Positions 1 through 64,000 of a stretch of 64,000 nt of DNA are shown here, piece by piece. Below the pieces are notes generated by a model. The model worked only from the letters and a program-made list of their open reading frames with translations. It was not told the DNA's origin and did no database searches. Each line of letters starts with the position of its first letter. Positions within the stretch are counted from its first letter, which is position 1. This DNA comes from Chthoniobacteraceae bacterium. GTDB taxonomy: Bacteria > Verrucomicrobiota > Verrucomicrobiia > Chthoniobacterales > Chthoniobacteraceae. The stretch covers positions 1 to 64,000 of the forward strand of contig CANJPY010000012.1 of assembly GCA_947476255.1 (NCBI GenBank), read 5' to 3'. The translations under genes and the position numbers were made by a program.

Positions 1-83
1 AAGCGCCCAAAAAGCAACAAAGCTTGCGAAAGAAAGAGAACTAACCTAACCAACCAAACCCACCTTGGAACCATCCGGAAAGC

Positions 84-572
84 TTACTTAAAAACCTGTC
101 TGATTGGCTCCGCATACCGGGCCAGCTCTATACTGCTCCAAGGATAGTCTAAAACACTCTGTCTATGCGTCACATCCACTAGACGCGCGCGACTTGGATT
201 CAAGTGAATGTAATCCCAAAGTGTTTCATAGCAATAAGGGCTACCCCCATCGACCACCACAGCCTTGTAACGATCTCCAAACAGCCTGCCCCATTCGCGA
301 TGCCGCACATTGAATAGCCGCGTCACCGTGTTTTGAAACCATTTCATACCCTCCACCAGATTCGCCTCCGGAGTTTGAATGAAAAGGTGGTAATGATTTC
401 CCCTTAACACCCAAGCGTGCACACGCCAACCTGTTTTTTTCACAGACATCGGCCAGGCATTGCAAAAAAACCGCCGGTCTTGATCGTCCAAAAAAATCGC
501 CGCCCGCCGGTTCCCTCGAGCCATCACATGATAAAAAGCTCCTTCAAATTCCAATCGAATACTCCGCGCCAT
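84..572 (-). CDS. REP-associated tyrosine transposase (Y1/HUH family), short at the C-terminus
   Basis: Single-strand DNA transposase of the IS200/RAYT type, which acts on hairpin (REP-like) DNA. The sequence shows the family opening MARSIRLEF, then YHVMARGN, the metal-binding HUH motif in GNHYHLF and the late YIHLNP motif that family members carry near the catalytic region. I start at the second in-frame Met (base 572) because family proteins begin with MAR-; an upstream ATG at 608 would add 12 unrelated residues. The product is 162 residues and stops soon after the YPWSS motif, whereas many PVC homologues continue for another 100 or more residues, so it may be a C-terminally truncated copy. 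No terminal inverted repeats are obvious around it. REP-like hairpins do exist elsewhere in this window (14.2-14.6 kb and 28.4 kb), but a link is inference. Confidence 0.85.
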   Translation of the reverse strand: MARSIRLEFEGAFYHVMARGNRRAAIFLDDQDRRFFCNAWPMSVKKTGWRVHAWVLRGNHYHLFIQTPEANLVEGMKWFQNTVTRLFNVRHREWGRLFGDRYKAVVVDGGSPYCYETLWDYIHLNPSRARLVDVTHRQSVLDYPWSSIELARYAEPIRQVFK

Positions 573-744
573 GTCGGGAACTTCAGCAAACGCAAATGAC
601 ATCTGCAACCGATGGCTGGAAGAAAATGAACACTGACTGCCCCCTATTTCCTCACAGAGGCGCTGGAGCGGCCGGATGTCTCGGGGTGTTGTCCGGAGTC
701 GTTAGGCGGCACTTGAGACGCCGCATCGGGCGTTGAACACGCCC

Positions 745-1236
745 TTAGTCGCGGAAGTTTTTAAAGGCAAGGCCCACTTCAAAATCCTGGCCTCGCAAAA
801 ACTGGATCACTTCCTGAAGGTCGTCTCGTTTTTTTCCCGTCACACGAACCTGGCGGTCTTGAAGGGTGCTTTGCACCTTGAAGTCCTGCGCCTTGATGGC
901 CTTGGTGATCTCCTTGGCCTTGTCCCCGTCGAGTCCCTGTTTGATCAACAAGTCTTGAGTGGCGTGCCCCAAAGGTGAAATGACGGGATCCTTCCTTTCC
1001 ACGTTGCGCAGATCCACATTGCGTTTGGCGAGCTTGCCCATCACGAGTTCATCGAGGGCTTTCACCTTGGAGGCGTCTTCTGCAGCGAGGACGATCTTGG
1101 ATTCCTTCGCCTCCCAAGCGATGGTTGCCTTTGACCCCTTGAAGTCAAATCGAGTCGCCAACTCTTTGTGCGCCTGATTGATCGCATTATCGATTTCTTG
1201 TTTGTCGACGTCTGAAACAATATCGAAGGAAGGCAT
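745..1236 (-). CDS. yajQ: YajQ family nucleotide-binding protein (UPF0234)
   Basis: Small cytoplasmic protein of the YajQ family; members bind cyclic di-GMP or nucleic acid in some bacteria. At 163 residues it has the usual full length. It starts with the diagnostic MPSFDIVSDVD and carries the internal RFDFKGS and the final LRGQDFEVGLAFKNFRD blocks, which together are unmistakable. It is a single gene on the minus strand, separated from the upstream hisF operon by a terminator at 1388-1415. Right after its stop codon is a small GC hairpin (728-744, stem gggcgt/acgccc, loop 5) without a T-tract, which could contribute to transcript ending. Identification is firm; the physiological role in this organism cannot be read from the sequence. 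Confidence 0.95.
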   Translation of the reverse strand: MPSFDIVSDVDKQEIDNAINQAHKELATRFDFKGSKATIAWEAKESKIVLAAEDASKVKALDELVMGKLAKRNVDLRNVERKDPVISPLGHATQDLLIKQGLDGDKAKEITKAIKAQDFKVQSTLQDRQVRVTGKKRDDLQEVIQFLRGQDFEVGLAFKNFRD

Positions 1237-1387
1237 GTGTTCGGGAACTTTAGGCGGTGAATCAAAGAGTATGGGCAGGTCTGCGCACCTCCATATTGAA
1301 CACGCTCCTCCCGCCGCGTCGAGGAGTGCGTTAGCACTTCCCCTGAAAAGGTAAAAATCGAACGGCGGTGGAACGTTGGAAACGCCG

Positions 1388-1415
1388 AAAAAAGAGCGGC
1401 TGTGAGGGCCGCTCT
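1388..1415 (-). terminator. Rho-independent terminator of the hisF - GH57 - FlgD-like operon
   Basis: Read on the minus strand this is an 8-bp perfect stem (agagcggc/gccgctct, loop 7) followed directly by six T. It lies 22 bases beyond the stop codon of the FlgD-like gene and before yajQ. Confidence 0.85.
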
Positions 1416-1436
1416 ACGCTCCACCTGCGGCCCGCG

Positions 1437-2759
1437 TTATTTGCCGGTCCACTGGTATTCGCCGGCGTCGAAAGTCATGAGCATGTTGGCTGAATGAATG
1501 CGGTATTCTTCCACAACGGTGCCATCGCTTTGGAGCAAGACCAAGGCAGGTTGACGCGCATCGTGTCCGAGCACAGCCCAGCGCAGTTTGGCTGTTTCTG
1601 TGAAGCGGCGCAGCATGATGCCGTCGGTTGTCTTCAGGTAACTTCCAGATTCGTCGAACCCTATGCTCAGTGCGATGTCTGTGCTGGCGCCGCCTAAGAG
1701 CGGGTTGAACTGAGATTTAACGGTGATTTGAGGTTCGGCGACGAAGGGCTTTGGGCGCCCGACGCGTGGAGCTGCTTCGGTGAAGGTCTTGCACGGCCAG
1801 CGGTTCTTTTCAAAAAAGGTCTCCCACACCGGAGCCGCTGCTACGGGTGTTGCGGGTGTTGCGGGCTTTGCGGACGTGGCGCGTGAGGGGCGCACTGGTG
1901 GCGGCGGCGTGTTTTCGGGAGCGTCCTTTTTACGCAGGCCCCGGACTCTCCAGCGTTCACCGTCTTGTTCCAGCAAGACGACAACGTCCTCTGTGAGAGA
2001 CGCCGCGATTGCAACCGGGACCGGTTGCCCGGCGCCGACAGGCAGGCGGCGCAGGACTTCGGATTTCACATCCAACTGGACGACGACTGTTTCGCCCAAA
2101 GCTTTTTCGATACTCCAAGTCGTTCCGTCCTTTCCGGGGCAAGTCGCTGGTCCTAGGGTGTTAGTGTCCTGAGGAGCTGCGGAGATTTTTTCAAAGCGCG
2201 GCGTGTCTTCGTTGCTGAAAATGGACTCGGTGATACGCCAGAGTTGGCCGGCATTATCGGTGGCTGTGAGTTCAAGGGTTGAGCCTGAGAGCTTCAATCC
2301 GCTGAAGGAAGACGGGCGGGGACCGTCTTCTGTTTCGACCCAATCGTTCCCGTGAAAGGCTTCTCCGCTCAGATCGAGGTCTCCCACGGCCAAGCCGCGC
2401 ACCCGGTATTTTCCCGGGGAGACGGTTTCTCCTGCGTCATCCTTGCCATCCCAAGTGGTGCTCAGGCCGTTCAGGGAGACCGTGAGATCTGTCTGGGCGG
2501 CTTCGGTGTGGAGGGCGCGCACGCGTTTTCCGGAGCGGTCGAAAACAGCGAGGCTGACCGTGCCGTCCATGGGAGGCGGCAGGAAGGTGATCCGGATGGA
2601 AGGACCTTTTGGAACGGGTTGAAGTGAGGTGGTGGGCGCGCCGGCGGGAGGCTGCTGGGCGTGGTTCAGGGGTGCGGTTGCGTGCGCAGCGAGAAGGCAA
2701 AGAAGGGAGGCAACTGTGAGGGGTGCGTGAAAGCGCGAGGGGGGGAAGTTATTAAGCAT
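1437..2759 (-). CDS. Exported protein with a FlgD-like Ig domain
   Basis: Predicted secreted or periplasmic protein of 440 residues and unknown role. The N-terminus has a signal-like hydrophobic stretch (about residues 13-28) followed by a Gln/Pro-rich linker. Residues about 55-130 look like the FlgD Ig-like module seen at the C-termini of many exported proteins (SLAVFDRSGKRVR ... TTWDGKDDAGETVSPGKYRVR). A Pro/Ala-rich, low-complexity linker sits near residues 280-312, and the rest matches nothing I recognise. Its start codon overlaps the end of the GH57 gene by 8 bases, so it is probably translated as part of the hisF - GH57 operon. Linkage to glycogen metabolism is positional only. Confidence 0.75.
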   Translation of the reverse strand: MLNNFPPSRFHAPLTVASLLCLLAAHATAPLNHAQQPPAGAPTTSLQPVPKGPSIRITFLPPPMDGTVSLAVFDRSGKRVRALHTEAAQTDLTVSLNGLSTTWDGKDDAGETVSPGKYRVRGLAVGDLDLSGEAFHGNDWVETEDGPRPSSFSGLKLSGSTLELTATDNAGQLWRITESIFSNEDTPRFEKISAAPQDTNTLGPATCPGKDGTTWSIEKALGETVVVQLDVKSEVLRRLPVGAGQPVPVAIAASLTEDVVVLLEQDGERWRVRGLRKKDAPENTPPPPVRPSRATSAKPATPATPVAAAPVWETFFEKNRWPCKTFTEAAPRVGRPKPFVAEPQITVKSQFNPLLGGASTDIALSIGFDESGSYLKTTDGIMLRRFTETAKLRWAVLGHDARQPALVLLQSDGTVVEEYRIHSANMLMTFDAGEYQWTGK

Positions 2760-4335
2760 AATAACGCCAGTTTAAGCTGGGGAAAATGTTGTCCCGCGCC
2801 TCGCAATTTGCAAGGAAGGGTTCATCGATTTTTCCGGAGGAGAGTTGCTCGTACAAGCGTGTGAAACGGTGCAGATGGTCCTCCGTACGGCGCGTGGCGT
2901 ATTCGCGCGCAGTGCCTGTTTTCATCAGAAAGGCCCAGTCGCTGGACTGAGCCAGGAGCAGTTCGCGCGCGGCTTGTTTGAGGCCGCGAAGGAGGTCGGC
3001 GGAGTCTGTGGAAAGGTGGCGGCGGGCGAGTTCTGTCATGCGGCGCGCGGCGGTGTGGAGGTGTGGATAGATCCAGGCGTTGGACTCCTCGAGCCAGACT
3101 TCCCAGTAGCCTTTGTGGCCCCAACTCGAGGCCGCGGGCGCCACCAGTTGGTGCGTCGGATGTTGGTTGAGATAACGGGAGGGAGTGGTGAGTTGGAACT
3201 CCGTTTGATCGTACGCGGCCTTTCGAATGAAGCTGTCGAGCCACTCCGGTCCTTCAAACCACCAGTGGCCGAAAAGCTCCGCGTCAAAAGGACTCAGCAC
3301 CACGGGAGGCACATTCATGAATGAGCGTAACTCGGCGATTTGCTGGGTGCGGGCCTTCAGAAAGTGGGCTGCATGATGATCTGCGGCGCCCAACGCCCAG
3401 TCGCGGCGGTAAAGGTCTTTGTCTGCACCTTGACCGGTGATGCGGTGGTATTTGAGGCCGGTGAACCGGCGGAGTTGGTCGCCAAAAAAAGGTTCAAGTT
3501 TGTGGAGTGGCAAATCAAAGCCGATATCGCGGTAAAAATCGCGATAAGCCGGATCCCCCGGATAGCCTTCCTCGGCGCTCCAAACTTGGCGGCTGGAGTC
3601 GCGATCGCGGCCGAATGCGGCGGGGCCGGCCGGCAAGTAACAAGGTGCGTAGATTGCGTAGCGCGGGCGCGGACTCCCAAACATCAAGCCATGGGCATCA
3701 AGGACGAACCAGCGGAGGTTGGCTTCTTGCAGAATGGGGTCCAGGCCGGAAACGTAGGCGCACTCGGGAAGCCAGATGCCGGAGGGGGCGCGCCCAAAGG
3801 TTTCTTGGTAGTGGTCGCGGCCGATGAGGACCTGGGCACGCATGGCCTCTGGGCAGACTTCCATGAGGGGAAGGAAGCCGTGGGTGGCGGCGCAGGTGAT
3901 AATTTCCAAGAAGCCGGCTTGGGCGAAGGAATCGAAGGCGGCGACGAGATCTTGGTTCCAGCGGCGATGCCAGGCGTCATGGACGTCTTCGAGGCGGTGG
4001 AGGTAGAAGCGGCTGATCTGTGCTTCGAGCCCCTGATTGTGCGTACGTTCCGTTTCGTGTCGGGCGAGAGTCAGCAGGCGTTCGAGGTGCGCGCTGTAAC
4101 GTTCTCGAAGCAACGAGTCCCTGAGCATGTGGCAAAGGGTTGGGGTGAGCGTGAGCGAAAAGCAGGCAGGGACGGAGTCTCTTGCTAATCCCTCGAGAAG
4201 AAACAGCAGGGGAATATAGGTCTCCGTGATGGCCTCGTAGAGCCAGTCTTCCTCCAAAAAGCGCGCGTGTTCGGGATGCCGCACGTAGGGCAGGTGCGCA
4301 TGAAGGACGAGGGCGAGATAGCCTGGAGGAGCCAT
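2752..4335 (-). CDS. GH57 1,4-alpha-glucan branching enzyme (DUF1957 type)
   Basis: Cytoplasmic glycogen/alpha-glucan branching enzyme of glycoside hydrolase family 57, making alpha-1,6 branches. The 527-residue length is normal for the family. Visible motifs: N-terminal LHAHLPYVRHP (residues about 11-21), the nucleophile motif GIWLPECAY with Glu191, and SPFDAELFGHWWFEGPEWL with the acid/base Asp351; these match the Glu/Asp pair known in Thermus and Thermococcus GH57 branching enzymes. A C-terminal helical region follows, as in the family. It sits between hisF (50 bases upstream) and the FlgD-like gene (8-base overlap), and a DUF4912 gene lies divergently beyond hisF. An amylase-type GH57 is a less likely alternative. 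Confidence 0.92.
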   Translation of the reverse strand: MAPPGYLALVLHAHLPYVRHPEHARFLEEDWLYEAITETYIPLLFLLEGLARDSVPACFSLTLTPTLCHMLRDSLLRERYSAHLERLLTLARHETERTHNQGLEAQISRFYLHRLEDVHDAWHRRWNQDLVAAFDSFAQAGFLEIITCAATHGFLPLMEVCPEAMRAQVLIGRDHYQETFGRAPSGIWLPECAYVSGLDPILQEANLRWFVLDAHGLMFGSPRPRYAIYAPCYLPAGPAAFGRDRDSSRQVWSAEEGYPGDPAYRDFYRDIGFDLPLHKLEPFFGDQLRRFTGLKYHRITGQGADKDLYRRDWALGAADHHAAHFLKARTQQIAELRSFMNVPPVVLSPFDAELFGHWWFEGPEWLDSFIRKAAYDQTEFQLTTPSRYLNQHPTHQLVAPAASSWGHKGYWEVWLEESNAWIYPHLHTAARRMTELARRHLSTDSADLLRGLKQAARELLLAQSSDWAFLMKTGTAREYATRRTEDHLHRFTRLYEQLSSGKIDEPFLANCEARDNIFPSLNWRYYA

Positions 4336-4385
4336 GGAGGCGGTGCGGTCGGCAGGGCGGTCCGCTGGGGGGGGAGCGGTTGGAA

Positions 4386-5177
4386 TTACGGGTGAGCCAG
4401 CTGTTCTGGCCGGACTGGAATGCCTTTGGTGGCAAGGTGCGCTTTGACTTGGGCAACGGTGTACTGTCCGTAATGAAAAACGCTGGCGGCGAGTACGGCA
4501 TCCGCTTTGCCTTCCAAAAGCACTTCGGCCATGTGGTCGAGATTGCCTGCACCTCCGCTCGCCACCACGGGGACGCCGACGGATTCGCTCACGAGTCGCG
4601 TGACAACGCAGTCGTAGCCGGCTTTTGTGCCGTCGGCATCAATGGAGTTGAGGACGATTTCACCGGCCCCGAGGTGGTAGGCACGCACGGCCCATTCGAC
4701 GGCGTCGAGGCCGGTGGCCTTGCGTCCGCCGTGGGAGTGCACTTCCCAAAAGCCTGGCCGGGTGCGTTTTGCGTCTATGGAGACCACGATGCACTGGGAG
4801 CCAAAACGTTCTGCCCCGGCGGTGATGAGTTCGGGATGGGTGAGGGCGCTGGAGTTGATGCTGATCTTGTCTGCCCCGGCCTGGAGCATGGTGCGCATAT
4901 CCTCCACGGAGCGAATTCCTCCGCCGACGGTGAGAGGCATGAAGCATTGGGCGGCGGTGCGTTCAATAACATCGACCATGGACGCCCGCCCGTGTGCGCT
5001 GGCGGTGATGTCAAAGAAGACCATTTCGTCGGCGCCCTGCTGGTTGTAGCGCAGCGCAAGTTCAACGGGGTCACCGACATTGCGCAAGCCGCCATCCTCG
5101 GCACGGCCGAATTGGACGCCGCGGGTGACTTTGCCGTCGTGGACGTCGAGACAGGGGATGACGCGCTTGGTGAGCAT
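4386..5177 (-). CDS. hisF: Imidazole glycerol phosphate synthase cyclase subunit HisF
   Basis: (beta/alpha)8-barrel subunit that condenses ammonia delivered by HisH with PRFAR to give imidazole glycerol phosphate and AICAR in histidine biosynthesis. The start is set at the Met of [12 protein letters not shown] (base 5177), which puts the catalytic Asp at position 11 as in all HisF proteins; an ATG 12 bases upstream is possible. The second catalytic Asp is in VVSIDAKRT (Asp135), shifted by about five residues because the loop after strand 1 reads [17 protein letters not shown], longer than the usual VNFxxLRDxGDP. Phosphate-binding segments are present ([15 protein letters not shown]). hisH and the other his genes are not in this window. 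It leads a minus-strand operon with the GH57 gene. Confidence 0.97.
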
Positions 5178-5310
5178 GAGAGGGAACAAAATGAAGCTTG
5201 GAGGGGTGAAAAGGAGAGAATAATCGGTGTTTCTGAGAAAAAAAACAAATCAGAGATGTTCATTAAAGACCGGGCTCCACATCGCGGGCGATTCTGGGTA
5301 TTAGAAACCT

Positions 5311-6657
5311 ATGGGCAATCCACTCGCTACCGATCCTGAAGTTCCCTCCAAAATACAGGCCACTCGCAAGGGCGGGAAATTCAAGGTGTCCAAGGACCCT
5401 CTTGTTCCCGGAACAGCAGCTGTGGCTGAACCGAGTCCTGGTGGGCAGTCTCCGGGCCGTGCTGTGCAAGGCGATCCTGGAAATGTCGTTCCGATGAAAG
5501 GAGAAGGGCCGGCTGCGGAGGTGCGCACGGAGCACGCGTCGGGGCCAAAGCCTTCGCAACCGGTGGTCCAACCAGTGCCTCAGGTTCAAGACGAGAAGTT
5601 TGGAGCGCTCCCCGAGACTTATCATCATGACTCGCTTTTTCTAACGGCACGCGATCCACGGTGGCTTTTTTCCTATTGGGATTTGAACTGGTCGCGGGTT
5701 GCGGCGCATGAGATGCGGGATGGGCGCCAGGCGTATTATTTGCGGGTCGCGCGTCTTTCGGGCGAGGTGGAAACGCTTGTTGAAATTCACCCCGGGGCAC
5801 GGAACTGGTATGTTCCCGTGAGGGATGGAGGCACCGTGTATACGGCTGAGTTGGGATATTTTGATCGTCGCGGATCCTGGCGCGGGTTGGTGCGGTCGGG
5901 GGAGGCGAAAACGCCGGCTGATATTTTGTCCCCAGAAGGCACCAAAGAGGCATTCGCAAGCATTCCGCAGGGATTGACGTTTGAAAGGCTCCAGGAGCTG
6001 GTGCGCCAGCATATGGACGAGGGGGAGACGCTTTTGGAGGCGATCGCGCGGATCTCGGGTGAGGGTAGAATTCAGATGTCGTCCGGGACCGTCCCGACTT
6101 GGAGCACGGAGCAAAAGCGTCTTTTGGCGATGCTGCTTGGAGAATCGCTCATTAATGTGGTGGGTTTGGGATCCGAGGAGATTGACCGGCTTTTGCGTAA
6201 AGCATTACAGGAAAGGCTGCACAGTGAAGCTGCGAGTGGTTTGTCGGCGAGACTCGCCGCGGCGTTTGGGCCTTCGGGCTCGAGTTTATTCAGTCCCATG
6301 GGAGCCAGTTGGAGTGCGCAGCCGTTTGGGGCGCGTGAGCGGAGCTTTTTTATGCATCTCAATGCGGAGGTGATTTTTTATGGGGGCACCCAACCCGATG
6401 CCACCGTGCGTGTGAACGGACAGGAGATCAAACTGCAACCGGACGGTTCCTTCCGGTACCATTTTACGTTGCCTGACGGAGATTTTGAGATCCCGATTGT
6501 GGCTGTGTCTGCGGATGGTCAGGAAGAGCGTTCGGGCACCTTGAGTTTCCAGAGGCAGACGCGCCGAGTGGGGGCGGTGGGAGCGACGGCGCAGCCTGCA
6601 GATTTGGAGCCTCTCATCGGGCGCTTGGAGCCTCTAATGGGGAGACGTCAGGCATAA
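5311..6657 (+). CDS. DUF4912 domain protein
   Basis: Cytoplasmic protein of 448 residues with no signal peptide. The N-terminal 90 residues are a low-complexity, Pro/Gly/Lys-rich stretch. Residues about 100-200 carry the DUF4912 signature (SLFLTARDPRWLFSYWDLNW ... YYLRV ... WYVPVRDGGTVYTAELGYFDRRGSW). A C-terminal beta-rich part (about 350-425) has the look of a carbohydrate-binding or Ig-like fold (VNGQEIKLQPDGSFRYHFTLPDG). It is divergent from hisF across a 121-base gap. I recall DUF4912 genes lying next to DUF1957 branching enzymes in Verrucomicrobiota, so a role around glycogen or glucan handling is a reasonable guess, but no reaction is known. Confidence 0.85.
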   Translation: MGNPLATDPEVPSKIQATRKGGKFKVSKDPLVPGTAAVAEPSPGGQSPGRAVQGDPGNVVPMKGEGPAAEVRTEHASGPKPSQPVVQPVPQVQDEKFGALPETYHHDSLFLTARDPRWLFSYWDLNWSRVAAHEMRDGRQAYYLRVARLSGEVETLVEIHPGARNWYVPVRDGGTVYTAELGYFDRRGSWRGLVRSGEAKTPADILSPEGTKEAFASIPQGLTFERLQELVRQHMDEGETLLEAIARISGEGRIQMSSGTVPTWSTEQKRLLAMLLGESLINVVGLGSEEIDRLLRKALQERLHSEAASGLSARLAAAFGPSGSSLFSPMGASWSAQPFGARERSFFMHLNAEVIFYGGTQPDATVRVNGQEIKLQPDGSFRYHFTLPDGDFEIPIVAVSADGQEERSGTLSFQRQTRRVGAVGATAQPADLEPLIGRLEPLMGRRQA

Positions 6658-6988
6658 GGCGCAGAGGTGGAGGGTGGGGGCGCATTCGGTTCTCGATGAA
6701 GTTTGAGGGGGGCGTGGGGGCCGGATCGAAGCGTGGCCGATGCTGATGAGAGTGCAGCGCGGAGGAACGATGTTCAGACGCTGACGGTGGGAGTCTGTTG
6801 ACGGAGCTCGTTGTCTGTCTGCATTGAAGCGTAGGCGCCCGGGGCGTGCGTCTTGCCGCCTTGTGCGCCAATTCGGAATGGTGTGCACGGAATGGTGTGC
6901 AGAAGTGCGCTGCACCAAGGAGGGACGCTGCTCGGGCGACTTTTACGCACGGCGTTGAGGCGTCCGTCTGCAGGTTGCAGGGGGGGTG
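6658..6988. other. Gene-free convergent gap
   Basis: 331 bases between the DUF4912 gene (+) and a small membrane-protein gene (-). The only structure I see is a tandem pair of a 13-base unit (GGAATGGTGTGCA) at 6875-6888 and 6889-6902. No promoter, terminator or convincing coding frame is visible. Confidence 0.6.
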
Positions 6989-7324
6989 TTAGCGCCAGAC
7001 CGAGGCGGTCACGGTGGCAATCACACTGACCAAGGTCGCGACTGCGAGCAATTGCGCGTGGGGGCGCAGTTCGGGTTCTTTGCGGACCCGCCACCAGAGG
7101 CCCAGGGTCCGGCCCAAAAAGAGCATCGCTGCGAGAAAAGGGAGCATGAAAATCCACTCTGGTTTGGTGCGGGCCACCGACTGATAAGCTGCGAAGAGGA
7201 GGCAGGCGCTGCCAAAAAAACAATTCATCGCAGTGGAGCGGCTGTCACTGATGCGCTTCAGCAGGACCCCGATGATGAGGATGACGAGCGAACTGACGGC
7301 GAGAACGATGGAAAGCGGGGTCAT
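6989..7324 (-). CDS. Small integral membrane protein, unknown
   Basis: Hypothetical protein of 111 residues with probably three to four membrane segments: residues about 4-22 (SIVLAVSSLVILIIGVLL), 33-48, 56-72 and 92-108. There is a short basic segment WWRVRKEPELRPH between the last two, suggesting a cytoplasmic loop. No family recognised. It lies downstream of the glnK copy on the same strand, but a strong terminator (7347-7383) separates them by only 23 bases from its ATG. It must therefore be expressed by read-through, from a promoter inside the terminator region, or from a later start. Even hydrophobic patterning supports a real gene; function unknown. Confidence 0.6.
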   Translation of the reverse strand: MTPLSIVLAVSSLVILIIGVLLKRISDSRSTAMNCFFGSACLLFAAYQSVARTKPEWIFMLPFLAAMLFLGRTLGLWWRVRKEPELRPHAQLLAVATLVSVIATVTASVWR

Positions 7325-7346
7325 GGGAAGAGAGGGGATGTTGGAG

Positions 7347-7383
7347 AAAAAAAGGAGCGACGGAAGTTTAATTCCGTCGCTCC
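7347..7383 (-). terminator. Strong rho-independent terminator after amt - glnK (minus copy)
   Basis: On the minus strand there is a perfect 12-bp stem (ggagcgacggaa / ttccgtcgctcc, 6-base loop) followed by seven T. It lies 37 bases after the glnK stop codon. Confidence 0.93.
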
Positions 7384-7420
7384 GGACTGGACAGTTCGCG
7401 GCAGGCGAACTTTGACAGCG

Positions 7421-7768
<348 letters not shown>

Positions 7769-7824
7769 TTAGTCCATTTTTCGGGCCGGCGCATGATGAA
7801 ACGCGCCGGCCCGGCGATTGATTT

Positions 7825-9666
7825 TTAGTGAACTGGCGGCGATGTACGGTCCGAGAGGTGGAAGTCGGGGTAGGCTTCGACGCCCATTTCCGGCATGTCG
7901 AGGCCATCCATTTCGTCCTGCTTGCTGCTGCGCAAGGGGAAGATCAGGTTGGAAATCTTGAACCAGATGAAACCGGAGATGGAGACGAACACGATGTTCG
8001 CGATGACCGCAATGAAGGCCGCGGTGAGCTGACCCCAGTCTGCGTAGTTGCCGCCAAAGAGTGGTCCGAGGATGCCCGTGACTCCCTGATCAGTCCAACC
8101 TGAGCCGGTGAGTTCTGCGTACTTCTTGAGCATTTCAGGAGTGCCGTCATTGAGCACCGTTTGGAGGGCTCCATCCTTGAGCAGCGTATGCACGCCGCCC
8201 CAACCTGCGCCGTAAGAGCCGTTGGAGAAAATGCCCACGCAGAGCACGCCGAAAGCGCCGCAGACACCGTGGACTGAGATGGCTCCGACGGGATCGTCGA
8301 TTTTCATGACGCGGTCCCAGAAGTTCACGGAGAGAACCACGAGAACGCCTGAGATTAAGCCGATGATAACGGCGCCCAGGGAGCTGACGAAGGCACAGGG
8401 AGCTGTGATGGCGACAAGGCCCGCGAGCATGCCGTTACAGATCATGGTGGGATCGGGCTTGCCGGTGGTCAGGTAGAGCCAGAGGGTGGTCGCGAGCGCG
8501 CCGCCTGCGGATGCAAGCATCGTATTCACTGCGACGATAGAGGCGTGGTTGTCAGTGCCAGCCAGAGTGGACCCTGGGTTGAAGCCGAACCAGCCGAAGG
8601 CGAGGATGAAAGTGCCCAAGAGAACGTAGGGAACGTTGTGGCCTGGAATCGCGCGGGGCTTGCCGTCCGGACCGTATTTGCCGAGGCGCGGTCCGATAAT
8701 GATACTGCCGATCAAGGCAAGAACCCCTCCAGTCATGTGCACCACGGAGGAGCCGGCGAAGTCGACGTGACCGTGTCCCATGCCGAAGTTGATGCCGAGC
8801 TGGGCGAGCCAGCCGCCGCCCCAGACCCAGTTGCCATAGATGGGGTAGCAGAGAGCTCCGACCCAGAGGCCGTAGATCAGGAAGTTCTTGAAGTTCCAGC
8901 GTTCGGCCATCGAGCCCGTGGGGATCGTTGCAGTGGTGTCCATGAACACCATCTGGAAGAGGAACAGCGCGAAGACGGCGGTGTCCAGAAAGTCATTGCT
9001 GAGGAAGAAGCCCTTGGTGCCGAGGAGGCCGAAGGGTTTTCCAAAGAGTTCAATGGAGAACTCCCCATTGAGAAGCTGCAGGCCCTGGCCGAAGGGCGGC
9101 TGCCAGCCGATGGCCACCGGTCCGTTGAAGTAGCCGCCGAACATGAAGGCGAAGCCGCAGATCCAGAAGCCGATCATGCCCAGAGGGTAGATGAGAAGGT
9201 TGGTGGCCATCACGTGCGCCGCGTGTTTGGCGCGGCAGAGGCCGGTCTCCACAAGGGCGAATCCAGCCTGCATAAACATAACGAGGAATCCGGTGAGGAG
9301 CACCCACACCATGTTGATGGAGACTTTGTTGTGCGCCACGTTGTTGATGAGTTCCTCCATCGAAACCTCATCCTTGCCGTCGGGATTCACGGACTTGGAT
9401 TCCGCCGGCACGGGCCATTGGAGATCCAGCTTTGTCCCGCCGTTCAGACCGGGCAGGTAGCCGAGCGGGTCGGCCACTGGATCTTTGGGCTTTTCAGGCT
9501 CCGCGGGAGCTGCCGGAGCGCTTGGGGCGGCGGGAGCGGTGGCGGCTGCGGGTGCTGCCTCGGGCTTCGGAGCTGTGTCCTGCGCGGAGGCCGTCCCGAT
9601 TGGGGCGGCCAACCACGCCATAACAACAGCAAGAGGCGCGAGAGTGTTGCGCGTCAGGATTTTCAT
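7825..9666 (-). CDS. amt: Ammonium transporter Amt (copy 1), with exported N-terminal extension
   Basis: Ammonium/ammonia channel of the Amt/Mep/Rh family in the inner membrane. At 613 residues it is longer than the typical 400-450. A cleavable signal peptide (about 1-28, ending GTASAQ) is followed by an Ala/Pro-rich linker and a further stretch up to about residue 110 before the first channel helix (VWVLLTGFLVMFMQAGFALVETG). Channel signatures: the twin pore histidines in SSVVHMTGGVLALIG and ISVHGVCGAFGVL, and FMDTTATIPTGSMAERWNF near the Phe gate region. About 11 membrane helices are expected, plus a basic cytoplasmic tail. It is followed by glnK; a second, divergent amt-glnK pair begins at 10153. 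Confidence 0.96.
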   Translation of the reverse strand: MKILTRNTLAPLAVVMAWLAAPIGTASAQDTAPKPEAAPAAATAPAAPSAPAAPAEPEKPKDPVADPLGYLPGLNGGTKLDLQWPVPAESKSVNPDGKDEVSMEELINNVAHNKVSINMVWVLLTGFLVMFMQAGFALVETGLCRAKHAAHVMATNLLIYPLGMIGFWICGFAFMFGGYFNGPVAIGWQPPFGQGLQLLNGEFSIELFGKPFGLLGTKGFFLSNDFLDTAVFALFLFQMVFMDTTATIPTGSMAERWNFKNFLIYGLWVGALCYPIYGNWVWGGGWLAQLGINFGMGHGHVDFAGSSVVHMTGGVLALIGSIIIGPRLGKYGPDGKPRAIPGHNVPYVLLGTFILAFGWFGFNPGSTLAGTDNHASIVAVNTMLASAGGALATTLWLYLTTGKPDPTMICNGMLAGLVAITAPCAFVSSLGAVIIGLISGVLVVLSVNFWDRVMKIDDPVGAISVHGVCGAFGVLCVGIFSNGSYGAGWGGVHTLLKDGALQTVLNDGTPEMLKKYAELTGSGWTDQGVTGILGPLFGGNYADWGQLTAAFIAVIANIVFVSISGFIWFKISNLIFPLRSSKQDEMDGLDMPEMGVEAYPDFHLSDRTSPPVH

Positions 9667-9773
9667 GGTTTGGATTGGTTTACGGTTTGTTGGGCGGGTC
9701 GTTTGTCAAACAACGCCGAAACGTGGATCGACTTTCCGGGAGGAAAGCCGGTCCACCCGCCGCCGCTTCCATC

Positions 9774-9790
9774 AGCAGTGTGTGTGCCAT
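9774..9790 (-). promoter_or_regulatory. Sigma-54-like promoter for amt copy 1
   Basis: The minus strand reads ATGGCACACACACTGCT against the sigma-54 consensus TTGGCACRNNNNTTGCW: the essential GG and GC are at the right spacing, with two mismatches. Transcription would begin roughly 100 bases upstream of the amt start codon. Confidence 0.55.
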
Positions 9791-10026
9791 ATTGTTTAAA
9801 GCATTGGATTGCAGGCATTTGATTTAAAGACACCCTTCTGGAAGGGGGTTGGCGAGATTGATAATTGATCGCGGTGTTCTAAAACGGACACCTTGAAAGG
9901 ACGCGGAATCACATTGCTGCTGGAAGTGCTTAAATTTGTACACATGCTCAAAAGCGGACACGGATTTATGGCTTTGAATTCTTACGTGAAAACATCAAAC
10001 TATTGATTGGCAGATGTTTAAATGTT

Positions 10027-10043
10027 TTGGCACGCGGTTAGCT
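10027..10043 (+). promoter_or_regulatory. Sigma-54-like promoter for amt copy 2
   Basis: TTGGCACGCGGTTAGCT matches the consensus TTGGCACRNNNNTTGCW at every fixed position but one (A for the second T of TTGC). It lies about 110 bases upstream of the chosen amt start at 10153. Confidence 0.65.
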
Positions 10044-10152
10044 ATAGGCTGTGGGTGTGGTGCGTGCTGCGGAAGCGGTGGCGGCCACGGAAAGCTCCCT
10101 TCGTGTGAGGGGGGCCTTGAAAAATGAAAAGCAACCACAATCAACCCCTCAA

Positions 10153-11763
10153 ATGAGTATGTTAAGAATACCGAAGTTTATGGCTCTGGCCGCGTGCCTC
10201 GCTGCCCTCAGTTTAACGTCGTCCCAGGGACAGGAAACTCCGCCCGCAGCGCCTCAGGCAAAGCCAGCGCCTGCAGCGGCGGTCGCCCCCGAGGCGCCGT
10301 CCGCGCCGGAGGCAACCCTGGAAATGCGGGTCAACGCACTCGAGGCGTACCTTCAAAACACCAATCCAGAGGACGCTTTTAAATCTCTGAAGGTAAAGAA
10401 AAAAAATGACAAGGGGGAAGAGGAGGAAGTTTTCCCAGAAGGCTTCAAGCAGAGCACCTTGGGTGTTGCGGGCCCCGGTCACAACGGGTGGATGATGACG
10501 TCCACCGCGCTGGTGCTCTTTATGACCCTGCCCGGGTTGGCTCTCTTTTACGGAGGGTTGGTGCGGAAGAAGAACGTCCTCAGCGTGCTCGCCCAGTGTC
10601 TGGGATGCGCGGGGATGGTGACTCTTCTGTGGTGGGCCTTCGGATACAGCCTCGTTTTCGGGAAAAACTTCGCCAGTCCTTACCTGGGCGGGTCTGAGTA
10701 TTTCTTCATGCAGGGCGTCGATTCCGCTCCGAACACCGACTATTCGTTCTGGATCTCGCACAACGTTTTCTCGATGTACCAGATGATGTTCGCGATCATC
10801 ACCCCGGCCCTGATCGTGGGAGCGATTGCGGAGCGTATGAAGTTCACCGCTGTGATGACTTTCATCGGGGCGTGGATGTTTCTCGTGTATTTCCCAATGG
10901 CCCACATGGTCTGGGGAGTCACAGGCTTGATGAACGGGGTTTGGAACAAGGAAGCCGTGATTCCTGCGATCGACTTTGCGGGTGGAACCGTGGTGCACAT
11001 GACCTCGGGGTGGAGCGCTCTGGTATTGTGCATGATTTTAGGAAAGCGCGCAGGCTTCGGAAAGGACCGCATGGCGCCTCACTCGATGGTTCTCTGTATG
11101 GTGGGGACCGGAATGCTCTGGGTGGGCTGGTACGGTTTTAACGCGGGTTCGGCCCTTGCCGCAGACGGAGTGGCCGCCAATGCTTTCACGACGACGACGC
11201 TCGCCGCCGCCACGGCTTCCTTCGTGTGGGCGCTCATGGAGCGCGTTCTGCGGGGGCATGCCTCCATTCTTGGTTTCTGCTCCGGGGCGGTCGCCGGTCT
11301 GGTGGTGATTACACCTGCCTGCGGTTTTGTGAACAGCACGGGAGCGGTGCTCATTGGGGTGGCGGCTGCTGTGGTGCCCTACATCTTCGTGATGCATTTG
11401 AAGGCTAAATTTGGCTACGACGATGCCCTGGACACCTTCGGGGTGCATGCGGTGGGCGGAACTCTGGGTGCGGTTTTGACCGGATTTTTGGCGGACAAAG
11501 CGGTGAACGCTAATTTGGACACGGCGGTGACGGCTGCGAAGGATGCGGCGGAACCCGGCAACGGGCTGGCCTCGCTGGTGGCCAACGGCGGTCTGGTGGG
11601 GGTTCAGTGCAAGGCGATTGCCTTGACGCTTGTGATCTCCATTGTAGCCACGCTCGTGATCGCTTTGGTGCTCAAGGCCGTTATGGGTCTGCGGCCGACG
11701 GCGGAGGTCGAGGACGCTGGGCTTGACATCAGCGAACATGGGGAGGAAGGCTACCTGCTCTAA
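10153..11763 (+). CDS. amt: Ammonium transporter Amt (copy 2), with exported N-terminal extension
   Basis: Second Amt channel, 536 residues from the chosen start. The upstream ATG at 10051 lies at the expected transcription start of the sigma-54-like promoter, and the reading MSMLRIPKFMALAACLAALSLTSSQGQ from 10153 gives a proper signal peptide, so I prefer 10153 (10159 is also possible). After the signal comes an Ala/Pro-rich linker, a short heptad-like stretch (LEMRVNALEAYLQN) and a Lys/Glu-rich segment before the first helix at GWMMTSTALVLFMTLPGLALFYGG. Pore histidines lie in GGTVVHMTSGW and FGVHAVGGTLG. It is not a recent duplicate of copy 1: the extensions and much of the channel differ, although the PII partners are nearly identical. 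It forms an operon with the glnK 60 bases downstream. Confidence 0.95.
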   Translation: MSMLRIPKFMALAACLAALSLTSSQGQETPPAAPQAKPAPAAAVAPEAPSAPEATLEMRVNALEAYLQNTNPEDAFKSLKVKKKNDKGEEEEVFPEGFKQSTLGVAGPGHNGWMMTSTALVLFMTLPGLALFYGGLVRKKNVLSVLAQCLGCAGMVTLLWWAFGYSLVFGKNFASPYLGGSEYFFMQGVDSAPNTDYSFWISHNVFSMYQMMFAIITPALIVGAIAERMKFTAVMTFIGAWMFLVYFPMAHMVWGVTGLMNGVWNKEAVIPAIDFAGGTVVHMTSGWSALVLCMILGKRAGFGKDRMAPHSMVLCMVGTGMLWVGWYGFNAGSALAADGVAANAFTTTTLAAATASFVWALMERVLRGHASILGFCSGAVAGLVVITPACGFVNSTGAVLIGVAAAVVPYIFVMHLKAKFGYDDALDTFGVHAVGGTLGAVLTGFLADKAVNANLDTAVTAAKDAAEPGNGLASLVANGGLVGVQCKAIALTLVISIVATLVIALVLKAVMGLRPTAEVEDAGLDISEHGEEGYLL

Positions 11764-11793
11764 CCTCAGCCACCTATTTACGAGCCTGCATAA

Positions 11794-12162
<369 letters not shown>

Positions 12163-12201
12163 CGGATCCGAAGTCGAACACGTGAAATCCACGTGGACCG
12201 C

Positions 12202-12248
12202 GGGGCCGGTGTCTAGGCGAGAGCCAGGACGCCGGCCTCCTTTTTTTT
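12202..12248 (+). terminator. Rho-independent terminator after amt - glnK (plus copy)
   Basis: A long GC-rich hairpin (about 16 paired positions with wobbles and one mismatch, loop gaga, core ggccgg/ccggcc) followed by eight T. It begins 40 bases after the glnK stop. Confidence 0.9.
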
Positions 12249-12325
12249 GGGGCGTCCGTGTTTTTGAGGGGGGTGTATTTTCTAGGGTGCGGCGTCCCTC
12301 CCGTTGTGATACAGTGTCGAAACCC

Positions 12326-13195
12326 ATGATTGGCGGTTCCACATCTGAAGACCGCGGCCCTTGGTTTAAAGTGGCTGGTCATCCTGTAAACGCGCCTTTG
12401 GCGTTGGTAGGGGGATGCATCGTTTCGATGCTGCTGACGACGGTGGCCCTTGCCTTCAACCACCAATGGGCGTCGTTGCTGCAGTTCTCGAGTGAGGCCA
12501 TCTTGCGCCGGGGCGAGGCGTGGAGGTTGGTCTCCTATATTTTATGGAACCCGCCCACGCTCTCGCTGGCGCTGGACATGCTGATGTTGTGGTGGTTTGG
12601 GCGGGAACTGGAGGCGTATTTCGGGCGCCGGATTTTTCTCAAGCTTTGTGCGGGGATCGTTTTAGCACCGGCGTTGGCGGGAGTCGCCGTCGGGTTTTTC
12701 TTTCCCTCGCAGTGGGTGGGGTTGCCTGGAACTTTTGCGCTGTTCGTGGCGTTTGCGACGATGGCGCCCAGCGTGACGTTGCTTTTTGGAATTTCTGCAA
12801 AGTGGACTGCGCTGGTTTTTCTGGGAATCCAGCTCCTGTCCTGTGTGGCGGAACATGCGTGGGGGCATTTTATTCATTCCCTGGTGTCTGCGGGTTTCGC
12901 CTTCGCGTACATCCGCGTGCAGCAGGGGCGTTGGGAAATGCCGGTGATTTCGCTGCCGCGCAAAAACAAGAACTTCAGGGTGCTGGAGCCGGTGCCGGTG
13001 CAGAAAAAAGCGGCGGCTTCGGTCGCCTTCCGGGTGGTTCAGGAAGAACCCGATGCGCTTGAGCTGATTGATCCGCTCTTGGAGAAGATTGGCCGCACGG
13101 GAATGGCGAGTTTGACCGAGAGTGAAAAGGCCCAGCTGGAAGTGGCAAGAGAGGCGCTGCTGCGCAAGGGGCCGTCAGGTCCCGCGCGCCCTTAG
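12326..13195 (+). CDS. Rhomboid-like membrane protein lacking the catalytic serine
   Basis: Multi-pass membrane protein of 289 residues. The start at 12326 (MIGGSTSEDRG) follows the glnK terminator; the longer frame to 12113 would overlap glnK and the terminator and is rejected. Rhomboid-like features: a run of hydrophobic helices, WRLVSYILWNP (compare the WRLxT...H region), and a late membrane His in HFIHSLVSAGFAFAYI that matches the family's HxxGxxxG helix position. The active-site motif GxSG reads GLPG, so serine protease activity is not expected. The cytoplasmic tail ends with ELIDPLLEKIGRTGMASLTESEKAQL, a short helical module common at the C-terminus of bacterial rhomboid relatives. Function is unknown; a chaperone or quality-control role as in other pseudo-rhomboids is inference. 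Confidence 0.75.
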   Translation: MIGGSTSEDRGPWFKVAGHPVNAPLALVGGCIVSMLLTTVALAFNHQWASLLQFSSEAILRRGEAWRLVSYILWNPPTLSLALDMLMLWWFGRELEAYFGRRIFLKLCAGIVLAPALAGVAVGFFFPSQWVGLPGTFALFVAFATMAPSVTLLFGISAKWTALVFLGIQLLSCVAEHAWGHFIHSLVSAGFAFAYIRVQQGRWEMPVISLPRKNKNFRVLEPVPVQKKAAASVAFRVVQEEPDALELIDPLLEKIGRTGMASLTESEKAQLEVAREALLRKGPSGPARP

Positions 13196-13200
13196 CTGGA

Positions 13201-13250
13201 GCTGCCCTGAGCTGCCCTGAGCTGCCCTGAGCTGCCCTGAGCTGCCCTGA
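13201..13250. repeat. 10-bp tandem repeat, five perfect copies
   Basis: gctgccctga is repeated five times without a mismatch, beginning 6 bases after the stop codon of the rhomboid-like gene and ending 60 bases before the DUF2270 start. The unit is not a multiple of three and no gene reads through it. Confidence 0.98.
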
Positions 13251-13309
13251 GCGGTCGTTTTTTGAGGAGGGTGACTAGAGGGTGGGCCTGTTGGCGGTCT
13301 TGTTTTCGA

Positions 13310-14047
13310 ATGAACACCAATTTCATGCAGGACATTCCGGAGCCGGACGGGACTCCGCCCGCGGCTGGGAGCCGGCCGGCGCGGCAGACAGATCCTGCGT
13401 ATGTCAACGCGATGTCGCATTTTTACAGGGGTGAATTGGGGCGGATCATGGCTTGGCGCACCCGGTTGGATGCGACGACGAACTGGGCGATCACGGTTAC
13501 TTCCACGGTTTTCACGGTGGCTTTTTCGATTCGGGAAGTGCCTCATGGCATTTTCTTTTTCAATATCGCCGTGGTTTGGATCCTGTTGTGGATCGAGGCT
13601 CGAAGGTATCGTTTCTACGATGCGTTCCGGGCGCGGGTACGTCTGTTGGAGGCGCATTTTTTGGTGCCAATGGTCTCGCAGGAGACTCATTTTTTGGAGG
13701 GAGACTGGCGGAAGGCGCTTTGCGAGGACTTGCTGATGCCATCGTTCAAAATCAGCAAGTTTGAGGCTCTGGGAAGACGTTTGAAGCGGAATTACATCTA
13801 CCTTTTCATCCTGATTTTAGGAGCCTGGCTGACGAAGATTTTTCTGCATGCCTCCATAGAGGTGAGGTCTTGGAATGCTTTTTTTGATGCGATCGCTGCC
13901 GGGCACGGAATGCCGGCGTGGCTTGTGGTGGGCGTGTTCACGGTCACTTTTGTGGGCGTGATTGGCACGACGATTTACATCAGCCGAGTGTCTCCCGGAG
14001 AATTCACAGATTTTGGAGTGCGCAAACGTGCTCCGTGGAGGCTGTGA
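13310..14047 (+). CDS. DUF2270 family integral membrane protein
   Basis: Membrane protein of 245 residues with the DUF2270 signature: FYRGELGRIMAWRTRLDATTNWAITVTSTVFTVAFS (residues about 38-73) leading into the first helix, then IEARRYRFYDAFRARVRLLEAHF, and two more membrane segments near 165-180 and 205-225. I chose the ATG at 13310 (MNTNFMQDIPEPDG); the longer frame from 13262 adds a poorly hydrophobic tail next to the tandem repeat. It is on the same strand as the rhomboid-like gene, 115 bases downstream, with the minisatellite between. The family has no assigned function. Confidence 0.85.
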   Translation: MNTNFMQDIPEPDGTPPAAGSRPARQTDPAYVNAMSHFYRGELGRIMAWRTRLDATTNWAITVTSTVFTVAFSIREVPHGIFFFNIAVVWILLWIEARRYRFYDAFRARVRLLEAHFLVPMVSQETHFLEGDWRKALCEDLLMPSFKISKFEALGRRLKRNYIYLFILILGAWLTKIFLHASIEVRSWNAFFDAIAAGHGMPAWLVVGVFTVTFVGVIGTTIYISRVSPGEFTDFGVRKRAPWRL

Positions 14048-14237
14048 GAGGGTGGCGGTACGCCGGCAAATGTTCAGCGAAGGGCTGGCGCGGAGAAGGG
14101 GCAACTACGGCGAGAACGGACGACCATTTGGGACCTTCGGCTTCGCATTATCCTAAATGCGGCAATGAGAGCGCGGCACACTTTATGTAACTCTATGCGG
14201 AAGAAGCTGATGCATGTCAATAGAACCTCTTTTGGGC

Positions 14238-14583
14238 CTCACCCACTGGGTGAGCCTCCGTGCGCTGTCTCCAAAGCCGGGGAAGACAGGACTGTCTTCT
14301 CCATGTGCTCACTTTCCCATGGACCGCGAAACTGCCTGAACCCGGAGGGTTCCCAGCTATACGGCGGTTGAGCGAAGCGACACCACCGGTACCTTCCAGC
14401 CCACAAACACGCATCCCAAAGGGATGCCAGAGTGTGCTGGGGCTGTCTGAAGCTGCGTGGTACCGATGAAAAACCTACGCTTGGCGCAGTCTTGCATCCC
14501 TCCGGGATGTCTTGTTTTGTGGTCTGACAACCGGCGGTGTCGCTACGCTCAACCACCGCAAATGGCTGTGATGCCTCCGGCAT
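14238..14583. repeat. Cluster of REP-like hairpins in a gene-free stretch
   Basis: The 577 bases from 14048 to 14624 contain no gene I can support. Within them are hairpins with 3-base loops: 14238-14254 (ctcaccc/gggtgag), 14411-14427 (gcatccc/gggatgc), 14495-14509 (catccc/gggatg) and 14571-14583 (atgcc/ggcat). In addition an about 25-base element at 14364-14390 recurs as an imperfect inverted copy at 14530-14554 (shared core ggtgtcgct...cgctcaacc). Several small palindromes plus inverted copies of one element resemble dispersed REP/BIME-type repeats; proof needs copies elsewhere in the genome. Confidence 0.6.
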
Positions 14584-14624
14584 GTGATCCCTCATTGCCG
14601 TTTCTAGGCTTACGAGACCACCAC

Positions 14625-15059
14625 TCAGAACAGCTCCAACTGCCGCGAATCGGGTGCCGGTTCCTCCGGTTCCGGGGGCAAAGGAACGAGTTCGCACGAG
14701 TACAGAGGCGCCATCAGCAACGGCATTCGCTCATGCCCAAATATCTCCTCCTCCCCTGAAGTCGCCTGACGCGTTACGATCAAAACCTGCGGAACACTCC
14801 CCGAAGGATCCCACAAGCCGCGAATCACCATTCCCGGCGGCATGTCCCCCCACACAAGCCGCCCCTCCCTGCGCGACCGTTCCGCAAATTTCACTGCAGG
14901 CACATCTATCGGCACACAACCCTTGTCCATCCACCACGACAAAATCTCACCCCGCGCAAATCCGCTCCATACCAAGCGCTCGGGCCGGCCCTGGTTCCAC
15001 ACCCCAATCACACGCCCGGGTCTCCATTGTTTTCCGTTGGCTTCGAAGGACGCACACAT
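14625..15059 (-). CDS. Miniature SRAP (YedK/HMCES-like) protein with C-terminal clamp-binding-like motif
   Basis: 144-residue protein that I read as a divergent, shortened member of the SOS-response-associated peptidase family, whose members crosslink to abasic sites in single-stranded DNA through Cys2. Seen in the sequence: it starts Met-Cys (MCASF, compare MCGRF), has VWSGFARGEILSWW where the family has RWGLIPSW, IRGLWDPSG (compare FAGLWE), LIVTRQAT (compare TIVTTEA) and HERMPLLM (compare HDRMPVIL), with His109 at the active-site position. The family Asn (NARAET) and Glu (GFYEW) are not recognisable, and the usual 220 residues are reduced to 144. The last five residues, QLELF, fit the QLxLF beta-clamp-binding motif after a Pro/Glu linker. 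A GAGG ribosome-binding site lies 5 bases before the ATG. No neighbours on its strand. Confidence 0.65.
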   Translation of the reverse strand: MCASFEANGKQWRPGRVIGVWNQGRPERLVWSGFARGEILSWWMDKGCVPIDVPAVKFAERSRREGRLVWGDMPPGMVIRGLWDPSGSVPQVLIVTRQATSGEEEIFGHERMPLLMAPLYSCELVPLPPEPEEPAPDSRQLELF

Positions 15060-15476
15060 CTCGCCTCACTTTGTAATGTAAATCTCAGATATGGAAAATC
15101 ACTTTGTGATCCATCCGAACAATCGGTGTCATCATCTACGCCCTTTTGCCACCAACCACAAACCGCCCGGATAAAAAGCCACCCCGGCCGTTTTACCCCC
15201 CCGCAGGGAACCCAGAGGCACCAACCGCTGCCCACCAGACGAAACAGTCGGGAATCTATGCACTTACCATTTTCAAGAAAACCCTTGGACGAGGAACACC
15301 CACCTCGACAAATAAACTCCCCAATCGCACTTTATAGCCCCGAGGGTCATTCAGACCAATCGATATCAAACAAAACCATCCCAATAAAAATCTCGCGGCT
15401 CCTGAGCCAAATAATTCAAACTTCTGTTCGCTCGTGACATCTGACGCATCACGATCGGCACCCCATTCCCCGCCTG
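15060..15476. other. Gene-free stretch upstream of the cytochrome/DUF1553 cluster
   Basis: 417 bases between the SRAP-like gene (-) and the cytochrome gene (+), which are divergent. Both promoters should lie here. I see a near-repeat of tcactttgt (15067-15074 region and 15101 onward) but no convincing promoter boxes, hairpins or coding frame. Confidence 0.5.
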
Positions 15477-18182
15477 ATGAAAGCTCTTCAGTCTTCAATT
15501 GCAGCATTCGGCCTGTTTTTGTTGTACGGCACAACAGGCTTTTCCATCACCGACGTTGACGCTCGTGGCGCGGAGTTTTTTGAGAAACAGGTGCGGCCGT
15601 TACTCCTCGACCGCTGCTACGAGTGCCACAGTCAGGAAAAAAAGACAAAGGGCGGGCTCGCGCTGGATACACGCGAAGCCTCTCTCAAGGGAGGCGACTC
15701 CGGTGCCGCCTTCATAGCGGGCGCACCTGAAAAAAGTCTTCTCATGGAGGCGGTTCGTTACAAGAACCGCGACCTCCAGATGCCCCCAAAACAGAGGCTC
15801 TCCGACTCCGAGATTCAAACCTTGGAAACGTGGATCCAAATGGGCGCTCCAGACCCGCGCACAAGTGCTGTTTCGCCAAAGTCAGCCAAACCTATAGACA
15901 TCCAAGAGGGGCGCAAATTTTGGAGTTTCACTCCGCTGAAACGCTTTGCAGTTCCTGCCGTCGCCAAGGCCTCTTCGCCCATCGACGCCTTCATCCAGAC
16001 AAAGCTTCAGGAGAACAACCTCTCCCACGCTCCCCCCGCCGATAAACGCACCCTAATCAGACGCGCCACCTTTGATCTGACGGGACTTCCGCCCACGCCC
16101 CAGGACACCGAGGTTTTCGTCGCCGACACCTCTCCCGAAGCCTTCTACCGCGTCATCGAGAGACTCTTAGCTTCCCCACAATACGGGGAGCGCTGGGGAC
16201 GACACTGGCTCGATGTCGCCCGGTACGCAGACTCCAACGGCATGGACGAAAACGTTGCGTTTGGTCATGCATGGCGCTACCGCGACTACGTAGTACGAGC
16301 ATTCAACGAGGACAAACCCTTCAACCAATTTCTCATCGAACAAATCGCCGGAGATCTCCTTCCCCGCGGTGAAGAAGCCCTCACCGCAACGGGTTTCCTT
16401 GCCCTCGGAGCGCGCGTTCTAGCCGAACCTGACCGCCAGAAGCTCGAAATGGACATCATTGACGAGCAGCTAGACACCATCGGCAAAACGTTCCTCGGTA
16501 TGACCTTCGGATGTGTCCGGTGCCACGACCACAAATTCGACCCCATCTCCCAAGAAGACTACTACGCCCTCGCCGCCATCTTTCGCAGCACCCGCAGTTT
16601 ATCGGAAGAAAAAACAGGGGCCATTAAATACTGGTATGAGCACTCCCTTGCAACACCAGCCCAACGCGAGTCAAAAAAGCAAAGCGACGACCTCCTCAAG
16701 GACAAGCAAACCCAGGTGACGACCTTCCTCTCAAAGGCCAGAGCAGAGGCTAAGGCACAAGCGGAGGCACGCGCCGCAGACTATCTTGCAGCCGCCGCCC
16801 TGCTGCCACCAGACGCGAAAATGATGGACGCCACCCCGGTTGCCAAAACATTCCAAGTGCGTGCGGAGCTTCTCCTGAGCTGCCGCCAATATTTAGAAAA
16901 ACATCCGGAACAAGAGTTGTTCAAAGACTGGCGCAACCTTGCGGCCAAGCGTGATACAAGCACCATACAGAAGCATTATGGCGAGATATTTACAGAGGCT
17001 TTTAAAACAAGATCGGGCTCCGCTTACAGCAGCCTTGTGGACCCAAAAGGCTTCCTCGCTCTTCCAGCAAAAGACTCGGATATCCTGAATGCCGCCACCC
17101 TGGCGTCTCTTGCCGAAATGCGCAAAGCCATCACGGAACTCGAAGCCGCCCGGCCCGATCTGCCTGCGGCCATGGGCGTCTCGGACTCCAGAATACAGCC
17201 GACGTTACCCGTCCACATCCGCGGAAGCCACCTCACCTTAGGCAAGCCTGTGGAAAGGGGCTTCCCGGAGGTACTCCTGACGAGTTTCAGCAAACCGATC
17301 CTTCCCGAAAACCAAAGCGGACGCCTCGAGCTCGCCCGTTGGCTGGCGGCCAACGAACATCCACTGACGGCGCGAGTCTACGTCAATCGCGTATGGCGCT
17401 GGCATTTCGGACAAGGCATCGTAAAAAGCACCGACAATTTTGGAACCGCAGCCGAGAGGCCTTCCCACCCCGACCTTCTGGATTGGCTTGCACGCCGGTT
17501 TATGGAAGGCGGCTGGTCCACCAAAGAGCTCCATCGCTTGATCATGCTCTCCGATACGTATCAACAGAGCAGCAGTCCCGGCATTACAGCGGCCGGCAAC
17601 ACGGATCCTCTCCTCGTCGATCCCGAAAACAAACTCCTTTGGCGGGCCAACCTGCAGCGCCTTGAAGCAGAGCAAATTCGCGACGCACTGCTCGCCTCCT
17701 GCGGCTGGCTTAGTTATGAAATGGGCGGAAAAACCATTGCGCTGCGAAATCGCGAGTTTGTCTTCAATCACACCAGCAAGGATGCCACCACTTACGAGAG
17801 CCCAAGGCGGACGCTCTACCTGCCAATCATCCGGAACCATTTGTACGACATGCTCGAGCAGTTCGACTACCCGGACCCGACGATGCCCATGGGGAGCCGC
17901 AACAGTACAGTCGTTGCCCCTCAGGCGCTGCTGATGCTCAACGCTCCAGTCGTTTTGGAAGCGAGTACTCATCTCGCAAAAGACCTTTCCAAATTGCCCG
18001 ACCACACAGACAGAATAGAACGCGCCTACTCCTTGCTTTTCGGCAGACCGCCGCTTGCCCGTGAAACAGCAGATGCACTTCAATGCGTGCGCCAATTCGA
18101 AAAGACCGAGACAACAGACCGCGCTTGGGCGCTTTTTTGCCAGTCTCTGTACGCAGCGAACGAGTTTGTCTACCTGAGGTAA
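15477..18182 (+). CDS. Exported PSCyt1 - DUF1549 - DUF1553 cytochrome-like protein
   Basis: Large exported protein (901 residues) of the planctomycete-type cytochrome family. Order of parts: signal peptide (about 1-22), PSCyt1 domain with heme motif CYECH (Cys47/Cys50/His51) and a later Met-containing segment [14 protein letters not shown]1549 at about 155-370 with [14 protein letters not shown] and a second CxxCH in [12 protein letters not shown], a charged coiled linker (about 400-440), and DUF1553 at about 620-890 ([32 protein letters not shown]). Substrate unknown; these proteins are thought to act in the periplasm in carbohydrate or sulfated-polymer use. It opens a + strand cluster: the DUF1501 gene follows after 5 bases, the usual partner of DUF1553 proteins. 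Confidence 0.93.
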
Positions 18183-18187
18183 AATCC

Positions 18188-19606
18188 ATGGAACCCAATG
18201 TTTTCCGTTCCCTGTCGCGCCGTACGCTTCTTCAACAAACGGCTGGAGGCTTTGGCTACCTTGCGCTGCAAGCGCTTCTCGCCGCGGAGTCGGCTCCAAC
18301 TTCCATACAAAGCCCGCTCATCCCCCGCACAGTCTCGTTACCCGCCCGCGCAAAACGCATCGTCTTTCTTTTTATGAAGGGTGGTCCAAGCCACGTCGAC
18401 ACCTTTGACCCCAAACCGTTACTGCAACGCGACGACGGGAAACCCTACCCCTTTGAACAACCGCGCGTCCAGTTTGCAACCACTGGGAAGCTTCTCAAAT
18501 CCCCTTGGACCTTCCGCCAGCATGGCCAAAGCGGCCTCCCGATCAGCGAGCTTTTTCCAAACGTCGCAACCCACGCGGATGAGCTATGCGTGCTTCGCTC
18601 TTTGCACGGCACCAACACGGCGCACGGAGGCGCGTGCCTTAAACTGCATACTGGCAGCGACACCCAGGTGCGTCCCAGCATGGGTTCGTGGCTTTTATAC
18701 GGGCTCGGTACGGAAAACCAAAACCTGCCGGGATTCATTACGATCTGCCCGACATTTGCCCATGGCGGCGTCAACAATTGGGGCTCCGCTTTCCTCCCCG
18801 CCTTTTGTCAGGGAACCCCCATCGGAAACGCCAGCATTCCCTCCGACAAGGCGCTCGTAAAGCACATCCTCAACACCCAGACCGGCGCAGTCGCACAGCG
18901 CCAACAGTTGGACTTTATCGCGAAATTAAACCGCGCCCATGAAACACTCGTCGGCCCCGATCTTGCACTCGAGGGCCGTATCAACGCCTTTGAGTTGGCC
19001 TACCGCATGCAGAGCACAATGCCGGAAGCTCAGGACCTCACCGGTGAGAGCGATGCCACCAAACGCCTCTATGGAATGGATCAGCCCATCACCGAAAACT
19101 TCGGCCGCCAGTGCCTCATGGCGAGGCGTTTTCTGGAGCGCGGGGTGCGCTTTGTCCAGGTCACACACAGCGACGGGGAGGTCCAATGGGACCAGCACGG
19201 AAATCTATTCAAAGGCCACTCAAAAAATGCGCTAGAAGTCGACAAGCCCATCGCCGGATTTTTATCCGACCTTAAACAGCGCGGATTACTCGAGGACACC
19301 CTGGTGATTTGGGGAGGTGAATTTGGACGCACTCCAACCGCCCAAGGCACCGATGGCAGAGACCACAACCCATACGGCTTCACCATGTGGCTGGCCGGGG
19401 GCGGCGTGAAGCCCGGCTTTGCCTACGGCGCCACGGATGATTACGGTTACTTCGCACAGAACGACAAAGTCCATATCCACGACTTCCACGCCACGATCCT
19501 GCATCTCCTCGGACTCGACCACGAAAAACTCACACACCGTTATGCTGGCCGTGATTTCCGACTTACGGATGTCAGTGGCCATGTAGTGAAGGACATTCTG
19601 GCCTGA
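18188..19606 (+). CDS. Tat-exported DUF1501 protein (sulfatase-fold)
   Basis: DUF1501 protein of 472 residues, related in fold to alkaline phosphatase/sulfatase enzymes. The start at 18188 gives [21 protein letters not shown], with a twin-arginine-like SRRTLL signal; the ATG at 18083 would lie inside the preceding gene. Family motifs: [20 protein letters not shown] (residues about 55-75), [59 protein letters not shown], and [24 protein letters not shown] near the C-terminus. DUF1501 members have no proven reaction. Partner of the DUF1553 cytochrome immediately upstream. Confidence 0.92.
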
Positions 19607-19632
19607 CTTAAAATTCTACCCTTCACCCCTCC

Positions 19633-20925
19633 ATGAGCGTCCACCCCTCGATATCCAAGGAGCCAAACGATGCTCCGCACTCAAAGACGAGATCTCCCGC
19701 GTGGAAGTGGTGGGTGAGCGGAATTTTGCTCCTTGCAACGACCATTAACTACATGGACCGGGTGACGCTCTCCGGAACCTCAGTGCGTGTCACCCATGAA
19801 CTGGGCTTGAACGAGCTGCAGTACGGCCACCTGGAACTTGCTTTTGGCTGGGCTTTTGCTGCCGGATCTCTGGTGTTCGGTTTTCTGGCCGACAAGGTCC
19901 GTGTCTATTACCTGTATCCAGCCGTTCTGATGGCATGGTCGCTCATGGGCTTTGCCTCCGGATGGACGCAGGGATTTGGGAGCCTGCTGCTGCTGCGCAC
20001 GTTGTTAGGCTTCTTCGAAGCCGCCCACTGGCCTTGTGCTCTAAAAACCACATTTGCAGTCTTGGACGAGAAAGAGCGCACGATGGGCAACAGCCTCCTT
20101 CAGAGTGGTGCGTCCATCGGTGCAATCCTAACACCTCAAATCATCAAACTTCTCATGACGCAGGAGCCAGGGTCCTGGCGTACTGCTTTTATGGCTGTCG
20201 GTGCTGTCGGGCTTTTGTGGGTGGTCCTTTGGTTCGCCTTTCTCCGCTCTCGCGATCTCCATATGCTCTCAGTCGTAAGCTCAGATTCCCCCAAGACTGA
20301 CGAAAGCAAAGGCAGTCTACGTTCCATCGTTGTCAGTGGTCGGTTTTGGGCCGTGGCAATCCTCATCGTTGGGGCTCAAACTGTCTGGCACATTTACAGG
20401 GTCTGGTTGATGAAGTTTCTGGTCACCGGCAGAGGCTATGAGCAGGAAGCCGCGCTCAACTTTAACTCCATTTATTTCATGTGCACAGATGTGGGATGTC
20501 TTCTCGCCGGCGCACTGTCTCTTCGACTGATACGCCGGCAAGGCACCTCAGCGCACAGCGCTAGGCGCACCGTATACGCAGGAGCCTGCATCCTTACGAC
20601 CTTGAGCGTCTTCCTCCCATGGCTTGAGAAGGGACTGCCATTGCTCGCCGTGTTGTGCCTTATCGGCGCCGGGGCGCTAGCGTTGTTTCCTTGCTATTAC
20701 AGTTTTGTGCAAGAGCTCTCTCCCATTTACGTGGGCCGCCTCACCGGGTTGTTAAGTCTCTGGGTTTGGGGTGTCACCTCCCCCCTTCACAGCCTGTTCG
20801 GCCTGCTCGTAGACCGCACCCACAGTTACGACAGCGGCTTGGTGCTCGCAGGACTCGCCCCTTGGCTGGGCGTTCTGGCGCTGAGACAACTGTGGCCGCT
20901 ATCACGCACTGGCGCAGCCGCATGA
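19633..20925 (+). CDS. MFS transporter (anion:cation symporter-like, hexuronate/organic acid type)
   Basis: Inner-membrane secondary transporter of 430 residues with about 12 predicted helices. After a hydrophilic start comes WWVSGILLLATTINYMDRVTLSG, typical of the ACS family of MFS (ExuT/GarP-like: NYxDR in helix 1), then GFLADKVRVYYLYP (the loop 2-3 motif, weakly conserved) and RTLLGFFEAAHWPCALKTTFAVLDEKERTMGNSLLQSGASIGAILTP, which strongly resembles this group. Likely imports a small organic acid or sugar acid; the substrate cannot be told. It begins 26 bases after the DUF1501 gene and is followed at 47 bases by a PLP enzyme, so it probably feeds the two downstream enzymes. Confidence 0.88.
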   Translation: MSVHPSISKEPNDAPHSKTRSPAWKWWVSGILLLATTINYMDRVTLSGTSVRVTHELGLNELQYGHLELAFGWAFAAGSLVFGFLADKVRVYYLYPAVLMAWSLMGFASGWTQGFGSLLLLRTLLGFFEAAHWPCALKTTFAVLDEKERTMGNSLLQSGASIGAILTPQIIKLLMTQEPGSWRTAFMAVGAVGLLWVVLWFAFLRSRDLHMLSVVSSDSPKTDESKGSLRSIVVSGRFWAVAILIVGAQTVWHIYRVWLMKFLVTGRGYEQEAALNFNSIYFMCTDVGCLLAGALSLRLIRRQGTSAHSARRTVYAGACILTTLSVFLPWLEKGLPLLAVLCLIGAGALALFPCYYSFVQELSPIYVGRLTGLLSLWVWGVTSPLHSLFGLLVDRTHSYDSGLVLAGLAPWLGVLALRQLWPLSRTGAAA

Positions 20926-20972
20926 AATATTCACCCCGCAAACCGTTTTAAGCTCCTTCTTCCCACCCCTCC

Positions 20973-22106
20973 ATGCTTTCTGAGACCTCGCGCCTTCGTG
21001 ATTTCCCCGCACTCACGGGACGGACTTACCTCAACACCGCCGCAGAAAGTATTCCGCCAGTCTGCACAGGCGACGCGATCGCGGCCTACTGGCGTGACAA
21101 ACTGCTGGGCATGAAAGGAAGGGACGGACATTTTGCCGCTGTGGAAGCCTGCCGAGAAGCGAGCGCCCGCATGCTCGGCTTGCAGACTTCCGAGGTGGCA
21201 TTCTGCTCCTGCAGCTCCGAAGCCTACAACCTCCTCGCGACCGCGCTGCAGTTGAACGGACAAGACGAGGTTGTGGTGACGGATCTCGACTTTCCCGCTG
21301 GAGTTTCCCCGTGGCTGCGCGCGGCCACTCCCCCCCGCTTGAGGCTCTGGAAGGCCGTCGAGGGCGCACTCGCCACAGACGACCTCTCCCTGTTGCTCAA
21401 TGAACGCACCCGTCTGGTGCAGGTCTCATTGGTCAGCTTTTACAATGGGCACCGCATTCATTGGCCGGCATTTCGAGACACCGTGCGTCGCCTCGCTCCC
21501 AACGCTCTTATTTCGGTGGATATCACGCAGGCACTGGGCCGTGTGGTGCTTGATTGCCCGGACGCCGACATCCTCGTTTCCAGCACCCACAAATGGACCC
21601 TCGGAATTCACGGCGGTTGTATCATCGGTATCCCCGCCGTGGCCGCCGACAAACTCACCACGCGCGCCGGAGGCTGGTTGCACCTCGAGAACGCTTTTGC
21701 ATCCGACCGCTTTGAACGCGCAATCACGCGCACGGGGGCTGCCAGTTTCTCCGTTGGTATGCCCAATTTTGTAGCTCTATATGCCCTCAACGCCTCCCTG
21801 CGCTACTTGGAGAATGTCGGTGTGCCTGCGATCGCCGCTTACGCGGACCCTTTGGTGGCACGCGCCCAAAAGGGTCTTCAGGCGCTTGGAATTCCTCTCA
21901 TGTGCCGCTGGAACGGCTCTGGCATTCTCGCATTTCAACATCCGCGTAGCACGGAACTGCACGCAGCGCTCGAGCGCGAAGAGGTCCACGTCATGCACAA
22001 CGCCGGACGCATCCGGATCGCGGTGCACGGATACAATTCGGAAGCCGACATTGACCGCTTCCTCGGCGTGCTAAGGCAGCTCCTCGAGCGCACCACCAAC
22101 TCTTAA
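20973..22106 (+). CDS. Class V aminotransferase-fold PLP enzyme
   Basis: PLP enzyme of 377 residues in the cysteine desulfurase / isopenicillin-N-epimerase-like branch of fold type I. Visible: YLNTAAESIPP at the N-terminus, ISVDITQALGRV with the PLP-contacting Asp183, and SSTHKWTLGIHGG with the Schiff-base Lys207; SFSVGMPNFVALYAL and the C-terminal RIAVHGYNSEADID fit the family. It lacks the mobile Cys loop expected of SufS/IscS, so desulfurase activity is less likely than an epimerase, transaminase or lyase acting on an amino compound. It lies between an MFS transporter and an M20 amidohydrolase (13 bases downstream), suggesting catabolism of an N-acylated or peptide-linked amino acid or amine. 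Confidence 0.85.
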   Translation: MLSETSRLRDFPALTGRTYLNTAAESIPPVCTGDAIAAYWRDKLLGMKGRDGHFAAVEACREASARMLGLQTSEVAFCSCSSEAYNLLATALQLNGQDEVVVTDLDFPAGVSPWLRAATPPRLRLWKAVEGALATDDLSLLLNERTRLVQVSLVSFYNGHRIHWPAFRDTVRRLAPNALISVDITQALGRVVLDCPDADILVSSTHKWTLGIHGGCIIGIPAVAADKLTTRAGGWLHLENAFASDRFERAITRTGAASFSVGMPNFVALYALNASLRYLENVGVPAIAAYADPLVARAQKGLQALGIPLMCRWNGSGILAFQHPRSTELHAALEREEVHVMHNAGRIRIAVHGYNSEADIDRFLGVLRQLLERTTNS

Positions 22107-22119
22107 ACATTCTTTTTCG

Positions 22120-23256
22120 ATGTCCGATGTTCTCGCAACGCTGGCAGACTTGATTCGCCTTAATACCGTGAATCCGGCCTATAACGATGACGGTACCGAA
22201 GCCAATGCGGCGCCATTCATCCGGAGGTTTTTTTCAGAGCGTAAGATTGAAACCACCGAACAAGAGGTGTTTCCCGGCCGCCACAACATTCTCGCGCGCC
22301 TCCCGGGCAGAACCCGGCGGCGCCTGGTGCTTGAAGCGCATACGGACACCGTTTCGATCAAGGGCATGACCATCCCGCCGTTTGAACCCGTTTTGAAAGA
22401 CGGGCGCCTGTACGGCCGTGGCGCTGTGGACGACAAGGCCGGTGTGGCGGCAATGATGCACGCGTTGGCGTCGATCAACGCCGACGGTATTGTGCCACCG
22501 TGCGAGGTGCTTTTTGCGGCTGTGGTAGACGAGGAATTCAGCTACCGCGGAGTGGTACGCCTGTGCGAAGGCCTTGAGGCCGATGCCGCGATCGTCGCCG
22601 AACCCACGGAATTGCGCGTAGTGGTGGCAAGCAAAGGTGTCCTGCGCTTCAGAGTGAGCACCCACGGCAAGGCAGCCCACAGCGCGAAGCCACATTTGGG
22701 AAACAATGCCATCTCGCACATGGCGAGGCTTGTGCTTGCTCTTGAAGAAGAGAACAAGCGGTTCTCCTCCAGCCCACATCCACTGCTCGGCTCTCCGACA
22801 GTCAACGTGGGAGTCATCCATGGCGGTGTTCAGGTAAACCTTGTGCCCGATCGTTGTACGATAGAAATCGATCGCCGTCTCCTGCCGGGTGAAACGGCCT
22901 CTTCGGTTTTACGCCTTTATCAAGCGCTCCTCGACCGTCTCAAACAAGAGCAACCAAGCTTCGACGCGACTCTGGAGGAACCCCCATTGCTTGTCGACGA
23001 GGCTTTGGACACGCCTGTGGATTCGCACCTTGTGCGCGTTGCTCAGGAGGTTTTGGCGAAGCTTGGACTGGATGCCTCGCCCTGCGGAGTCCCCTTTGGA
23101 AGTGACGCAAGCAAACTCTCCCGCGCAGGCCTTCCCACGATTTTGTTTGGCCCGGGAAGCATCGACCAGGCCCATTCGGTTGATGAATACATCGAGGTCA
23201 CGCAGGTCGCTCAAGCAGCCGCCTTTTATCGGCAGTTCATCCTCGACTTTGCCTGA
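22120..23256 (+). CDS. M20 family metallo-amidohydrolase (ArgE/DapE/ACY1-like)
   Basis: Zinc-dependent amidohydrolase/deacylase of 378 residues, complete. Metal and catalytic residues are all visible: His74 and Asp76 in EAHTDTV, bridging Asp104 in YGRGAVDDKAG, catalytic Glu138 with Glu139 in VDEEFS, Glu161 in AEPTEL and His352 in DQAHSVDEY. The dimerisation domain spans about 170-280 (HGKAAHSAKPHLGNNAI). N-terminal RLNTVNPAYNDDG and the family context point to acetylornithine- or succinyl-diaminopimelate-like deacylation, but biosynthetic ArgE/DapE are unlikely in this catabolic-looking cluster; an N-acyl-amino-acid hydrolase is the better guess. Last gene of the five-gene + strand cluster; converges on the DUF1552 gene 53 bases away. 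Confidence 0.92.
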   Translation: MSDVLATLADLIRLNTVNPAYNDDGTEANAAPFIRRFFSERKIETTEQEVFPGRHNILARLPGRTRRRLVLEAHTDTVSIKGMTIPPFEPVLKDGRLYGRGAVDDKAGVAAMMHALASINADGIVPPCEVLFAAVVDEEFSYRGVVRLCEGLEADAAIVAEPTELRVVVASKGVLRFRVSTHGKAAHSAKPHLGNNAISHMARLVLALEEENKRFSSSPHPLLGSPTVNVGVIHGGVQVNLVPDRCTIEIDRRLLPGETASSVLRLYQALLDRLKQEQPSFDATLEEPPLLVDEALDTPVDSHLVRVAQEVLAKLGLDASPCGVPFGSDASKLSRAGLPTILFGPGSIDQAHSVDEYIEVTQVAQAAAFYRQFILDFA

Positions 23257-23309
23257 CAAAGCCATCGCCAAACGGCATCCCTTCCGTCCCCGCCCCCAAA
23301 TCGGAAAAC

Positions 23310-24572
23310 TTAAACCTCCGAAATCATTCCATTACTGGCTCCGAACGTCCTCGCCTCAACACCCATGTGGTGAAGGAGACGGACGTACAGGTTGGAAAGC
23401 AATGTGTTGTGTTTTGAATCAAAAGCGATGTGCCCTTTGTGCGCGAAACCCCCACCCGCAAGCAAGACAGGGAGGTTGTTGTTGTCGTGCGAAGACGAAT
23501 TTCCAAGATTGCTCGTATACAAAATCGCGGTGCGATCGAGCAACGTTTGATCGCCATCCGGCGTTGCTTTCATTTTTTCAATAAACTCGCCCAACACTTT
23601 GATCTCCGCCTCTTCAATCAAAGCGAGCTGTTCCAGTTTCCCTGGATCCTGTCCGTGATGGGAGGCATCGTGGTGGCCGAGATTAACCCCCACAATGTCA
23701 GGCCGCTCCTGCGTCCCCAACCAAAGCGACACCACCCGCGTCGAGTCCGTTTGCAGCGCGAGGTGGACGATGTTGTACCACTGCCTCGAACGCTCCAGCA
23801 ACTGAGGGCCGCCATATTCACTGCTTGGCAGCGCAAATTCGACTTTAGGTTTTGGCGTGGTACTCCACACCTCGTCCTGCTGCAGCCTGACTTCAGCATC
23901 CCGCACGGACGTCAGAAACAAGTCCAACCGAGAGCGGTCCGTCTGGCTGACCCTGCGATTGATCGCTTTGATCTGCTCGCCCACGTCGTCTAGGATACTC
24001 TGCCCGTCTTTCACGCGTTGCATTTCACGCGCCTCCTCCTCGGGGGTCCCTGCGATAAAGAGCTTTCGAAATACCTGCACGGCGCGGCTCTCAGCGGGAA
24101 TCCGCACGCCGCGCTTGTTCCACGCCACATCTCCGCCGCCAAGCACCAGAGAGGAAAAACGCGTCTGATTTCCAATGTGGGCGGCAACCTCCTGGTCAAG
24201 GGAGACCCCGTTTTTAATGTCCTTGTCCCGAATAAACTCGGGGGCCACGCCGGTGAAGATTCCAACCTCGGCAAAATGGCCGGCCGCGTAACGGTGCGAC
24301 ATCCCCGAAAACACCGTGAAATGTTTTCTCATCGCCTCCAACTTTTGCAGATAACGGCTGGGCTGGTAGTCGGGGCCCGTCATCTCTGGGAAAAAATTTG
24401 GCCCGTACAAACCCAGAGGCTGCCCCACCAAAACCATGCGCGGTTTCTGCGCAAGCGCGGCCTTCGCCTCGGCGGCACTGGCGGGAGTCATGGCCTCAAG
24501 GAAGGGAAGCCCGATGGCAACTCCTGTGGCACGCAGGAACGTGCGACGGTTAATGTGTTGGCGGGTGCTCAT
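23310..24572 (-). CDS. Tat-exported DUF1552 protein
   Basis: Exported protein of 420 residues of the DUF1552 family. The N-terminus MSTRQHINRRTFLRATGVAIGLPFLEAM is a twin-arginine-type signal. The family's HxxSHH signature is present in GVNLGHHDASHHGQ (about residues 311-324), and the middle contains the usual helical segment KDGQSILDDVGEQIKAINRRVSQTDRSRLDLFLTSVRDAE and LLAGGGFAHKGHIAFDSKHNT near the end. No reaction is known. It is the last gene of a minus-strand operon: the DUF1592-type cytochrome ends 21 bases upstream, its usual partner, and a Gfo/Idh oxidoreductase precedes that. Confidence 0.92.
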   Translation of the reverse strand: MSTRQHINRRTFLRATGVAIGLPFLEAMTPASAAEAKAALAQKPRMVLVGQPLGLYGPNFFPEMTGPDYQPSRYLQKLEAMRKHFTVFSGMSHRYAAGHFAEVGIFTGVAPEFIRDKDIKNGVSLDQEVAAHIGNQTRFSSLVLGGGDVAWNKRGVRIPAESRAVQVFRKLFIAGTPEEEAREMQRVKDGQSILDDVGEQIKAINRRVSQTDRSRLDLFLTSVRDAEVRLQQDEVWSTTPKPKVEFALPSSEYGGPQLLERSRQWYNIVHLALQTDSTRVVSLWLGTQERPDIVGVNLGHHDASHHGQDPGKLEQLALIEEAEIKVLGEFIEKMKATPDGDQTLLDRTAILYTSNLGNSSSHDNNNLPVLLAGGGFAHKGHIAFDSKHNTLLSNLYVRLLHHMGVEARTFGASNGMISEV

Positions 24573-24593
24573 AGGTTTGTGGGTTTGGAAGTA

Positions 24594-27086
24594 TTATTTA
24601 TTCTGGAAGATCGGACTCTGCACAACCTCGTGCACAAGCGTTTTTAGCCCGTAGTTGGTCCCTCGCAATTTGGCCAGGATCTGCTCCACAACCTCACGGT
24701 CGGCAAACTGAATGTCTTCGCCGGTAGAGTAGATCAGCAGCTTTTGCGTGAGGCTGCGCGCGAGTTGATCTTTGTCCTCGAGCAGAATCTTTTTGTAGTC
24801 GTCGACCGTTTCAAACGTCTTCCCGCCGGGAGTCGTCCCTCCACGCTCAACATCCAGCCCGCGATAGACAGCGCGTCCGCCGGAATAAGGCAAAGACAAA
24901 ACCCCGGCAGCCGTCTTGATGGTACTGCGGTAAAACTCCCGCCAGTTTCCAATTGGATCAAAGTTTTCCAACGCAAACCCCGGAGGATCGATATGAATGT
25001 GGCAGGTGGCGCAGGCGGGAGTGTTCCGGTGCAACTCCAGTTGCTGGCGAATGGTCGTCGCGCCCCTGATGTCCGGCTCGATCGCGGGAATATCCGGCGG
25101 TGGCGGCGCCGGCGGTTTGCCGAGAATGCGTTCCAGCACCCATTTGCCGCGCAACACGGGAGAGGTGCGCGTACCGTCCGCCGTCACTTTGAGCACGCTG
25201 GCTTGCGTCATGACCCCTCCACGGTGCATCCCCGCGGGAAGCGACACCTTGCGAAATTCATTCCCCTCGACGCCGGGGATTCCATAAAGTTTTGCAAGGC
25301 GTTCGTTGAGGATTGTCCAATCGGAATCCGTGAAATTGAGCAGGCTGAGATTCTTTTGCAGGACCTCTTCAAAAAAGAGCTGCGTCTCCCGTGGCATGGA
25401 CCACCGCAGGAGATCATCAAAGTCGCTGTAAAGAAGAGGGTCCGGTATCGTGAAATCAATTTTGCGCAGGTCCAACCACTGGCCGACAAAGTTTTCTGTC
25501 AATGCACGCACCTTGGGGGATTTGAGCATCCGTTCGACCTGCGCGCGTAGTCCCGCAGGAGAGCTCAATTCTCCGCGTTGCGCCGCAGCAAGAAGTTCCG
25601 CGTCGGGCTGTGTGGACCACAGGAAGTACGAGAGCCGTCCCGCCAGCGCATAATCATCCAGCTTCGGGCCCGGCAGAAAGCCCTGTGCGTCCGCCTGCGC
25701 CACCGTCGAATCCATGAGGAAGAGGAAGTCCGGGGAAGACAGGATGAGTTTGTAACCAAACATCATCGCATCGTAGAAGCTGCTTTGTTGGTCCAGCTTC
25801 GCCCACACCTTCTGCACAAAGTGAAGCTGCATGGCCTCGCTCACAGGCCGTCGAAACGCCCGGGGCAGAAAACTCCGGATCAGCCGCTCCGCGTCCTCTT
25901 TGGGATGCTCCGAGGCAGGCACAAGAGGATCACCAATCCATTGCGCCTGCGTTCGGTTCGCACTGATCACAGGCGGTTTGTTGCCGGCAAGTTCCGCTTT
26001 GAGCACAGACTTCGCCTTCAGCGGAACCTCCGCAAAAAGCGTGGCATAACTGGCGGAGGGAAACACGTCTACCGGTCCCTCGACTTTCAAGGATTCCACA
26101 AGCAGCCCCGGTCCCGTATATTCCTCGATCGGCTTTTTGAAGCCCCGGATATCCCAAGTCGTGAGCAGGTTCACCACAAAGGCCTGCTGGCGGGCCAGGT
26201 CGCATTCAAACTCAATCGTTGTCGGTTCCCCATGGGGGATTTCACGCACCTCCCGAAGCACGGGCGACTCCCGACCGCTTGCCATGACGGTGCAAAACCC
26301 AACGGCAAGGGGTCTCTTGTCCTCGCCCACCGCACACGCTCTCATCTGGATCCGGTAGCGGCCCTCAATGGGAACCGCCGCCGTGGCACACAAGCCATAA
26401 CGGGGAAGCTTGCTATAAATAACCAGAGAATCTCCCTCGAGTCTGGAGTTGCGCCCCAGCCCTTGGTTGAAGTTTGGGCCTTTCTTCACAAAGTCCTGCC
26501 CGTTACGGACGTCACTGAAGGGAAGTGGAGGACTTACTGGCACAACCGATGCGATGGCCTTTGCGGCGGCTTCTTGAAAAAGGAGGAAGTGTGTCGGAGA
26601 CAAGTCCAGCCCTCGGCTTACATTGTCAAAACCCGCCGTGGTACTGTCCTCGGGAAGCATCTCCTTGAGGGAGACGTTTGTGCCCAGCAAATCGTGAAGC
26701 GTGTTTTCATATTCCGTTCCGTTCAGTCTTCGCACAACCACACGGCCAGTGCGACGCTGCTGTTCTTTGGATGCCGACAACAGTTGCTCCCGCAGATACC
26801 GCGTTGTTTCCTCCAACTCGGATTTTGGCGGCCGCTCGCGTTTTGGCGGCGGCATTTCACCTGCCACCAATTTGTCGTACACATGCGTCCAGACTGCCGC
26901 CGTTTTTTCATCGCGGAAATCCAGAGGCAGCGTGTCGAGGCGCAATCCTGCTTTGCGGGAGTCTTCCCCATGGCAATCGGCGCAATGCTCCGCGACAAAC
27001 TGCGGCACGTTGGCCCCAGGCTTCGCCCAGACTGCAGGGTTCGTAAAACAAAGGACGACAAAGGGCAGCAAGCGGAAGCAATTCAT
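24594..27086 (-). CDS. Exported DUF1587/1592/1588/1585 cytochrome-like protein
   Basis: Large exported protein (830 residues from the chosen start). The Met at 27086 begins a clean signal peptide (MNCFRLLPFVVLCFTNPAVWAK); an ATG 21 bases earlier would add seven polar residues. Order: heme site CADCH (Cys35/Cys38/His39), DUF1587 with RRLNGTEYENTLHDLLG, a beta-rich insertion at about 190-370, DUF1595 with FLPRAFRRPVSEAMQ, DUF1592 with YKLILSSPDFLFLMD and LSYFLWSTQPDAELL, DUF1588 with GVMTQASVLKVTADGTRTSPVLRGKWVLERILGKPPAPPPPD and a second heme motif CATCH, and DUF1585 with LLIYSTGEDI. Redox partner and substrate unknown. It is paired with the DUF1552 gene downstream. Confidence 0.93.
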   Translation of the reverse strand: MNCFRLLPFVVLCFTNPAVWAKPGANVPQFVAEHCADCHGEDSRKAGLRLDTLPLDFRDEKTAAVWTHVYDKLVAGEMPPPKRERPPKSELEETTRYLREQLLSASKEQQRRTGRVVVRRLNGTEYENTLHDLLGTNVSLKEMLPEDSTTAGFDNVSRGLDLSPTHFLLFQEAAAKAIASVVPVSPPLPFSDVRNGQDFVKKGPNFNQGLGRNSRLEGDSLVIYSKLPRYGLCATAAVPIEGRYRIQMRACAVGEDKRPLAVGFCTVMASGRESPVLREVREIPHGEPTTIEFECDLARQQAFVVNLLTTWDIRGFKKPIEEYTGPGLLVESLKVEGPVDVFPSASYATLFAEVPLKAKSVLKAELAGNKPPVISANRTQAQWIGDPLVPASEHPKEDAERLIRSFLPRAFRRPVSEAMQLHFVQKVWAKLDQQSSFYDAMMFGYKLILSSPDFLFLMDSTVAQADAQGFLPGPKLDDYALAGRLSYFLWSTQPDAELLAAAQRGELSSPAGLRAQVERMLKSPKVRALTENFVGQWLDLRKIDFTIPDPLLYSDFDDLLRWSMPRETQLFFEEVLQKNLSLLNFTDSDWTILNERLAKLYGIPGVEGNEFRKVSLPAGMHRGGVMTQASVLKVTADGTRTSPVLRGKWVLERILGKPPAPPPPDIPAIEPDIRGATTIRQQLELHRNTPACATCHIHIDPPGFALENFDPIGNWREFYRSTIKTAAGVLSLPYSGGRAVYRGLDVERGGTTPGGKTFETVDDYKKILLEDKDQLARSLTQKLLIYSTGEDIQFADREVVEQILAKLRGTNYGLKTLVHEVVQSPIFQNK

Positions 27087-27116
27087 GGTTTTGTGGGTCG
27101 GCGGCATTTGTCCGGT

Positions 27117-28265
27117 TTAGACTGAAAGCACCTCGTTTAGTTGCACAAGACGGCTTTTTTCCGTGAGCGATTTTGCAGCTGCATGGATCACCGCCGTGAC
27201 CTCCAGAATTTCCTGATGCGGCACAGGCTCAACCCCGGTTAGCAACATCTGGCGGAACGTCGCCGCCATGCGGAACATCTGGTAGTGGTAGCCGAAATCA
27301 AAACTGCCCTCGATAGAGGGAGTGAAGGAATGAAGCTTCTTTTTGAAGTAGAGGTCCGTCCTGTCGTATTCAAACTTTTCGTAGGGTTGTCCAAACCACA
27401 CGTGGCACGGATACCGGTCCGGATAGGTGATGAAGGCGTGGCACGTATCCTTGTGTTCGATCAGGCTTACCGCCTCGACACCGGGGCCCATTAAAGTCAT
27501 CACAGCCCAAACAGGATGCTGTCCATAAATCATCCAGCCAGGCAGGCTCGAGCGGCTGAACAACCGGGCTGAAACATGTTCCAGGACACCGTACTCGCCC
27601 GAGTCGCGCATGCGCAGAGCCGCCTCCATTCCCCACTCGTAACGCCACGCGCTCGAGGACATCAAAGGTGCGTTGTGCTTGCGGGCCCAGTCCAGAATCT
27701 TCCGCGTCCCCTCGGGCGTACCACCGATGGGCTTGTCACAGAAGGTGGGAAGTCCCCGAGCCAGGGCCGGAGCCACGAGACCAAAGTGATCATCCCCCAA
27801 GCCCGAAGCATCGCCCATCCATATCGCATCGACCTCCTTGAGCATTTCCTCTAGGCTCGTGGCGACTTGAACTCCGGGAAACACCTCGGCAAAGGCCGCA
27901 CCCGCTTTGGCGTCGAGTGGATCGAAGTAGTGCGTGATGCGCGTGTCTGGAAACGGCAGCGAATCAAAGTTGTACTTTGGATTGCGCAGTACTTTTCCAA
28001 ACAGTTTTACACCGTAAGGATAGTGCTTCTTTAACGCCTCCAGATCGAATTCCGGGTGCAGGTACTGGGCGAAATGCCAGATATGCCCGTTGCGCGGCTG
28101 CGCCTTACCCTGGATCGATGCCGAGATCACACCGATGCGGAAAGTCTTAGCCTGTGGTGCCGCTGTTTGCGCCTGGCCTGTGGTCAATCCGGCCAGCGAA
28201 AGCAAACCTCCAGCGCCCACCGTTTTGAAAAGATCACGGCGCGAAGATTTGGTCCGGGTAGGCAT
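27117..28265 (-). CDS. Tat-exported Gfo/Idh/MocA family oxidoreductase
   Basis: NAD(P)-type oxidoreductase fold, 382 residues, exported by a twin-arginine-like signal (SSRRDLFKTVGAGGLLSLAG). Family features: a Rossmann start at FRIGVISASIQGK (no classical GxGxxG), VDAIWMGDASG where canonical members have VIATP-type segments, and FCDKPIGGTPEGTRKILDWA corresponding to the EKPxxxxxxE lysine motif. A long hydrophilic insertion after the first strand (NGHIWHFAQYLHPEFD) is typical of the planctomycete-type exported members. Since these exported forms often keep a tightly bound cofactor or lack activity, substrate and reaction are unclear. It is the first gene of the operon with the cytochrome (30 bases downstream) and DUF1552; an AT-rich leader lies upstream. 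Confidence 0.85.
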   Translation of the reverse strand: MPTRTKSSRRDLFKTVGAGGLLSLAGLTTGQAQTAAPQAKTFRIGVISASIQGKAQPRNGHIWHFAQYLHPEFDLEALKKHYPYGVKLFGKVLRNPKYNFDSLPFPDTRITHYFDPLDAKAGAAFAEVFPGVQVATSLEEMLKEVDAIWMGDASGLGDDHFGLVAPALARGLPTFCDKPIGGTPEGTRKILDWARKHNAPLMSSSAWRYEWGMEAALRMRDSGEYGVLEHVSARLFSRSSLPGWMIYGQHPVWAVMTLMGPGVEAVSLIEHKDTCHAFITYPDRYPCHVWFGQPYEKFEYDRTDLYFKKKLHSFTPSIEGSFDFGYHYQMFRMAATFRQMLLTGVEPVPHQEILEVTAVIHAAAKSLTEKSRLVQLNEVLSV

Positions 28266-28326
28266 GTAATGCTAATTCAATTCAGTTTTAGTTATTAGAC
28301 CATCTCTTTATGGATTATTGATTATT

Positions 28327-28351
28327 AAAAAACCTCAGCTTTTGGGAAAGC
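28327..28351 (-). terminator. Weak candidate terminator downstream of the sulfatase
   Basis: On the minus strand there is a 5-bp stem gcttt/aaagc with a 4-base loop, then 5 bases, then six T. Short stem and gap make it weak; it would end transcription from the sulfatase before the Gfo/Idh gene. Confidence 0.35.
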
Positions 28352-28408
28352 GGAGCTCCGGAAGGACTCTCTGATAGCAAATCTTGAAAAAACTGGGCTG
28401 TCTCTCCC

Positions 28409-28486
28409 GGGACCGCGGAGCCCCAGCTCCGCTTTGACGCTCCAAAAACGCAGACAGTCATTGCGGAGCTGGGGCTCCGCGGTCCC
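28409..28486. repeat. Perfect 24-bp inverted repeat with 30-base spacer
   Basis: Arms at 28409-28432 and 28463-28486 are exact reverse complements. Each arm contains its own palindrome (gcggag/ctccgc around ccccag or its complement), and a degenerate relative (gcggagctccg) lies at 28350-28361. It sits in the 381-base gap 28266-28646 between two minus-strand genes, which otherwise holds the AT-rich leader of the Gfo/Idh gene. No T-tract follows either side, so a dispersed repeat is more likely than a terminator. Confidence 0.9.
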
Positions 28487-28646
28487 AGAGGAAGAAGACC
28501 AGTTATCTCCAAGATTTTGGAGAGGAAACCATCCATCCAAACGCGTCTTTTCGCCCCCCTTTCGGGCAGCTCGGATGCCCATAGAAGCGTTGGAAAGCAC
28601 GCCTACAGACCGGCGCTTTCAACCCAACCAAACTCACCCCGCGAGG

Positions 28647-30023
28647 TTAGGGGGCATTCGCCGCATCCCGGGCGGTGGCGGGTGGCATCGGTTTATGCAC
28701 CACAACGTCCTTACTCCAGGCTTTCCAATCGGCCTCAAGTTGCCTCACCAAGTCCGGGTGTTGGGCCGCGAGATTGTTCTGCTCGGCGTTATCCTGCGAC
28801 AAATCGTAGAGCGCCAGGGACGGTTCTTTCGCACCCTTTTCGGGACCTGCAAAAGTCAACTTCCACTGGTCCTTGCGAATGGCCCACTGTCTTTCGTAGT
28901 CCCAACATAACAGGACGTGTGGTTGGCCCGTTTTGCCCTCGAGGAACGACAGCAGATTCACGCCGTCCTGAGGCCACTTTTTATCCGGTTCCACGCCGGC
29001 AAGAGCCAGAATGGTCGCGGTCAGGTCCATGTGGATGACTGGTTGCTTGTAGACTGCCGGCTTGAGGCGGCCCGTCCATTGGACAAACATCGGCACCCGG
29101 ATGCCGCCCTCCCATGTCTGCCCCTTGCCGCCGCGCAGAGGCGTGTTCAGGGACGCATTGGGAGCGTTCCTCGTGATTGGTCCGCCGTTGTCGCTGTGGA
29201 AACAAACCAGCGTGTTCTCTTCCAAAGCCGCCTCGCGCAACGCCGCAAGAACACGTCCGATATTATCGTCCATCGCCGCAAGCATGGCCGCGTATGTCCG
29301 GCGCTTCTTGTCCTCAATGTGGCTGAAACGCGCCAGATACGTCTCAAGCGCGTCCATCGGGGTGTGCACCGCATTAAAAGCCAGATACAGGAAGAACGGC
29401 TGCCCTCCGCCCTTCTGACGCTGGATAAACTCGACGGCCTCGCGTCCAAATGCATCGGTCGCGTACTCCGTGAGGGCCACGGGTTCATGCCCGCGCAGGA
29501 TCTGCGTGTACAGGTTTACCTTCGCGTCGGGCCCCTTGGGTTTGTCGGGAAAATAACTCCGTCCACCCCCAAGAAATCCGTAAAATTCATCAAACCCGCG
29601 CTTAAGCGGATGGCTCTCCGGCTGTTCCCCTAAATGCCACTTTCCCACAACGCCGGTACGATAACCCGCCGCCTTCAAATACTCCGAGATCGTGGGCACA
29701 TTACTGTTCAGGCCGGGCTTGCCGGGCGGCACCCAGTCGTGAACTCCGTCACGGTAATGGTAGCGCCCCGTAAGCAGGGAGGCGCGGGTCGGACTGCACA
29801 CGGTGCCGGTCACATAGCCATCGGTGAAACGAACACCCCGGTTGGCAATGGAATCCAAATGAGGCGTCGGCACGTCTTTACAACCCTGGACACCGCAGTC
29901 CGCGTAACCCATGTCATCGGAAACAATGTAGACGACGTTGGGTTTTGGAGCGGCGACGGTGGCGCCCCGCAAAGCGGCTGCAGGCACCAGCATGCAAAGG
30001 AGGAACAGGAAGCAGTGGAACAT
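28647..30023 (-). CDS. Exported sulfatase (Cys-type, formylglycine-dependent)
   Basis: Sulfate ester hydrolase of 458 residues with a signal peptide (about 1-21, ending LRGA). The N-terminal metal-binding segment NVVYIVSDDMGYADCG is followed by the maturation motif Cys76-Ser-Pro-Thr-Arg (CSPTRASLLTGR), whose Cys is converted to formylglycine by a separate enzyme not present in this window. VVGKWHLGE supplies the conserved Lys/His, and VCFHSDNGGP the C-terminal Asp/Asn of the metal site. Substrate probably a sulfated carbohydrate, not assignable further. It stands between the end of the large exported-protein operon (67 bases upstream, with a terminator) and the Gfo/Idh operon. Confidence 0.93.
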   Translation of the reverse strand: MFHCFLFLLCMLVPAAALRGATVAAPKPNVVYIVSDDMGYADCGVQGCKDVPTPHLDSIANRGVRFTDGYVTGTVCSPTRASLLTGRYHYRDGVHDWVPPGKPGLNSNVPTISEYLKAAGYRTGVVGKWHLGEQPESHPLKRGFDEFYGFLGGGRSYFPDKPKGPDAKVNLYTQILRGHEPVALTEYATDAFGREAVEFIQRQKGGGQPFFLYLAFNAVHTPMDALETYLARFSHIEDKKRRTYAAMLAAMDDNIGRVLAALREAALEENTLVCFHSDNGGPITRNAPNASLNTPLRGGKGQTWEGGIRVPMFVQWTGRLKPAVYKQPVIHMDLTATILALAGVEPDKKWPQDGVNLLSFLEGKTGQPHVLLCWDYERQWAIRKDQWKLTFAGPEKGAKEPSLALYDLSQDNAEQNNLAAQHPDLVRQLEADWKAWSKDVVVHKPMPPATARDAANAP

Positions 30024-30057
30024 AAAAGTTTCACTATAAACTTGTTGTCAACTTTTC

Positions 30058-30080
30058 AAAAACGTCCCCGCCGCCGGGAC
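30058..30080 (-). terminator. Candidate terminator of the four-gene exported-protein operon
   Basis: On the minus strand there is a GC-rich hairpin gtccc/gggac with a 7-base loop, one G, then five T. It lies about 10 bases after the stop of the 1888-residue protein gene. The stem is short but all-GC apart from one pair. Confidence 0.6.
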
Positions 30081-30089
30081 CCGCAGGCA

Positions 30090-33000
30090 TTACTCAACCA
30101 CCACCTCAACCCGGTAAAAACGCTGCGCCGTTTTTGAAATGGAATCCACAAACTCCATTTCAGCATCCAGCCCATTGAGGTCAGGGCTCGCCACCGCACT
30201 CCATGTCTTCAAATCACCGCTTGTCAGCACGCGGTACCGGACCCCGGCCTTACCAAACCAACGAAGCGTGAAGACATCATTGGTGACAGCCGTGCTTAAG
30301 ATGCGCAGGAAATCTGCAGCCGAATTGGGATCCGTCTTGGCCCGCCACTCCGCTTCGTTGGACTGGCCGTCTCCATCGGCGTCTTGGGTAGCGCCTCCCA
30401 CGGAATCATATTTACTGCCAAAAACACGCTGCGCCCACGTTTCGTAGGTTTCAATCGTGCCAGCGGTGACATCAAGAGTCCGGAGCACGGGTTCTGCGGA
30501 ATCGTATTTGTTGCTCCCATCTTGAAGCGCACGGACCATGACCTTCCCAACACCCGTCGGGACGAGTGTCGTGCCTTGAAGTTTCGCCGGGCCGCTTACC
30601 AATTCAAAAGCCACTGGCAGTTTGGAAGTCGCCGTGGCAGAGAGCTTCAGAGAGCCTTGCGCGAGCAGACGATTCGCAACGGCCGGAAAAGTGATGGTCT
30701 GTTGTGTCAGCGGCGTTCCTGGATCATTCGCGAGCGCATCGTATTTTATCGAGGCCCGCACTTTGCAGACCGCTTTGCCGGATCCACCCTCGCCAACAAA
30801 CATGGCTTTCACGATGTAGCTCCCGTCCGCTGGGACTTCCCAGCCGTTGATTGCCTCGCCAAACCCTTCTCCCCAGCGGTTGGCCTCCGCTAAAATCTGC
30901 GAGTTCTCACCGATAATTTGCAGGGTAACATCCCGGTTCGGAGAAACCTCCAACGCCTCAAGCAGCACGCGTTGCCCACGCTCCAAATCAATGCGCCAAT
31001 TGCCGCCCTCCAAAGACTCCACACCCATGAGGCTCCCATCCAAGGGCATCTTCAACCTTGGCAGCGCAACCGTTGCCGGCGCGCCAGCCCTCGAGCTCCC
31101 AGCGTAAAACACCTGGATCACCGCCGCAGGCGTACTCCGGGACGGATCTCCCTCCGTGCCCCCTCGGACAAACACGAGGTAAATGCCAGGTTCCGAGAAT
31201 TTCTTGAACACACCCTCATACCTGTCCTTTGTTGCATTTCTCCACAGTTCCACCGCCCCGCGTTTTGAACCGTCCGGTCCAATGACGTCTCCCCACACAC
31301 GCTCTGGAGACCCGCCGTCGGGCATCATCACGCCCGACACGTAAAAACGTGCCGCGCCCTTTTGCGGAGTTTGAACCGCCATGCTTGCCTTCCAAATAAA
31401 CGGCGGATCGTCAGCCGTTATGTAAGCGGACCCCACAAACGCATTGATCGACTTGAGCCCATCCTGCGCTTTGTCAAAAACGCCGTCCCCATTGTCGTCA
31501 AACTGCGCCGGATTGTCTTTGCCAAACGTCGCAGCGGCAATGAGTTCGGCGAAGGTCATGGCTTCTTCATAACTTTCACGCAGGTCGCGCCCCCGCGCGA
31601 TGGCGCTCCAGATCCAGTTGCTAAAGGTCGACCACTGCCCGTTCACATAGGTGTTCTTCCTTTCGCTGCTCGTACTGGAGATAAAGATGCGGCTCTTGTT
31701 TGGATTGGCGGCGCCCTTCACGAATATGCCCGAATAATCGGCGTCCACAATGACCTGCACCTGCGCGCGCGAAGCTGCCTGCAGTGTATCCAACCACAGC
31801 TTCAACGACGCCGGCGTGATGACCTCTCCATTGGCGCACAACAGCCCCTTGGGACTCGCCTCTCCAACCAGAAACAACGTCAAGACGCCCAGTTGGCCGT
31901 CCGCATTGGCCCACCGTTGAATGGCGTCTTTCAAGTTCGCCCCGGTCGCCCCTGCCGCCTTGCTGACCAAAAGCGCGGGATCCGCAAAAACCTTGATATC
32001 CTCCTCCAACACGCGCCTCCGTGTTGCCGCTTCGACCGCGTACTTCGCGAGTTTGCCGGCATCTGCGGAGCCGGTCCACGTGGTTTTTCCAGTGCCAAAC
32101 ACCACCAACCGACTCCGCATCGACTGCTGCGTGATATGCACAAGGGAAGGCGCACTCACCTGCCCCCAGACATCGCGTGCCTGGACCAAGACGGTGTAGG
32201 GCGCACCGCTTTCGCTAAAGCCGCCGACCTTTGACGACCACAACCCCGTCGCATTGTCCAAATGAAAGTCCACCTCCGGAAGACTCGTGACGGGCGCGTC
32301 TCCAGTGGGGCGGTAGCCCGGCGGCACAATCACGCCAAACACCCGCTCCACGGCCAGGGCGGACGACACGGACGCCGTAATCGTGGTTTCACGCGTGCCT
32401 TGCAACACCACATCTCCCCCCACAACACTCGCCACGGGCCGGCCCGAATCCGCCACGATGTCGAACCCGAGTTTTCCCGCTGAAAGCAACGCCCCGCCCG
32501 CGCTCGCCTGCGGCGTTTGCAGGCCTGCCATGGCCGCAACTGCCGCCAGATGCGCCTCGCCCAGCGTCTTCCCCGAGGCCACCGCACTCCACCACATCAT
32601 GGAATAACTCACCAACCCGTTCGCCGCCAGATGCGCCAGTTGGTTGATTCCAGTCGAACTCAACACCAACCGACGCGCCGCATATCCATCCGGCTTTGCC
32701 ATCGCCGTCGTAATCCGGCCTGCATAGCAACTTTCCACAAGCACCAGCACCGAGAGTTTCGGATGCGCCGCCTGCAGGGTGTCCAGCCACTGATCCAGCT
32801 CCGTACCCGTCACGGTTTCGGTTTCCGAGAGGATAAAAAGACCGTCGCCATTGTTGGATATACGCCCGTGGTCGACGAGGTACACAAAGAGTTGCTCCGT
32901 GCCTGCATCCACCGCGCCCCCGTCCCTCAGGGCCGCCGCCAGAGCGGCTCGCGTGGGAGGTGCCGCGGCGCGGCTGCCATACCCCAGCGTCCGGATATCC

Positions 33001-35756
33001 GCATTCCGCAGGCCGCGATACTTCAGCACATCCATCGCTCGCGAAGTCAGTGTTTCGGAGGCCAGCCACACCGGGTCATTGACACTCCGGCGTCCGTCGA
33101 CAAGAAGCGCCCGGAACTTGTGCAGTGTCCCGGGGTCGGACTGCACCACGTTGATCCACGCCACTCCCGTGCGTCCCGCGCCGTTGGTCGCAACGACCTG
33201 ATCAATGCCCGGTTTGCTCCCAGCCGTGTACAGCCCGCCCACCGCGGTGGTCCCGCCCGTTACAAGCGTTCCACTCGAGACACTGCCCCCACTGCGGCTG
33301 CTGCCCAACTTCCACACCAACGTGCCATCATCATCGATGCTGCTGAACTGCATACTCTCCCCCGTCCCGAGCGTTAAGACCGCGGGCGTCAGCCTCAAAT
33401 GCGTCGCCGGGTTTTGCAAATAAACAAGCGCCCCGTCGTTCCCGCCCCCGACTACATCCGGCGCGCCGTCCCCGTCAAAGTCCGCCACAGCCGCGCTCAA
33501 CCCGGCACGGAAGCCATTAAAACTCCCGCCCCAAACCTTGCTCTCCAAGCCAAAACCGCCGCTGCTTTTGCCCAGAAAACGCCAGATCCGCCCATCGGCA
33601 TCCGACGCCAGAATGTCCGCATTTCCATCATTGTCGGTATCCAAAACGGAAAGGGCGGTGCCTCCCAAGATCGGATTGCCCGAAAGCAAGTCGGCACTCG
33701 TAGCCGTTGCCACGTACGGCACCACACCCGAACGTTTTGCAAAGTGCAGCACCCTGCCTTCCGTCCCGTCCAAAACCAACAGGTCCGGACCTCCGACCTT
33801 GTTCCAGAAGGCGGGATGCACCGCGCCGGCACCGACCTTCAGGTTTCCCACCCACTCAAAAAGAACCGCTCCGCTGGACGTTGCCCGGTAAAAACGCAAC
33901 ACACCGTCGTCCGAACCCACCACGAGATCCGCGCGGCCATCACCACTCCAGTCTCCGAGCGCCGGATACACCGCGCCACCCGGCCAGTTCGCAAGACCCG
34001 CCAGCGCGCTGGCATCCGCCTTCAACTCCGGTGAAAACGGCGAACCCGTGTTGCGGTAAAAACGCACCGCACCCCCGCTTCCGCCCACAATCAAATCGAG
34101 GTCCCCGTCGCCATCCACATCGCCGAGAGCCGGCGCACTCGCTCCGTTGGGAAGTTGAAACGTGCCCGGACTCCCGTTGAAAACGTTTTTGAAGAACCCG
34201 CCACCGCCTTTTTCAAAAGCCTGGCTGGCTGGGAAAAACTGCAGGTTGAGCACCAACTTCTCGCCCCGCCGGCGGGACACGCCGCCCTCGAGGATCCCGC
34301 CATCCCCCGCACTGTCCGGGATCCGCGGCTGGGACCCCAGCAAGTACTCGGCCAAAAGCGTGACGCCGTCGCCATCGGTATCGGAGGTCGCGCCCTGCGT
34401 GAGCGCGCCGTAATGCCACATCTCGTACCAGTCGGGAAGGCCGTCCAGATCGCTATCCGCAGCGACCGGGTAATAGGTTGCGACCGCCGAGGTATCCGCA
34501 TTTAACGTGAACGTGGCCTGCATCAGTCCGATCCCAGCGGGTGATTCCTGCCGGATGCCGTTCACCAACCAATGCCCAAATCTGTACCCGTTGACTTCGG
34601 GTTGTGCGCTGCTCGTGGTGACCAGGGTTCCCAGCGTCAGATACGTGTTTTTGGAAACAATGCCCGGCGGCACACTGACCTCCGTGTACTTCACATAATT
34701 GGAGGAAAAAGCGAGCGCCAGTTTCTCCCCGCGCCTGCGCGAAACACCGCCCTCGAGCACCGCCCCATCCGAAGCGCTGTCGGAGATGCGGGGTTGCGTG
34801 CCGTCGGCGTATTCCTGGGCAAGCGTGCGGCCGTCACCATCCGTGTCACTTGTTCCCGAGATGAGAAGGGTTCCGTAGTGGTAGAGCCGGTACCAGTCGG
34901 GAAGCCCCTTATTTCCAGTGTCCTGCGCGATAGGGACGTATTCCGCCACCGCGGTTGTAGTCCCGGACAACACGATGTTCACCTGACTCAAAGCAATGCC
35001 ATTGCCGTTCTCCTGCCGCACCCCGTTGATCTTCCATTGGGTAAAGCGGTAGCCCTGCGTCTCGCCGCTGAGATTCGCGGTGGCGACAGTGGTGCCCGCC
35101 TTCACATATTCACGGCGCGCGACAATCCCCGGTGGGTTGGAAGATTCGGTGTAAAGGTGGTAGCCCGGCCCGACGGTCACCGCGATACGCTCCCCGCGCC
35201 GCCTGGAAACACCGCCCTCAAGAATCCCCCCGTCAGCGGCGCTGTCGGGAATCCGCGGTTGCGAGCCCTTCACATATTCGTTGAGCAGGGACACGCCGTC
35301 GCCATCGGTGTCGCTGGAACTTGAAATCGCGAGCGTGCCGTAATGGAATAGCTTGTACCAATCGGGAACGCCCTGTGCAGAGGAATCCAGATCCTCTTTG
35401 AGGTACACCGCGACGGCATCGGTGTTTTCGAGAATCGGAAAATTAAACGCCGTGGTAGAGATGCCAAAACTGTCGGCCTGCCGGATGCCGTTGAGTTTCC
35501 AGTAGGCAAACCGGTATGCCCCCGACTGCATCGGCGGCGAGGAGACCGAGACCGTCGTATTCACATCATAATAACGACTCCCCGTCACGATCCCGGCCGG
35601 GTCCGAACTCTGCGTCAGTTTGACCTGCGTCGCCGTGGTCGCCGCGTATACGAAGCCCGCAATGACGACAAGCAGCGCCACCCATGCGCTTTTGGCGCGA
35701 GTGGAAAGTCGCTTGGGGGGGGATTCGCGAGGCGTCACCGGATGCGGGCCGTCCAT
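30090..35756 (-). CDS. Giant exported protein with two clan CD (C13-like) peptidase domains, the second degenerate
   Basis: 1888 residues, exported or anchored by a hydrophobic segment at 24-40. Three tandem units follow, each with a beta-sandwich-like part (GYRFTQWKINGVRQ...), LPDWY..YHYG, a calcium-binding-like SDTDGDG and the phrase EGGVSRRRGE; that phrase recurs at 181-189, 336-344 and 491-499, exactly 155 residues apart. FG-GAP-like calcium loops lie at 545-775 (DVDGDGDLDL, DWSGDGRADL, DTDNDGNADI, DFDGDGAPDV). A legumain/caspase-fold domain at about 880-1100 has His963 in YLVDHG and Cys1010 in LVESCYAG. A second such domain at about 1215-1440 aligns by LWLDTLQAA but reads LVGEAS (Glu1299) and IVDADYSG (Asp1340), so the dyad is lost. 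The C-terminus has another DADGDG site and a beta-rich end. Last gene of a four-gene operon. Confidence 0.8.
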   Translation of the reverse strand: MDGPHPVTPRESPPKRLSTRAKSAWVALLVVIAGFVYAATTATQVKLTQSSDPAGIVTGSRYYDVNTTVSVSSPPMQSGAYRFAYWKLNGIRQADSFGISTTAFNFPILENTDAVAVYLKEDLDSSAQGVPDWYKLFHYGTLAISSSSDTDGDGVSLLNEYVKGSQPRIPDSAADGGILEGGVSRRRGERIAVTVGPGYHLYTESSNPPGIVARREYVKAGTTVATANLSGETQGYRFTQWKINGVRQENGNGIALSQVNIVLSGTTTAVAEYVPIAQDTGNKGLPDWYRLYHYGTLLISGTSDTDGDGRTLAQEYADGTQPRISDSASDGAVLEGGVSRRRGEKLALAFSSNYVKYTEVSVPPGIVSKNTYLTLGTLVTTSSAQPEVNGYRFGHWLVNGIRQESPAGIGLMQATFTLNADTSAVATYYPVAADSDLDGLPDWYEMWHYGALTQGATSDTDGDGVTLLAEYLLGSQPRIPDSAGDGGILEGGVSRRRGEKLVLNLQFFPASQAFEKGGGGFFKNVFNGSPGTFQLPNGASAPALGDVDGDGDLDLIVGGSGGAVRFYRNTGSPFSPELKADASALAGLANWPGGAVYPALGDWSGDGRADLVVGSDDGVLRFYRATSSGAVLFEWVGNLKVGAGAVHPAFWNKVGGPDLLVLDGTEGRVLHFAKRSGVVPYVATATSADLLSGNPILGGTALSVLDTDNDGNADILASDADGRIWRFLGKSSGGFGLESKVWGGSFNGFRAGLSAAVADFDGDGAPDVVGGGNDGALVYLQNPATHLRLTPAVLTLGTGESMQFSSIDDDGTLVWKLGSSRSGGSVSSGTLVTGGTTAVGGLYTAGSKPGIDQVVATNGAGRTGVAWINVVQSDPGTLHKFRALLVDGRRSVNDPVWLASETLTSRAMDVLKYRGLRNADIRTLGYGSRAAAPPTRAALAAALRDGGAVDAGTEQLFVYLVDHGRISNNGDGLFILSETETVTGTELDQWLDTLQAAHPKLSVLVLVESCYAGRITTAMAKPDGYAARRLVLSSTGINQLAHLAANGLVSYSMMWWSAVASGKTLGEAHLAAVAAMAGLQTPQASAGGALLSAGKLGFDIVADSGRPVASVVGGDVVLQGTRETTITASVSSALAVERVFGVIVPPGYRPTGDAPVTSLPEVDFHLDNATGLWSSKVGGFSESGAPYTVLVQARDVWGQVSAPSLVHITQQSMRSRLVVFGTGKTTWTGSADAGKLAKYAVEAATRRRVLEEDIKVFADPALLVSKAAGATGANLKDAIQRWANADGQLGVLTLFLVGEASPKGLLCANGEVITPASLKLWLDTLQAASRAQVQVIVDADYSGIFVKGAANPNKSRIFISSTSSERKNTYVNGQWSTFSNWIWSAIARGRDLRESYEEAMTFAELIAAATFGKDNPAQFDDNGDGVFDKAQDGLKSINAFVGSAYITADDPPFIWKASMAVQTPQKGAARFYVSGVMMPDGGSPERVWGDVIGPDGSKRGAVELWRNATKDRYEGVFKKFSEPGIYLVFVRGGTEGDPSRSTPAAVIQVFYAGSSRAGAPATVALPRLKMPLDGSLMGVESLEGGNWRIDLERGQRVLLEALEVSPNRDVTLQIIGENSQILAEANRWGEGFGEAINGWEVPADGSYIVKAMFVGEGGSGKAVCKVRASIKYDALANDPGTPLTQQTITFPAVANRLLAQGSLKLSATATSKLPVAFELVSGPAKLQGTTLVPTGVGKVMVRALQDGSNKYDSAEPVLRTLDVTAGTIETYETWAQRVFGSKYDSVGGATQDADGDGQSNEAEWRAKTDPNSAADFLRILSTAVTNDVFTLRWFGKAGVRYRVLTSGDLKTWSAVASPDLNGLDAEMEFVDSISKTAQRFYRVEVVVE

Positions 35757-35779
35757 GGTTATTCGGGTTAAAGCCCTCG

Positions 35780-37918
35780 TTACTTGGTGACAGGAACCAC
35801 CCAGAAGCCATCCGCCCCCGTGTCAAAGCCGTAGGAGTTGATCTTGGCTGGCCGCTCGTCCGGCCCCACGCGGCGGGTCTTGGGATCCCACTGGTTGATG
35901 ACGCCAGGCGTGCCTGCCTCCTTCGCGCGCTTGACCTCCTCAGGCGTGGCCTCGCGCAGACCCATGAGGTCAAAGAGGAACTTGCGTCCTGCAAGAGATG
36001 TACCAGTCCCAGAAGCTAGGGAACTATCGCACCGTATCTGCGTTTTACTGATGTCCGATGGTCCTGTGCCGGTTGGATACAGGTTCAAAGCGAAGTAGTG
36101 GTATCCTCCCTCTCTGTCATCGAAATCAATACGCATGGAGATCGGGACACCTGCCTGAGTCTGAACAACGTATGAACTTGGATTGTTCTCAGAGACCACC
36201 TTTTTACCGTCCAACCAGATAGTGACCACATCATCAACACCAATGTCCAAGGTGTAGTTTCCTGTAACAGTGGGCACAAATTCGCAATTCCATCGAACGC
36301 TGTAAGGCACAAACGGGATACCGGCGACTCCAGAGGGCGACCAGCCGTAGTTCAACAAAGGAACGTCATCAATTCTCTGGAAATATTGACCGGTGAAATC
36401 TGCATTGGAGAAGTACTCCGCAGAGGCCCCTTGCACCATTGCCGATTGTGTTCCAGCACTTAACAATCGACCATCTAACAGCTTAATGTTCGGGTTCTGC
36501 GTGGCAATCAGCCAGTACCACACCGAAAGAAAGTCCGTATCGTTTAAAGGCGAGCGGCTGATTTTCAACTCAGGAAGTCCTTTATCCGCCGGAATCCGGA
36601 TAAAGTCCAAGTTCAACAGCCCTCGTTTGTCTTTCGCGAGAATCTCCAGTTGCACCTCGCCAAAGTCCGTGGCCCAGTCCTTCGTGACGTCCCACGTAAA
36701 GCGGTGTACGGCGCCCGTTGTGATGCCCGTCCCCAACTGGACGCCCGTTCCCTCGGCGAAACTCGTGATGGGAATGACGTCAGCGAGCGAATTGCCGCCG
36801 TTCTTAAAGGCAAGCGCGGCCGTCTGGACTGTGGCGTCGTCCGCGTCCTTGACGACATAATCGACATCCACAAGCGACGTCCCCGGGCGCCTTGCCTGCG
36901 ACAGAATACTCGGCAGAGGAACGGCGTTACCCGGCTCGGGCTGCGCAAGTCGGTACGTGCGCTTCCACAAGCGAACGACGTGGTCGCCTCCATGAGCTGC
37001 GACGATATCGCCAGAAACCGTTTCAGCAATACAAGCCCACTTGCAATCCCATTCCTTCAACAATTCACCTGAAACTATATACAATCGCATTGCGCTGAAG
37101 CCCCACTGATATTCGCACTGCACGCAAAGCAGGCCATCACGCAGAAAACAGAGTCTCTCCGGGCGAGCTGACGAATAACCCCCGGGAGTCGCGAACTGGC
37201 GCACAAAGCCGCCATTCAAGTCGAATATTTGTACCCTGCTGTTACCCGCATCTCCGACAGCAAGGAAGCCCTCCGGCGAAACAGCCAGACCATGGGGCTC
37301 CTGAAACTCGCCATAAAAGCTGCCCTGCTTCCCAAACTTGAACAAAAATTTGCCGTTCGCGTCGAACACCTGTACCCGATGATTGTTGCGATCTGTGACA
37401 AACACAGTGCCCGTCTTGCTAACCGCAACTTGATACGGGGAGTTGAACAACCCGTCCGTGCTTCCGGCACCGCCAAACTTCGCCACAAACTTTCCATCCA
37501 AGTCGAAGATCTGCACGCAGTTCCCATCGCAATCAACAGCGTACAAACGGTTGTTCGGACTGATTGCAAGCCCCCCGGGACCCACAAACTGTCCGTTTCC
37601 ACTACCCTGGGAACCAAAGCGTTTTACGAAATTGTAAGCCTTATCAAACTTGCGGATCTCGTGATTATTGTAATCGCTAATGTAGATGTTTCCGTCAGCA
37701 TCAACCGCGATGCCATGGGTGGCGCCAAACTCGGCACTCCCGTTCTCGTTCTGCCCTCGAAACTCTTTCGCCAAATACCAAGTATCCTGCGGCATCCGCT
37801 GGGCCTGAGCCCCATTCGGCAGCAGCGCGCCTAGCAGGATCCAACACAGGACACTCCGCAGGACGGTTCGAAAGACTGAGCACGAAGTCATACCGGAAGA
37901 AAGGTGGATGGGATACAT
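35780..37918 (-). CDS. Exported NHL-repeat and PA14-domain protein
   Basis: From the Met at 37918 the protein has 712 residues with a signal peptide (hydrophobic FRTVLRSVLCWILLGALLPNGAQAQ after about 15 residues; the Met at 37891 is also possible). An in-frame ATG at 37990 overlaps the stop of the upstream gene (ATGA) but would bury the signal. Residues about 64-243 hold four NHL-type units (HGIAVDADGNIYISDYNNHEIRKFD and similar), which build a beta-propeller. Residues about 498-613 are a PA14 domain (AEYFSNADFTGQYFQRIDDVPLLNYGW ... DIGVDDVVTIWLDGKKV), usually carbohydrate-binding. The C-terminus KRAKEAGTPGVINQWDPKTRR is unassigned. Third gene of the operon, 23 bases before the peptidase-domain gene; probably cell-surface or periplasmic. 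Confidence 0.82.
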   Translation of the reverse strand: MYPIHLSSGMTSCSVFRTVLRSVLCWILLGALLPNGAQAQRMPQDTWYLAKEFRGQNENGSAEFGATHGIAVDADGNIYISDYNNHEIRKFDKAYNFVKRFGSQGSGNGQFVGPGGLAISPNNRLYAVDCDGNCVQIFDLDGKFVAKFGGAGSTDGLFNSPYQVAVSKTGTVFVTDRNNHRVQVFDANGKFLFKFGKQGSFYGEFQEPHGLAVSPEGFLAVGDAGNSRVQIFDLNGGFVRQFATPGGYSSARPERLCFLRDGLLCVQCEYQWGFSAMRLYIVSGELLKEWDCKWACIAETVSGDIVAAHGGDHVVRLWKRTYRLAQPEPGNAVPLPSILSQARRPGTSLVDVDYVVKDADDATVQTAALAFKNGGNSLADVIPITSFAEGTGVQLGTGITTGAVHRFTWDVTKDWATDFGEVQLEILAKDKRGLLNLDFIRIPADKGLPELKISRSPLNDTDFLSVWYWLIATQNPNIKLLDGRLLSAGTQSAMVQGASAEYFSNADFTGQYFQRIDDVPLLNYGWSPSGVAGIPFVPYSVRWNCEFVPTVTGNYTLDIGVDDVVTIWLDGKKVVSENNPSSYVVQTQAGVPISMRIDFDDREGGYHYFALNLYPTGTGPSDISKTQIRCDSSLASGTGTSLAGRKFLFDLMGLREATPEEVKRAKEAGTPGVINQWDPKTRRVGPDERPAKINSYGFDTGADGFWVVPVTK

Positions 37919-37986
37919 GGGGTGCGCTTGGAAGGGCCGTGGGTGCAACGGCGGGGCAGGTTTTGATTTTCGAAAGGCGGAAAGCT

Positions 37987-40614
37987 TCATGGCTGGGTGG
38001 TGGGCGCGAGGGACCAATCGGACGAAGAAAGCCCCTGCGGGTTCGTGACCTCCGTCCAACCTTTGGCGCCAAAGGTCGGTTTCACGGACAGCGCCCCGAC
38101 GAGGCTGCGCTTCGCTTTGTCGCTGGGGGAAACATACTCACCCGTCAGCGCTCCGGTTGTATTGTCAAACCGCAGCGTCAGGGCGGGGACATTGCCCCCT
38201 GCCTGCGGGACCACTTCGACACGCGGCGCCGCGTTCAGCGAAAACGAAACCCGCCACTGGTACGGAGCCGCACTGGCACCGGAGAGAGGGTCCCGCGCCG
38301 TCAGCAGAAATTTCGCCCCGGGTTTAAGGAAATCCGGCAGAGCGGAGGCCACCGGAGGCACCCACCGCAAACCGTCCTGATTGACAAAGGACAGACGTTG
38401 CACAGAGGAAACGTTCCCGGCCGCCTCGTTGTAAGCCAGAAGCCCTTGTTTTGTTGCGATATTGCCCCCCTGTTGCTCGAGGGCGCCTTCCCCCGAGGCG
38501 TTGCCCACGCAGACCTTCCAACCCTCCGCAGGACGGGTCAGGTAAACGTATCCCAGCAGCGTCCGGGTCGAGATGGAAGTGGCACTGGATGCGCTGCTGG
38601 TCTCGCAGAAGGGGAAATTAAACGTGCCTCCGTTGAGTGTGCGCAGCGAGGCACTGCCCGAACCCGTGTACCCGGGAGCGCGTGTGGTCCATGAAACGCG
38701 GCCCGTATTAAGCACCTGCAACTGAAGCAACACCCGGTTGGCAGACTGGACCGTGTAGGAACCCGTCGGCGCGGCCGCAGGCAACGCTGCGGGGAGAGCG
38801 GCGGGAAGGCATTTGAGCGCGGTTGTCAGGTAAGTGCCGCCGGCGAGCGAAGCGGTGTCCTGAACCGACACGTTCACCGAAGGCGGCACACTCGAGCAAT
38901 CCAACTCCAGACCCAAGGTTTGCCCCGGATTGACCGCGGCTTTCGAGGGCGCGAACACAAACACCGAAGGCTTCCCTTCCACGGGCGCAAACGCCCCCGC
39001 GTAGGAGCGCGACACAGGCAGGTACGCGCGCACGGTCTTCGCTTTTCCTTCGAGCACCACGGGAGCTTCGACGTAGGTGAGTTTCGCGGTAACGGCGCCG
39101 GTGGTGGCGATGTCAAAGGAGACCTGCCCCCGGTAAAGCGCGTGATCCCCGAGCGCGTCCTTGTCATCTTGAAGCAGTGCCTCGTAAGACGCCGCCAGGG
39201 CGGACCAGGGCTTCGCTTCCACGCGGAACGGCACGCTGTCAAACTGAGCCGCGGTTCCCGCAAACGTGCGCACAAAACGCACGATGTATTCTCCCGAACC
39301 CGGAAGCGCGCGTAAGGGCAGCAACAAGGACCCGTTCACCGGCACCGAACCGCTCATGCCTGGCAGCGGGTTTTTGAACACCCCACCCGTGCCGATAAAG
39401 ACCTGGTAGGTGGTGGAACGCACCGTTGCAGCCGCCGGCGCGAGCTGGATGGGCAAAGTCGCCGCAGTGCCCTGGATCGTTTTTACATTCACGGGCTGGG
39501 TAACGACCAGACTGCCCAGCGAGCCGCCGACGGAGAGAACGGCAGGCGCGCTTGTTTTCGACCCGAACCGGTTGGTGACCACAACGTCATAAACACCTGC
39601 ATCGGTGAGTTTGAGCGCGGTCAAGGCGAGCTCCGCCGTGGTCGCCTGCGGCAGCACCACTCCGGCGTGGCGCCACTGGTAGGTGACAGGCCCCGTGCCC
39701 GTCACACTGACACGGAGTTTGGCACTGCCCCCGGCGCTTGCACTGACACTTTCGGGTTGTTTGAGAATCCCCACGGGCGTGTTCAAACGCAAAGTCGCCA
39801 CGGAACTCGTGAGGGTCCCCGCGATATTGGTGGCCACCACCTTGTAATCGCCCAACTGGGAGGCGCCCACCGCGCTCACCGTGTAGGAGGCACTCACGGC
39901 ACCGGCAATGGCGGAGCTGCCCTTGAACCACTGGTACTGGATGGGCTCGATGCCTTTGACCTCCACGGCGAACGTCGCACTGCTTCCGGAATCCACGCTC
40001 AAACTCTGGGGATTGGTGATGAATAACGGCCCGCAAGGGAGAGTCGTGCGGAAAGCGGATGCGGCCCCACCTTTCCAGACAAGGCCGTTATCGAGCAGCG
40101 ACAAACACACGAGGCTCCCCGGAATGCTGCTGGGGGCCTGCCAGTTCCATTTGGACCCTGCGCTGACCTCGTTGTACAGGGTGGAGATGCCCACGGTTTT
40201 CCCGTCGAAAAACCGGACCACCAACGGCGTGCCTTCCACCGGCAGCGTCTGGCCGGAGTCGGCCGCCCCTTGGACAAAGGTTGAGACGAGGCTAAACCGG
40301 CCCGCACCCCCGCCCCCACTGTCTCCGATGGACGTGGTCCGAAAGGCGGCATTGGCAGAAGCGCCCCCGGTGAGCGGGACAAAAACGCCTGCAAACGGCG
40401 CCGTGGAAGTGCCCTTGGTGTAATACCCGAGCTGGACGCCGGCCCCATCCCCATCCTCGGCCCCACCTGAACTCAAGGCGGCTCCCTTGCTGTCGAGAAG
40501 CAACGTGGTCGCGGTGTTTTGCCACGCCACCTCCGTGAGGTTCTGCGCGCGCGCGCTCGCGCCCGCTCCCGCGAGGGCGAGTACGAACACAACGATAGGG
40601 AGAAAAAACCTCAT
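37987..40614 (-). CDS. Exported protein with tandem Ig-like repeats
   Basis: 875 residues from MRFFLPIVVFVLALAGAGASARAQ, a textbook signal peptide; the frame is open another 102 codons upstream into the preceding gene but those have no start context. Two immunoglobulin-like domains are clear at about 210-290 and 295-370: QSLSVDSGSSATFAVEVKG...YQWFKGSSAI...LGDYKVVATNIAG and ESVSASAGGSAKLRVSVTG...YQWRHAGVVL...AGVYDVVVTNRFG. The remainder is Ser/Thr/Ala/Gly-rich and beta-predicted by eye, with repeated phrases of the type 'GQTLGLELDCSS' and 'RVEVVPQAGGNVPALTLRFDNTTGALTGEY' that recur in Verrucomicrobiota surface proteins. No catalytic motif. Second gene of the operon (19-base gap upstream), probably an adhesive or scaffold component. 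Confidence 0.78.
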   Translation of the reverse strand: MRFFLPIVVFVLALAGAGASARAQNLTEVAWQNTATTLLLDSKGAALSSGGAEDGDGAGVQLGYYTKGTSTAPFAGVFVPLTGGASANAAFRTTSIGDSGGGGAGRFSLVSTFVQGAADSGQTLPVEGTPLVVRFFDGKTVGISTLYNEVSAGSKWNWQAPSSIPGSLVCLSLLDNGLVWKGGAASAFRTTLPCGPLFITNPQSLSVDSGSSATFAVEVKGIEPIQYQWFKGSSAIAGAVSASYTVSAVGASQLGDYKVVATNIAGTLTSSVATLRLNTPVGILKQPESVSASAGGSAKLRVSVTGTGPVTYQWRHAGVVLPQATTAELALTALKLTDAGVYDVVVTNRFGSKTSAPAVLSVGGSLGSLVVTQPVNVKTIQGTAATLPIQLAPAAATVRSTTYQVFIGTGGVFKNPLPGMSGSVPVNGSLLLPLRALPGSGEYIVRFVRTFAGTAAQFDSVPFRVEAKPWSALAASYEALLQDDKDALGDHALYRGQVSFDIATTGAVTAKLTYVEAPVVLEGKAKTVRAYLPVSRSYAGAFAPVEGKPSVFVFAPSKAAVNPGQTLGLELDCSSVPPSVNVSVQDTASLAGGTYLTTALKCLPAALPAALPAAAPTGSYTVQSANRVLLQLQVLNTGRVSWTTRAPGYTGSGSASLRTLNGGTFNFPFCETSSASSATSISTRTLLGYVYLTRPAEGWKVCVGNASGEGALEQQGGNIATKQGLLAYNEAAGNVSSVQRLSFVNQDGLRWVPPVASALPDFLKPGAKFLLTARDPLSGASAAPYQWRVSFSLNAAPRVEVVPQAGGNVPALTLRFDNTTGALTGEYVSPSDKAKRSLVGALSVKPTFGAKGWTEVTNPQGLSSSDWSLAPTTQP

Positions 40615-40633
40615 TACAGGAGACGCGAAAGGT

Positions 40634-41656
40634 TCAAGGATACGCAAACGGGACCGCCGACGGGAGCAGGCTGGCCCCCGTGCTTCCCACCCGACGCAGC
40701 AGGAAGGCGCCCCCCACCGGAACCGGGGCGGTGTTCTGGTTGGCAAAGGAACCGACCTGTTCCCAGTTGGCGCCGGTGTGGTAGTAGATGTTCCAAGAAG
40801 CGCCGTTCCAGAGCATGACTTTGTCGGCCTGCGAAGCGGCGGCGGCTGTCTTCCACCCGGGAAGCCCCTGGATTTGCAAACCAGCAAGGGTGTTTGCGAG
40901 GGGAAACCGCATGGCGACAAAGGCGTCTCCCGTTCCCGGAATAGGCGTGAGTTCCGGCTTCACGCTGACAACGCCGCCGAGAGGGACGTCCAAGCCCCGG
41001 TTGGATTTTGAAACCAAAAACACGCCCTGTTCGGGGCGGATCACCACGTTGTTTTGGACGTCCTTGGACCCTGTTTTTCGCCAACTCGTGCCGTCATGAA
41101 AGTAGGAGCTCCACTGGGTCCCACCGAGCATCCGGACAACATCGGCTTCCGCTTCCGTGGCCCCCGTCTGGAGCCGCACCGGCGTCGAGACTCCCCCAAA
41201 AGTGCTCTCCAGAGTGTGCGCGGGGAAAATTTCGAAGGTCGTTTCAGGCGGGGCAAGGCCGTCCAGAGACTGGCCTTCCGCGTCCACACTCAACGTATCC
41301 CCTGTATTTGCGCTGATCAAAAAGGTTCGTCCCGCGCCCGCACCCGAGCGAATTTTGACAAAGTGCGGCGTTTTGGCGAACTGCGCCCCGGTCCAGTTGG
41401 GAGCTTGCGCCTTTAAGGAGGAGCCGCCGGCGGTGACGATTTGTCCGAAATACACAGAGGGCCGGGTGAAAGGCAGCCCCATTCCGATTCGAGCGGGGGC
41501 CTGCACCGAGGCCGCGGGAATGGTTGCTTTCACAAAACCAACGGGCTCGGAAGCCACGACGGAGGCGGCCTGCGCGGCCCCTGTGCCGCCAAAAAACGAA
41601 GCCGCCAGGAACAACGTCGGCAACATTGCCGGCAAGATTGGCTTGTGGGCGTTCAT
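40634..41656 (-). CDS. TIGR02597-like exported protein of Verrucomicrobiota
   Basis: 340-residue exported protein with a signal peptide (about 1-30, ending GAAQA). The mature start SVVASEPVGFVKATIPAASVQAPARIGMGLPFTRPSVYFGQI resembles the uncharacterised family TIGR02597 found in Verrucomicrobiota; I name it from memory of that opening (xPVGFVxxTIP). The middle has phrases of the type WSSYFHDGTSWRKTGSKD and WNIYYHTGANWEQVGSF, duplicated once, so the protein looks like two related halves. No function is known. It is the first gene of the four-gene exported-protein operon and reads away from the HNH gene; the promoter should be in 41657-41858. Confidence 0.75.
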   Translation of the reverse strand: MNAHKPILPAMLPTLFLAASFFGGTGAAQAASVVASEPVGFVKATIPAASVQAPARIGMGLPFTRPSVYFGQIVTAGGSSLKAQAPNWTGAQFAKTPHFVKIRSGAGAGRTFLISANTGDTLSVDAEGQSLDGLAPPETTFEIFPAHTLESTFGGVSTPVRLQTGATEAEADVVRMLGGTQWSSYFHDGTSWRKTGSKDVQNNVVIRPEQGVFLVSKSNRGLDVPLGGVVSVKPELTPIPGTGDAFVAMRFPLANTLAGLQIQGLPGWKTAAAASQADKVMLWNGASWNIYYHTGANWEQVGSFANQNTAPVPVGGAFLLRRVGSTGASLLPSAVPFAYP

Positions 41657-41858
41657 AACAAGGGGTGGCAGCCTGAGAACACTAGCACAGCACGGTGCAT
41701 AGCAAGCAAGACAAATTGCCGTAACAGAAACGCCCGAAAATCCAACGCTCGGGCGAAACCTCCCTCTGACTGAAGCCCTGCCAAGGAGACGGCGACGGGC
41801 GGCTCCAACACAAACATCCCCCTCGACAGACCGCAGGGCGATCGTTTAGCGGAACCTT

Positions 41859-42170
41859 ATGGAGGGCACCTGTCCGATTTGCGAGCGCGTCGAGACTCTC
41901 ACGCGCCATCATCTCATTCCACGAACCCGCCACCGCAACAAACGGAACAAACGGGAATTCGAGCGCAGTCTCGTGCGCCAAACCGTTAGCATCTGCCGCC
42001 CCTGCCACTCTCAAATCCATGTGTTGCTCACGGAAAAGGAACTGGAACGCGCTTGGAATACTGTTGAAAAACTCCTCACCCATCCGGAAATCCAACGCTT
42101 CGCCCAGTGGATCTCGACCAAACCACGCGGTTTCAAATGCCCGGCAAAGACGACCGCCACCAAGGGGTGA
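41859..42170 (+). CDS. Small HNH-type zinc-binding protein
   Basis: 103-residue protein with the pattern of a stand-alone HNH nuclease domain: Cys5-x2-Cys8, RHHLIPRT (His17/His18), Cys46-x2-Cys49-His50-x3-His54 (ICRPCHSQIH), so one treble-clef zinc site with a candidate catalytic His18. The rest is a helix LLTEKELERAWNTVEKLLTHPEI and a basic tail. It resembles a widespread family of about 100-residue HNH proteins of unknown role. No restriction, toxin or phage genes are adjacent; neighbours are the divergent TIGR02597-like gene and, 185 bases downstream, a DUF1501 gene. Whether it cuts DNA is unproven. Confidence 0.82.
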   Translation: MEGTCPICERVETLTRHHLIPRTRHRNKRNKREFERSLVRQTVSICRPCHSQIHVLLTEKELERAWNTVEKLLTHPEIQRFAQWISTKPRGFKCPAKTTATKG

Positions 42171-42355
42171 GAGCCGGTTTTTTTGTGAAAAGCGGCGACG
42201 GGGATCAGATACGGGAGACGGCACAGCCCTGCATGCAGCGAGCGCATTCCAAGTTGCGAAAGATGCGTTGGAAGGATGCCTCCCGCCCTTCAGGCACCAC
42301 CGCACGTTAAGCGGGATTCTTCCTAAGGGAAATGCCCGGCCGGGGTAGGCATGTT

Positions 42356-43801
42356 ATGTCCGCTTCTTCAACCACGCCGCCCCTCAGGGAGGGCATCACG
42401 CGCCGCTGCCTGCTTCAGCGCGGCGCCCGCAATTTTGTGGGGATCGGACTGGGCGGCATGCTCTCGGTTTTGGGAAAGAGCCCGGTTTTCGCGGGCGCGG
42501 GTTTGGGCGGGCAGGGCAAACACTTTGGGCGGGCCAAGAACGTTCTTGTGATACTCGAACAGGGAGGACTCTCCCACATGGACACCTGGGATCCCAAGCC
42601 GGACGCGCCTTCGGAACACCGGAGCGTCTTCAAGCCCATCTCCACCAAGGTGCCGGGGATGCAGTTCACGGAACTCCTCGCCAAGACCGCCAAAGTCGCG
42701 GACAAACTCGCCGTCGTACGCTCGATGCACCACAAGATCAAAGTGGACGATCATCCGCGCGGCACGCAGTACATTCTTTCGGGCGAAGTCCCCGGCGGGC
42801 CCGTGGAAATGCCTGACATTGGGAGCGTCGTGGCTTTCCGTTCGGGAAGCCAGTGCAAGTATCTGCCGCCCTATATCATGGTTCCCGGCAACCATGAACA
42901 ATCGGCGATGACCCGCTCCGGTTATCTGCCCCCCAGTTATTCGGTCTTCAAAACCTCGGGCAAAGACTTGTCCGACCCGGCTTGGAAAGTGCCGAACCTG
43001 AGTTTTATCACGGGCATTGATGAACGCCGGTTCAAGGATCGGCGCGATCTTTTGAGCAATCTTGACATTGGCCTTGCGACCGACGGCACGCCGGACGCCG
43101 AGGCGATGAAGACGTTTTACGATCAGGCCGAAAACCTCCTGACCAACCCCAACACCATGGGGGCGTTTGACCTCTCCAGCGAATCAGACGCAACGCGCGA
43201 CCGTTACGGACGCGGGCACCGGGGCCAGTCCTATCTGGCCGGACGCAAGCTGGTGGAGTCGGGTGTGCGCTTTGTCACGGTGGATGTCCGCGAGCCCCAG
43301 ACGGATAAAACGCCGGGCGGCGGAAACCTGAACTGGGACCATCACGACTACATCTACGCCAACGGCACCTGCAACCTCGCCGGAGCGCAGGGCGGAGTCG
43401 GCCGGTATGGCATTGGAACTTGGTGGATGATGGGCTCAACCGACCAGGCATTCAGCGCGCTCATCGAAGACATGGACCAGCGCGGCCTGCTCAAGGAAAC
43501 GCTCGTGTGCTTCGTCACCGAGTTCGGCCGCACGCCAAGGCTCAACAAAACAAAGGGGCGCGACCACTGGCCAAACGCATATTCGATTGTTTTCGCCGGC
43601 GCGGGAATTCCCGGCGGGCAGATCATCGGCGAGACCGATAGCGAGGGCGGGTATGTGACTGAAAAGCCCTATACACCCGAAGATTACGCCGCAACGGTTT
43701 ACGAGTTCCTGGGCATCGACCGCGAGAAACCCCTGTTTACTCCCGACGGCAGGCCCATCTTTCTGGCCAAGAAGGGCGAGGTCATCAAGGCGCTCATTTA
43801 G
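42356..43801 (+). CDS. Exported DUF1501 protein (second copy)
   Basis: 481 residues from the Met at 42356 (MSASSTTPPLREGITRRCLLQRGARNF), a twin-arginine-like signal; eight codons further upstream are open from an ATG at 42332. DUF1501 features: VLVILEQGGLSHMDTWDPKPDAPSEHR, a GVRFVTVDV segment followed by NWDHHDY, and VCFVTEFGRTPRLNKTKGRDHWPNAYS with GGQIIGETDSEGGYVTEKPYTPEDYAATVYEFLGI. It is first in a + strand operon with a PPC-domain protein, a DUF1549/DUF1553 cytochrome and a WD40 cytochrome, a standard PVC arrangement. Reaction unknown; the fold relates to sulfatases and phosphatases. Confidence 0.92.
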   Translation: MSASSTTPPLREGITRRCLLQRGARNFVGIGLGGMLSVLGKSPVFAGAGLGGQGKHFGRAKNVLVILEQGGLSHMDTWDPKPDAPSEHRSVFKPISTKVPGMQFTELLAKTAKVADKLAVVRSMHHKIKVDDHPRGTQYILSGEVPGGPVEMPDIGSVVAFRSGSQCKYLPPYIMVPGNHEQSAMTRSGYLPPSYSVFKTSGKDLSDPAWKVPNLSFITGIDERRFKDRRDLLSNLDIGLATDGTPDAEAMKTFYDQAENLLTNPNTMGAFDLSSESDATRDRYGRGHRGQSYLAGRKLVESGVRFVTVDVREPQTDKTPGGGNLNWDHHDYIYANGTCNLAGAQGGVGRYGIGTWWMMGSTDQAFSALIEDMDQRGLLKETLVCFVTEFGRTPRLNKTKGRDHWPNAYSIVFAGAGIPGGQIIGETDSEGGYVTEKPYTPEDYAATVYEFLGIDREKPLFTPDGRPIFLAKKGEVIKALI

Positions 43802-43837
43802 CGGCGGCCTCCAGCCCCCCCAGAAGAAAGCCCTGCC

Positions 43838-46210
43838 ATGCAAGGACTTCGAACCCAACTCTGCCTTGCCTTTCTGTGCCTTGCGCCCCTGCTCCACGCG
43901 CAGGCTCCCGAAATTAGCCGAATCCTCCCCCGCTCCGCCCGCCCCGGAGAAACAGTCGATATCACGCTGAGCGGAAACAACCTGCTCCAACCCGAGAAAC
44001 TCTGGACCAATTTTGGAGCCGACCTGAAATGGCTCGAAGGCGCGCCAGGAAAGGACGGCGCGCCCCCCAAGGCCGATCCCAAAAAACTTCTCGGAAAATT
44101 GACACTCCCCGCCGACGCCCCCCTTGGGATCGGCTTCCTGCGCCTACCCACCAGCACGGGCATGTCTGGCGCGCTCCTTTTTCTCGTGGATGACCTTTCC
44201 ACCACGATCAAGAAACCGCAAAACAACTCCCAAAAGAATGCGCAGGAATTAACCCTGCCGGGAGCCGTGGCCGGAAGCGCAGAAGCAGGCCGCTCAGACT
44301 TTTACAAAGTTGTTCTCAAGGAGGGTGAAGGATTTTCGCTCGAGGTCTTCGCCAGCCGCCTCGGTTCGCGACTGGACCCGCTCCTGCGTCTCCTCGACAG
44401 CCAGGGTCAACAAGTCCTCTCCGCAGATGATGCGCCGGGACTCGCAGGCGACTGCCGCCTGCGCTACCGCGCTGCAGAGGGCGGTACGTATTTTGTGGAA
44501 ATCAGGGATGCCTCCTTTTCCGGCGGCGAAGATTTCTTTTATCACCTTCGGGCCGGCGATTTCCCCCTCATTTCAAACCTCTTTCCTCCAGCCGCTTCCC
44601 CCGGCACAACTCTGGAACTCCAAGCCATGGGAGAAGCCGTGGACGGAGTCCCTCCTCTCAAAGTTCAAGTGCCCGCTTCGGCACACGGCGATCTCCCTGT
44701 TCCCGTCCGTTTCAGCCCCGACAAACCCGCCGCCTTCGCGCGGCTCCGCATCGAGCCCGCCTCGATCCACGTGCAAAAAGAGTCGGCAGACCAAGATCTT
44801 CAAACACTCCCCGAAACCGGCCCCCTGGCTGTCTTTGGCCGTCTGGACGCCCCTTCGCGCCGCAACACCTTCCGGCTGTCCGCCAAAAAAGAGGACAAAA
44901 TAACACTGACCCCGGTGCTCCGCGCCATCGGTTCCCCCGCGATTTTATACGTTGCGGTGTACGACGAGGCTGGTGGCTTTGTGGCAGAGAATGACACCGC
45001 GGGAACTGGCTCTGCGCATGAAGTCCCGCTGAAATTCAAGGCGCAAAAAGACGGTGTCTACAAGGTCGTGGCAGAGGATGTCGCGCGCAGGGGAGGACGG
45101 GATTTTACCTATGGCATCCGCTTGGAACGGACCGGACTCGATTTTGACCTCAACTCCTCCTCGGACCGTTTTGTGGCGCCCCGCGGAGGCTCGTTCAGCA
45201 CCAAAATCACAGCGCAACGCAAGAGCGTCAACGGCCCGATTTCCATTGCACTCGTGACCCACGACGGCACACCTCTGCCAGACGGTTTCGAACTGGAGCA
45301 AAACGTCATCGAGAAGGGTAAAAACGACACGCAGCTCAAAGTCACGGTTCCGAAAGACGTCTCCACAGGAACGATCTATCATCTGAAAATGATCGGCACC
45401 GCCGAGGAGGGCGGAAAGAAGATGAGTATTACGGTGTCTCCACCAAAGGCAGATGCCAACAAACCCGCCACGGACGCCATCTCGGTCTCCCTTCAAGCGA
45501 TGCCGCAGCCGCCCCGCCTGCTTGCAGAGGCCTTTCCCGTATGCGTCGGGCCGGACGCACCCGACTTTTTCGCGATCGAACTTACCGAAAGCGACGTACG
45601 CCTGCCCAACGTGATTGGCAAAACCTCCTTTGTTCTGCGGCAAAAATCTCTCGATCCGAAATACGAGGGATCCGCGCAGTTCAAGTTTGAAGGACTGCCG
45701 CAAGGGGTCACTGTGCAAAGCGGGCAGGCTCGGGGAGGTCGCATCAACGGACAAGTCGACTTTATCTGCGAAGTGAGCGCGCCTCCGGACATCGCGCTGG
45801 GTTCACACGCTTTTGAAATCATTGCCACCGCCGACCACAAGGGTGTGCAAAAAGAAGTGCGTCTTAAGAAGGTGCCGTTGCACATCATCAAGCCGCTGGA
45901 ACTAACGGCCACGACCGAAGCTCCCATCGCGCCCGGCAAAAAACAGTCCCTGAAAATCTCGCTGACCCGCTACGACAAGACGGATCCACAGCCCGTCGAA
46001 GTGGCTCTCCAGCAACTTCCCGACGGAATCACAGGCCCGGCAAAAGTCACGCTGCAACCCCAGCAGACCGAGGTTGTCGTGGAGTTGGAAGCGTGCGAAG
46101 CCGCCGTCGAGGGCCAATACGAAACCTTCAGGCTCCACGCGACGACTCGTGTCAGCAGCGTGGATGTCGCGGTTCAAAGTCTTCCCATCCGGCTCGAAAT
46201 CAAAAAATGA
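43838..46210 (+). CDS. Exported PPC-domain (pre-peptidase C-terminal) protein
   Basis: 790-residue exported beta-rich protein: signal peptide about 1-22 (ending LHAQ), an IPT/TIG-like N-terminal module (RILPRSARPGETVDITLSGNNLL), then a PPC-like domain at about 145-245 (DFYKVVLKEGEGFSLEVFASRLGSRLDPLLRLLDSQGQQVLSADD ... GTYFVEIRD), and a second region of the same type near 330-430 (RNTFRLSAKKEDKITLTPVLR ... GVYKVVAEDVARRGGRDFTYGIRLE). The C-terminal half is Ig-like. No protease domain, so a binding or scaffold role is likely. It starts 37 bases after DUF1501, and its stop overlaps the next gene's start (ATGA), so translation is probably coupled. Confidence 0.85.
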   Translation: MQGLRTQLCLAFLCLAPLLHAQAPEISRILPRSARPGETVDITLSGNNLLQPEKLWTNFGADLKWLEGAPGKDGAPPKADPKKLLGKLTLPADAPLGIGFLRLPTSTGMSGALLFLVDDLSTTIKKPQNNSQKNAQELTLPGAVAGSAEAGRSDFYKVVLKEGEGFSLEVFASRLGSRLDPLLRLLDSQGQQVLSADDAPGLAGDCRLRYRAAEGGTYFVEIRDASFSGGEDFFYHLRAGDFPLISNLFPPAASPGTTLELQAMGEAVDGVPPLKVQVPASAHGDLPVPVRFSPDKPAAFARLRIEPASIHVQKESADQDLQTLPETGPLAVFGRLDAPSRRNTFRLSAKKEDKITLTPVLRAIGSPAILYVAVYDEAGGFVAENDTAGTGSAHEVPLKFKAQKDGVYKVVAEDVARRGGRDFTYGIRLERTGLDFDLNSSSDRFVAPRGGSFSTKITAQRKSVNGPISIALVTHDGTPLPDGFELEQNVIEKGKNDTQLKVTVPKDVSTGTIYHLKMIGTAEEGGKKMSITVSPPKADANKPATDAISVSLQAMPQPPRLLAEAFPVCVGPDAPDFFAIELTESDVRLPNVIGKTSFVLRQKSLDPKYEGSAQFKFEGLPQGVTVQSGQARGGRINGQVDFICEVSAPPDIALGSHAFEIIATADHKGVQKEVRLKKVPLHIIKPLELTATTEAPIAPGKKQSLKISLTRYDKTDPQPVEVALQQLPDGITGPAKVTLQPQQTEVVVELEACEAAVEGQYETFRLHATTRVSSVDVAVQSLPIRLEIKK

Positions 46211-48684
46211 AAACAGCTCTGCTTTCCCTTTTTGCGGTATGGCTGGGCCTCGCCGGAGCCTTTTCAAGTCAGACCGAACCCGCGAAGCCTCAACCTAAGA
46301 TGGAACCCGTGGAGGTGGGTAATCCCGAACGCATCGAGATCCAGCCGCCACAAATTCTCCTTGGCTCACCCCTGCAAAAAATCCAAATCGTGGTCTCTGG
46401 CTTCTACGCGAACGGCGTGGTGCAGGATCTGACACGCGTTGCAACCTTGAGTGCAGAGGCTCCGGGCGTGGTGAAGATTGAAAATGCGCTGGTCTCGCCT
46501 CTCGCAAATGGCAGCACCGAAATACGCGTCAAAGCCGGCGGGCGTGAGCACAAACTGCCAGTCAAAGTGACCCGTCAGGAGACTCCCGAGAAGGTCTCCT
46601 TCCTCTATGGAACACTTGCCGCTCTCTCGAAAAACGGTTGCAACTCGGGAGGTTGCCATGGTGCCCCCAGCGGCAAGGGCGGGTTCGCCCTCTCGATGGT
46701 CGCCTTCGACCCGGAGGCCGATAAGATCACGCTGACCCGTGATTTTTATAACCGACGCATCAACCCGCCCGACCCCGAATCGAGTCTCGTGTTGCGGAAA
46801 CCGCTGATGGAGGTTGCACACCGCGGCGGCCTTCGACTCCAGAAAAACGAAGACAGCTACAGACTCCTCGTAGACTGGATTGCACAAGGCTGCACTTTCG
46901 ACGACGACAAGGCCCCGCGCCTTGTTGGCATCCGCGTGGACCCGTCCGCGCGGCGTACCTTCGAGTGGCCCGCACACACGCAACAGTTGCGAGTGACCGC
47001 CTCCTTTAACGATGGCAGCGAACGGGACGTCACACGCCTCGCCATGTATTCAAGCTCCGAAGAGGCTCTAGCATCCGTGAGTGAAACCGGATTGGTTGTG
47101 GCCAGTGGCCGCGGACAAGTCGGTATCTCCGTTCGTTTTCTCGACAACGTGGAGACCTGTTACTTCACGTTTGTACGCAAAATCGAAGGCTTCACGTGGC
47201 AGGCTCCCACACCCGCGAACTACGTCGATGACGCCGTGTTCGCAAAACTCAAACTGCTCCAGTACCAGCCTTCCGAAACCTGTTCGGACGCGGAGTTTTT
47301 GAGGCGCGTTTTTGTCGACGTTACCGGGCTGCTTCCCAAGGTGGAGGAGACCATGGCTTTCCTCGCCGACACGTCCCCAAACAAACGCGCTGCAATCATC
47401 GATGATCTTCTCAGCCGCCCCGCGTTTGCGCGCTTCTGGGCCTTCAAATGGGGCGATCTGCTCCGCATCAGCCCCGCCACACTCAAAGAGCCCGGCACCC
47501 ACAAATACAACGCATGGATTATCAAAGCGTGGGAGGAGAACCTCCCCTACGACGCCTTCGCACGCACCCTCCTCACCGCCCAGGGCAGCTCCCTCGACAA
47601 CCCCCCTGCCAACTTTTTCCGCACCACCACAAACACCTCGGAAGCCACCGAAATGGCCGCCCAGATTTTTCTTGGCTCCCGCGTCCAGTGCGCAAAGTGC
47701 CACAACCACCCCTTTGAAAAATGGACCCAGGACAACTATTACGGACTCGGCGCCTTCTTTGAACGCGTGCAAAGAAAGAAAGGACTCCGGCCGGATGAAC
47801 TGGTGATCTACTCCTCGCGCCGCGGCGAAATCACACAGCCCCGGACCGGAAAGAAAATGCCACCGTGGGCGCCAGGTGCTGGCGAGCTCCAACTCCCGCA
47901 GGAGGCGGACCGTCTGGACGCGTTTGCGGCCTGGCTCACAGCGCCGGAGAACCCGTATTTCGCAAGAGTCGAAGTCAACCGGCTCTGGTGGCAGCTCATG
48001 GGGCGCGGCATCGTTGAACCCATCGACGATTTCCGGGAGTCCAACCCTCCCTCCAACCCGGAACTTCTGGACGCTCTTTCCCGCGATTTCGTGACGCACC
48101 ACTTTGACCGCAAACACGTTTTACGCGCGATTCTCAACAGCCGGACTTATCAGGCAAGCTCGCGTCCCAACGCCTCCAACAAGGAAGATGAAAAGAACTT
48201 TTCACATGCACGCCAACAGATGCTCACCGCGGAACAGCTTCTGGATGCCGTCTGCCAGGTGACGGGCCAGCCGGAGAAATTTGGCAACCTGCCTCTTGGC
48301 ACGCCAGCCACGCAGCTGCCCTCGCCCCAACCCAACAACGCGTTTCTTGTGGCCTTTGGCCAGCCCAGCCGCCAGAGCTCCTGCGCGTGCGAGAGGCAAA
48401 GCCAGCCCAGCCTCACCCAGGCCCTCCAACTCTCCAACAGCCAGACCGTGGAAAACCGCCTCAAAAACGGGGGCGGTCAATTTGTGCAGAGCCTCGTCCA
48501 GCAGACTAAAAGCGACGACGAGATCATTGAAAAACTCTACCTCGCAGCCCTCTGCCGGCGCCCAAAGGAGATTGAACTCCAGCGCGCCAAACAATTCATC
48601 GCGGCCCGCCCGGACCGCGGGACTTCTCTGGAAGACGTCGCCTGGTCCATTCTCAATTTGCGCGAATTTGTCTTCCGCCACTAA
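46207..48684 (+). CDS. Exported DUF1549 - DUF1553 cytochrome-like protein with Ig-like N-terminus
   Basis: 825 residues from MKTALLSLFAVWLGLAGAFSSQ (start 46207, ATGA overlap with the PPC gene; the longer frame is rejected). A bacterial Ig-like module (about 55-125) precedes NGCNSGGCHGAPSGKGGF, where the first candidate heme site is spaced Cys-x4-Cys-His (Cys145, Cys150, His151). DUF1549 follows at about 355-560 with FVDVTGLLPKVEET and a classical CxxCH in VQCAKCHNHPFEKW, then DUF1553 at about 595-815 (AAWLTAPENPYFARVEVNRLWWQLMGRGIV). The insertion of Ig-like plus CX4CH in place of a PSCyt1 domain marks a known sub-type. Partner of the DUF1501 protein at 42356. Confidence 0.92.
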   Translation: MKTALLSLFAVWLGLAGAFSSQTEPAKPQPKMEPVEVGNPERIEIQPPQILLGSPLQKIQIVVSGFYANGVVQDLTRVATLSAEAPGVVKIENALVSPLANGSTEIRVKAGGREHKLPVKVTRQETPEKVSFLYGTLAALSKNGCNSGGCHGAPSGKGGFALSMVAFDPEADKITLTRDFYNRRINPPDPESSLVLRKPLMEVAHRGGLRLQKNEDSYRLLVDWIAQGCTFDDDKAPRLVGIRVDPSARRTFEWPAHTQQLRVTASFNDGSERDVTRLAMYSSSEEALASVSETGLVVASGRGQVGISVRFLDNVETCYFTFVRKIEGFTWQAPTPANYVDDAVFAKLKLLQYQPSETCSDAEFLRRVFVDVTGLLPKVEETMAFLADTSPNKRAAIIDDLLSRPAFARFWAFKWGDLLRISPATLKEPGTHKYNAWIIKAWEENLPYDAFARTLLTAQGSSLDNPPANFFRTTTNTSEATEMAAQIFLGSRVQCAKCHNHPFEKWTQDNYYGLGAFFERVQRKKGLRPDELVIYSSRRGEITQPRTGKKMPPWAPGAGELQLPQEADRLDAFAAWLTAPENPYFARVEVNRLWWQLMGRGIVEPIDDFRESNPPSNPELLDALSRDFVTHHFDRKHVLRAILNSRTYQASSRPNASNKEDEKNFSHARQQMLTAEQLLDAVCQVTGQPEKFGNLPLGTPATQLPSPQPNNAFLVAFGQPSRQSSCACERQSQPSLTQALQLSNSQTVENRLKNGGGQFVQSLVQQTKSDDEIIEKLYLAALCRRPKEIELQRAKQFIAARPDRGTSLEDVAWSILNLREFVFRH

Positions 48685-48695
48685 CCGCAGCCCCC

Positions 48696-50075
48696 ATGAC
48701 TTTGCCTCCCCACACAAGACTGGTATTGAGCTCCTTGGGATTGTGCCTGTCCGGCCTGACTTCCGCCCACGCCGCAAGCCCTGCCGTGAGTTTCCGCCAG
48801 CAAATCGCACCGCTTCTGCTCCAACAATGCCAGACCTGCCACGGCCCAACGGAACAAAAAGGCGGATATCGCCTGGATACCTTTGATTTCCTCTCACGCA
48901 AAGACGACGACGGAGATCCTGCCCTCGTTCCAGGCAAGCCCGAGTTGAGCGACCTTTATCGACTGCTCGTCACCACGGAGGCCGACGAAAGAATGCCGAA
49001 GAAAGCGGCGCCGCTCGCTCCCGAACTCACTGAGCTCGTGAAACGTTGGATCGCCGAGGGAGCGCGCTTTGATGGAGATGACAAGACAGCTTCGTTGGTG
49101 GAGATCATTCCCCCGCAAACCCATCCGAAGGCACCGGAGGCTTACACGCTTCCCGTCCCAGTGACGGCACTCGCGTTCAGCCCCGATGGGTCCGAATTAA
49201 CCGCAAGCGGCTTCCGGGAACTCACCGTATGGAGTCCCGAGGACGGACAACTACTGCGGCGCATCAGCAATGTGGCTCCCCGGACTTTTCAAATCGTGTA
49301 TGGCACCGATGGCGCCTCCATTGCCGTTGCCAGCGGAGCACCGGGTGAGTTTGGAGAGGTCCGCGTGTACCAGCCCAAAACGGGGGAAATGCTCCGCCAG
49401 ATCGTGAGCGCAGCCGACGCCGTTCTCGATGTTAAAATCAGTCCTGACGGCCGCTGGATCGCCACGGGTGGAGCGGACCACTATGTTTCAATTTTCGACT
49501 TCCCCACAGGCGCGCGTAGGCATCGGCTCGCAGCACACTCTGACGCTGTCACATCCGTCGCCATCAGCCAGGACAGCAAGCAAGTCGCCTCTGTTTCCAT
49601 TGATCGGGCAGCCAAGGTCTTCGACATTCAAACGGGCAAATTAGTTGCCATTTACCGGGACCATCAAAGCCCCCTCTACAGCGTCGCCTTCGCCCCCGAT
49701 GGCAAACAGATGATGACCGCCGGCTACGATAAATCGATGCACCAATGGAACATCGCTGATGCGAAGAAGCAGCGTGAACTCGCCCTGGAAGGAAACGTCC
49801 TCAGAATGCAGGTGTCCGGTGATCAAATCTACTTCGGAGGCAGTGGCAAAAAAATCGGGCAGGCTTCGGTTGCAGAATTAAAGACCACGCGCACCCTCAC
49901 TTCGATCGAGGACTGGGTGTATGCGCTCGCGATTCACGCGCCCACGCGGCGTCTGGCCGTTGGAGGGTACGATGGAACCATCACCGTTTGGAATATGGAG
50001 GACGGCAAACAAGTTGCTCACTTTAGTGCGGCTCCGGGGTACAAGGACAAAGCAGCCGTAATTTTTGCTCGATAA
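48696..50075 (+). CDS. Exported cytochrome domain fused to a WD40 propeller
   Basis: 459 residues with a signal peptide (about 1-27, ending AHAA). A PSCyt1-type heme domain with CQTCH (LLLQQCQTCHGPTEQKGGYRLDT) and ADERMPKKAAPLAPELTELVKRWI is at about 30-135. From about 145 to the end are WD40-type repeats (LAFSPDGSELTASGFRELTVWSPEDGQLLRR; DVKISPDGRWIATGGADHYVSIFD; SVAISQDSKQVASVSIDRAAKVFD; SVAFAPDGKQMMTAGYDKSMHQWN; LAVGGYDGTITVWN). The combination is common beside DUF1501/DUF1553 genes in the PVC group and may serve as a redox or docking subunit. It starts 12 bases after the DUF1553 gene and ends the operon. Confidence 0.92.
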   Translation: MTLPPHTRLVLSSLGLCLSGLTSAHAASPAVSFRQQIAPLLLQQCQTCHGPTEQKGGYRLDTFDFLSRKDDDGDPALVPGKPELSDLYRLLVTTEADERMPKKAAPLAPELTELVKRWIAEGARFDGDDKTASLVEIIPPQTHPKAPEAYTLPVPVTALAFSPDGSELTASGFRELTVWSPEDGQLLRRISNVAPRTFQIVYGTDGASIAVASGAPGEFGEVRVYQPKTGEMLRQIVSAADAVLDVKISPDGRWIATGGADHYVSIFDFPTGARRHRLAAHSDAVTSVAISQDSKQVASVSIDRAAKVFDIQTGKLVAIYRDHQSPLYSVAFAPDGKQMMTAGYDKSMHQWNIADAKKQRELALEGNVLRMQVSGDQIYFGGSGKKIGQASVAELKTTRTLTSIEDWVYALAIHAPTRRLAVGGYDGTITVWNMEDGKQVAHFSAAPGYKDKAAVIFAR

Positions 50076-50197
50076 CCCGCTGCAGATGAGTTACCTGCTT
50101 TTTACCCTTCATTCTGGAGAGCGTTTGGTTGTCAGACAGGCTTCCTCCTAAACCTGAACCCCAAGCCCTTCTCTGGAGAGGGCCCACGCATCCCCCC

Positions 50198-50821
50198 ATG
50201 AAAATGTATTTCTACGCATTCGTTTTTCTCCTCTCACCTTTCGCACTTTGTTCCGGGTGGTCCCAGGCCGCTACAGACGACCCGATCGCACTCGCAAAAC
50301 GCATCGTGGCCAGTCACGGCGGCGCGGAGAAACTCCTCCGGATTTTAAGTTTTGAAGAAACCTACGTCCTCGGTACCAGCGGCAAACCGACCGATAGGAA
50401 ATCAGTGCTTCAGCCGCCACTTTTGTGGTTTGTCGGAAAAACAGAACGGGTGTCGCAGGAAAACAAAAGGGCGATTTGTCAGGACGTGTGGATGTGGACG
50501 CTTGGACCTCTTGTCGATCCCCGCACGAAGTTGGAGACGATTCCCTCTGCCGTGATCGACGGCAAGGAGGCAAAAGGCTTGAAGGTAAGCGGCAGCGTTG
50601 AGCCGGCGATGGAGGTTTTTTTTGACCCGACCACCAGTGATCTCCTAAAGATCGCGTGGAAAGGAGAACAGTTTTTGTTCAACGCTCCTGTGGATGTTGA
50701 CGGCACGCGAGTGCCTTCCAAATGCACCTTGATAGGCAAGACCGGCAATCTACGGGTCACGACAGAGCTCAAGAAAATCGACCGCTTGGCGGCTTTGCCT
50801 GAGGGGCTTAATAAACCCTAG
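50198..50821 (+). CDS. Exported hypothetical protein
   Basis: 207-residue exported protein of no recognised family. The start at 50198 (MKMYFYAFVFLLSPFALCSGWSQA) gives a signal peptide; an upstream ATG at 50129 would place a polar tail before it. The mature part begins DDPIALAKRIVASHGGAEKLLRI and contains beta-type segments (LLWFVGKTERVSQENKRAICQDVWMWTLG; MEVFFDPTTSDLLKIAWKGEQFLFNAPVDVDGTRVPSKCTL). This layout, with a helix HGGAEKLLR then strands comparing before and after values, is reminiscent of outer-membrane lipoprotein-sorting-like exported proteins, but that is only an impression. Located 122 bases after the WD40 gene and 228 before the sulfatase fusion. Confidence 0.65.
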   Translation: MKMYFYAFVFLLSPFALCSGWSQAATDDPIALAKRIVASHGGAEKLLRILSFEETYVLGTSGKPTDRKSVLQPPLLWFVGKTERVSQENKRAICQDVWMWTLGPLVDPRTKLETIPSAVIDGKEAKGLKVSGSVEPAMEVFFDPTTSDLLKIAWKGEQFLFNAPVDVDGTRVPSKCTLIGKTGNLRVTTELKKIDRLAALPEGLNKP

Positions 50822-51049
50822 GCACTCGCCCTGCGCTTGTCGCGAACGCTGCATTTGCGTTCGCGCTACAAATCCGACACCTGTCTCTGCGCACGCTCAG
50901 ACGTGAGATTTCAAACGCTCCTCCCATGCTTTGGGCTCACGGGTTTTGTTGGCATCCCATATTCTCCTTCCACGATTCATTTCTACCGTCCCACGCCACC
51001 TCCAATTTCCGGCAGGGTCTTGTAAAATTTCATTTTTATCCAACAGCGC

Positions 51050-53347
51050 ATGCGAAGATTTTCTCGCTTCCTCCACTTACTGTTTTTTGGGCTCCTTCTG
51101 CAATTGCATGTGGTGGCGGAGCCTGCACGGCCTCCCCTCCCGAATATCGTCCTGATTCTTGCGGACGACTTGGGTTATGGTGACGTTGGTTGCTTTGGCG
51201 CGAAAGACATCCGCACCCCTAACCTCGACCAAATGGCGAAGGAAGGAATGCGCCTGACAAATTTCTACGTCGCGCAGCCCGTCTGCACAGCCTCAAGAGC
51301 CGCTTTGCTCACTGGTTGTTATTCCAACCGTGTAGGAATGGTCGGCGCGCTCAATCATACCAGTCTCACGGGTATTCATGAAGAGGAGAAGCTTCTCTGC
51401 AGCCTACTCACCGACCATGGCTATGCCACGGGCTCTTTTGGCAAATGGCATCTAGGCCAGCAATCGACGTTTTGGGCCTTTAATCGCGGGTTCACCGAAG
51501 TCAGCGGTCTTCCTTACTCGAATGATAACGGACCTTTGCACCCCATCATTCGCGGCCTTCCACCTCTTCCATGGAAGGAAGGCGAAAGTGTTTCTGAACT
51601 TGATCCGGATCAAAGCCAGTTCACACACAGAATCACCGACCGGGCGGTGAAATTTATCGAGACGCACCGCCAGGAACCCTTTTTTTTATACGTTCCACAC
51701 GTTATGCCACACGTGCCGATCTTTGCTTCCGAAGCCTTCAAAGGTAAAAGCAGCCGAGGTATTTATGGGGATGTTGTTGAGGAGCTTGATGCCTCTGTTG
51801 GTGAGATCCTGCGTGCTCTCAAACAAAACGGGGTCGACGACAATACCCTTGTGATTTTTACCTCAGATAACGGTCCTTTCCTTTCTTATGGTGAACATGC
51901 CGGATGCGCGGCTCCGTTTCGCGGAGGCAAACTGACAACCTTTGAAGGCGGCGTTAGAATGCCGTTTATCATAAGGTGGCCCTCAAAGGTTCCCGCAGGC
52001 GGGACAGAAGACGCGCTTTTTACAGCGATGGACCTTTATCCGACCCTGTCGAATTTTTGCCAGGCCACTCTTCCCAAAATAAAACTCGATGGCATCGACT
52101 TGGGGAGCCTCCTGCTCGGATTGAAAGACGCACCACGCCGCGAGACTTTTTGGTACTACTCGGGCCAAGAACTACAAGCTGTACGCGTCGGCAAATGGAA
52201 GCTTCACCTCCCTCATGAATATCTGGAAGTCGCTGGTACTCCCGGCAAGGGCGGCAAGCCGTCCAACTACGAAAACATGAAGCCTATGGCGATTGAAGAG
52301 TCCGGCATTCGTGGAATTGCAAGCCGTCATGGCTACCGCGTGGAATCGCTCCCTCTCTCTCTGTACGATCTCGAAGCTGATCCCGGCGAGTCTTTTAACA
52401 AAGCGCAGGATTATCCGCACGAAGTGGAGCGCCTGATGCAGGAGGTCAAAAAAGCGCGGCAGGAACTCGGAGACACACTCACCGGTGACCGCGGCTCTGG
52501 CGTTCGTCCGGTTGGGGATGTCCGTCCAAAGTTGGAGCCCAACGTCAAACGCATTCCGGATTTAGAGTATGCAAAACGTCCGACAGGACCCCTGCGTTTA
52601 GATTTGTACCTCCCCGAAAAAGCAATTGCCGAAGGCACGCCCTTGGTTGTTTGGATCCACGGAGGGGGCTGGCTCTTTGGAAGCAAGGAGGAGCACTGCG
52701 TCTTACCGTGGCTGGCTGCTGAAGGCATTGGCGTTGCCAGCATCAACTACCGCTTGTTGCACGAGGCTCAGTGGCCGGCCCAGTTAGAGGATTGCAGAGA
52801 TGCGATTGCCTGGCTGCGCACCCACGCGGCAGAATACGGCGTCAATGCTTCCAAGATAGCCGTTGCCGGCGCATCCGCAGGCGGCCATCTCGCCGCTGTC
52901 TTGGGGACTCCCTTGCCGTCCGATCGACACCTTCCAAGAGTTCTCGGAGTCATTGATTTCTTCGGACCCACCGACCTGCTCTCTTTGCCCTCAAATGTTC
53001 CAAAGCCGGGACGCACCGATGCCCAGTTGGCACGCACAAACGGCGCACGTTTGGTAGGTGGCCTCGTGCGAGATCACCCCGAGGCTGCTAAAAACGCGAG
53101 TGCTTTTCATAGGGCATCCTCAGAATCGGTCCCGTTTCTGATTCTTCACGGTGATAAAGATCCATTGGTGCCCTTGGACCAAAGTGTCCGTTTGCATGAA
53201 GCCTTGCGCAGCGCAGGAATTTCCAGCGAACTGCTCCACCTCCCAGGAGCCGGTCATGGAGGAAAACAGTTTGATACGGAGGCGGTCCGCGAAAAAATAC
53301 GTTCGTTTTTACACCGAAACTTCGAGAAGCCTGAAACAGGGCATTAA
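51050..53347 (+). CDS. Sulfatase - alpha/beta-hydrolase (esterase) fusion
   Basis: 765-residue exported protein (signal about 1-23) with two enzymes in one chain. Sulfatase, about 30-470: NIVLILADDLGYGDVG, formylglycine motif Cys79-Thr-Ala-Ser-Arg, SFGKWHLGQ and FTSDNGPFL. After a linker (about 475-512) comes an alpha/beta-hydrolase of the carbohydrate-esterase / BD-FAE type: WIHGGGW oxyanion segment (His537), nucleophile Ser609 in GASAGGH, Asp704 in GDKDPLV and His736 in GAGHGG. All residues of the catalytic triad are present, so both halves look active. The protein could remove sulfate and acyl groups from the same glycan. It opens a + strand cluster of catabolic-looking genes up to 60254. 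Confidence 0.9.
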   Translation: MRRFSRFLHLLFFGLLLQLHVVAEPARPPLPNIVLILADDLGYGDVGCFGAKDIRTPNLDQMAKEGMRLTNFYVAQPVCTASRAALLTGCYSNRVGMVGALNHTSLTGIHEEEKLLCSLLTDHGYATGSFGKWHLGQQSTFWAFNRGFTEVSGLPYSNDNGPLHPIIRGLPPLPWKEGESVSELDPDQSQFTHRITDRAVKFIETHRQEPFFLYVPHVMPHVPIFASEAFKGKSSRGIYGDVVEELDASVGEILRALKQNGVDDNTLVIFTSDNGPFLSYGEHAGCAAPFRGGKLTTFEGGVRMPFIIRWPSKVPAGGTEDALFTAMDLYPTLSNFCQATLPKIKLDGIDLGSLLLGLKDAPRRETFWYYSGQELQAVRVGKWKLHLPHEYLEVAGTPGKGGKPSNYENMKPMAIEESGIRGIASRHGYRVESLPLSLYDLEADPGESFNKAQDYPHEVERLMQEVKKARQELGDTLTGDRGSGVRPVGDVRPKLEPNVKRIPDLEYAKRPTGPLRLDLYLPEKAIAEGTPLVVWIHGGGWLFGSKEEHCVLPWLAAEGIGVASINYRLLHEAQWPAQLEDCRDAIAWLRTHAAEYGVNASKIAVAGASAGGHLAAVLGTPLPSDRHLPRVLGVIDFFGPTDLLSLPSNVPKPGRTDAQLARTNGARLVGGLVRDHPEAAKNASAFHRASSESVPFLILHGDKDPLVPLDQSVRLHEALRSAGISSELLHLPGAGHGGKQFDTEAVREKIRSFLHRNFEKPETGH

Positions 53348-53493
53348 AATTCAAGCACACTTTGCCGTCGTCACTTTGCTCACACCAAGGTGAAAGTGCT
53401 CGTTGTCTTGTTCCCCTCGCATTCCGTCTCTGAGCATAGACGTTGAGCAATCCAAGTCTTGTCAGGATGAGTGTTTCTGATGCATCTTTCTGC

Positions 53494-54957
53494 ATGCTTA
53501 CCCCCCCGAAGCTTTTCGTCGGTTTAATTCTCGCAGCCCTGCTCGTTGTCACGGGCGGCGCACAGCAAACAGAGTATGACCTCGTTCTGGCGAATGGGAG
53601 GGTGATGGATCCATTTACCAAGCTGGACGCAGTGCGGCATGTCGGCATTCTCGCTGGAAAAATAGCCGCTGTCTCGGAGAAGCCTCTCGCCGGAAGGGAT
53701 GTTCTAGACGTAGCGGGCAAGGTTGTCTCGCCTGGGTTTATTGACCTCCATGCTCACGGACAAACGGTGGGCGACATGCAAATCAAGGCTCAGGACGGAG
53801 TCACCACGGTTTTAGATTTGGAAGCGGGCGTCTACCCAGTCGCACCCTGGTACAAGTCGATGGAAGGAAAAGCACCCTTAAATTACGGTGCCACAGTCGG
53901 GCATATCGCCGCGCGTTTTGCTGCATTCCATCCCGAACTGATATTGGGACATTGGCCCGTGCATCGGGCAAAAGCAGCCGCCCTAGGGGCTTCCCCCGCA
54001 GGTGCAAACAAAGTCGCTACCGACAAAGAAATGCAGCTCATGGAGACTGCCATCACGCAGGGCCTGGCAGAAGGCGGCCTGGGCGTCGGGTTCGGGATTA
54101 ACTATACGCCAGCGGCCACTCCAAGCGAGATTGAGCGTATCTTTAAAATCGCCGCGGAAAACAAAGTCCCTGCGTTTGTACATACCCGCGCCTTCGGGAT
54201 TGCAGCCATTCGGGAAGCAATTGATACGGCAAAAAAAACAGGCGCCTCACTGCATGTCGTCCATATCGGAAGCAGCGCGATTAGCGATATGCCAGAGGTT
54301 TTAAGGCTGCTAGACGAGCAGCGCGCAACCGGCATGGATTTGACAACCGAAGTCTATCCGTACACGGCAGCATCGACCACACTTGAATCTGCGATGTTCG
54401 ACCCCGGCTGGCAGTCAAATCTCAAAATTGACTACGGTGATCTGGCATGGGCTGCCACCGGCGAAAGGCTTACACAAGAGACCTTCAGCCGTTACCGCAA
54501 GCAGGGCGGCTGGGTGATTATCTACATGATGAAGGATGAAAACGTAGAAAAAGCCATCGCTCACCCCGGCATCATGATTGCCAGCGATGGGGTTCCTTTC
54601 GTTGACGGAACAGGACATCCCCGCGGCGCAGGTACGTTTGCGCGTGTCCTCGGGCGTTACTCGCGCGAGAAAAAGTTGCTGTCCCTAATGGACGCCCTTT
54701 CAAAGATGACAATCCTGCCTGCTCAGCGCTTGGAGGCTTACGTGCCTTCCATGCGGCTCAAAGGCCGTTTATCCCTAGGCGCCGACGCCGATATCACGGT
54801 CTTTGATCCCGGTCTCGTAATCGACAAGGCCACCTTCGAAGCTCCGACCACGCCGTCCTTCGGAATCCCACATGTTCTCGTAGGTGGCGTTTTTGTCGTC
54901 CGCGCCGGAGAGTTGCGGACCGAGGTTCGGCCCGGACGTCCCATTCGTACAAAATAA
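53494..54957 (+). CDS. Exported D-aminoacylase-like amidohydrolase
   Basis: 487 residues from the Met at 53494, which starts a signal peptide (MLTPPKLFVGLILAALLVVTGGA); ATGs at 53443 and 53467 are also in frame. Amidohydrolase superfamily: metal motif His-x-His in GFIDLHAHGQ (His86/His88), later His residues in VHTRAFG and VVHIGSS, and the catalytic Asp in MIASDGVPFVDGTGHPRGAGTFARVLGRYSREKKLLS, which strongly matches N-acyl-D-amino-acid deacylases. The usual Cys metal ligand of D-aminoacylases is replaced in GVTTVLDLEAGVY by Glu. Substrate is probably an N-acylated amino acid or a cyclic amide. It follows the sulfatase fusion by 146 bases and precedes a serine hydrolase. Confidence 0.85.
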   Translation: MLTPPKLFVGLILAALLVVTGGAQQTEYDLVLANGRVMDPFTKLDAVRHVGILAGKIAAVSEKPLAGRDVLDVAGKVVSPGFIDLHAHGQTVGDMQIKAQDGVTTVLDLEAGVYPVAPWYKSMEGKAPLNYGATVGHIAARFAAFHPELILGHWPVHRAKAAALGASPAGANKVATDKEMQLMETAITQGLAEGGLGVGFGINYTPAATPSEIERIFKIAAENKVPAFVHTRAFGIAAIREAIDTAKKTGASLHVVHIGSSAISDMPEVLRLLDEQRATGMDLTTEVYPYTAASTTLESAMFDPGWQSNLKIDYGDLAWAATGERLTQETFSRYRKQGGWVIIYMMKDENVEKAIAHPGIMIASDGVPFVDGTGHPRGAGTFARVLGRYSREKKLLSLMDALSKMTILPAQRLEAYVPSMRLKGRLSLGADADITVFDPGLVIDKATFEAPTTPSFGIPHVLVGGVFVVRAGELRTEVRPGRPIRTK

Positions 54958-55020
54958 CGATCGGCCCGTTTTATGCGAACTTCGGGCAAGTTATCCGCAA
55001 GCAGGCAGCGACGCGGACGG

Positions 55021-56223
55021 ATGTTTGAGCCACTCCAATCACACCTCAGATCTCTTCTGTGGCTCGTCGTTTTAACGACCCTTTGTCGGCTGCTTGCGCC
55101 TCAGGCAGCGTCAGGAGCCGCCATAGACGAGCAGGAATTAAAAGAGTTCTTGAAAACGATGTCGCTCAAAAACACATGGTTTATTTACAGCACAAAAGAC
55201 GGCGGCGAATTCCCGTACCACATCCGTTCCGATGGCAATCTTGAACGCTGTGATCCTTTATTTTTGAACACGTATCAGTTTGGAATGGGCTCGAACACGA
55301 AGACCTTGACATCGGTTCTCACGATTCAGGCCATTGAAAATGGACACCTAAGTTTAGATACAAAATTAGACGCGTTGATGCGGCAGGTCGAAGCCGCCGA
55401 TCGAAGAGCAGGGCGCAAGCTTCCACCGATTGAGGTCCATCCCGGATTTAAAGTAATCACTCTCATGAACGTCCTGACGCATCATGCCGGCTTTCCGGGG
55501 GTAGACTCCACCGACTTCAAAATGCCGGCCACCGGAGGCAAGGATGCTTTGATGCGCAAAGTTTTAAAACAGGGTCCGGTCGGCTATAAACAGGACTTCG
55601 CGGACGCTCCCTATGCGTTCCACTATTCAAACGAGGGATACTCCATGTTGGGAGAAATCTTGGAGCGCATCTCCGACCCTCCCGAAAACTTTGCGAGCCT
55701 CCTGAAAAAGAGGATATTCGAACCGCTCGGCCTCAAGAGTGGCCGTTTTTTCTCCCGCGCTTGGGCTGTCCAACGCGCAAAGGAAGAGGGCTTGGGAGAT
55801 CTCGATGCCTCCGAGTTGCACCCGATGATCACACCTTCGGCAGGCGCGTTTTGCACCTTGCCCGAATGGCTGAGGCTGACCAAATATTTGATGGACGGCG
55901 TTAACGGTACGCTCGAGAGACCTAGAATTCTCGGGAGACCGGAATCTTTTCAGCTTCTGTGTCAAACTCAGGAAAGTTGCTTTTACGGCGCAGGGGCTCT
56001 GATGCTCTCGAAAAAGCCTGCCTCTGCCTACCATTTTGGGTCAAACGGCATACATAGCTCTTTAAACTGGTTTGAACGAAGCGACGCTGCCGGCCAAGCC
56101 GGAACAGCCGTGGTGATTGTAAGCACCGAGGCCTTCCATGATGTCTCCTCCCAGTTCTACCATCTGGCTCAGTGGATTCAGGAAAAAGCGGGCATTCAAA
56201 ATGAGCCGCAGAAAGATCACTGA
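55021..56223 (+). CDS. Exported serine hydrolase (beta-lactamase/DD-peptidase-like)
   Basis: 400 residues from the Met at 55021; the hydrophobic run SLLWLVVLTTLCRLLAPQAASGA (about 11-34) is a signal or anchor. The ATG at 54973 gives an Arg-rich extension. Class C beta-lactamase-type fold: nucleophile Ser91 and Lys94 in GMGSNTKTLTS, and Tyr202-Ser-Asn in HYSNEGYSM; the third motif (KTG/HxG) is unclear, with HFGSNG near residue 340 a candidate. Such proteins act as esterases, amidases or D-amino-acid peptidases. It is 63 bases after the D-aminoacylase-like gene, so a joint role on D-amino-acyl or N-acyl compounds is a reasonable guess. Confidence 0.85.
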   Translation: MFEPLQSHLRSLLWLVVLTTLCRLLAPQAASGAAIDEQELKEFLKTMSLKNTWFIYSTKDGGEFPYHIRSDGNLERCDPLFLNTYQFGMGSNTKTLTSVLTIQAIENGHLSLDTKLDALMRQVEAADRRAGRKLPPIEVHPGFKVITLMNVLTHHAGFPGVDSTDFKMPATGGKDALMRKVLKQGPVGYKQDFADAPYAFHYSNEGYSMLGEILERISDPPENFASLLKKRIFEPLGLKSGRFFSRAWAVQRAKEEGLGDLDASELHPMITPSAGAFCTLPEWLRLTKYLMDGVNGTLERPRILGRPESFQLLCQTQESCFYGAGALMLSKKPASAYHFGSNGIHSSLNWFERSDAAGQAGTAVVIVSTEAFHDVSSQFYHLAQWIQEKAGIQNEPQKDH

Positions 56224-56377
56224 CCTGAACCAACACTTCTTCCACAAACCGGACCGCCACGCAGTGCACATTACCCTCCAAGCACCTTCGGCGCCGGAAC
56301 TGTCCCAATAAGGTGCTTCTGCAATTGCGGTTGCGCCTCTTATTTGCTGGACTTGCCTCTCAGTCTCCGCCCCTCCT

Positions 56378-57577
56378 ATGAATCCGATTCTCCTTGTCCG
56401 CCTTTGGCTGATGGTCTTCCTCCACTATTTTGTTTGGAGCTCTTGGTATGTAACCATGGCCACTTACACGACAAAGCAGCTAGCCTTCTCCGGTGGGCAA
56501 GTGGGCTTGGCCTACGGCACCACCGCCGTTGGTGCGCTGCTGTCTCCGCTCATCGTCGGAGTCATTGCCGACCGCTTCTTTGCCACTCAACGTATCCTCG
56601 GTTTTTTGCATCTCCTCGGGGCAGTTCTGCTCTATTGGGTCTCCACGTTGAAGGACTTTAGCAGTTTTTATCCAGTGCTTCTGGCCTATACGGTGACGTA
56701 CATGGCAGGCCATGGTTTAACCAATGCGCTGACCTTGAACCACTCCAAGAATCCGGCAAAGGAGTTTCCAGTAGTCATGGTCATGGCGAGCGTCGGTTGG
56801 ATTGCCGCAGGCCTGGTGGTAAGTGCACTCAAACTCGAGGACAACGCAGGGATGTTTCGCCTCGCCGCAGGCGCCGCACTGCTCATGGGACTTTACTCCT
56901 TCACTCTCCCCCACACGCCTCCCAAGGGGGCCGGTTCGCCAGCCTCTCTTGGCAGTCTCCTGGGTTTTGATGCGATCAAACTTCTGCGGAACCGCTCTTT
57001 CGCGACTTTCATGCTCTGTTCCTTTTTAATCTGCGTACCTCTGAGCTTTTACTTTAGCTGGATGAACGCGTTTATGAACGAACTGGCCATTCCAAACGCC
57101 GCTGCAAAGATGACACTCGGACAAGTGTCCGACGTGGTTTTTCTTCTTCTGCTTCCCGTGCTCCTGCCTCGTTTGGGCGCCAAGGGCATTCTCATGCTGG
57201 GCATCGGCGGATGGGCTGTGCGCTTTGGTCTCTTTTCACTCTTCCCGCAACAACCCTCTGCACTCTGGATGTTGTTCGCCGGAATCCTCCTTCACGGAAT
57301 GTGTTATGACTTTATTTTTGTCATGGGCCGGATGTACGTTGACCGCCATGCCGGCCCCGATATTCGCGCCGCTGCACAAGGTTTGCACGCCATCGTGACC
57401 CTGGGCGCTGGCATGTTTGTCGGATCGTGGCTTTCGGGCGTGGTGGCCCAACGTTATACGGAAGGGTCCACTCACAACTGGCAGGCGATATGGTTGATTC
57501 CAGCCATCATGGGTGCCGTACTCGTGGTCATCTTCGGCCTGTTGTTCAAGGAAACCCCAAAGGACCAAGCTGCCTGA
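56378..57577 (+). CDS. MFS transporter of the nucleoside:H+ symporter type
   Basis: 399-residue inner-membrane transporter with about 12 helices. The opening RLWLMVFLHYFVWSSWYVTMATYTTKQLAFSGGQVGLAYGTTAVGALLSPLIVGVIADRFFATQRILGFLHLLGAVLLYW closely follows the NupG/XapB (Nuc_H_symport) family pattern, in which Bacteroidota and PVC members are numerous and often linked to sugar or glycan loci, so nucleosides need not be the substrate. It follows the serine hydrolase after 154 bases and precedes two Gfo/Idh genes. Together they look like an uptake and modification module. Confidence 0.88.
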   Translation: MNPILLVRLWLMVFLHYFVWSSWYVTMATYTTKQLAFSGGQVGLAYGTTAVGALLSPLIVGVIADRFFATQRILGFLHLLGAVLLYWVSTLKDFSSFYPVLLAYTVTYMAGHGLTNALTLNHSKNPAKEFPVVMVMASVGWIAAGLVVSALKLEDNAGMFRLAAGAALLMGLYSFTLPHTPPKGAGSPASLGSLLGFDAIKLLRNRSFATFMLCSFLICVPLSFYFSWMNAFMNELAIPNAAAKMTLGQVSDVVFLLLLPVLLPRLGAKGILMLGIGGWAVRFGLFSLFPQQPSALWMLFAGILLHGMCYDFIFVMGRMYVDRHAGPDIRAAAQGLHAIVTLGAGMFVGSWLSGVVAQRYTEGSTHNWQAIWLIPAIMGAVLVVIFGLLFKETPKDQAA

Positions 57578-57763
57578 GTGCGCAGAAATACCACCCCACA
57601 AATGGCCAGTCTGCATTCCACCAGACCAACCCAAGGGCTCGCCTCTAGTTCAGCCATCTCCGGCTGTTTCCACCTTGTCCGTCCGACAGAAGCCTCAGCT
57701 TGCCACAATCTTTTTTAGGATTTCCACCGTTCCACATTGCGCATCTCATCGCCAGCTTTTCGC

Positions 57764-58783
57764 ATGAAATTCCCCATCCTCCTCTCAACTGCTATTGCCT
57801 CACTTTTCACCTTCAGCTTAGGTGCACAGGAAAGTCCCAAGCCCCTTCGCGCAGGAATTATCGGTTTGGACACCTCCCACGTTCCAGCATTTACCAAGCT
57901 TTTTAACGGACCAAAGGCCGACGGAGATCTAGCTGGCATCAAGGTTGTTGCTGGATATCCAGGAGGCACCGACATGCCGGCGAGTAAAGATCGGGTCGCG
58001 AAGTTCACCGAACAGGTGCGTGAAATGGGCGTTGAAATTGTAACCAGCATCCCGGCACTCCTCGAAAAGGTCGACGTCGTGCTTTTGGAAAGTGTGGACG
58101 GGCGCATTCATCTCGAAGAATGCCGGCAGGTGTTTCCCAGCGGAAAACCTGTATTTATAGACAAGCCGGTGGCCTCCACACTTGCGGAAACCATCTTGGT
58201 TTTTGAGCTCGCTAAACAGCATCATGTCAGCTTTTTCTCCAGTTCCTCATCCCGTTTTGGAGACGACCTCCGCAGCCTGCTCAACACCGAAACAATAGGC
58301 GAAATTGTCGGCGCCACAACGTGGGGGCCTTGTTCATACCAAAGCGGAACCCCTGATTTGTTCTTTTATGCAATCCATGGCGTGGAGTCGCTCTTCACGT
58401 TGATGGGCCCGGGCTGCACTACCGTTTCACGCACTAAAACACCTTCTCATGACCAGTCCACAGGCGTTTGGAAGGATGGCAGAATCGGCACTTACCGCGG
58501 AATCCTTAAGGGCAAATCGGAATTCGGTGCCACCGCTTACGGCACTAAAACGGTGGCCCATGGCGGAAAAATGATCAGCTACGAGGCCCTCTGCAGGCAG
58601 ATCGGAAAGTTCTTCCACACAGGGGTTGCTCCGGTCAGCAACGAAGAGACTCTCGAGATTTTTGCGTTCATGGAAGCGGCCGACGAGAGCGTCCGCCAAG
58701 GAGGTAAACCCGTCGACATTTCCTCGGTTTTATCCAAGGCCAAACTCGAAGCCGCCCAAAAACTGAATCAACTGCCAAAATAG
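57764..58783 (+). CDS. Exported Gfo/Idh/MocA family protein (non-canonical nucleotide motif)
   Basis: 339 residues from MKFPILLSTAIASLFTFSLGAQ, a Sec-type signal; the ATG at 57737 adds nine residues. The Rossmann start reads LRAGIIGLDTSHVPAFTKLF, so the usual GxGxxG is replaced by GLDTSH, a variant I associate with a distinct exported branch of the family. VDVVLLESVDGRIHLEECRQVFPSGKPVFIDKPVASTL keeps the lysine of the E-K-P motif as DKP. A C-terminal beta-sheet domain follows. Cofactor binding is uncertain. It is 19 bases before the next Gfo/Idh gene and is probably co-transcribed with it. Confidence 0.82.
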   Translation: MKFPILLSTAIASLFTFSLGAQESPKPLRAGIIGLDTSHVPAFTKLFNGPKADGDLAGIKVVAGYPGGTDMPASKDRVAKFTEQVREMGVEIVTSIPALLEKVDVVLLESVDGRIHLEECRQVFPSGKPVFIDKPVASTLAETILVFELAKQHHVSFFSSSSSRFGDDLRSLLNTETIGEIVGATTWGPCSYQSGTPDLFFYAIHGVESLFTLMGPGCTTVSRTKTPSHDQSTGVWKDGRIGTYRGILKGKSEFGATAYGTKTVAHGGKMISYEALCRQIGKFFHTGVAPVSNEETLEIFAFMEAADESVRQGGKPVDISSVLSKAKLEAAQKLNQLPK

Positions 58784-58802
58784 ACCGATACCTCCCACAG
58801 AC

Positions 58803-60254
58803 ATGAACAACATTACCCGCCGGCGTTTTTTTGAGGACTCGGTCATGGCCGCCGCCGCCATCGCAGTGCCGACCCACCTTTACGGCGCTGACTCCGCTTC
58901 CAGTGCAAAAACCCGTTCAGCTGTGAATGGCAGGATAAACGCCGCCATCATTGGCTGCGGAATCCGAGGCAAGGCGCATGCAAGGGAGCTTGCGAAGTTG
59001 GCAGACTGTGAAATCACCGCAGTGTGTGATCCTGATTTGGATCGAGCAGATGAGGTTGGAGCACTTTTGGTGGAGCTTCAGCGCGCCATGCCCAGCAAGA
59101 TTCAAGACCTGCGCGAGATCTTCGCGGACAAGTCCATCGATGTTGTTTTTATCGCCACGCCGAATCACTGGCATGCGCTTGCCTCGGTTTGGGCTATGCA
59201 GGCAGGCAAGGACGTATATGTGGAAAAACCCGTCAGCCATAACGTTTGGGAAGGACGCCTGATGGTCGAGGCTGCGCGTAAACTAGGCCGCATTTGCCAA
59301 TCGGGAACGCAAAACCGTTCTCGTGGCTCCTTGGCGGAGGCCGTGCGCTATATGCATGAGGGTAAACTCGGGGAGGTTAACCTCGCCCGCAGCGTCTTCT
59401 ACAGCGCTCGCTCGTCTATCGGAGGCCCCGTCGACTGCCCCACTCCGCCGCGCTGCGACCACAACCTGTGGGCCGGCCCTGCAACGATGGAAAAACTCAC
59501 ACGCGCTAAGTTTCACTATGACTGGCACTGGATGTGGGATACGGGCAATGGCGAAATTGGAAACAGCAACGTACACGCCATCGACATCTGCCGCTGGGGA
59601 CTTGGAGTTTCAGGTCTGGGCACCAGCGTCCTCAGCTACGGCGGCCGCTTCGGGTACAAGGACGTTGCCGAAACACCCAACTCACAAATCGCGATCTACG
59701 ATTTCGGAAACAAGACGCTCGTCTCCGAGACCCGCAATCTCAAGACCGCCCCCTTTCATCCAACCATCAAGTCCATGTGGTTTTTTTACGGCAGCGAAGG
59801 AATCATCGCTGATGCACATCTATATGATTTAAAGGGAAATCTGGTGCGCACCTTTGAAGCAAAGTCGGAAAACCACTTCGCAAATTTCTTAAGAGCGGTG
59901 CGCTCCCGCAAGCCCACGGATCTGGCTGCGGATATTCTTGAAGGGCACCTGTCTTCGGCGTTATGCCACATCGCGAACATCTCCTTTCGCACCGGCAGTC
60001 CGGCTTCGTTCAAGGAAATCCAGACCCAGCTTGAAGCACTGAAAGTTCAGGATGATGTGAAAGCTACCTTCGAAAAACACCGGGAATACCTTTTAGAGGC
60101 CGGTGTGGATCCCGAGACGGATAAAATAACACTCGGTCAGCATTTGTATTTGAACGCCCACCGGGAGGAGTTCGTCCACAACACGGCGGCAAACGTTTTG
60201 ATGACCCGCAACTACCGGGCACCGTTTACACTCCCTGCCATCGAGGCACTTTGA
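58803..60254 (+). CDS. Tat-exported Gfo/Idh/MocA family oxidoreductase
   Basis: 483 residues, exported by a twin-arginine signal (NNITRRRFFEDSVMAAAAIAVP). The canonical nucleotide-binding start is present (INAAIIGCGIRGKAHARELA, GxGxxG), along with VVFIATPNHWHALASVWAMQAGKDVYVEKPVSHNVWEGRLMVEAARK, including the EKP lysine. The length and the motifs GTQNRSRGSLAEAVRYMHEGKLGEV and DWHWMWDTGNGEIGNSNVHAIDICRWGL are typical of the large exported family common in PVC bacteria. It probably oxidises or reduces a sugar derivative in the periplasm, with a tightly bound cofactor. It ends 22 bases before the convergent DUF1501 gene. Confidence 0.9.
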   Translation: MNNITRRRFFEDSVMAAAAIAVPTHLYGADSASSAKTRSAVNGRINAAIIGCGIRGKAHARELAKLADCEITAVCDPDLDRADEVGALLVELQRAMPSKIQDLREIFADKSIDVVFIATPNHWHALASVWAMQAGKDVYVEKPVSHNVWEGRLMVEAARKLGRICQSGTQNRSRGSLAEAVRYMHEGKLGEVNLARSVFYSARSSIGGPVDCPTPPRCDHNLWAGPATMEKLTRAKFHYDWHWMWDTGNGEIGNSNVHAIDICRWGLGVSGLGTSVLSYGGRFGYKDVAETPNSQIAIYDFGNKTLVSETRNLKTAPFHPTIKSMWFFYGSEGIIADAHLYDLKGNLVRTFEAKSENHFANFLRAVRSRKPTDLAADILEGHLSSALCHIANISFRTGSPASFKEIQTQLEALKVQDDVKATFEKHREYLLEAGVDPETDKITLGQHLYLNAHREEFVHNTAANVLMTRNYRAPFTLPAIEAL

Positions 60255-60276
60255 GCAAATTCCTCAGGCCCGATTG

Positions 60277-61716
60277 CTACAGCAACTCTGCGATCGGACG
60301 CCCAATGTCCAGCAACTGAAGAGGCCTGCCACTGGGATCCGTCAACATCGTTGTGCCCGCATTAATACCAAGGTGGTGGTACATCGTGGCAAGTACGTCT
60401 TGGTAGTGAACAGGACGCGACGTCGCCTCGCCCCCAAGACGGTCCGTGCTCCCAATCACCTGTCCTGTCTTGAGCCCGCCTCCCGCAAGAATCCCCATCG
60501 CTACCCGCGGCCAGTGTTCACGTCCCGCTTTGGGATTGATTCTGGGAGAGCGTCCGAACTCTCCCCACACCACAATCATAACATCATTGAGCATGCCGCG
60601 CTCCTCGAGATCCAGCACCAACGTATCCAGTGCGTGATCCAAGAGCGGGCCAAGGTACCGTATACGCTCGAAGTTGTCTTCGTGCGTATCGAAATCTCCA
60701 AGAGAGATGCTTACACAACGCACGCCGGCTTCAATCATGCGCCGTGCCAAAAGGAATTTTTGAGCCGCCTTGGGTGTCTCCATCGTTTCTCGCGTCTCCG
60801 GCATCACAATGCGCGGCGTATAACGCTCCAACACCCGTGGATCTTCCTTCTCCAAATCAAGCGCATCCGCGAATTTTTTCGACCCGAGAATCGCTAGGGA
60901 CATCTTCGTGAATTTGTCGAGTGCCTCCATAGACCCCGTCTTATCCAAATCCCTCCTGAATTTGTCCAACGACTGAAGCAAAGACACCCTGTCTTCGAGT
61001 CTCCCTATCGAAAGACCTTCGGTCAGAGCGAGGCCCTCGCTGCGACTCTGGCTCTTCTGGTCAAGCTCAGCCTTCATCCCAGACGATAGTGCCAGGGGAA
61101 ACATCTCGGAAATATCCGGTCGGTAGGCCGAGTGCACCACGCCTAAAAATCCCGGCCTCGCACTGTTCCGCACGTAGGGCCTTCCCTGCATCAGATCCAC
61201 AAACAGCGGCGCTGAACTTTGAACATCACCCGCCAGTTTGTTGAGCACACACCCCATCGCCGGACGTCCGCCAATCGCGGCCATATCCTTTTCATCGTAT
61301 CCAGACTGGCATTGAAAGGCGTCATGCTTTCCATCCGCCCCGACAAGCGACCGCAGGAACGCGTATTTTGATGCATTGGCTGCGAGCCGTGGCAGCAGTT
61401 CCGTCACGTGCATGCCGGGTATCGCGGTCCTTATCGAACTAAACTCCCCCCGAATCTCCGAAGGCGCATCAGGTTTCGGATCGATCAAATCCATCTGAGG
61501 CGGACCCCCATCCAGATGAATATTAATCACTGCCTTCCCAGAAGACAAAATACCTGCGCCAGCCTCAGCCCGGAGTAGATCCGCAAAAGCAATCCCCCCG
61601 ATCCCCAACATGCCTGCCTTAATAAATCCTCTGCGTCCAATTGCAGCCCTCCCTCTGAGAAGGGGAACAACACAGCCTTCCTGCTGGCCATACTGCGAGG
61701 GGGGACGTGTAATCAT
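60277..61716 (-). CDS. Exported DUF1501 protein (third copy)
   Basis: 479 residues. The twin-arginine-like signal lies after a 26-residue N-region (AAIGRRGFIKAGMLGIGGIAFADLL). DUF1501 features: AVINIHLDGGPPQMDLIDPKPDAPSEIRGEF, a GVRCVSISLGDFDTHEDNFERI block, VMIVVWGEFGRSPRINPKAGREHWPRVAM and GQVIGSTDRLGGEATSRPVHYQDVLATMYHHLGI. Unlike the other two copies it is not next to a DUF1549/DUF1553 gene: it converges with a Gfo/Idh gene on one side and is divergent from a DUF1592-type cytochrome on the other (208-base gap). Confidence 0.92.
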   Translation of the reverse strand: MITRPPSQYGQQEGCVVPLLRGRAAIGRRGFIKAGMLGIGGIAFADLLRAEAGAGILSSGKAVINIHLDGGPPQMDLIDPKPDAPSEIRGEFSSIRTAIPGMHVTELLPRLAANASKYAFLRSLVGADGKHDAFQCQSGYDEKDMAAIGGRPAMGCVLNKLAGDVQSSAPLFVDLMQGRPYVRNSARPGFLGVVHSAYRPDISEMFPLALSSGMKAELDQKSQSRSEGLALTEGLSIGRLEDRVSLLQSLDKFRRDLDKTGSMEALDKFTKMSLAILGSKKFADALDLEKEDPRVLERYTPRIVMPETRETMETPKAAQKFLLARRMIEAGVRCVSISLGDFDTHEDNFERIRYLGPLLDHALDTLVLDLEERGMLNDVMIVVWGEFGRSPRINPKAGREHWPRVAMGILAGGGLKTGQVIGSTDRLGGEATSRPVHYQDVLATMYHHLGINAGTTMLTDPSGRPLQLLDIGRPIAELL

Positions 61717-61924
61717 TTGGGGAGAACCTTCCTTTTAAATCATTCGGGACAGCCTGCAAGTAGTTAATCTTCAGGTTAAATACATCTTAGGATTCATTTA
61801 AAACGCAACGAAAACCTGATTTCGGGCCGCCTGTCATTTTCTCAAAGGCTTGTTTGGGCTGGATCCGACGCTCTGGTTTGGATAGGGAAGCCTTGTCCTT
61901 CGCGTACCGCTTCGCCACCACCCC

Positions 61925-63790
61925 ATGAATTTAGCGCGGTTTATATACGCCTCTCTTTCCCTGCTTCCTGTTGTGGCTGGCGCCGTCGTCCCTGAATTTC
62001 AAGAGGGGTTTCGCACCATCGTCGAGCGGTACTGTCTGGAGTGCCATGACGAAAAAAAACAAAAAGGAGGCGTCGACCTGTCCGTCGTGACAAACGGCGA
62101 AACCGCTTTGGATCGCTACCATTTGCTGCGCAAAGTCGCCGAACAAGTGCGCTCCGGTGAAATGCCCCCAGAAGACGAACAGGCGCTAAAACCCGAGGAC
62201 AAGCAGACCCTACTCCATTGGATTGCCGGGACCTTTGACACCTCTAAAAGCCCCCATCCAGGCCCGCCGCTCGCACGCCAATTAACTCGCGCGGAATACA
62301 ACGCAACCCTACGCGACCTGCTTCGTATTAATTTTGACGCAGCCTCCCAAGCTGGAATTCCCGAAGAGAACGTAGTCGGAGGGTATTCCAACCGCGCAGG
62401 CGGCCTTGTCCTTGAGCCAGTGTTGATGGAAAAATTCTTCACTGCCGCAGACCTGGCCTTAGATTATCTCTTTGGCGATAAAGCGGCTGCGGGTCCTCTG
62501 AAGACCCTGCTTGTGGTTCGTCCAGACGACTCCACACAACCCGACTCCGCTCTCCGCAAAGTGTTGAGTGTCTTTCTGCCCAGAGCATTTCGCAGGCCGG
62601 TGGCTGACGAGGAAGTCAATGCGTTTGCGCGACTTGGAGTCTCCGCCCTCACCAACGGCGATGCGTTTGAAGAGGCGGTCCGGAAAGCAATCAAACCCGT
62701 TCTTGTCTCGCCTCATTTTCTGCTGCGCCTTGAATCCACTGCCTCCGCAACGCCAGGCACAGTCGCGCGGGTCAGCAATGCAGAGCTGGCCGTCCGCCTG
62801 TCTTATTTTCTGTGGGCAACAATGCCTGATGAAGAACTCTTCATCGCTGCCAATAATGGGACCCTTTCGGAGCCCGAAGGTTTTGAGAGACAGGTCCGCC
62901 GCATGCTCGCCCACCAAAAAGCGGAAGCCTTGAACCGGTACTTTCTAGAGCGGTGGCTGCAATTACCGTCCATCCAAAAAGCTCTCCCCAGCCAGAATGC
63001 ATTTCCCTCGTACACGCGCAGCCTGCGCGATGCAATGGAGCGGGAAACACGGATGTTTTGTGAACATCTGCGCAAAGAAGACCGCAGCATCCTCGAGTTT
63101 ATCGAGGCGGACTATACATTCGTTAATGCTGAACTATCAAAGCATTACAGGATAATCCCTCCTTCGGGAAAAGATTTCGCGAAGGTGAATCTCCGCCCCG
63201 AGGACCACAGGGGCGGTCTGCTCGGCATGGGCAGTATCCTCACGATGACCTCCCACACCGACCGCACCAAGCCAACCGCACGAGGCAAGTGGATCCTCGA
63301 GGTTTTACTGGGCACACCACCTCCGCCACCTCCCCCCAACGCAGGAACTTTCGCACCAAAGTCCAAAGACAAAATCGAACCAAAAAGTTTTCGAGAGAAA
63401 CTCGCCCAACACGCCAGCAATGCAAGCTGTGTCGGCTGCCATCGCCGAGTGGATCCCCTCGGATTCGCACTCGAAGACTTCGATGCCGTCGGAACCTGGC
63501 GGGCAGACGCCGGAGGCCAGACCGTGGACAATGCTGGAACCTTGCCAGGAATCGGTGACTTTAAAGGGGTCGAAGGCTTGCGCCGTATACTCCAACAAAA
63601 GCAGCCTGTGATTATTCGCAACATAGCAGCTCAAACCCTGAGCTACGCCTTGGGGCGCGATCTTAGCTACTACGACGAACCCGCTCTTGATGAAATCGTA
63701 ACGGCTCTGGCCCAAAACGAACATCGTTTTTCCTCGCTAATACTCGGGGTCGCTAAGAGTTATCCCTTTCAAAACCGAAAAGCAGAGTGA
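61925..63790 (+). CDS. Exported DUF1587/1592/1588/1585 cytochrome-like protein (short form)
   Basis: 621 residues, a compact relative of the protein at 24594-27086: signal peptide (about 1-20), heme site CLECH (Cys37/Cys40/His41), DUF1587 with RQLTRAEYNATLRDLLRI, DUF1595 with FLPRAFRRPVADEEV, DUF1592 with LRLSYFLWATMPDEELF-type core (here VRLSYFLWATMPDEEL), DUF1588 with GSILTMTSHTDRTKPTARGKWILEVLLGTPPPPPPP and the second heme motif CVGCHRRVDPLGFALEDFD, and DUF1585 with LSYALGRDLSYYDE. The long beta-rich insertion present in the other copy (about 190 residues) is absent. Its stop codon overlaps the start of the DUF1552 gene that follows. Confidence 0.93.
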   Translation: MNLARFIYASLSLLPVVAGAVVPEFQEGFRTIVERYCLECHDEKKQKGGVDLSVVTNGETALDRYHLLRKVAEQVRSGEMPPEDEQALKPEDKQTLLHWIAGTFDTSKSPHPGPPLARQLTRAEYNATLRDLLRINFDAASQAGIPEENVVGGYSNRAGGLVLEPVLMEKFFTAADLALDYLFGDKAAAGPLKTLLVVRPDDSTQPDSALRKVLSVFLPRAFRRPVADEEVNAFARLGVSALTNGDAFEEAVRKAIKPVLVSPHFLLRLESTASATPGTVARVSNAELAVRLSYFLWATMPDEELFIAANNGTLSEPEGFERQVRRMLAHQKAEALNRYFLERWLQLPSIQKALPSQNAFPSYTRSLRDAMERETRMFCEHLRKEDRSILEFIEADYTFVNAELSKHYRIIPPSGKDFAKVNLRPEDHRGGLLGMGSILTMTSHTDRTKPTARGKWILEVLLGTPPPPPPPNAGTFAPKSKDKIEPKSFREKLAQHASNASCVGCHRRVDPLGFALEDFDAVGTWRADAGGQTVDNAGTLPGIGDFKGVEGLRRILQQKQPVIIRNIAAQTLSYALGRDLSYYDEPALDEIVTALAQNEHRFSSLILGVAKSYPFQNRKAE

Positions 63791-64000
63791 AAACGCCATT
63801 CCCTTCCACATCCGAGGTTCCAGTATCACGACGCTCCTTTTTGCGCGGCGCCGGCGTCCTCGCAGCACTCCCCTTTCTAGAGACAGTCGCCCCTTCAGTG
63901 GTCCGAGCCGGCTCTCGCGTCCCTCTAAAACCCCCAGTGCGTTTTGGAATCTACACGGTAACCGGCGGAACAGTGTCCGAATCCTGGGTTCCTCAGGAAC
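63787..64000 (+). CDS. DUF1552 protein, N-terminal part (cut by the window edge)
   Basis: Begins with a GTG that overlaps the TGA of the upstream cytochrome gene (GTGA, 4 bases), so translation is likely coupled. 71 codons are visible: after VKTPFPSTSEVPV comes a twin-arginine signal SRRSFLRGAGVLAALPFLE, then a segment RFGIYTVTGGTVSESWVP that corresponds to the VLVGQPLGLYGPNFFP region of the DUF1552 protein at 23310-24572. No in-frame stop occurs before the end of the window. The pairing with a DUF1592-type cytochrome repeats the arrangement of the earlier locus. Confidence 0.85.
   Translation, partial: MKTPFPSTSEVPVSRRSFLRGAGVLAALPFLETVAPSVVRAGSRVPLKPPVRFGIYTVTGGTVSESWVPQE

Follow-up and report, generated by a model that had tools for sequence, protein, structure and literature searches.

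On balance, the last two genes of a four-gene cluster from a Chthoniobacteraceae bacterium (contig CANJPY010000012.1; its first 64,000 nucleotides, the whole stretch analysed, are called the window here) probably represent MID-REP, an exported recognition complex of two subunits with exchangeable modules, in which binding between the subunits is predicted. "MID" is the name given here to the domain shared by the gene 3 proteins, spotted upstream of relatives of the giant protein encoded by gene 4, and "REP" to the repeat array that opens this giant. We could not find the MID-REP pair described in the literature searched, nor did we find a paper there on the tandem of peptidase C13-type domains carried by the giant or one naming TIGR02597, the family of gene 1 (subscription journals lay mostly outside the search). 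An earlier sequence-only reading had proposed that the region holds an undescribed system of exported proteins with binding modules (Ig, PA14, propeller), and both points are supported. Its emphasis lay on the peptidase, and it had missed both the MID domain (gene 3) and the giant's REP array.

The four ORFs were confirmed on the minus strand, from 41656 to 30090, and are co-directional and tightly packed, as had been claimed. Gene 1 (40634–41656, 340 aa) encodes an exported protein of the TIGR02597 family (NCBIfam E = 5.8e-21, 74.8 bits, above the cut-off of 50), and gene 2 (37987–40614, 875 aa, starting with the ATG at 40614) an exported Ig-domain protein with two I-set domains. Both are accessory to the MID-REP pair. 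Gene 3 (35780–37918) encodes the MID protein, and gene 4 (30090–35756) the giant REP protein of 1888 aa. The ORFs of the Ig protein and of gene 3 became shorter once the true starts were used. For gene 3 the start candidates were 37990, 37918 and 37890, the first giving a 4-base ATGA overlap with the stop of the Ig gene. The gaps between the genes are thus 19 nt, −4 to ~97 nt depending on this start, and 23 nt.

Downstream of the giant, a terminator-like hairpin with a T run (30064–30080, minus strand, a consensus match only) precedes a sulfatase gene on the same strand (28647–30023), which starts 66 nt after the giant. Such hairpins did not occur more often in the region than in shuffled sequence (19 vs 20.1), so that a transcript end behind the giant at this hairpin is only suggested. 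No PEP-CTERM or LPXTG sorting motif and no hydrophobic C-terminal helix was present in the four translations, whose C-termini were read directly. On the other side, between the cluster and a DUF1501 gene, a 103-aa HNH-nuclease-like ORF (CPIC...HHLIPR...CRPCH) was found on the plus strand (41859–42170).

The MID protein has a signal peptide, an NHL beta-propeller (37160–37732), the MID domain of ~187 aa (36428–36988), a PA14 domain (36095–36430, E = 5.5e-9) and a conserved C-terminal tail (35789–35977, GLREATPEEV..RAKEAGTPG..INQW..KINSYGFDTG..WVVP), all on the minus strand. The MID domain is the constant part and gave no match in Pfam or NCBIfam. The propeller is a swappable head, replaced in relatives by an RCC1 propeller or leucine-rich repeats (LRR). 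Most NHL-type MID proteins carried a QDxW motif (e.g., MPQDTWY, GGQDNW) after the signal peptide.

The giant, also on the minus strand, opens with three REP units of ~150 aa (34242–35618), its constant part. These are followed by FG-GAP (integrin-type) repeats (33387–34226, E = 3.5e-17), a peptidase C13-type domain with intact His963 and Cys1010 (domain 1, 32454–33119), an Ig-like linker (32121–32447), a pseudo-C13 domain of the same fold in which the catalytic His and Cys are replaced (domain 2, 31470–32114), and a C-terminal TSP3 and beta domain (30093–30476). The last is nearly unique in the window's genome; as a genome-wide sorting tag it was rejected, having only one weak second match there. 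Each REP unit consists of a divergent InlB-type beta repeat, a DxDGDG calcium-type loop and a GGV cap, and from these loops and weak TSP3/InlB matches we infer that REP may bind calcium. Arrays had three units, with four in some proteins and two in one, and lay at the protein start in most. In one protein of the window's genome (G000:C50; G numbers denote genomes, G000 being that of the window) REP lies deep inside. There, a 5762-aa frame (L071, L108) has two internal REP arrays, and the preceding MID protein has 994 aa and NHL repeats.

The evidence for the pair came from gene order. In a reciprocal search, full REP arrays (E < 1e-30) were sharply split from generic single units. This search and a search of relatives yielded 29 distinct REP genes with a readable upstream flank (G009:C239, which starts at a contig end, was excluded), and in 28 of them MID was the gene directly before REP on the same strand. 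The same arrangement was then predicted in writing for a class-wide scan and held in all seven new loci that could be judged, so that overall MID preceded REP in 35/36 testable loci (the window and 34 others, with one exception). The exception, in G184, is a REP protein with C13 lacking a MID gene; its upstream neighbour is a PIN-like ORF, by reading the sequence. From the opposite side, the MID profile had matches in 37/388 Verrucomicrobiota genomes, and the strong ones, viewed in context, had a REP-array gene immediately downstream, apart from G229:C25, whose next gene has just short REP-like repeats, and G002:C68, which runs off its contig. The spacing was 2–90 nt in 27 pairs. A fusion of MID and REP in one ORF was never seen among the loci examined, and these loci had no other conserved neighbour, including downstream. 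Nearly all MID and REP proteins had a Sec-like signal peptide in a crude test of the N-terminus. The window's genome holds three pairs (C12, C45 and C50).

The two domains also occurred together. Among the 388 genomes, most of them apparently fragmented draft assemblies, 14 had both, one had REP only and none a strong MID only (p ~1e-24), and among 57 relatives the same seven genomes held REP and MID and 50 held neither (p ~4e-9); these p values are indicative only, the genomes not being independent. The distance matrices of MID and REP correlated over 28 pairs (Mantel r = 0.91), and when partners were swapped only within genomes holding several pairs, the true pairing ranked first among 864 permutations, without a tie. 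This shows that MID-REP pairs move as units. A spread on plasmids was rejected: MID had no match there, and REP one weak match, from Enterococcus.

Co-variation is no proof of MID-REP binding, because tight linkage alone yields shared ancestry. MID and REP could thus be co-expressed exported proteins that form no complex and stay together only through a shared operon. Correlated trees are expected under such linkage, and both families are assembled from common extracellular modules. We consider this unlikely, though the strongest of the alternatives: MID and REP kept order and strand in nearly all testable loci, which span many families and share no other neighbour, whereas at such distances an operon of unrelated secreted proteins has normally fallen apart.

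Both partners keep their constant domain while the other modules are exchanged. The heads of MID proteins were NHL or NHL-like propellers in the window, G002, G279, G315, G110, G229, G121 and the two other pairs of the window's genome (G000:C45, G000:C50), RCC1 propellers in G192, G267, G221, G013 and one G279 locus, and BspA-type LRRs in G072, G115 and G081. PA14 was added to the MID protein in the window, and Ig domains were fused to MID in G192. The payloads of REP included FG-GAP alone, FG-GAP with the C13 tandem, Ig arrays with an FGE domain (G000:C45), and F5/8C, LCCL and MBG domains (G121). Five REP proteins had cohesin and/or dockerin (G072, G098, G081, G315, G229), several of these matches being weak. 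In G279 separate genes encode the REP/FG-GAP and the C13 portions of the giant. In G013 (L110, G013:C23:64001-82412, 4847–12830), five tandem RCC1-type MID genes precede one REP gene, resembling a set of alternative heads.

In the mechanism that we propose for the MID-REP pair, the REP array would be a calcium-stiffened stalk outside the cytoplasm and would dock the MID domain. The complex would then show an exchangeable head for recognition (propeller or LRR), contributed by MID, beside an exchangeable payload contributed by REP. Surface display is assumed here, since no anchor motif was identified. In the window, the putatively active C13 domain would cut or transpeptidate a recognised target, or a partner protein, at Asn/Asp, and the dead C13 domain might act as a regulator or as a substrate-holding platform, placed like the C-terminal control domain of legumain. 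A more specific version is offered tentatively, as a possibility less probable than the complex itself: MID-REP may be a dedicated docking pair, a combinatorial kit joining any head with any payload, with one branch carrying a legumain-type protease or transpeptidase under a dead twin. If true, bacteria would have a two-subunit recognition-effector system of a new kind. Verrucomicrobiota genomes encode many very large exported proteins without an assigned role, and for these the MID-before-REP rule predicts partners and separates two constant domains from the parts that vary. Module swapping complicates annotation, yet it makes the docking testable with few expressed domains.

The modules also allow for a cellulosome-like polysaccharide-binding scaffold, with MID and REP organising enzymes on (sulfated) glycans. 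Cohesin-dockerin pairs follow the same idea, with modular secreted proteins that carry a beta-sandwich and its calcium-loop partner, and the cohesin and/or dockerin of the five REP proteins, the F5/8C, LCCL and FGE-sulfatase domains of others, and in the window PA14 and the nearby sulfatase gene would fit, as would the sulfatase-like genes near two other loci. However, the MID and REP constant domains matched neither Pfam cohesin nor dockerin, the pairs examined contained no glycoside hydrolase or lyase, and the sulfatase-like genes of the other two loci (L070, L027) are encoded on the opposite strand. Sulfatases are common in the phylum, and those near the three MID-REP loci may be its background. 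We therefore rate such a scaffold as rather unlikely, a little below mere linkage of secreted proteins.

Other known modules resemble parts of the pair. RTX adhesin extender repeats are tandem beta repeats with calcium-type loops that serve as a stalk (PMC7493085), and REP resembles them as well as the InlB B-repeat and TSP3 modules in its beta repeats and loops and in the stalk role proposed for it; it differs in being a three-unit N-terminal array coupled to a partner gene. For MID, weak relatives directly preceded an FGE/SUMF1 domain in 14/17 ORFs of Verrucomicrobiota (L049–L063), whereas MID proper is longer, is tied to REP and sits in a protein without FGE. These distant FGE-adjoining relatives suggest where MID came from.

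With a profile of the C13 tandem (its two peptidase-like domains), the module was detected in 9/388 Verrucomicrobiota genomes, with a patchy distribution, and 15 homologous modules were aligned. Domain 1 kept its His and Cys in 15/15 modules. Domain 2 had lost the His in every module and, except in G184, also the Cys at the aligned site (14/15). Three further modules in G449 kept the dyad of domain 1 (3/3), and the two with a complete domain 2 lacked the catalytic residues there. Both domains are homologous (hhalign probability 100, E = 2.5e-47). Against Pfam C13, domain 1 matched in 14/15 homologues (best E = 1.1e-10), while that of the window alone stayed below the gathering score of 22.8 (E = 5.5e-4, 20.5 bits). 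In the PDB, its profile matched asparaginyl endopeptidases and GPI transamidase, and its AlphaFold2 model (pLDDT 86) had an asparaginyl endopeptidase as best Foldseek match (4e-8), with the caspase-8:FLIP-L complex also among the matches. Domain 2 modelled alone (pLDDT 84, pTM 0.82) matched GPI8/legumain with TMq ~0.6–0.7.

As judged from alignments and predicted models, the tandem joins a live legumain-type fold to a dead one through an Ig domain, and domain 1 is a member of peptidase family C13, its activity being predicted from dyad and fold. The "two peptidase domains" reported earlier are hence both of C13/caspase type in fold, but only the first has the His/Cys pair. The gingipain family C25 was rejected, and C13 fits; Pfam C25 gave no match in the genome, which by itself shows nothing, as it was silent in every control genome too. 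Pfam PF01650 gave no match in the window's genome although a C13 domain is present, so Pfam-based counts of C13 in the phylum are likely underestimates.

Legumain (asparaginyl endopeptidase) and the GPI8 transamidase (C13, clan CD) are exported proteins with the fold and His/Cys dyad of domain 1. Legumain is Asn/Asp-specific and restrained by its C-terminal domain (PMC4357240), for which reason a regulatory role would be our first choice for the dead C-terminal domain of the giant. This second domain holds the place of the legumain control domain, but the C13 enzyme of the giant sits inside an 1888-aa multidomain protein, and the Ig domain and dead C13 replace the prodomain. An active caspase-type fold is also combined with an inactive one in gingipains (C25), separase (C50) and caspase-8/c-FLIP-L; in contrast to these, the giant has the active domain first, the Ig domain between and the dead domain last, and its sequence is C13. 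Arrays of caspase-like domains in which some repeats lack catalytic residues were described for large surface proteins and polymorphic toxins (PMC3482391). Here, however, there is no toxin or immunity gene, and the order is fixed in all homologues, the first domain alive and the second dead. As a natural pairing of active and dead legumain-family domains, the tandem bears on the control of caspase-type enzymes and is relevant to the search for peptide ligases.

The tandem also occurred in large proteins without REP (9/15 modules; L025, L026, L028–L034), the peptidase therefore having a life outside the pair, and most MID-REP pairs lack C13, which makes the peptidase a payload and not a general maturation enzyme. 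In L028 the tandem stands behind beta-helix/NosD repeats. That the MID tail marks substrates of the C13 enzyme was rejected: the tail was found without C13 in five genomes (G315, G110, G229, G442, G457), and C13 without the tail in two (G192, G267). Occurring with and without C13, the tail is no dedicated processing signal.

These results bear on the sequence-only reading, which took the four genes as one surface assembly matured by its own peptidase. In a survey of gene order in Verrucomicrobiota, the closest relative of the giant was in a second Chthoniobacteraceae species (MAG G002, CANJZW010000029.1), which had all four genes in the same order, with proteins ~43–58% identical and other flanking genes. 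One scan of genome contigs gave this sister species as the only match, and the complete order was found in no genome beyond G000 and G002. The order kept under different flanks speaks for a four-part assembly, as does the presence of processing peptidases and transamidases among C13 enzymes. Yet an order shared with just one other genome is not a conserved unit: genes 1 and 2 are missing from all MID-REP loci except those in G000 and G002, and the unit that is conserved is genes 3 and 4. The maturation role is not supported, given the pairs lacking C13, the tandems lacking REP and the indifference of the tail to C13. We regard the four-part assembly as improbable. That the giant is a polymorphic-toxin-like conflict protein, with C13 releasing or acting as a toxin, is the least credible reading, since despite the caspase-like domains of such toxins, some without catalytic residues (PMC3482391), no toxin domain follows the C13 pair, the payloads are binding modules and no conserved small immunity gene lies downstream.

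TIGR02597 was detected in 3/10 genomes with the C13 tandem, above the cut-off only in G000 and G002. Genes 1 and 2 appear to make up a small separate unit. A second TIGR02597 and Ig gene pair was present in G002, away from MID-REP (L120, G002:C157, 122–3281).

Follow-up and report, generated by a model that had tools for sequence, protein, structure and literature searches.

Within the 64,000-nucleotide stretch of DNA that was analysed (the window), one open reading frame at 30090-35756 on the minus strand encodes a protein of 1888 residues. Reading of the sequence indicated an apparent signal/transmembrane stretch at the N-terminus, and this is followed by repeats, an FG-GAP propeller, a tandem core and a tail. 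The propeller region occupies approximately residues 501-790 (33387..34256, minus strand; borders approximate) and was assigned from three stretches matching PF13517, with an E-value of 3.5e-17. The core comprises four domains, all encoded on the minus strand, namely an active-looking C13/legumain-like domain (domain 1, residues 878-1105, 32442..33125), assigned by PF01650 and a model match; a first Ig-like domain (residues 1106-1211, 32124..32441); a pseudo-legumain domain (domain 2, residues 1212-1445, 31422..32123), assigned by the match of its own model to legumain; and a second Ig-like domain (residues 1446-1570, 31047..31421), the two Ig-like domains being assigned by HHalign to each other. 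The tail beyond the core matched the Verrucomicrobia family NF042425 weakly, scoring 31 bits where the cut-off is 50.

The original prediction had described tandem clan CD domains in this region, citing motifs and residue numbers that were all recovered within this single frame. Domain 1 contains YLVDHG at residues 959-964 and LVESCYAG at residues 1006-1013, which provide the predicted catalytic residues His963 (codon 32868..32870, minus strand) and Cys1010 (codon 32727..32729, minus strand), both assigned from the motif and from relatives. The corresponding places in domain 2 were assigned from the motifs LVGEAS (residues 1296-1301) and IVDADYSG (residues 1336-1343) together with a multiple alignment, and hold Glu1299 at the catalytic-His place (codon 31860..31862, minus strand) and Asp1340 at the catalytic-Cys place (codon 31737..31739, minus strand). 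The sequence WLDTLQAA is present twice, at residues 990-997 in domain 1 and 1321-1328 in domain 2.

A neighbouring gene at 35780-38059, also on the minus strand, lies 23 bases upstream of the tandem gene and encodes an NHL propeller (PF01436), a PA14 domain (PF07691) and, at about residues 340-545, a conserved middle domain for which there is no Pfam name. Two more copies of this middle domain were observed elsewhere in the same genome (G000:C45 and G000:C50). The flanks of the locus, at window positions 24594-30023 and 42332-48684, carry sulfatase, GFO/IDH/MocA oxidoreductase and Planctomycete-type cytochrome/DUF1501/PSD genes.

Homology and fold of the two copies

Domains 1 and 2 were aligned by BLASTP with an E-value of 2e-11 and 33% identity over 144 columns, and by HHalign with a probability of 96%. 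Their local alignment score was 130, compared with a mean of 35 (standard deviation 5.7) and a maximum of 62 for 1000 shuffled sequences, and with a best score of 40 for other segments of the same protein tried as a control. The relatedness of the tandem copies, as originally proposed, was therefore upheld by scores far above chance. The position of Glu1299 opposite His963 depends on the alignment, because the BLAST alignment places a two-residue gap of domain 2 at Asp962-His963; the multiple alignment of relatives puts Glu1299 at the His963 place. The two Ig-like domains are likewise homologous, with HHalign of both family alignments giving 99.9% and an E-value of 3e-32. As a homologous Ig-like domain stands behind each caspase-like copy, the core is to be described as a [C13-like + Ig-like] pair present twice, and the duplicated unit is larger, on sequence comparison, than had been recognised from the letters alone.

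Assignment to family C13 was examined with profiles and with predicted structures. For PF01650, which has a cut-off of 22.8 bits, the whole protein fell below with 20.5 bits and a 595-residue tandem fragment lay above with 24.5 bits, and 14 of 14 tandem sequences matched the profile at E <= 1; caspase_w_EACC1 (NF047832) gave 30.3 bits against a curated cut-off of 140. When the family profile was compared with solved structures, GPI-anchor transamidase was the best match (E = 0.0019), followed by legumain (E = 0.0092), both at domain 1. The structure models were computed from alignments of 19 sequences each, comprising the window and loci from the related-locus search. The four-domain core was predicted with a pLDDT of 82.2 and a pTM of 0.75, and at domain 1 legumain ranked first by fold (Z 25.6 for 4nol and 25.1 for 4aw9). 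Domain 2 modelled alone gave a pLDDT of 87.3 and a pTM of 0.89 and again resembled legumain most closely (Z 22.7, rmsd 2.5 over 212 residues), so that by fold domain 2 is a pseudo-legumain; a different fold for domain 2 was ruled out by this model. Structure prediction, which had been suggested as a check, accordingly places a clan CD caspase fold in both copies. Domain 1 carries the His963-Gly964 and Cys1010 dyad of family C13 and is best read, judging from its sequence, as an active-looking cysteine peptidase of C13 type, while domain 2 has Glu1299 and Asp1340 in place of that dyad and retains the legumain fold by model.

The Foldseek and VIA-align matches to the tandem model each covered one caspase-like domain well. 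In the search for a solved chain covering both copies, a match that ran across the two, 8tl0 (SAVED-CHAT), was discarded as not meaningful at an rmsd of 14.5. Gingipain, separase and clostripain were absent among the matches listed for the tandem model, which is no argument against kinship.

Conservation, descent and genomic context

For the comparison of catalytic places, 35 rows of domain 1 and 30 of domain 2 were aligned, and counts were made from readable rows. In domain 1, His was present in 34/34 rows and Cys in 33/33; in domain 2, His was found in 0/29 and Cys in 1/29. The one exception, L048 (G171:C279), has Cys in the sequence VDSCYS and lacks the His, so that a domain 2 with the His/Cys pair, the case that had been named as contradicting the prediction, was found in none of the readable rows. 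The active copy precedes the dead one in all rows in which both are readable, and the proposed succession of an active-looking and a degenerate copy holds across relatives. Since the loss of the dyad from domain 2 is common to these relatives, it is no quirk of the window genome, and a local accident was ruled out on the same ground.

The acidic character of the pair fared differently. The residues at the His place of domain 2 are Glu (9 rows), Gln (6), Asp (4), Thr (3), Asn (2), Ala (2), Gly, Val and Pro, and those at the Cys place are Asp (13), Ser (5), Pro (4), Ala (4), Leu, Glu and Cys. Both places are acidic in only 4/29 rows (the window, L024, L051 and L052), and the four nearest relatives of the window (L019, L020, L046 and L047) have Gln at the His place and Asp at the Cys place. 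Conservation of the acidic pair among homologues, raised originally as a question, was thus answered in the negative, and the idea that the pair forms a conserved site for catalysis or metal binding was rejected. What domain 2 does keep are framework residues, with Gln1326 and Arg1356 present in 100% of the rows read and Gly1389 in 96%, and a DDxxDG loop at residues 1420-1425, in which Asp1420 and Asp1421 occur in 28/28 readable rows and Gly1425 in 27/28. In the window this motif belongs to a DDNGDG loop assigned to residues 1420-1433 (31458..31499, minus strand) from the sequence pattern and from relatives. A loop of this kind has been lost from domain 1 of the window, and a similar one is present there in many relatives. 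The DDxxDG loop resembles EF-hand-like calcium loops, and we infer from its sequence that it is a better candidate calcium site than the old active site. Of the proposal that domain 2 binds calcium, the part concerning the acidic pair is unsupported because the pair itself is not conserved, and binding at the loop is plausible.

A tree was computed from 59 of the 65 domain rows, with fragments and near-copies left out (L039_1, L040_1, L035_2, L022b_1, L022b_2 and L053_1). Domain 1s and domain 2s lie on opposite sides of one branch with support of 99/95, and none of 500 shuffles gave a split as low. Two relatives contain a single unit of one C13-like and one Ig-like domain, L038 from a Desulfobacula MAG and L041 from a Simkaniaceae MAG. 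Both have an intact His-Cys dyad, and on the tree they lie between the two tandem groups, joining the domain 1 side at its base. In L041 (4665-9545, plus strand), reading of the sequence indicated that the unit is accompanied by RCC1-like repeats and a formylglycine-enzyme-like stretch. The simplest reading of these sequences is that the [C13-like + Ig-like] pair was duplicated once, before the tandem proteins of Verrucomicrobiota, Kiritimatiellota, Lentisphaerota and Sumerlaeota parted, and that the dyad of copy 2 was probably lost early after this duplication; horizontal transfer of the tandem gene between these groups is possible. Between the window and its four close relatives, domain 1 is 63-65% identical, domain 2 48-59% and the Ig-like domains 49-61%. 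The pace of change is somewhat higher in copy 2 than in copy 1, and on these values copy 2 is not decaying freely.

Relatives were found in Verrucomicrobiota, Kiritimatiellota, Lentisphaerota and Sumerlaeota. The tandem protein is present in 2/40 genomes of the family, 6/384 of the class sample and 9/387 of the phylum sample, each count including the window's own genome, and this sparse occurrence implies an accessory function. A named genome collection provided 23 related loci. Repeats of contigs fetched by name (L004, L007-L010, L013, L014 and L016) and loci replaced by longer stretches (L003, L005, L006, L011, L012 and L015) were counted once. In the Pontiellaceae locus L051 (4487-11007), the tandem gene occupies two overlapping frames (ORFs 4487-7087 and 7045-11007), reflecting either a frameshift or two genes.

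The middle domain of the upstream neighbour was found directly upstream of the tandem gene in the window and in nine further loci (L019, L020, L022, L039, L046, L047, L051, L053 and L054), that is, in 10 of the 22 loci whose upstream stretch was long enough; the contigs of L039 and L053 stop short of a complete domain 2. Scanning of ORFs of at least 200 residues revealed no middle domain directly upstream in the other 12 (L021, L023, L024, L026, L028, L029, L030, L032, L033, L036, L037 and L050), of which L024 has a middle-domain gene some 5 kb downstream of the tandem gene. Across loci, the domain is fused to varying modules, including NHL, PA14, RCC1, Ig and Lcl_C. In the phylum sample it occurs in 6/9 genomes with the tandem protein compared with 17/378 without (Fisher p = 1.7e-6, uncorrected for kinship). 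Among these six, G298 matches weakly and on a different contig; with G298 scored as absent, p becomes 4e-5. A functional link between the tandem protein and its neighbour, as possible partner or substrate, is a lead and no result.

Comparison with known systems and interpretation

Legumain (asparaginyl endopeptidase) and GPI-anchor transamidase, both of family C13, have the same fold and DHG/Cys dyad as domain 1, and domain 2 shares the fold. The tandem protein differs from these enzymes in being duplicated together with Ig-like domains and in having a dead second copy. Legumain itself is regulated by a different C-terminal domain.

Pairs of active and inactivated caspase-like domains are known from other families. 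Gingipain R (C25) contains active and inactivated caspase-like domains followed by an IgSF domain (PMC4626109, PMC4357240); its inactivated subdomain A and the active domain make up a covalent dimer (PMC4626109). Apart from the difference in family (C25 versus C13), the inactive domain comes first in gingipain and last in the tandem protein, where an Ig-like domain stands behind each copy. Csx29 of Craspase combines a pseudo-caspase CHAT1 and an active CHAT2 in one chain and is said to resemble separases (PMC10028731); in separase itself, the second domain went undetected in PMC4626109. In separase and CHAT proteins the pseudo domain precedes the active one and there is no Ig-like pair, and the tandem protein has the reverse order. 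Separase and CHAT proteases are intracellular. PMC6426788 describes c-FLIP as the inactive dimer partner of caspase-8, and also pseudo-orthocaspases, which are bacterial caspase-fold proteins without the dyad, with Tyr-Ser the most common residues and most members in Alphaproteobacteria and Cyanobacteria; the word "tandem" is absent from that paper. Pseudo-orthocaspases lack the dyad as domain 2 does, and differ in taxa and in their usual residues. Carboxypeptidase D consists of tandem carboxypeptidase + transthyretin-like units, the last of them inactive (PMC11266112); it resembles the tandem protein in having two-domain units that end in an inactive one, and is an unrelated metallopeptidase.

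Searches of an open-access library returned no account of peptidase C13 in Verrucomicrobia or of a caspase in Kiritimatiellota, and nothing on pseudo- or inactive legumain, pseudo-gingipain or tandem caspase-like domains. On pseudopeptidases this library yielded a metallopeptidase review only, the listed titles on the legumain-like/C13 family concerned eukaryotes, their enzymes or inhibitors, and no inactive schistosome legumain was found by title. The tandem protein is best read as the C13 counterpart of the gingipain and CHAT pairs, in reversed order.

On the evidence of sequence comparison and modelling, the copies are homologous and share a predicted fold, the pair was duplicated as a whole, and the dyad was lastingly lost from copy 2 and retained in copy 1. 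That the fold is kept and the cutting residues are lost in nearly every relative suggests that the dead copy helps or controls the live one, and the pTM of 0.75 for the four domains suggests a defined arrangement of the copies. We favour, with some reservation, a secreted protease of the legumain type that has a pseudo-protease built in as its partner, the core consisting of two [legumain-like + Ig-like] units. The protein would be a secreted multidomain surface or extracellular protein, in which copy 1 would act as a His-Cys peptidase of the C13 kind and copy 2 would be a pseudo-peptidase that gave up catalysis long ago while retaining its fold together with a probable calcium loop. By analogy with gingipain, CHAT and caspase-8/c-FLIP, copy 2 would pack with copy 1 as a built-in partner and might set its stability, its activation (perhaps by calcium) or its substrate docking. 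The substrates of copy 1 may include the modular surface protein encoded directly upstream, which is the least certain step. Counted against this reading are the faster evolution of copy 2, the Cys of L048, the sparseness of the family and the presence of the neighbour in 10/22 loci; in addition, the authors of PMC6426788 take the view that regulation of active orthocaspases is not what most bacterial pseudo-orthocaspases do. From the original prediction, a pseudo-peptidase beside an active copy is retained in this reading, and the acidic pair as its key detail is given up.

A less likely alternative is that domain 2 serves for binding or as a scaffold, for instance as a surface adhesin or substrate-presenting part, and works separately from the domain 1 active site. 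Binding-type modules do abound in the protein (FG-GAP and two Ig-like domains), and the conserved residues of domain 2 belong to the framework, with no evident groove; the strict active-then-dead order fits a coupled pair better, and the tree indicates that both copies were retained together. New chemistry or a calcium site created by the acidic pair at the old active site is very improbable. Asp occupies the Cys place in 13/29 readable domain 2 rows, and Glu or Asp the His place in 13/29, yet conservation would be expected of a site for catalysis or metal binding, and this pair varies, with Gln/Asp in the nearest relatives and Ala, Ser, Pro, Thr or Val in others. We give equally little credence to a functionless, decaying duplicate: the dyad is lost and domain 2 changes faster than domain 1, but its fold is intact and well modelled in several phyla, with invariant residues, and such conservation makes decay unlikely.

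A further proposal, compatible with the built-in partner as a special case of it, is a mainly transamidase-like enzyme that would mature or anchor the modular surface proteins of adjoining genes, domain 2 acting as the receptor of their middle domain. This is quite unlikely in our estimation. It would account for the finding of the middle domain, fused to varying modules, immediately upstream of the tandem gene in nine loci besides the window, and for its co-occurrence with the tandem protein, the significance of which is uncorrected for kinship; GPI-anchor transamidase is also the best sequence match among solved structures. Against it stand the 12 loci with upstream sequence and no middle domain, the 17 sampled genomes that carry the middle domain without the tandem protein, and the closeness of the transamidase and legumain E-values, with legumain first by fold.

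The preferred reading, a protease with a built-in dead partner, can be extended to a bolder version, which we consider unlikely as a whole. The tandem proteins would form a new lineage of built-in pairs, independent of gingipain, separase and CHAT and reversed in order, in which calcium bound to the dead legumain copy would switch or aim the live copy, and the latter would mature adjoining modular surface proteins. If true, Verrucomicrobiota, Kiritimatiellota and their kin would possess a dedicated means of processing surface proteins. The family apparently represents another solution of the "active domain plus dead twin" kind among caspase-fold proteases. It offers a clear evolutionary record, with single-unit relatives, one duplication and a dyad permanently lost from one of the copies, and a clean test case, in secreted bacterial proteins, for the service that a pseudo-protease copy renders to its partner.
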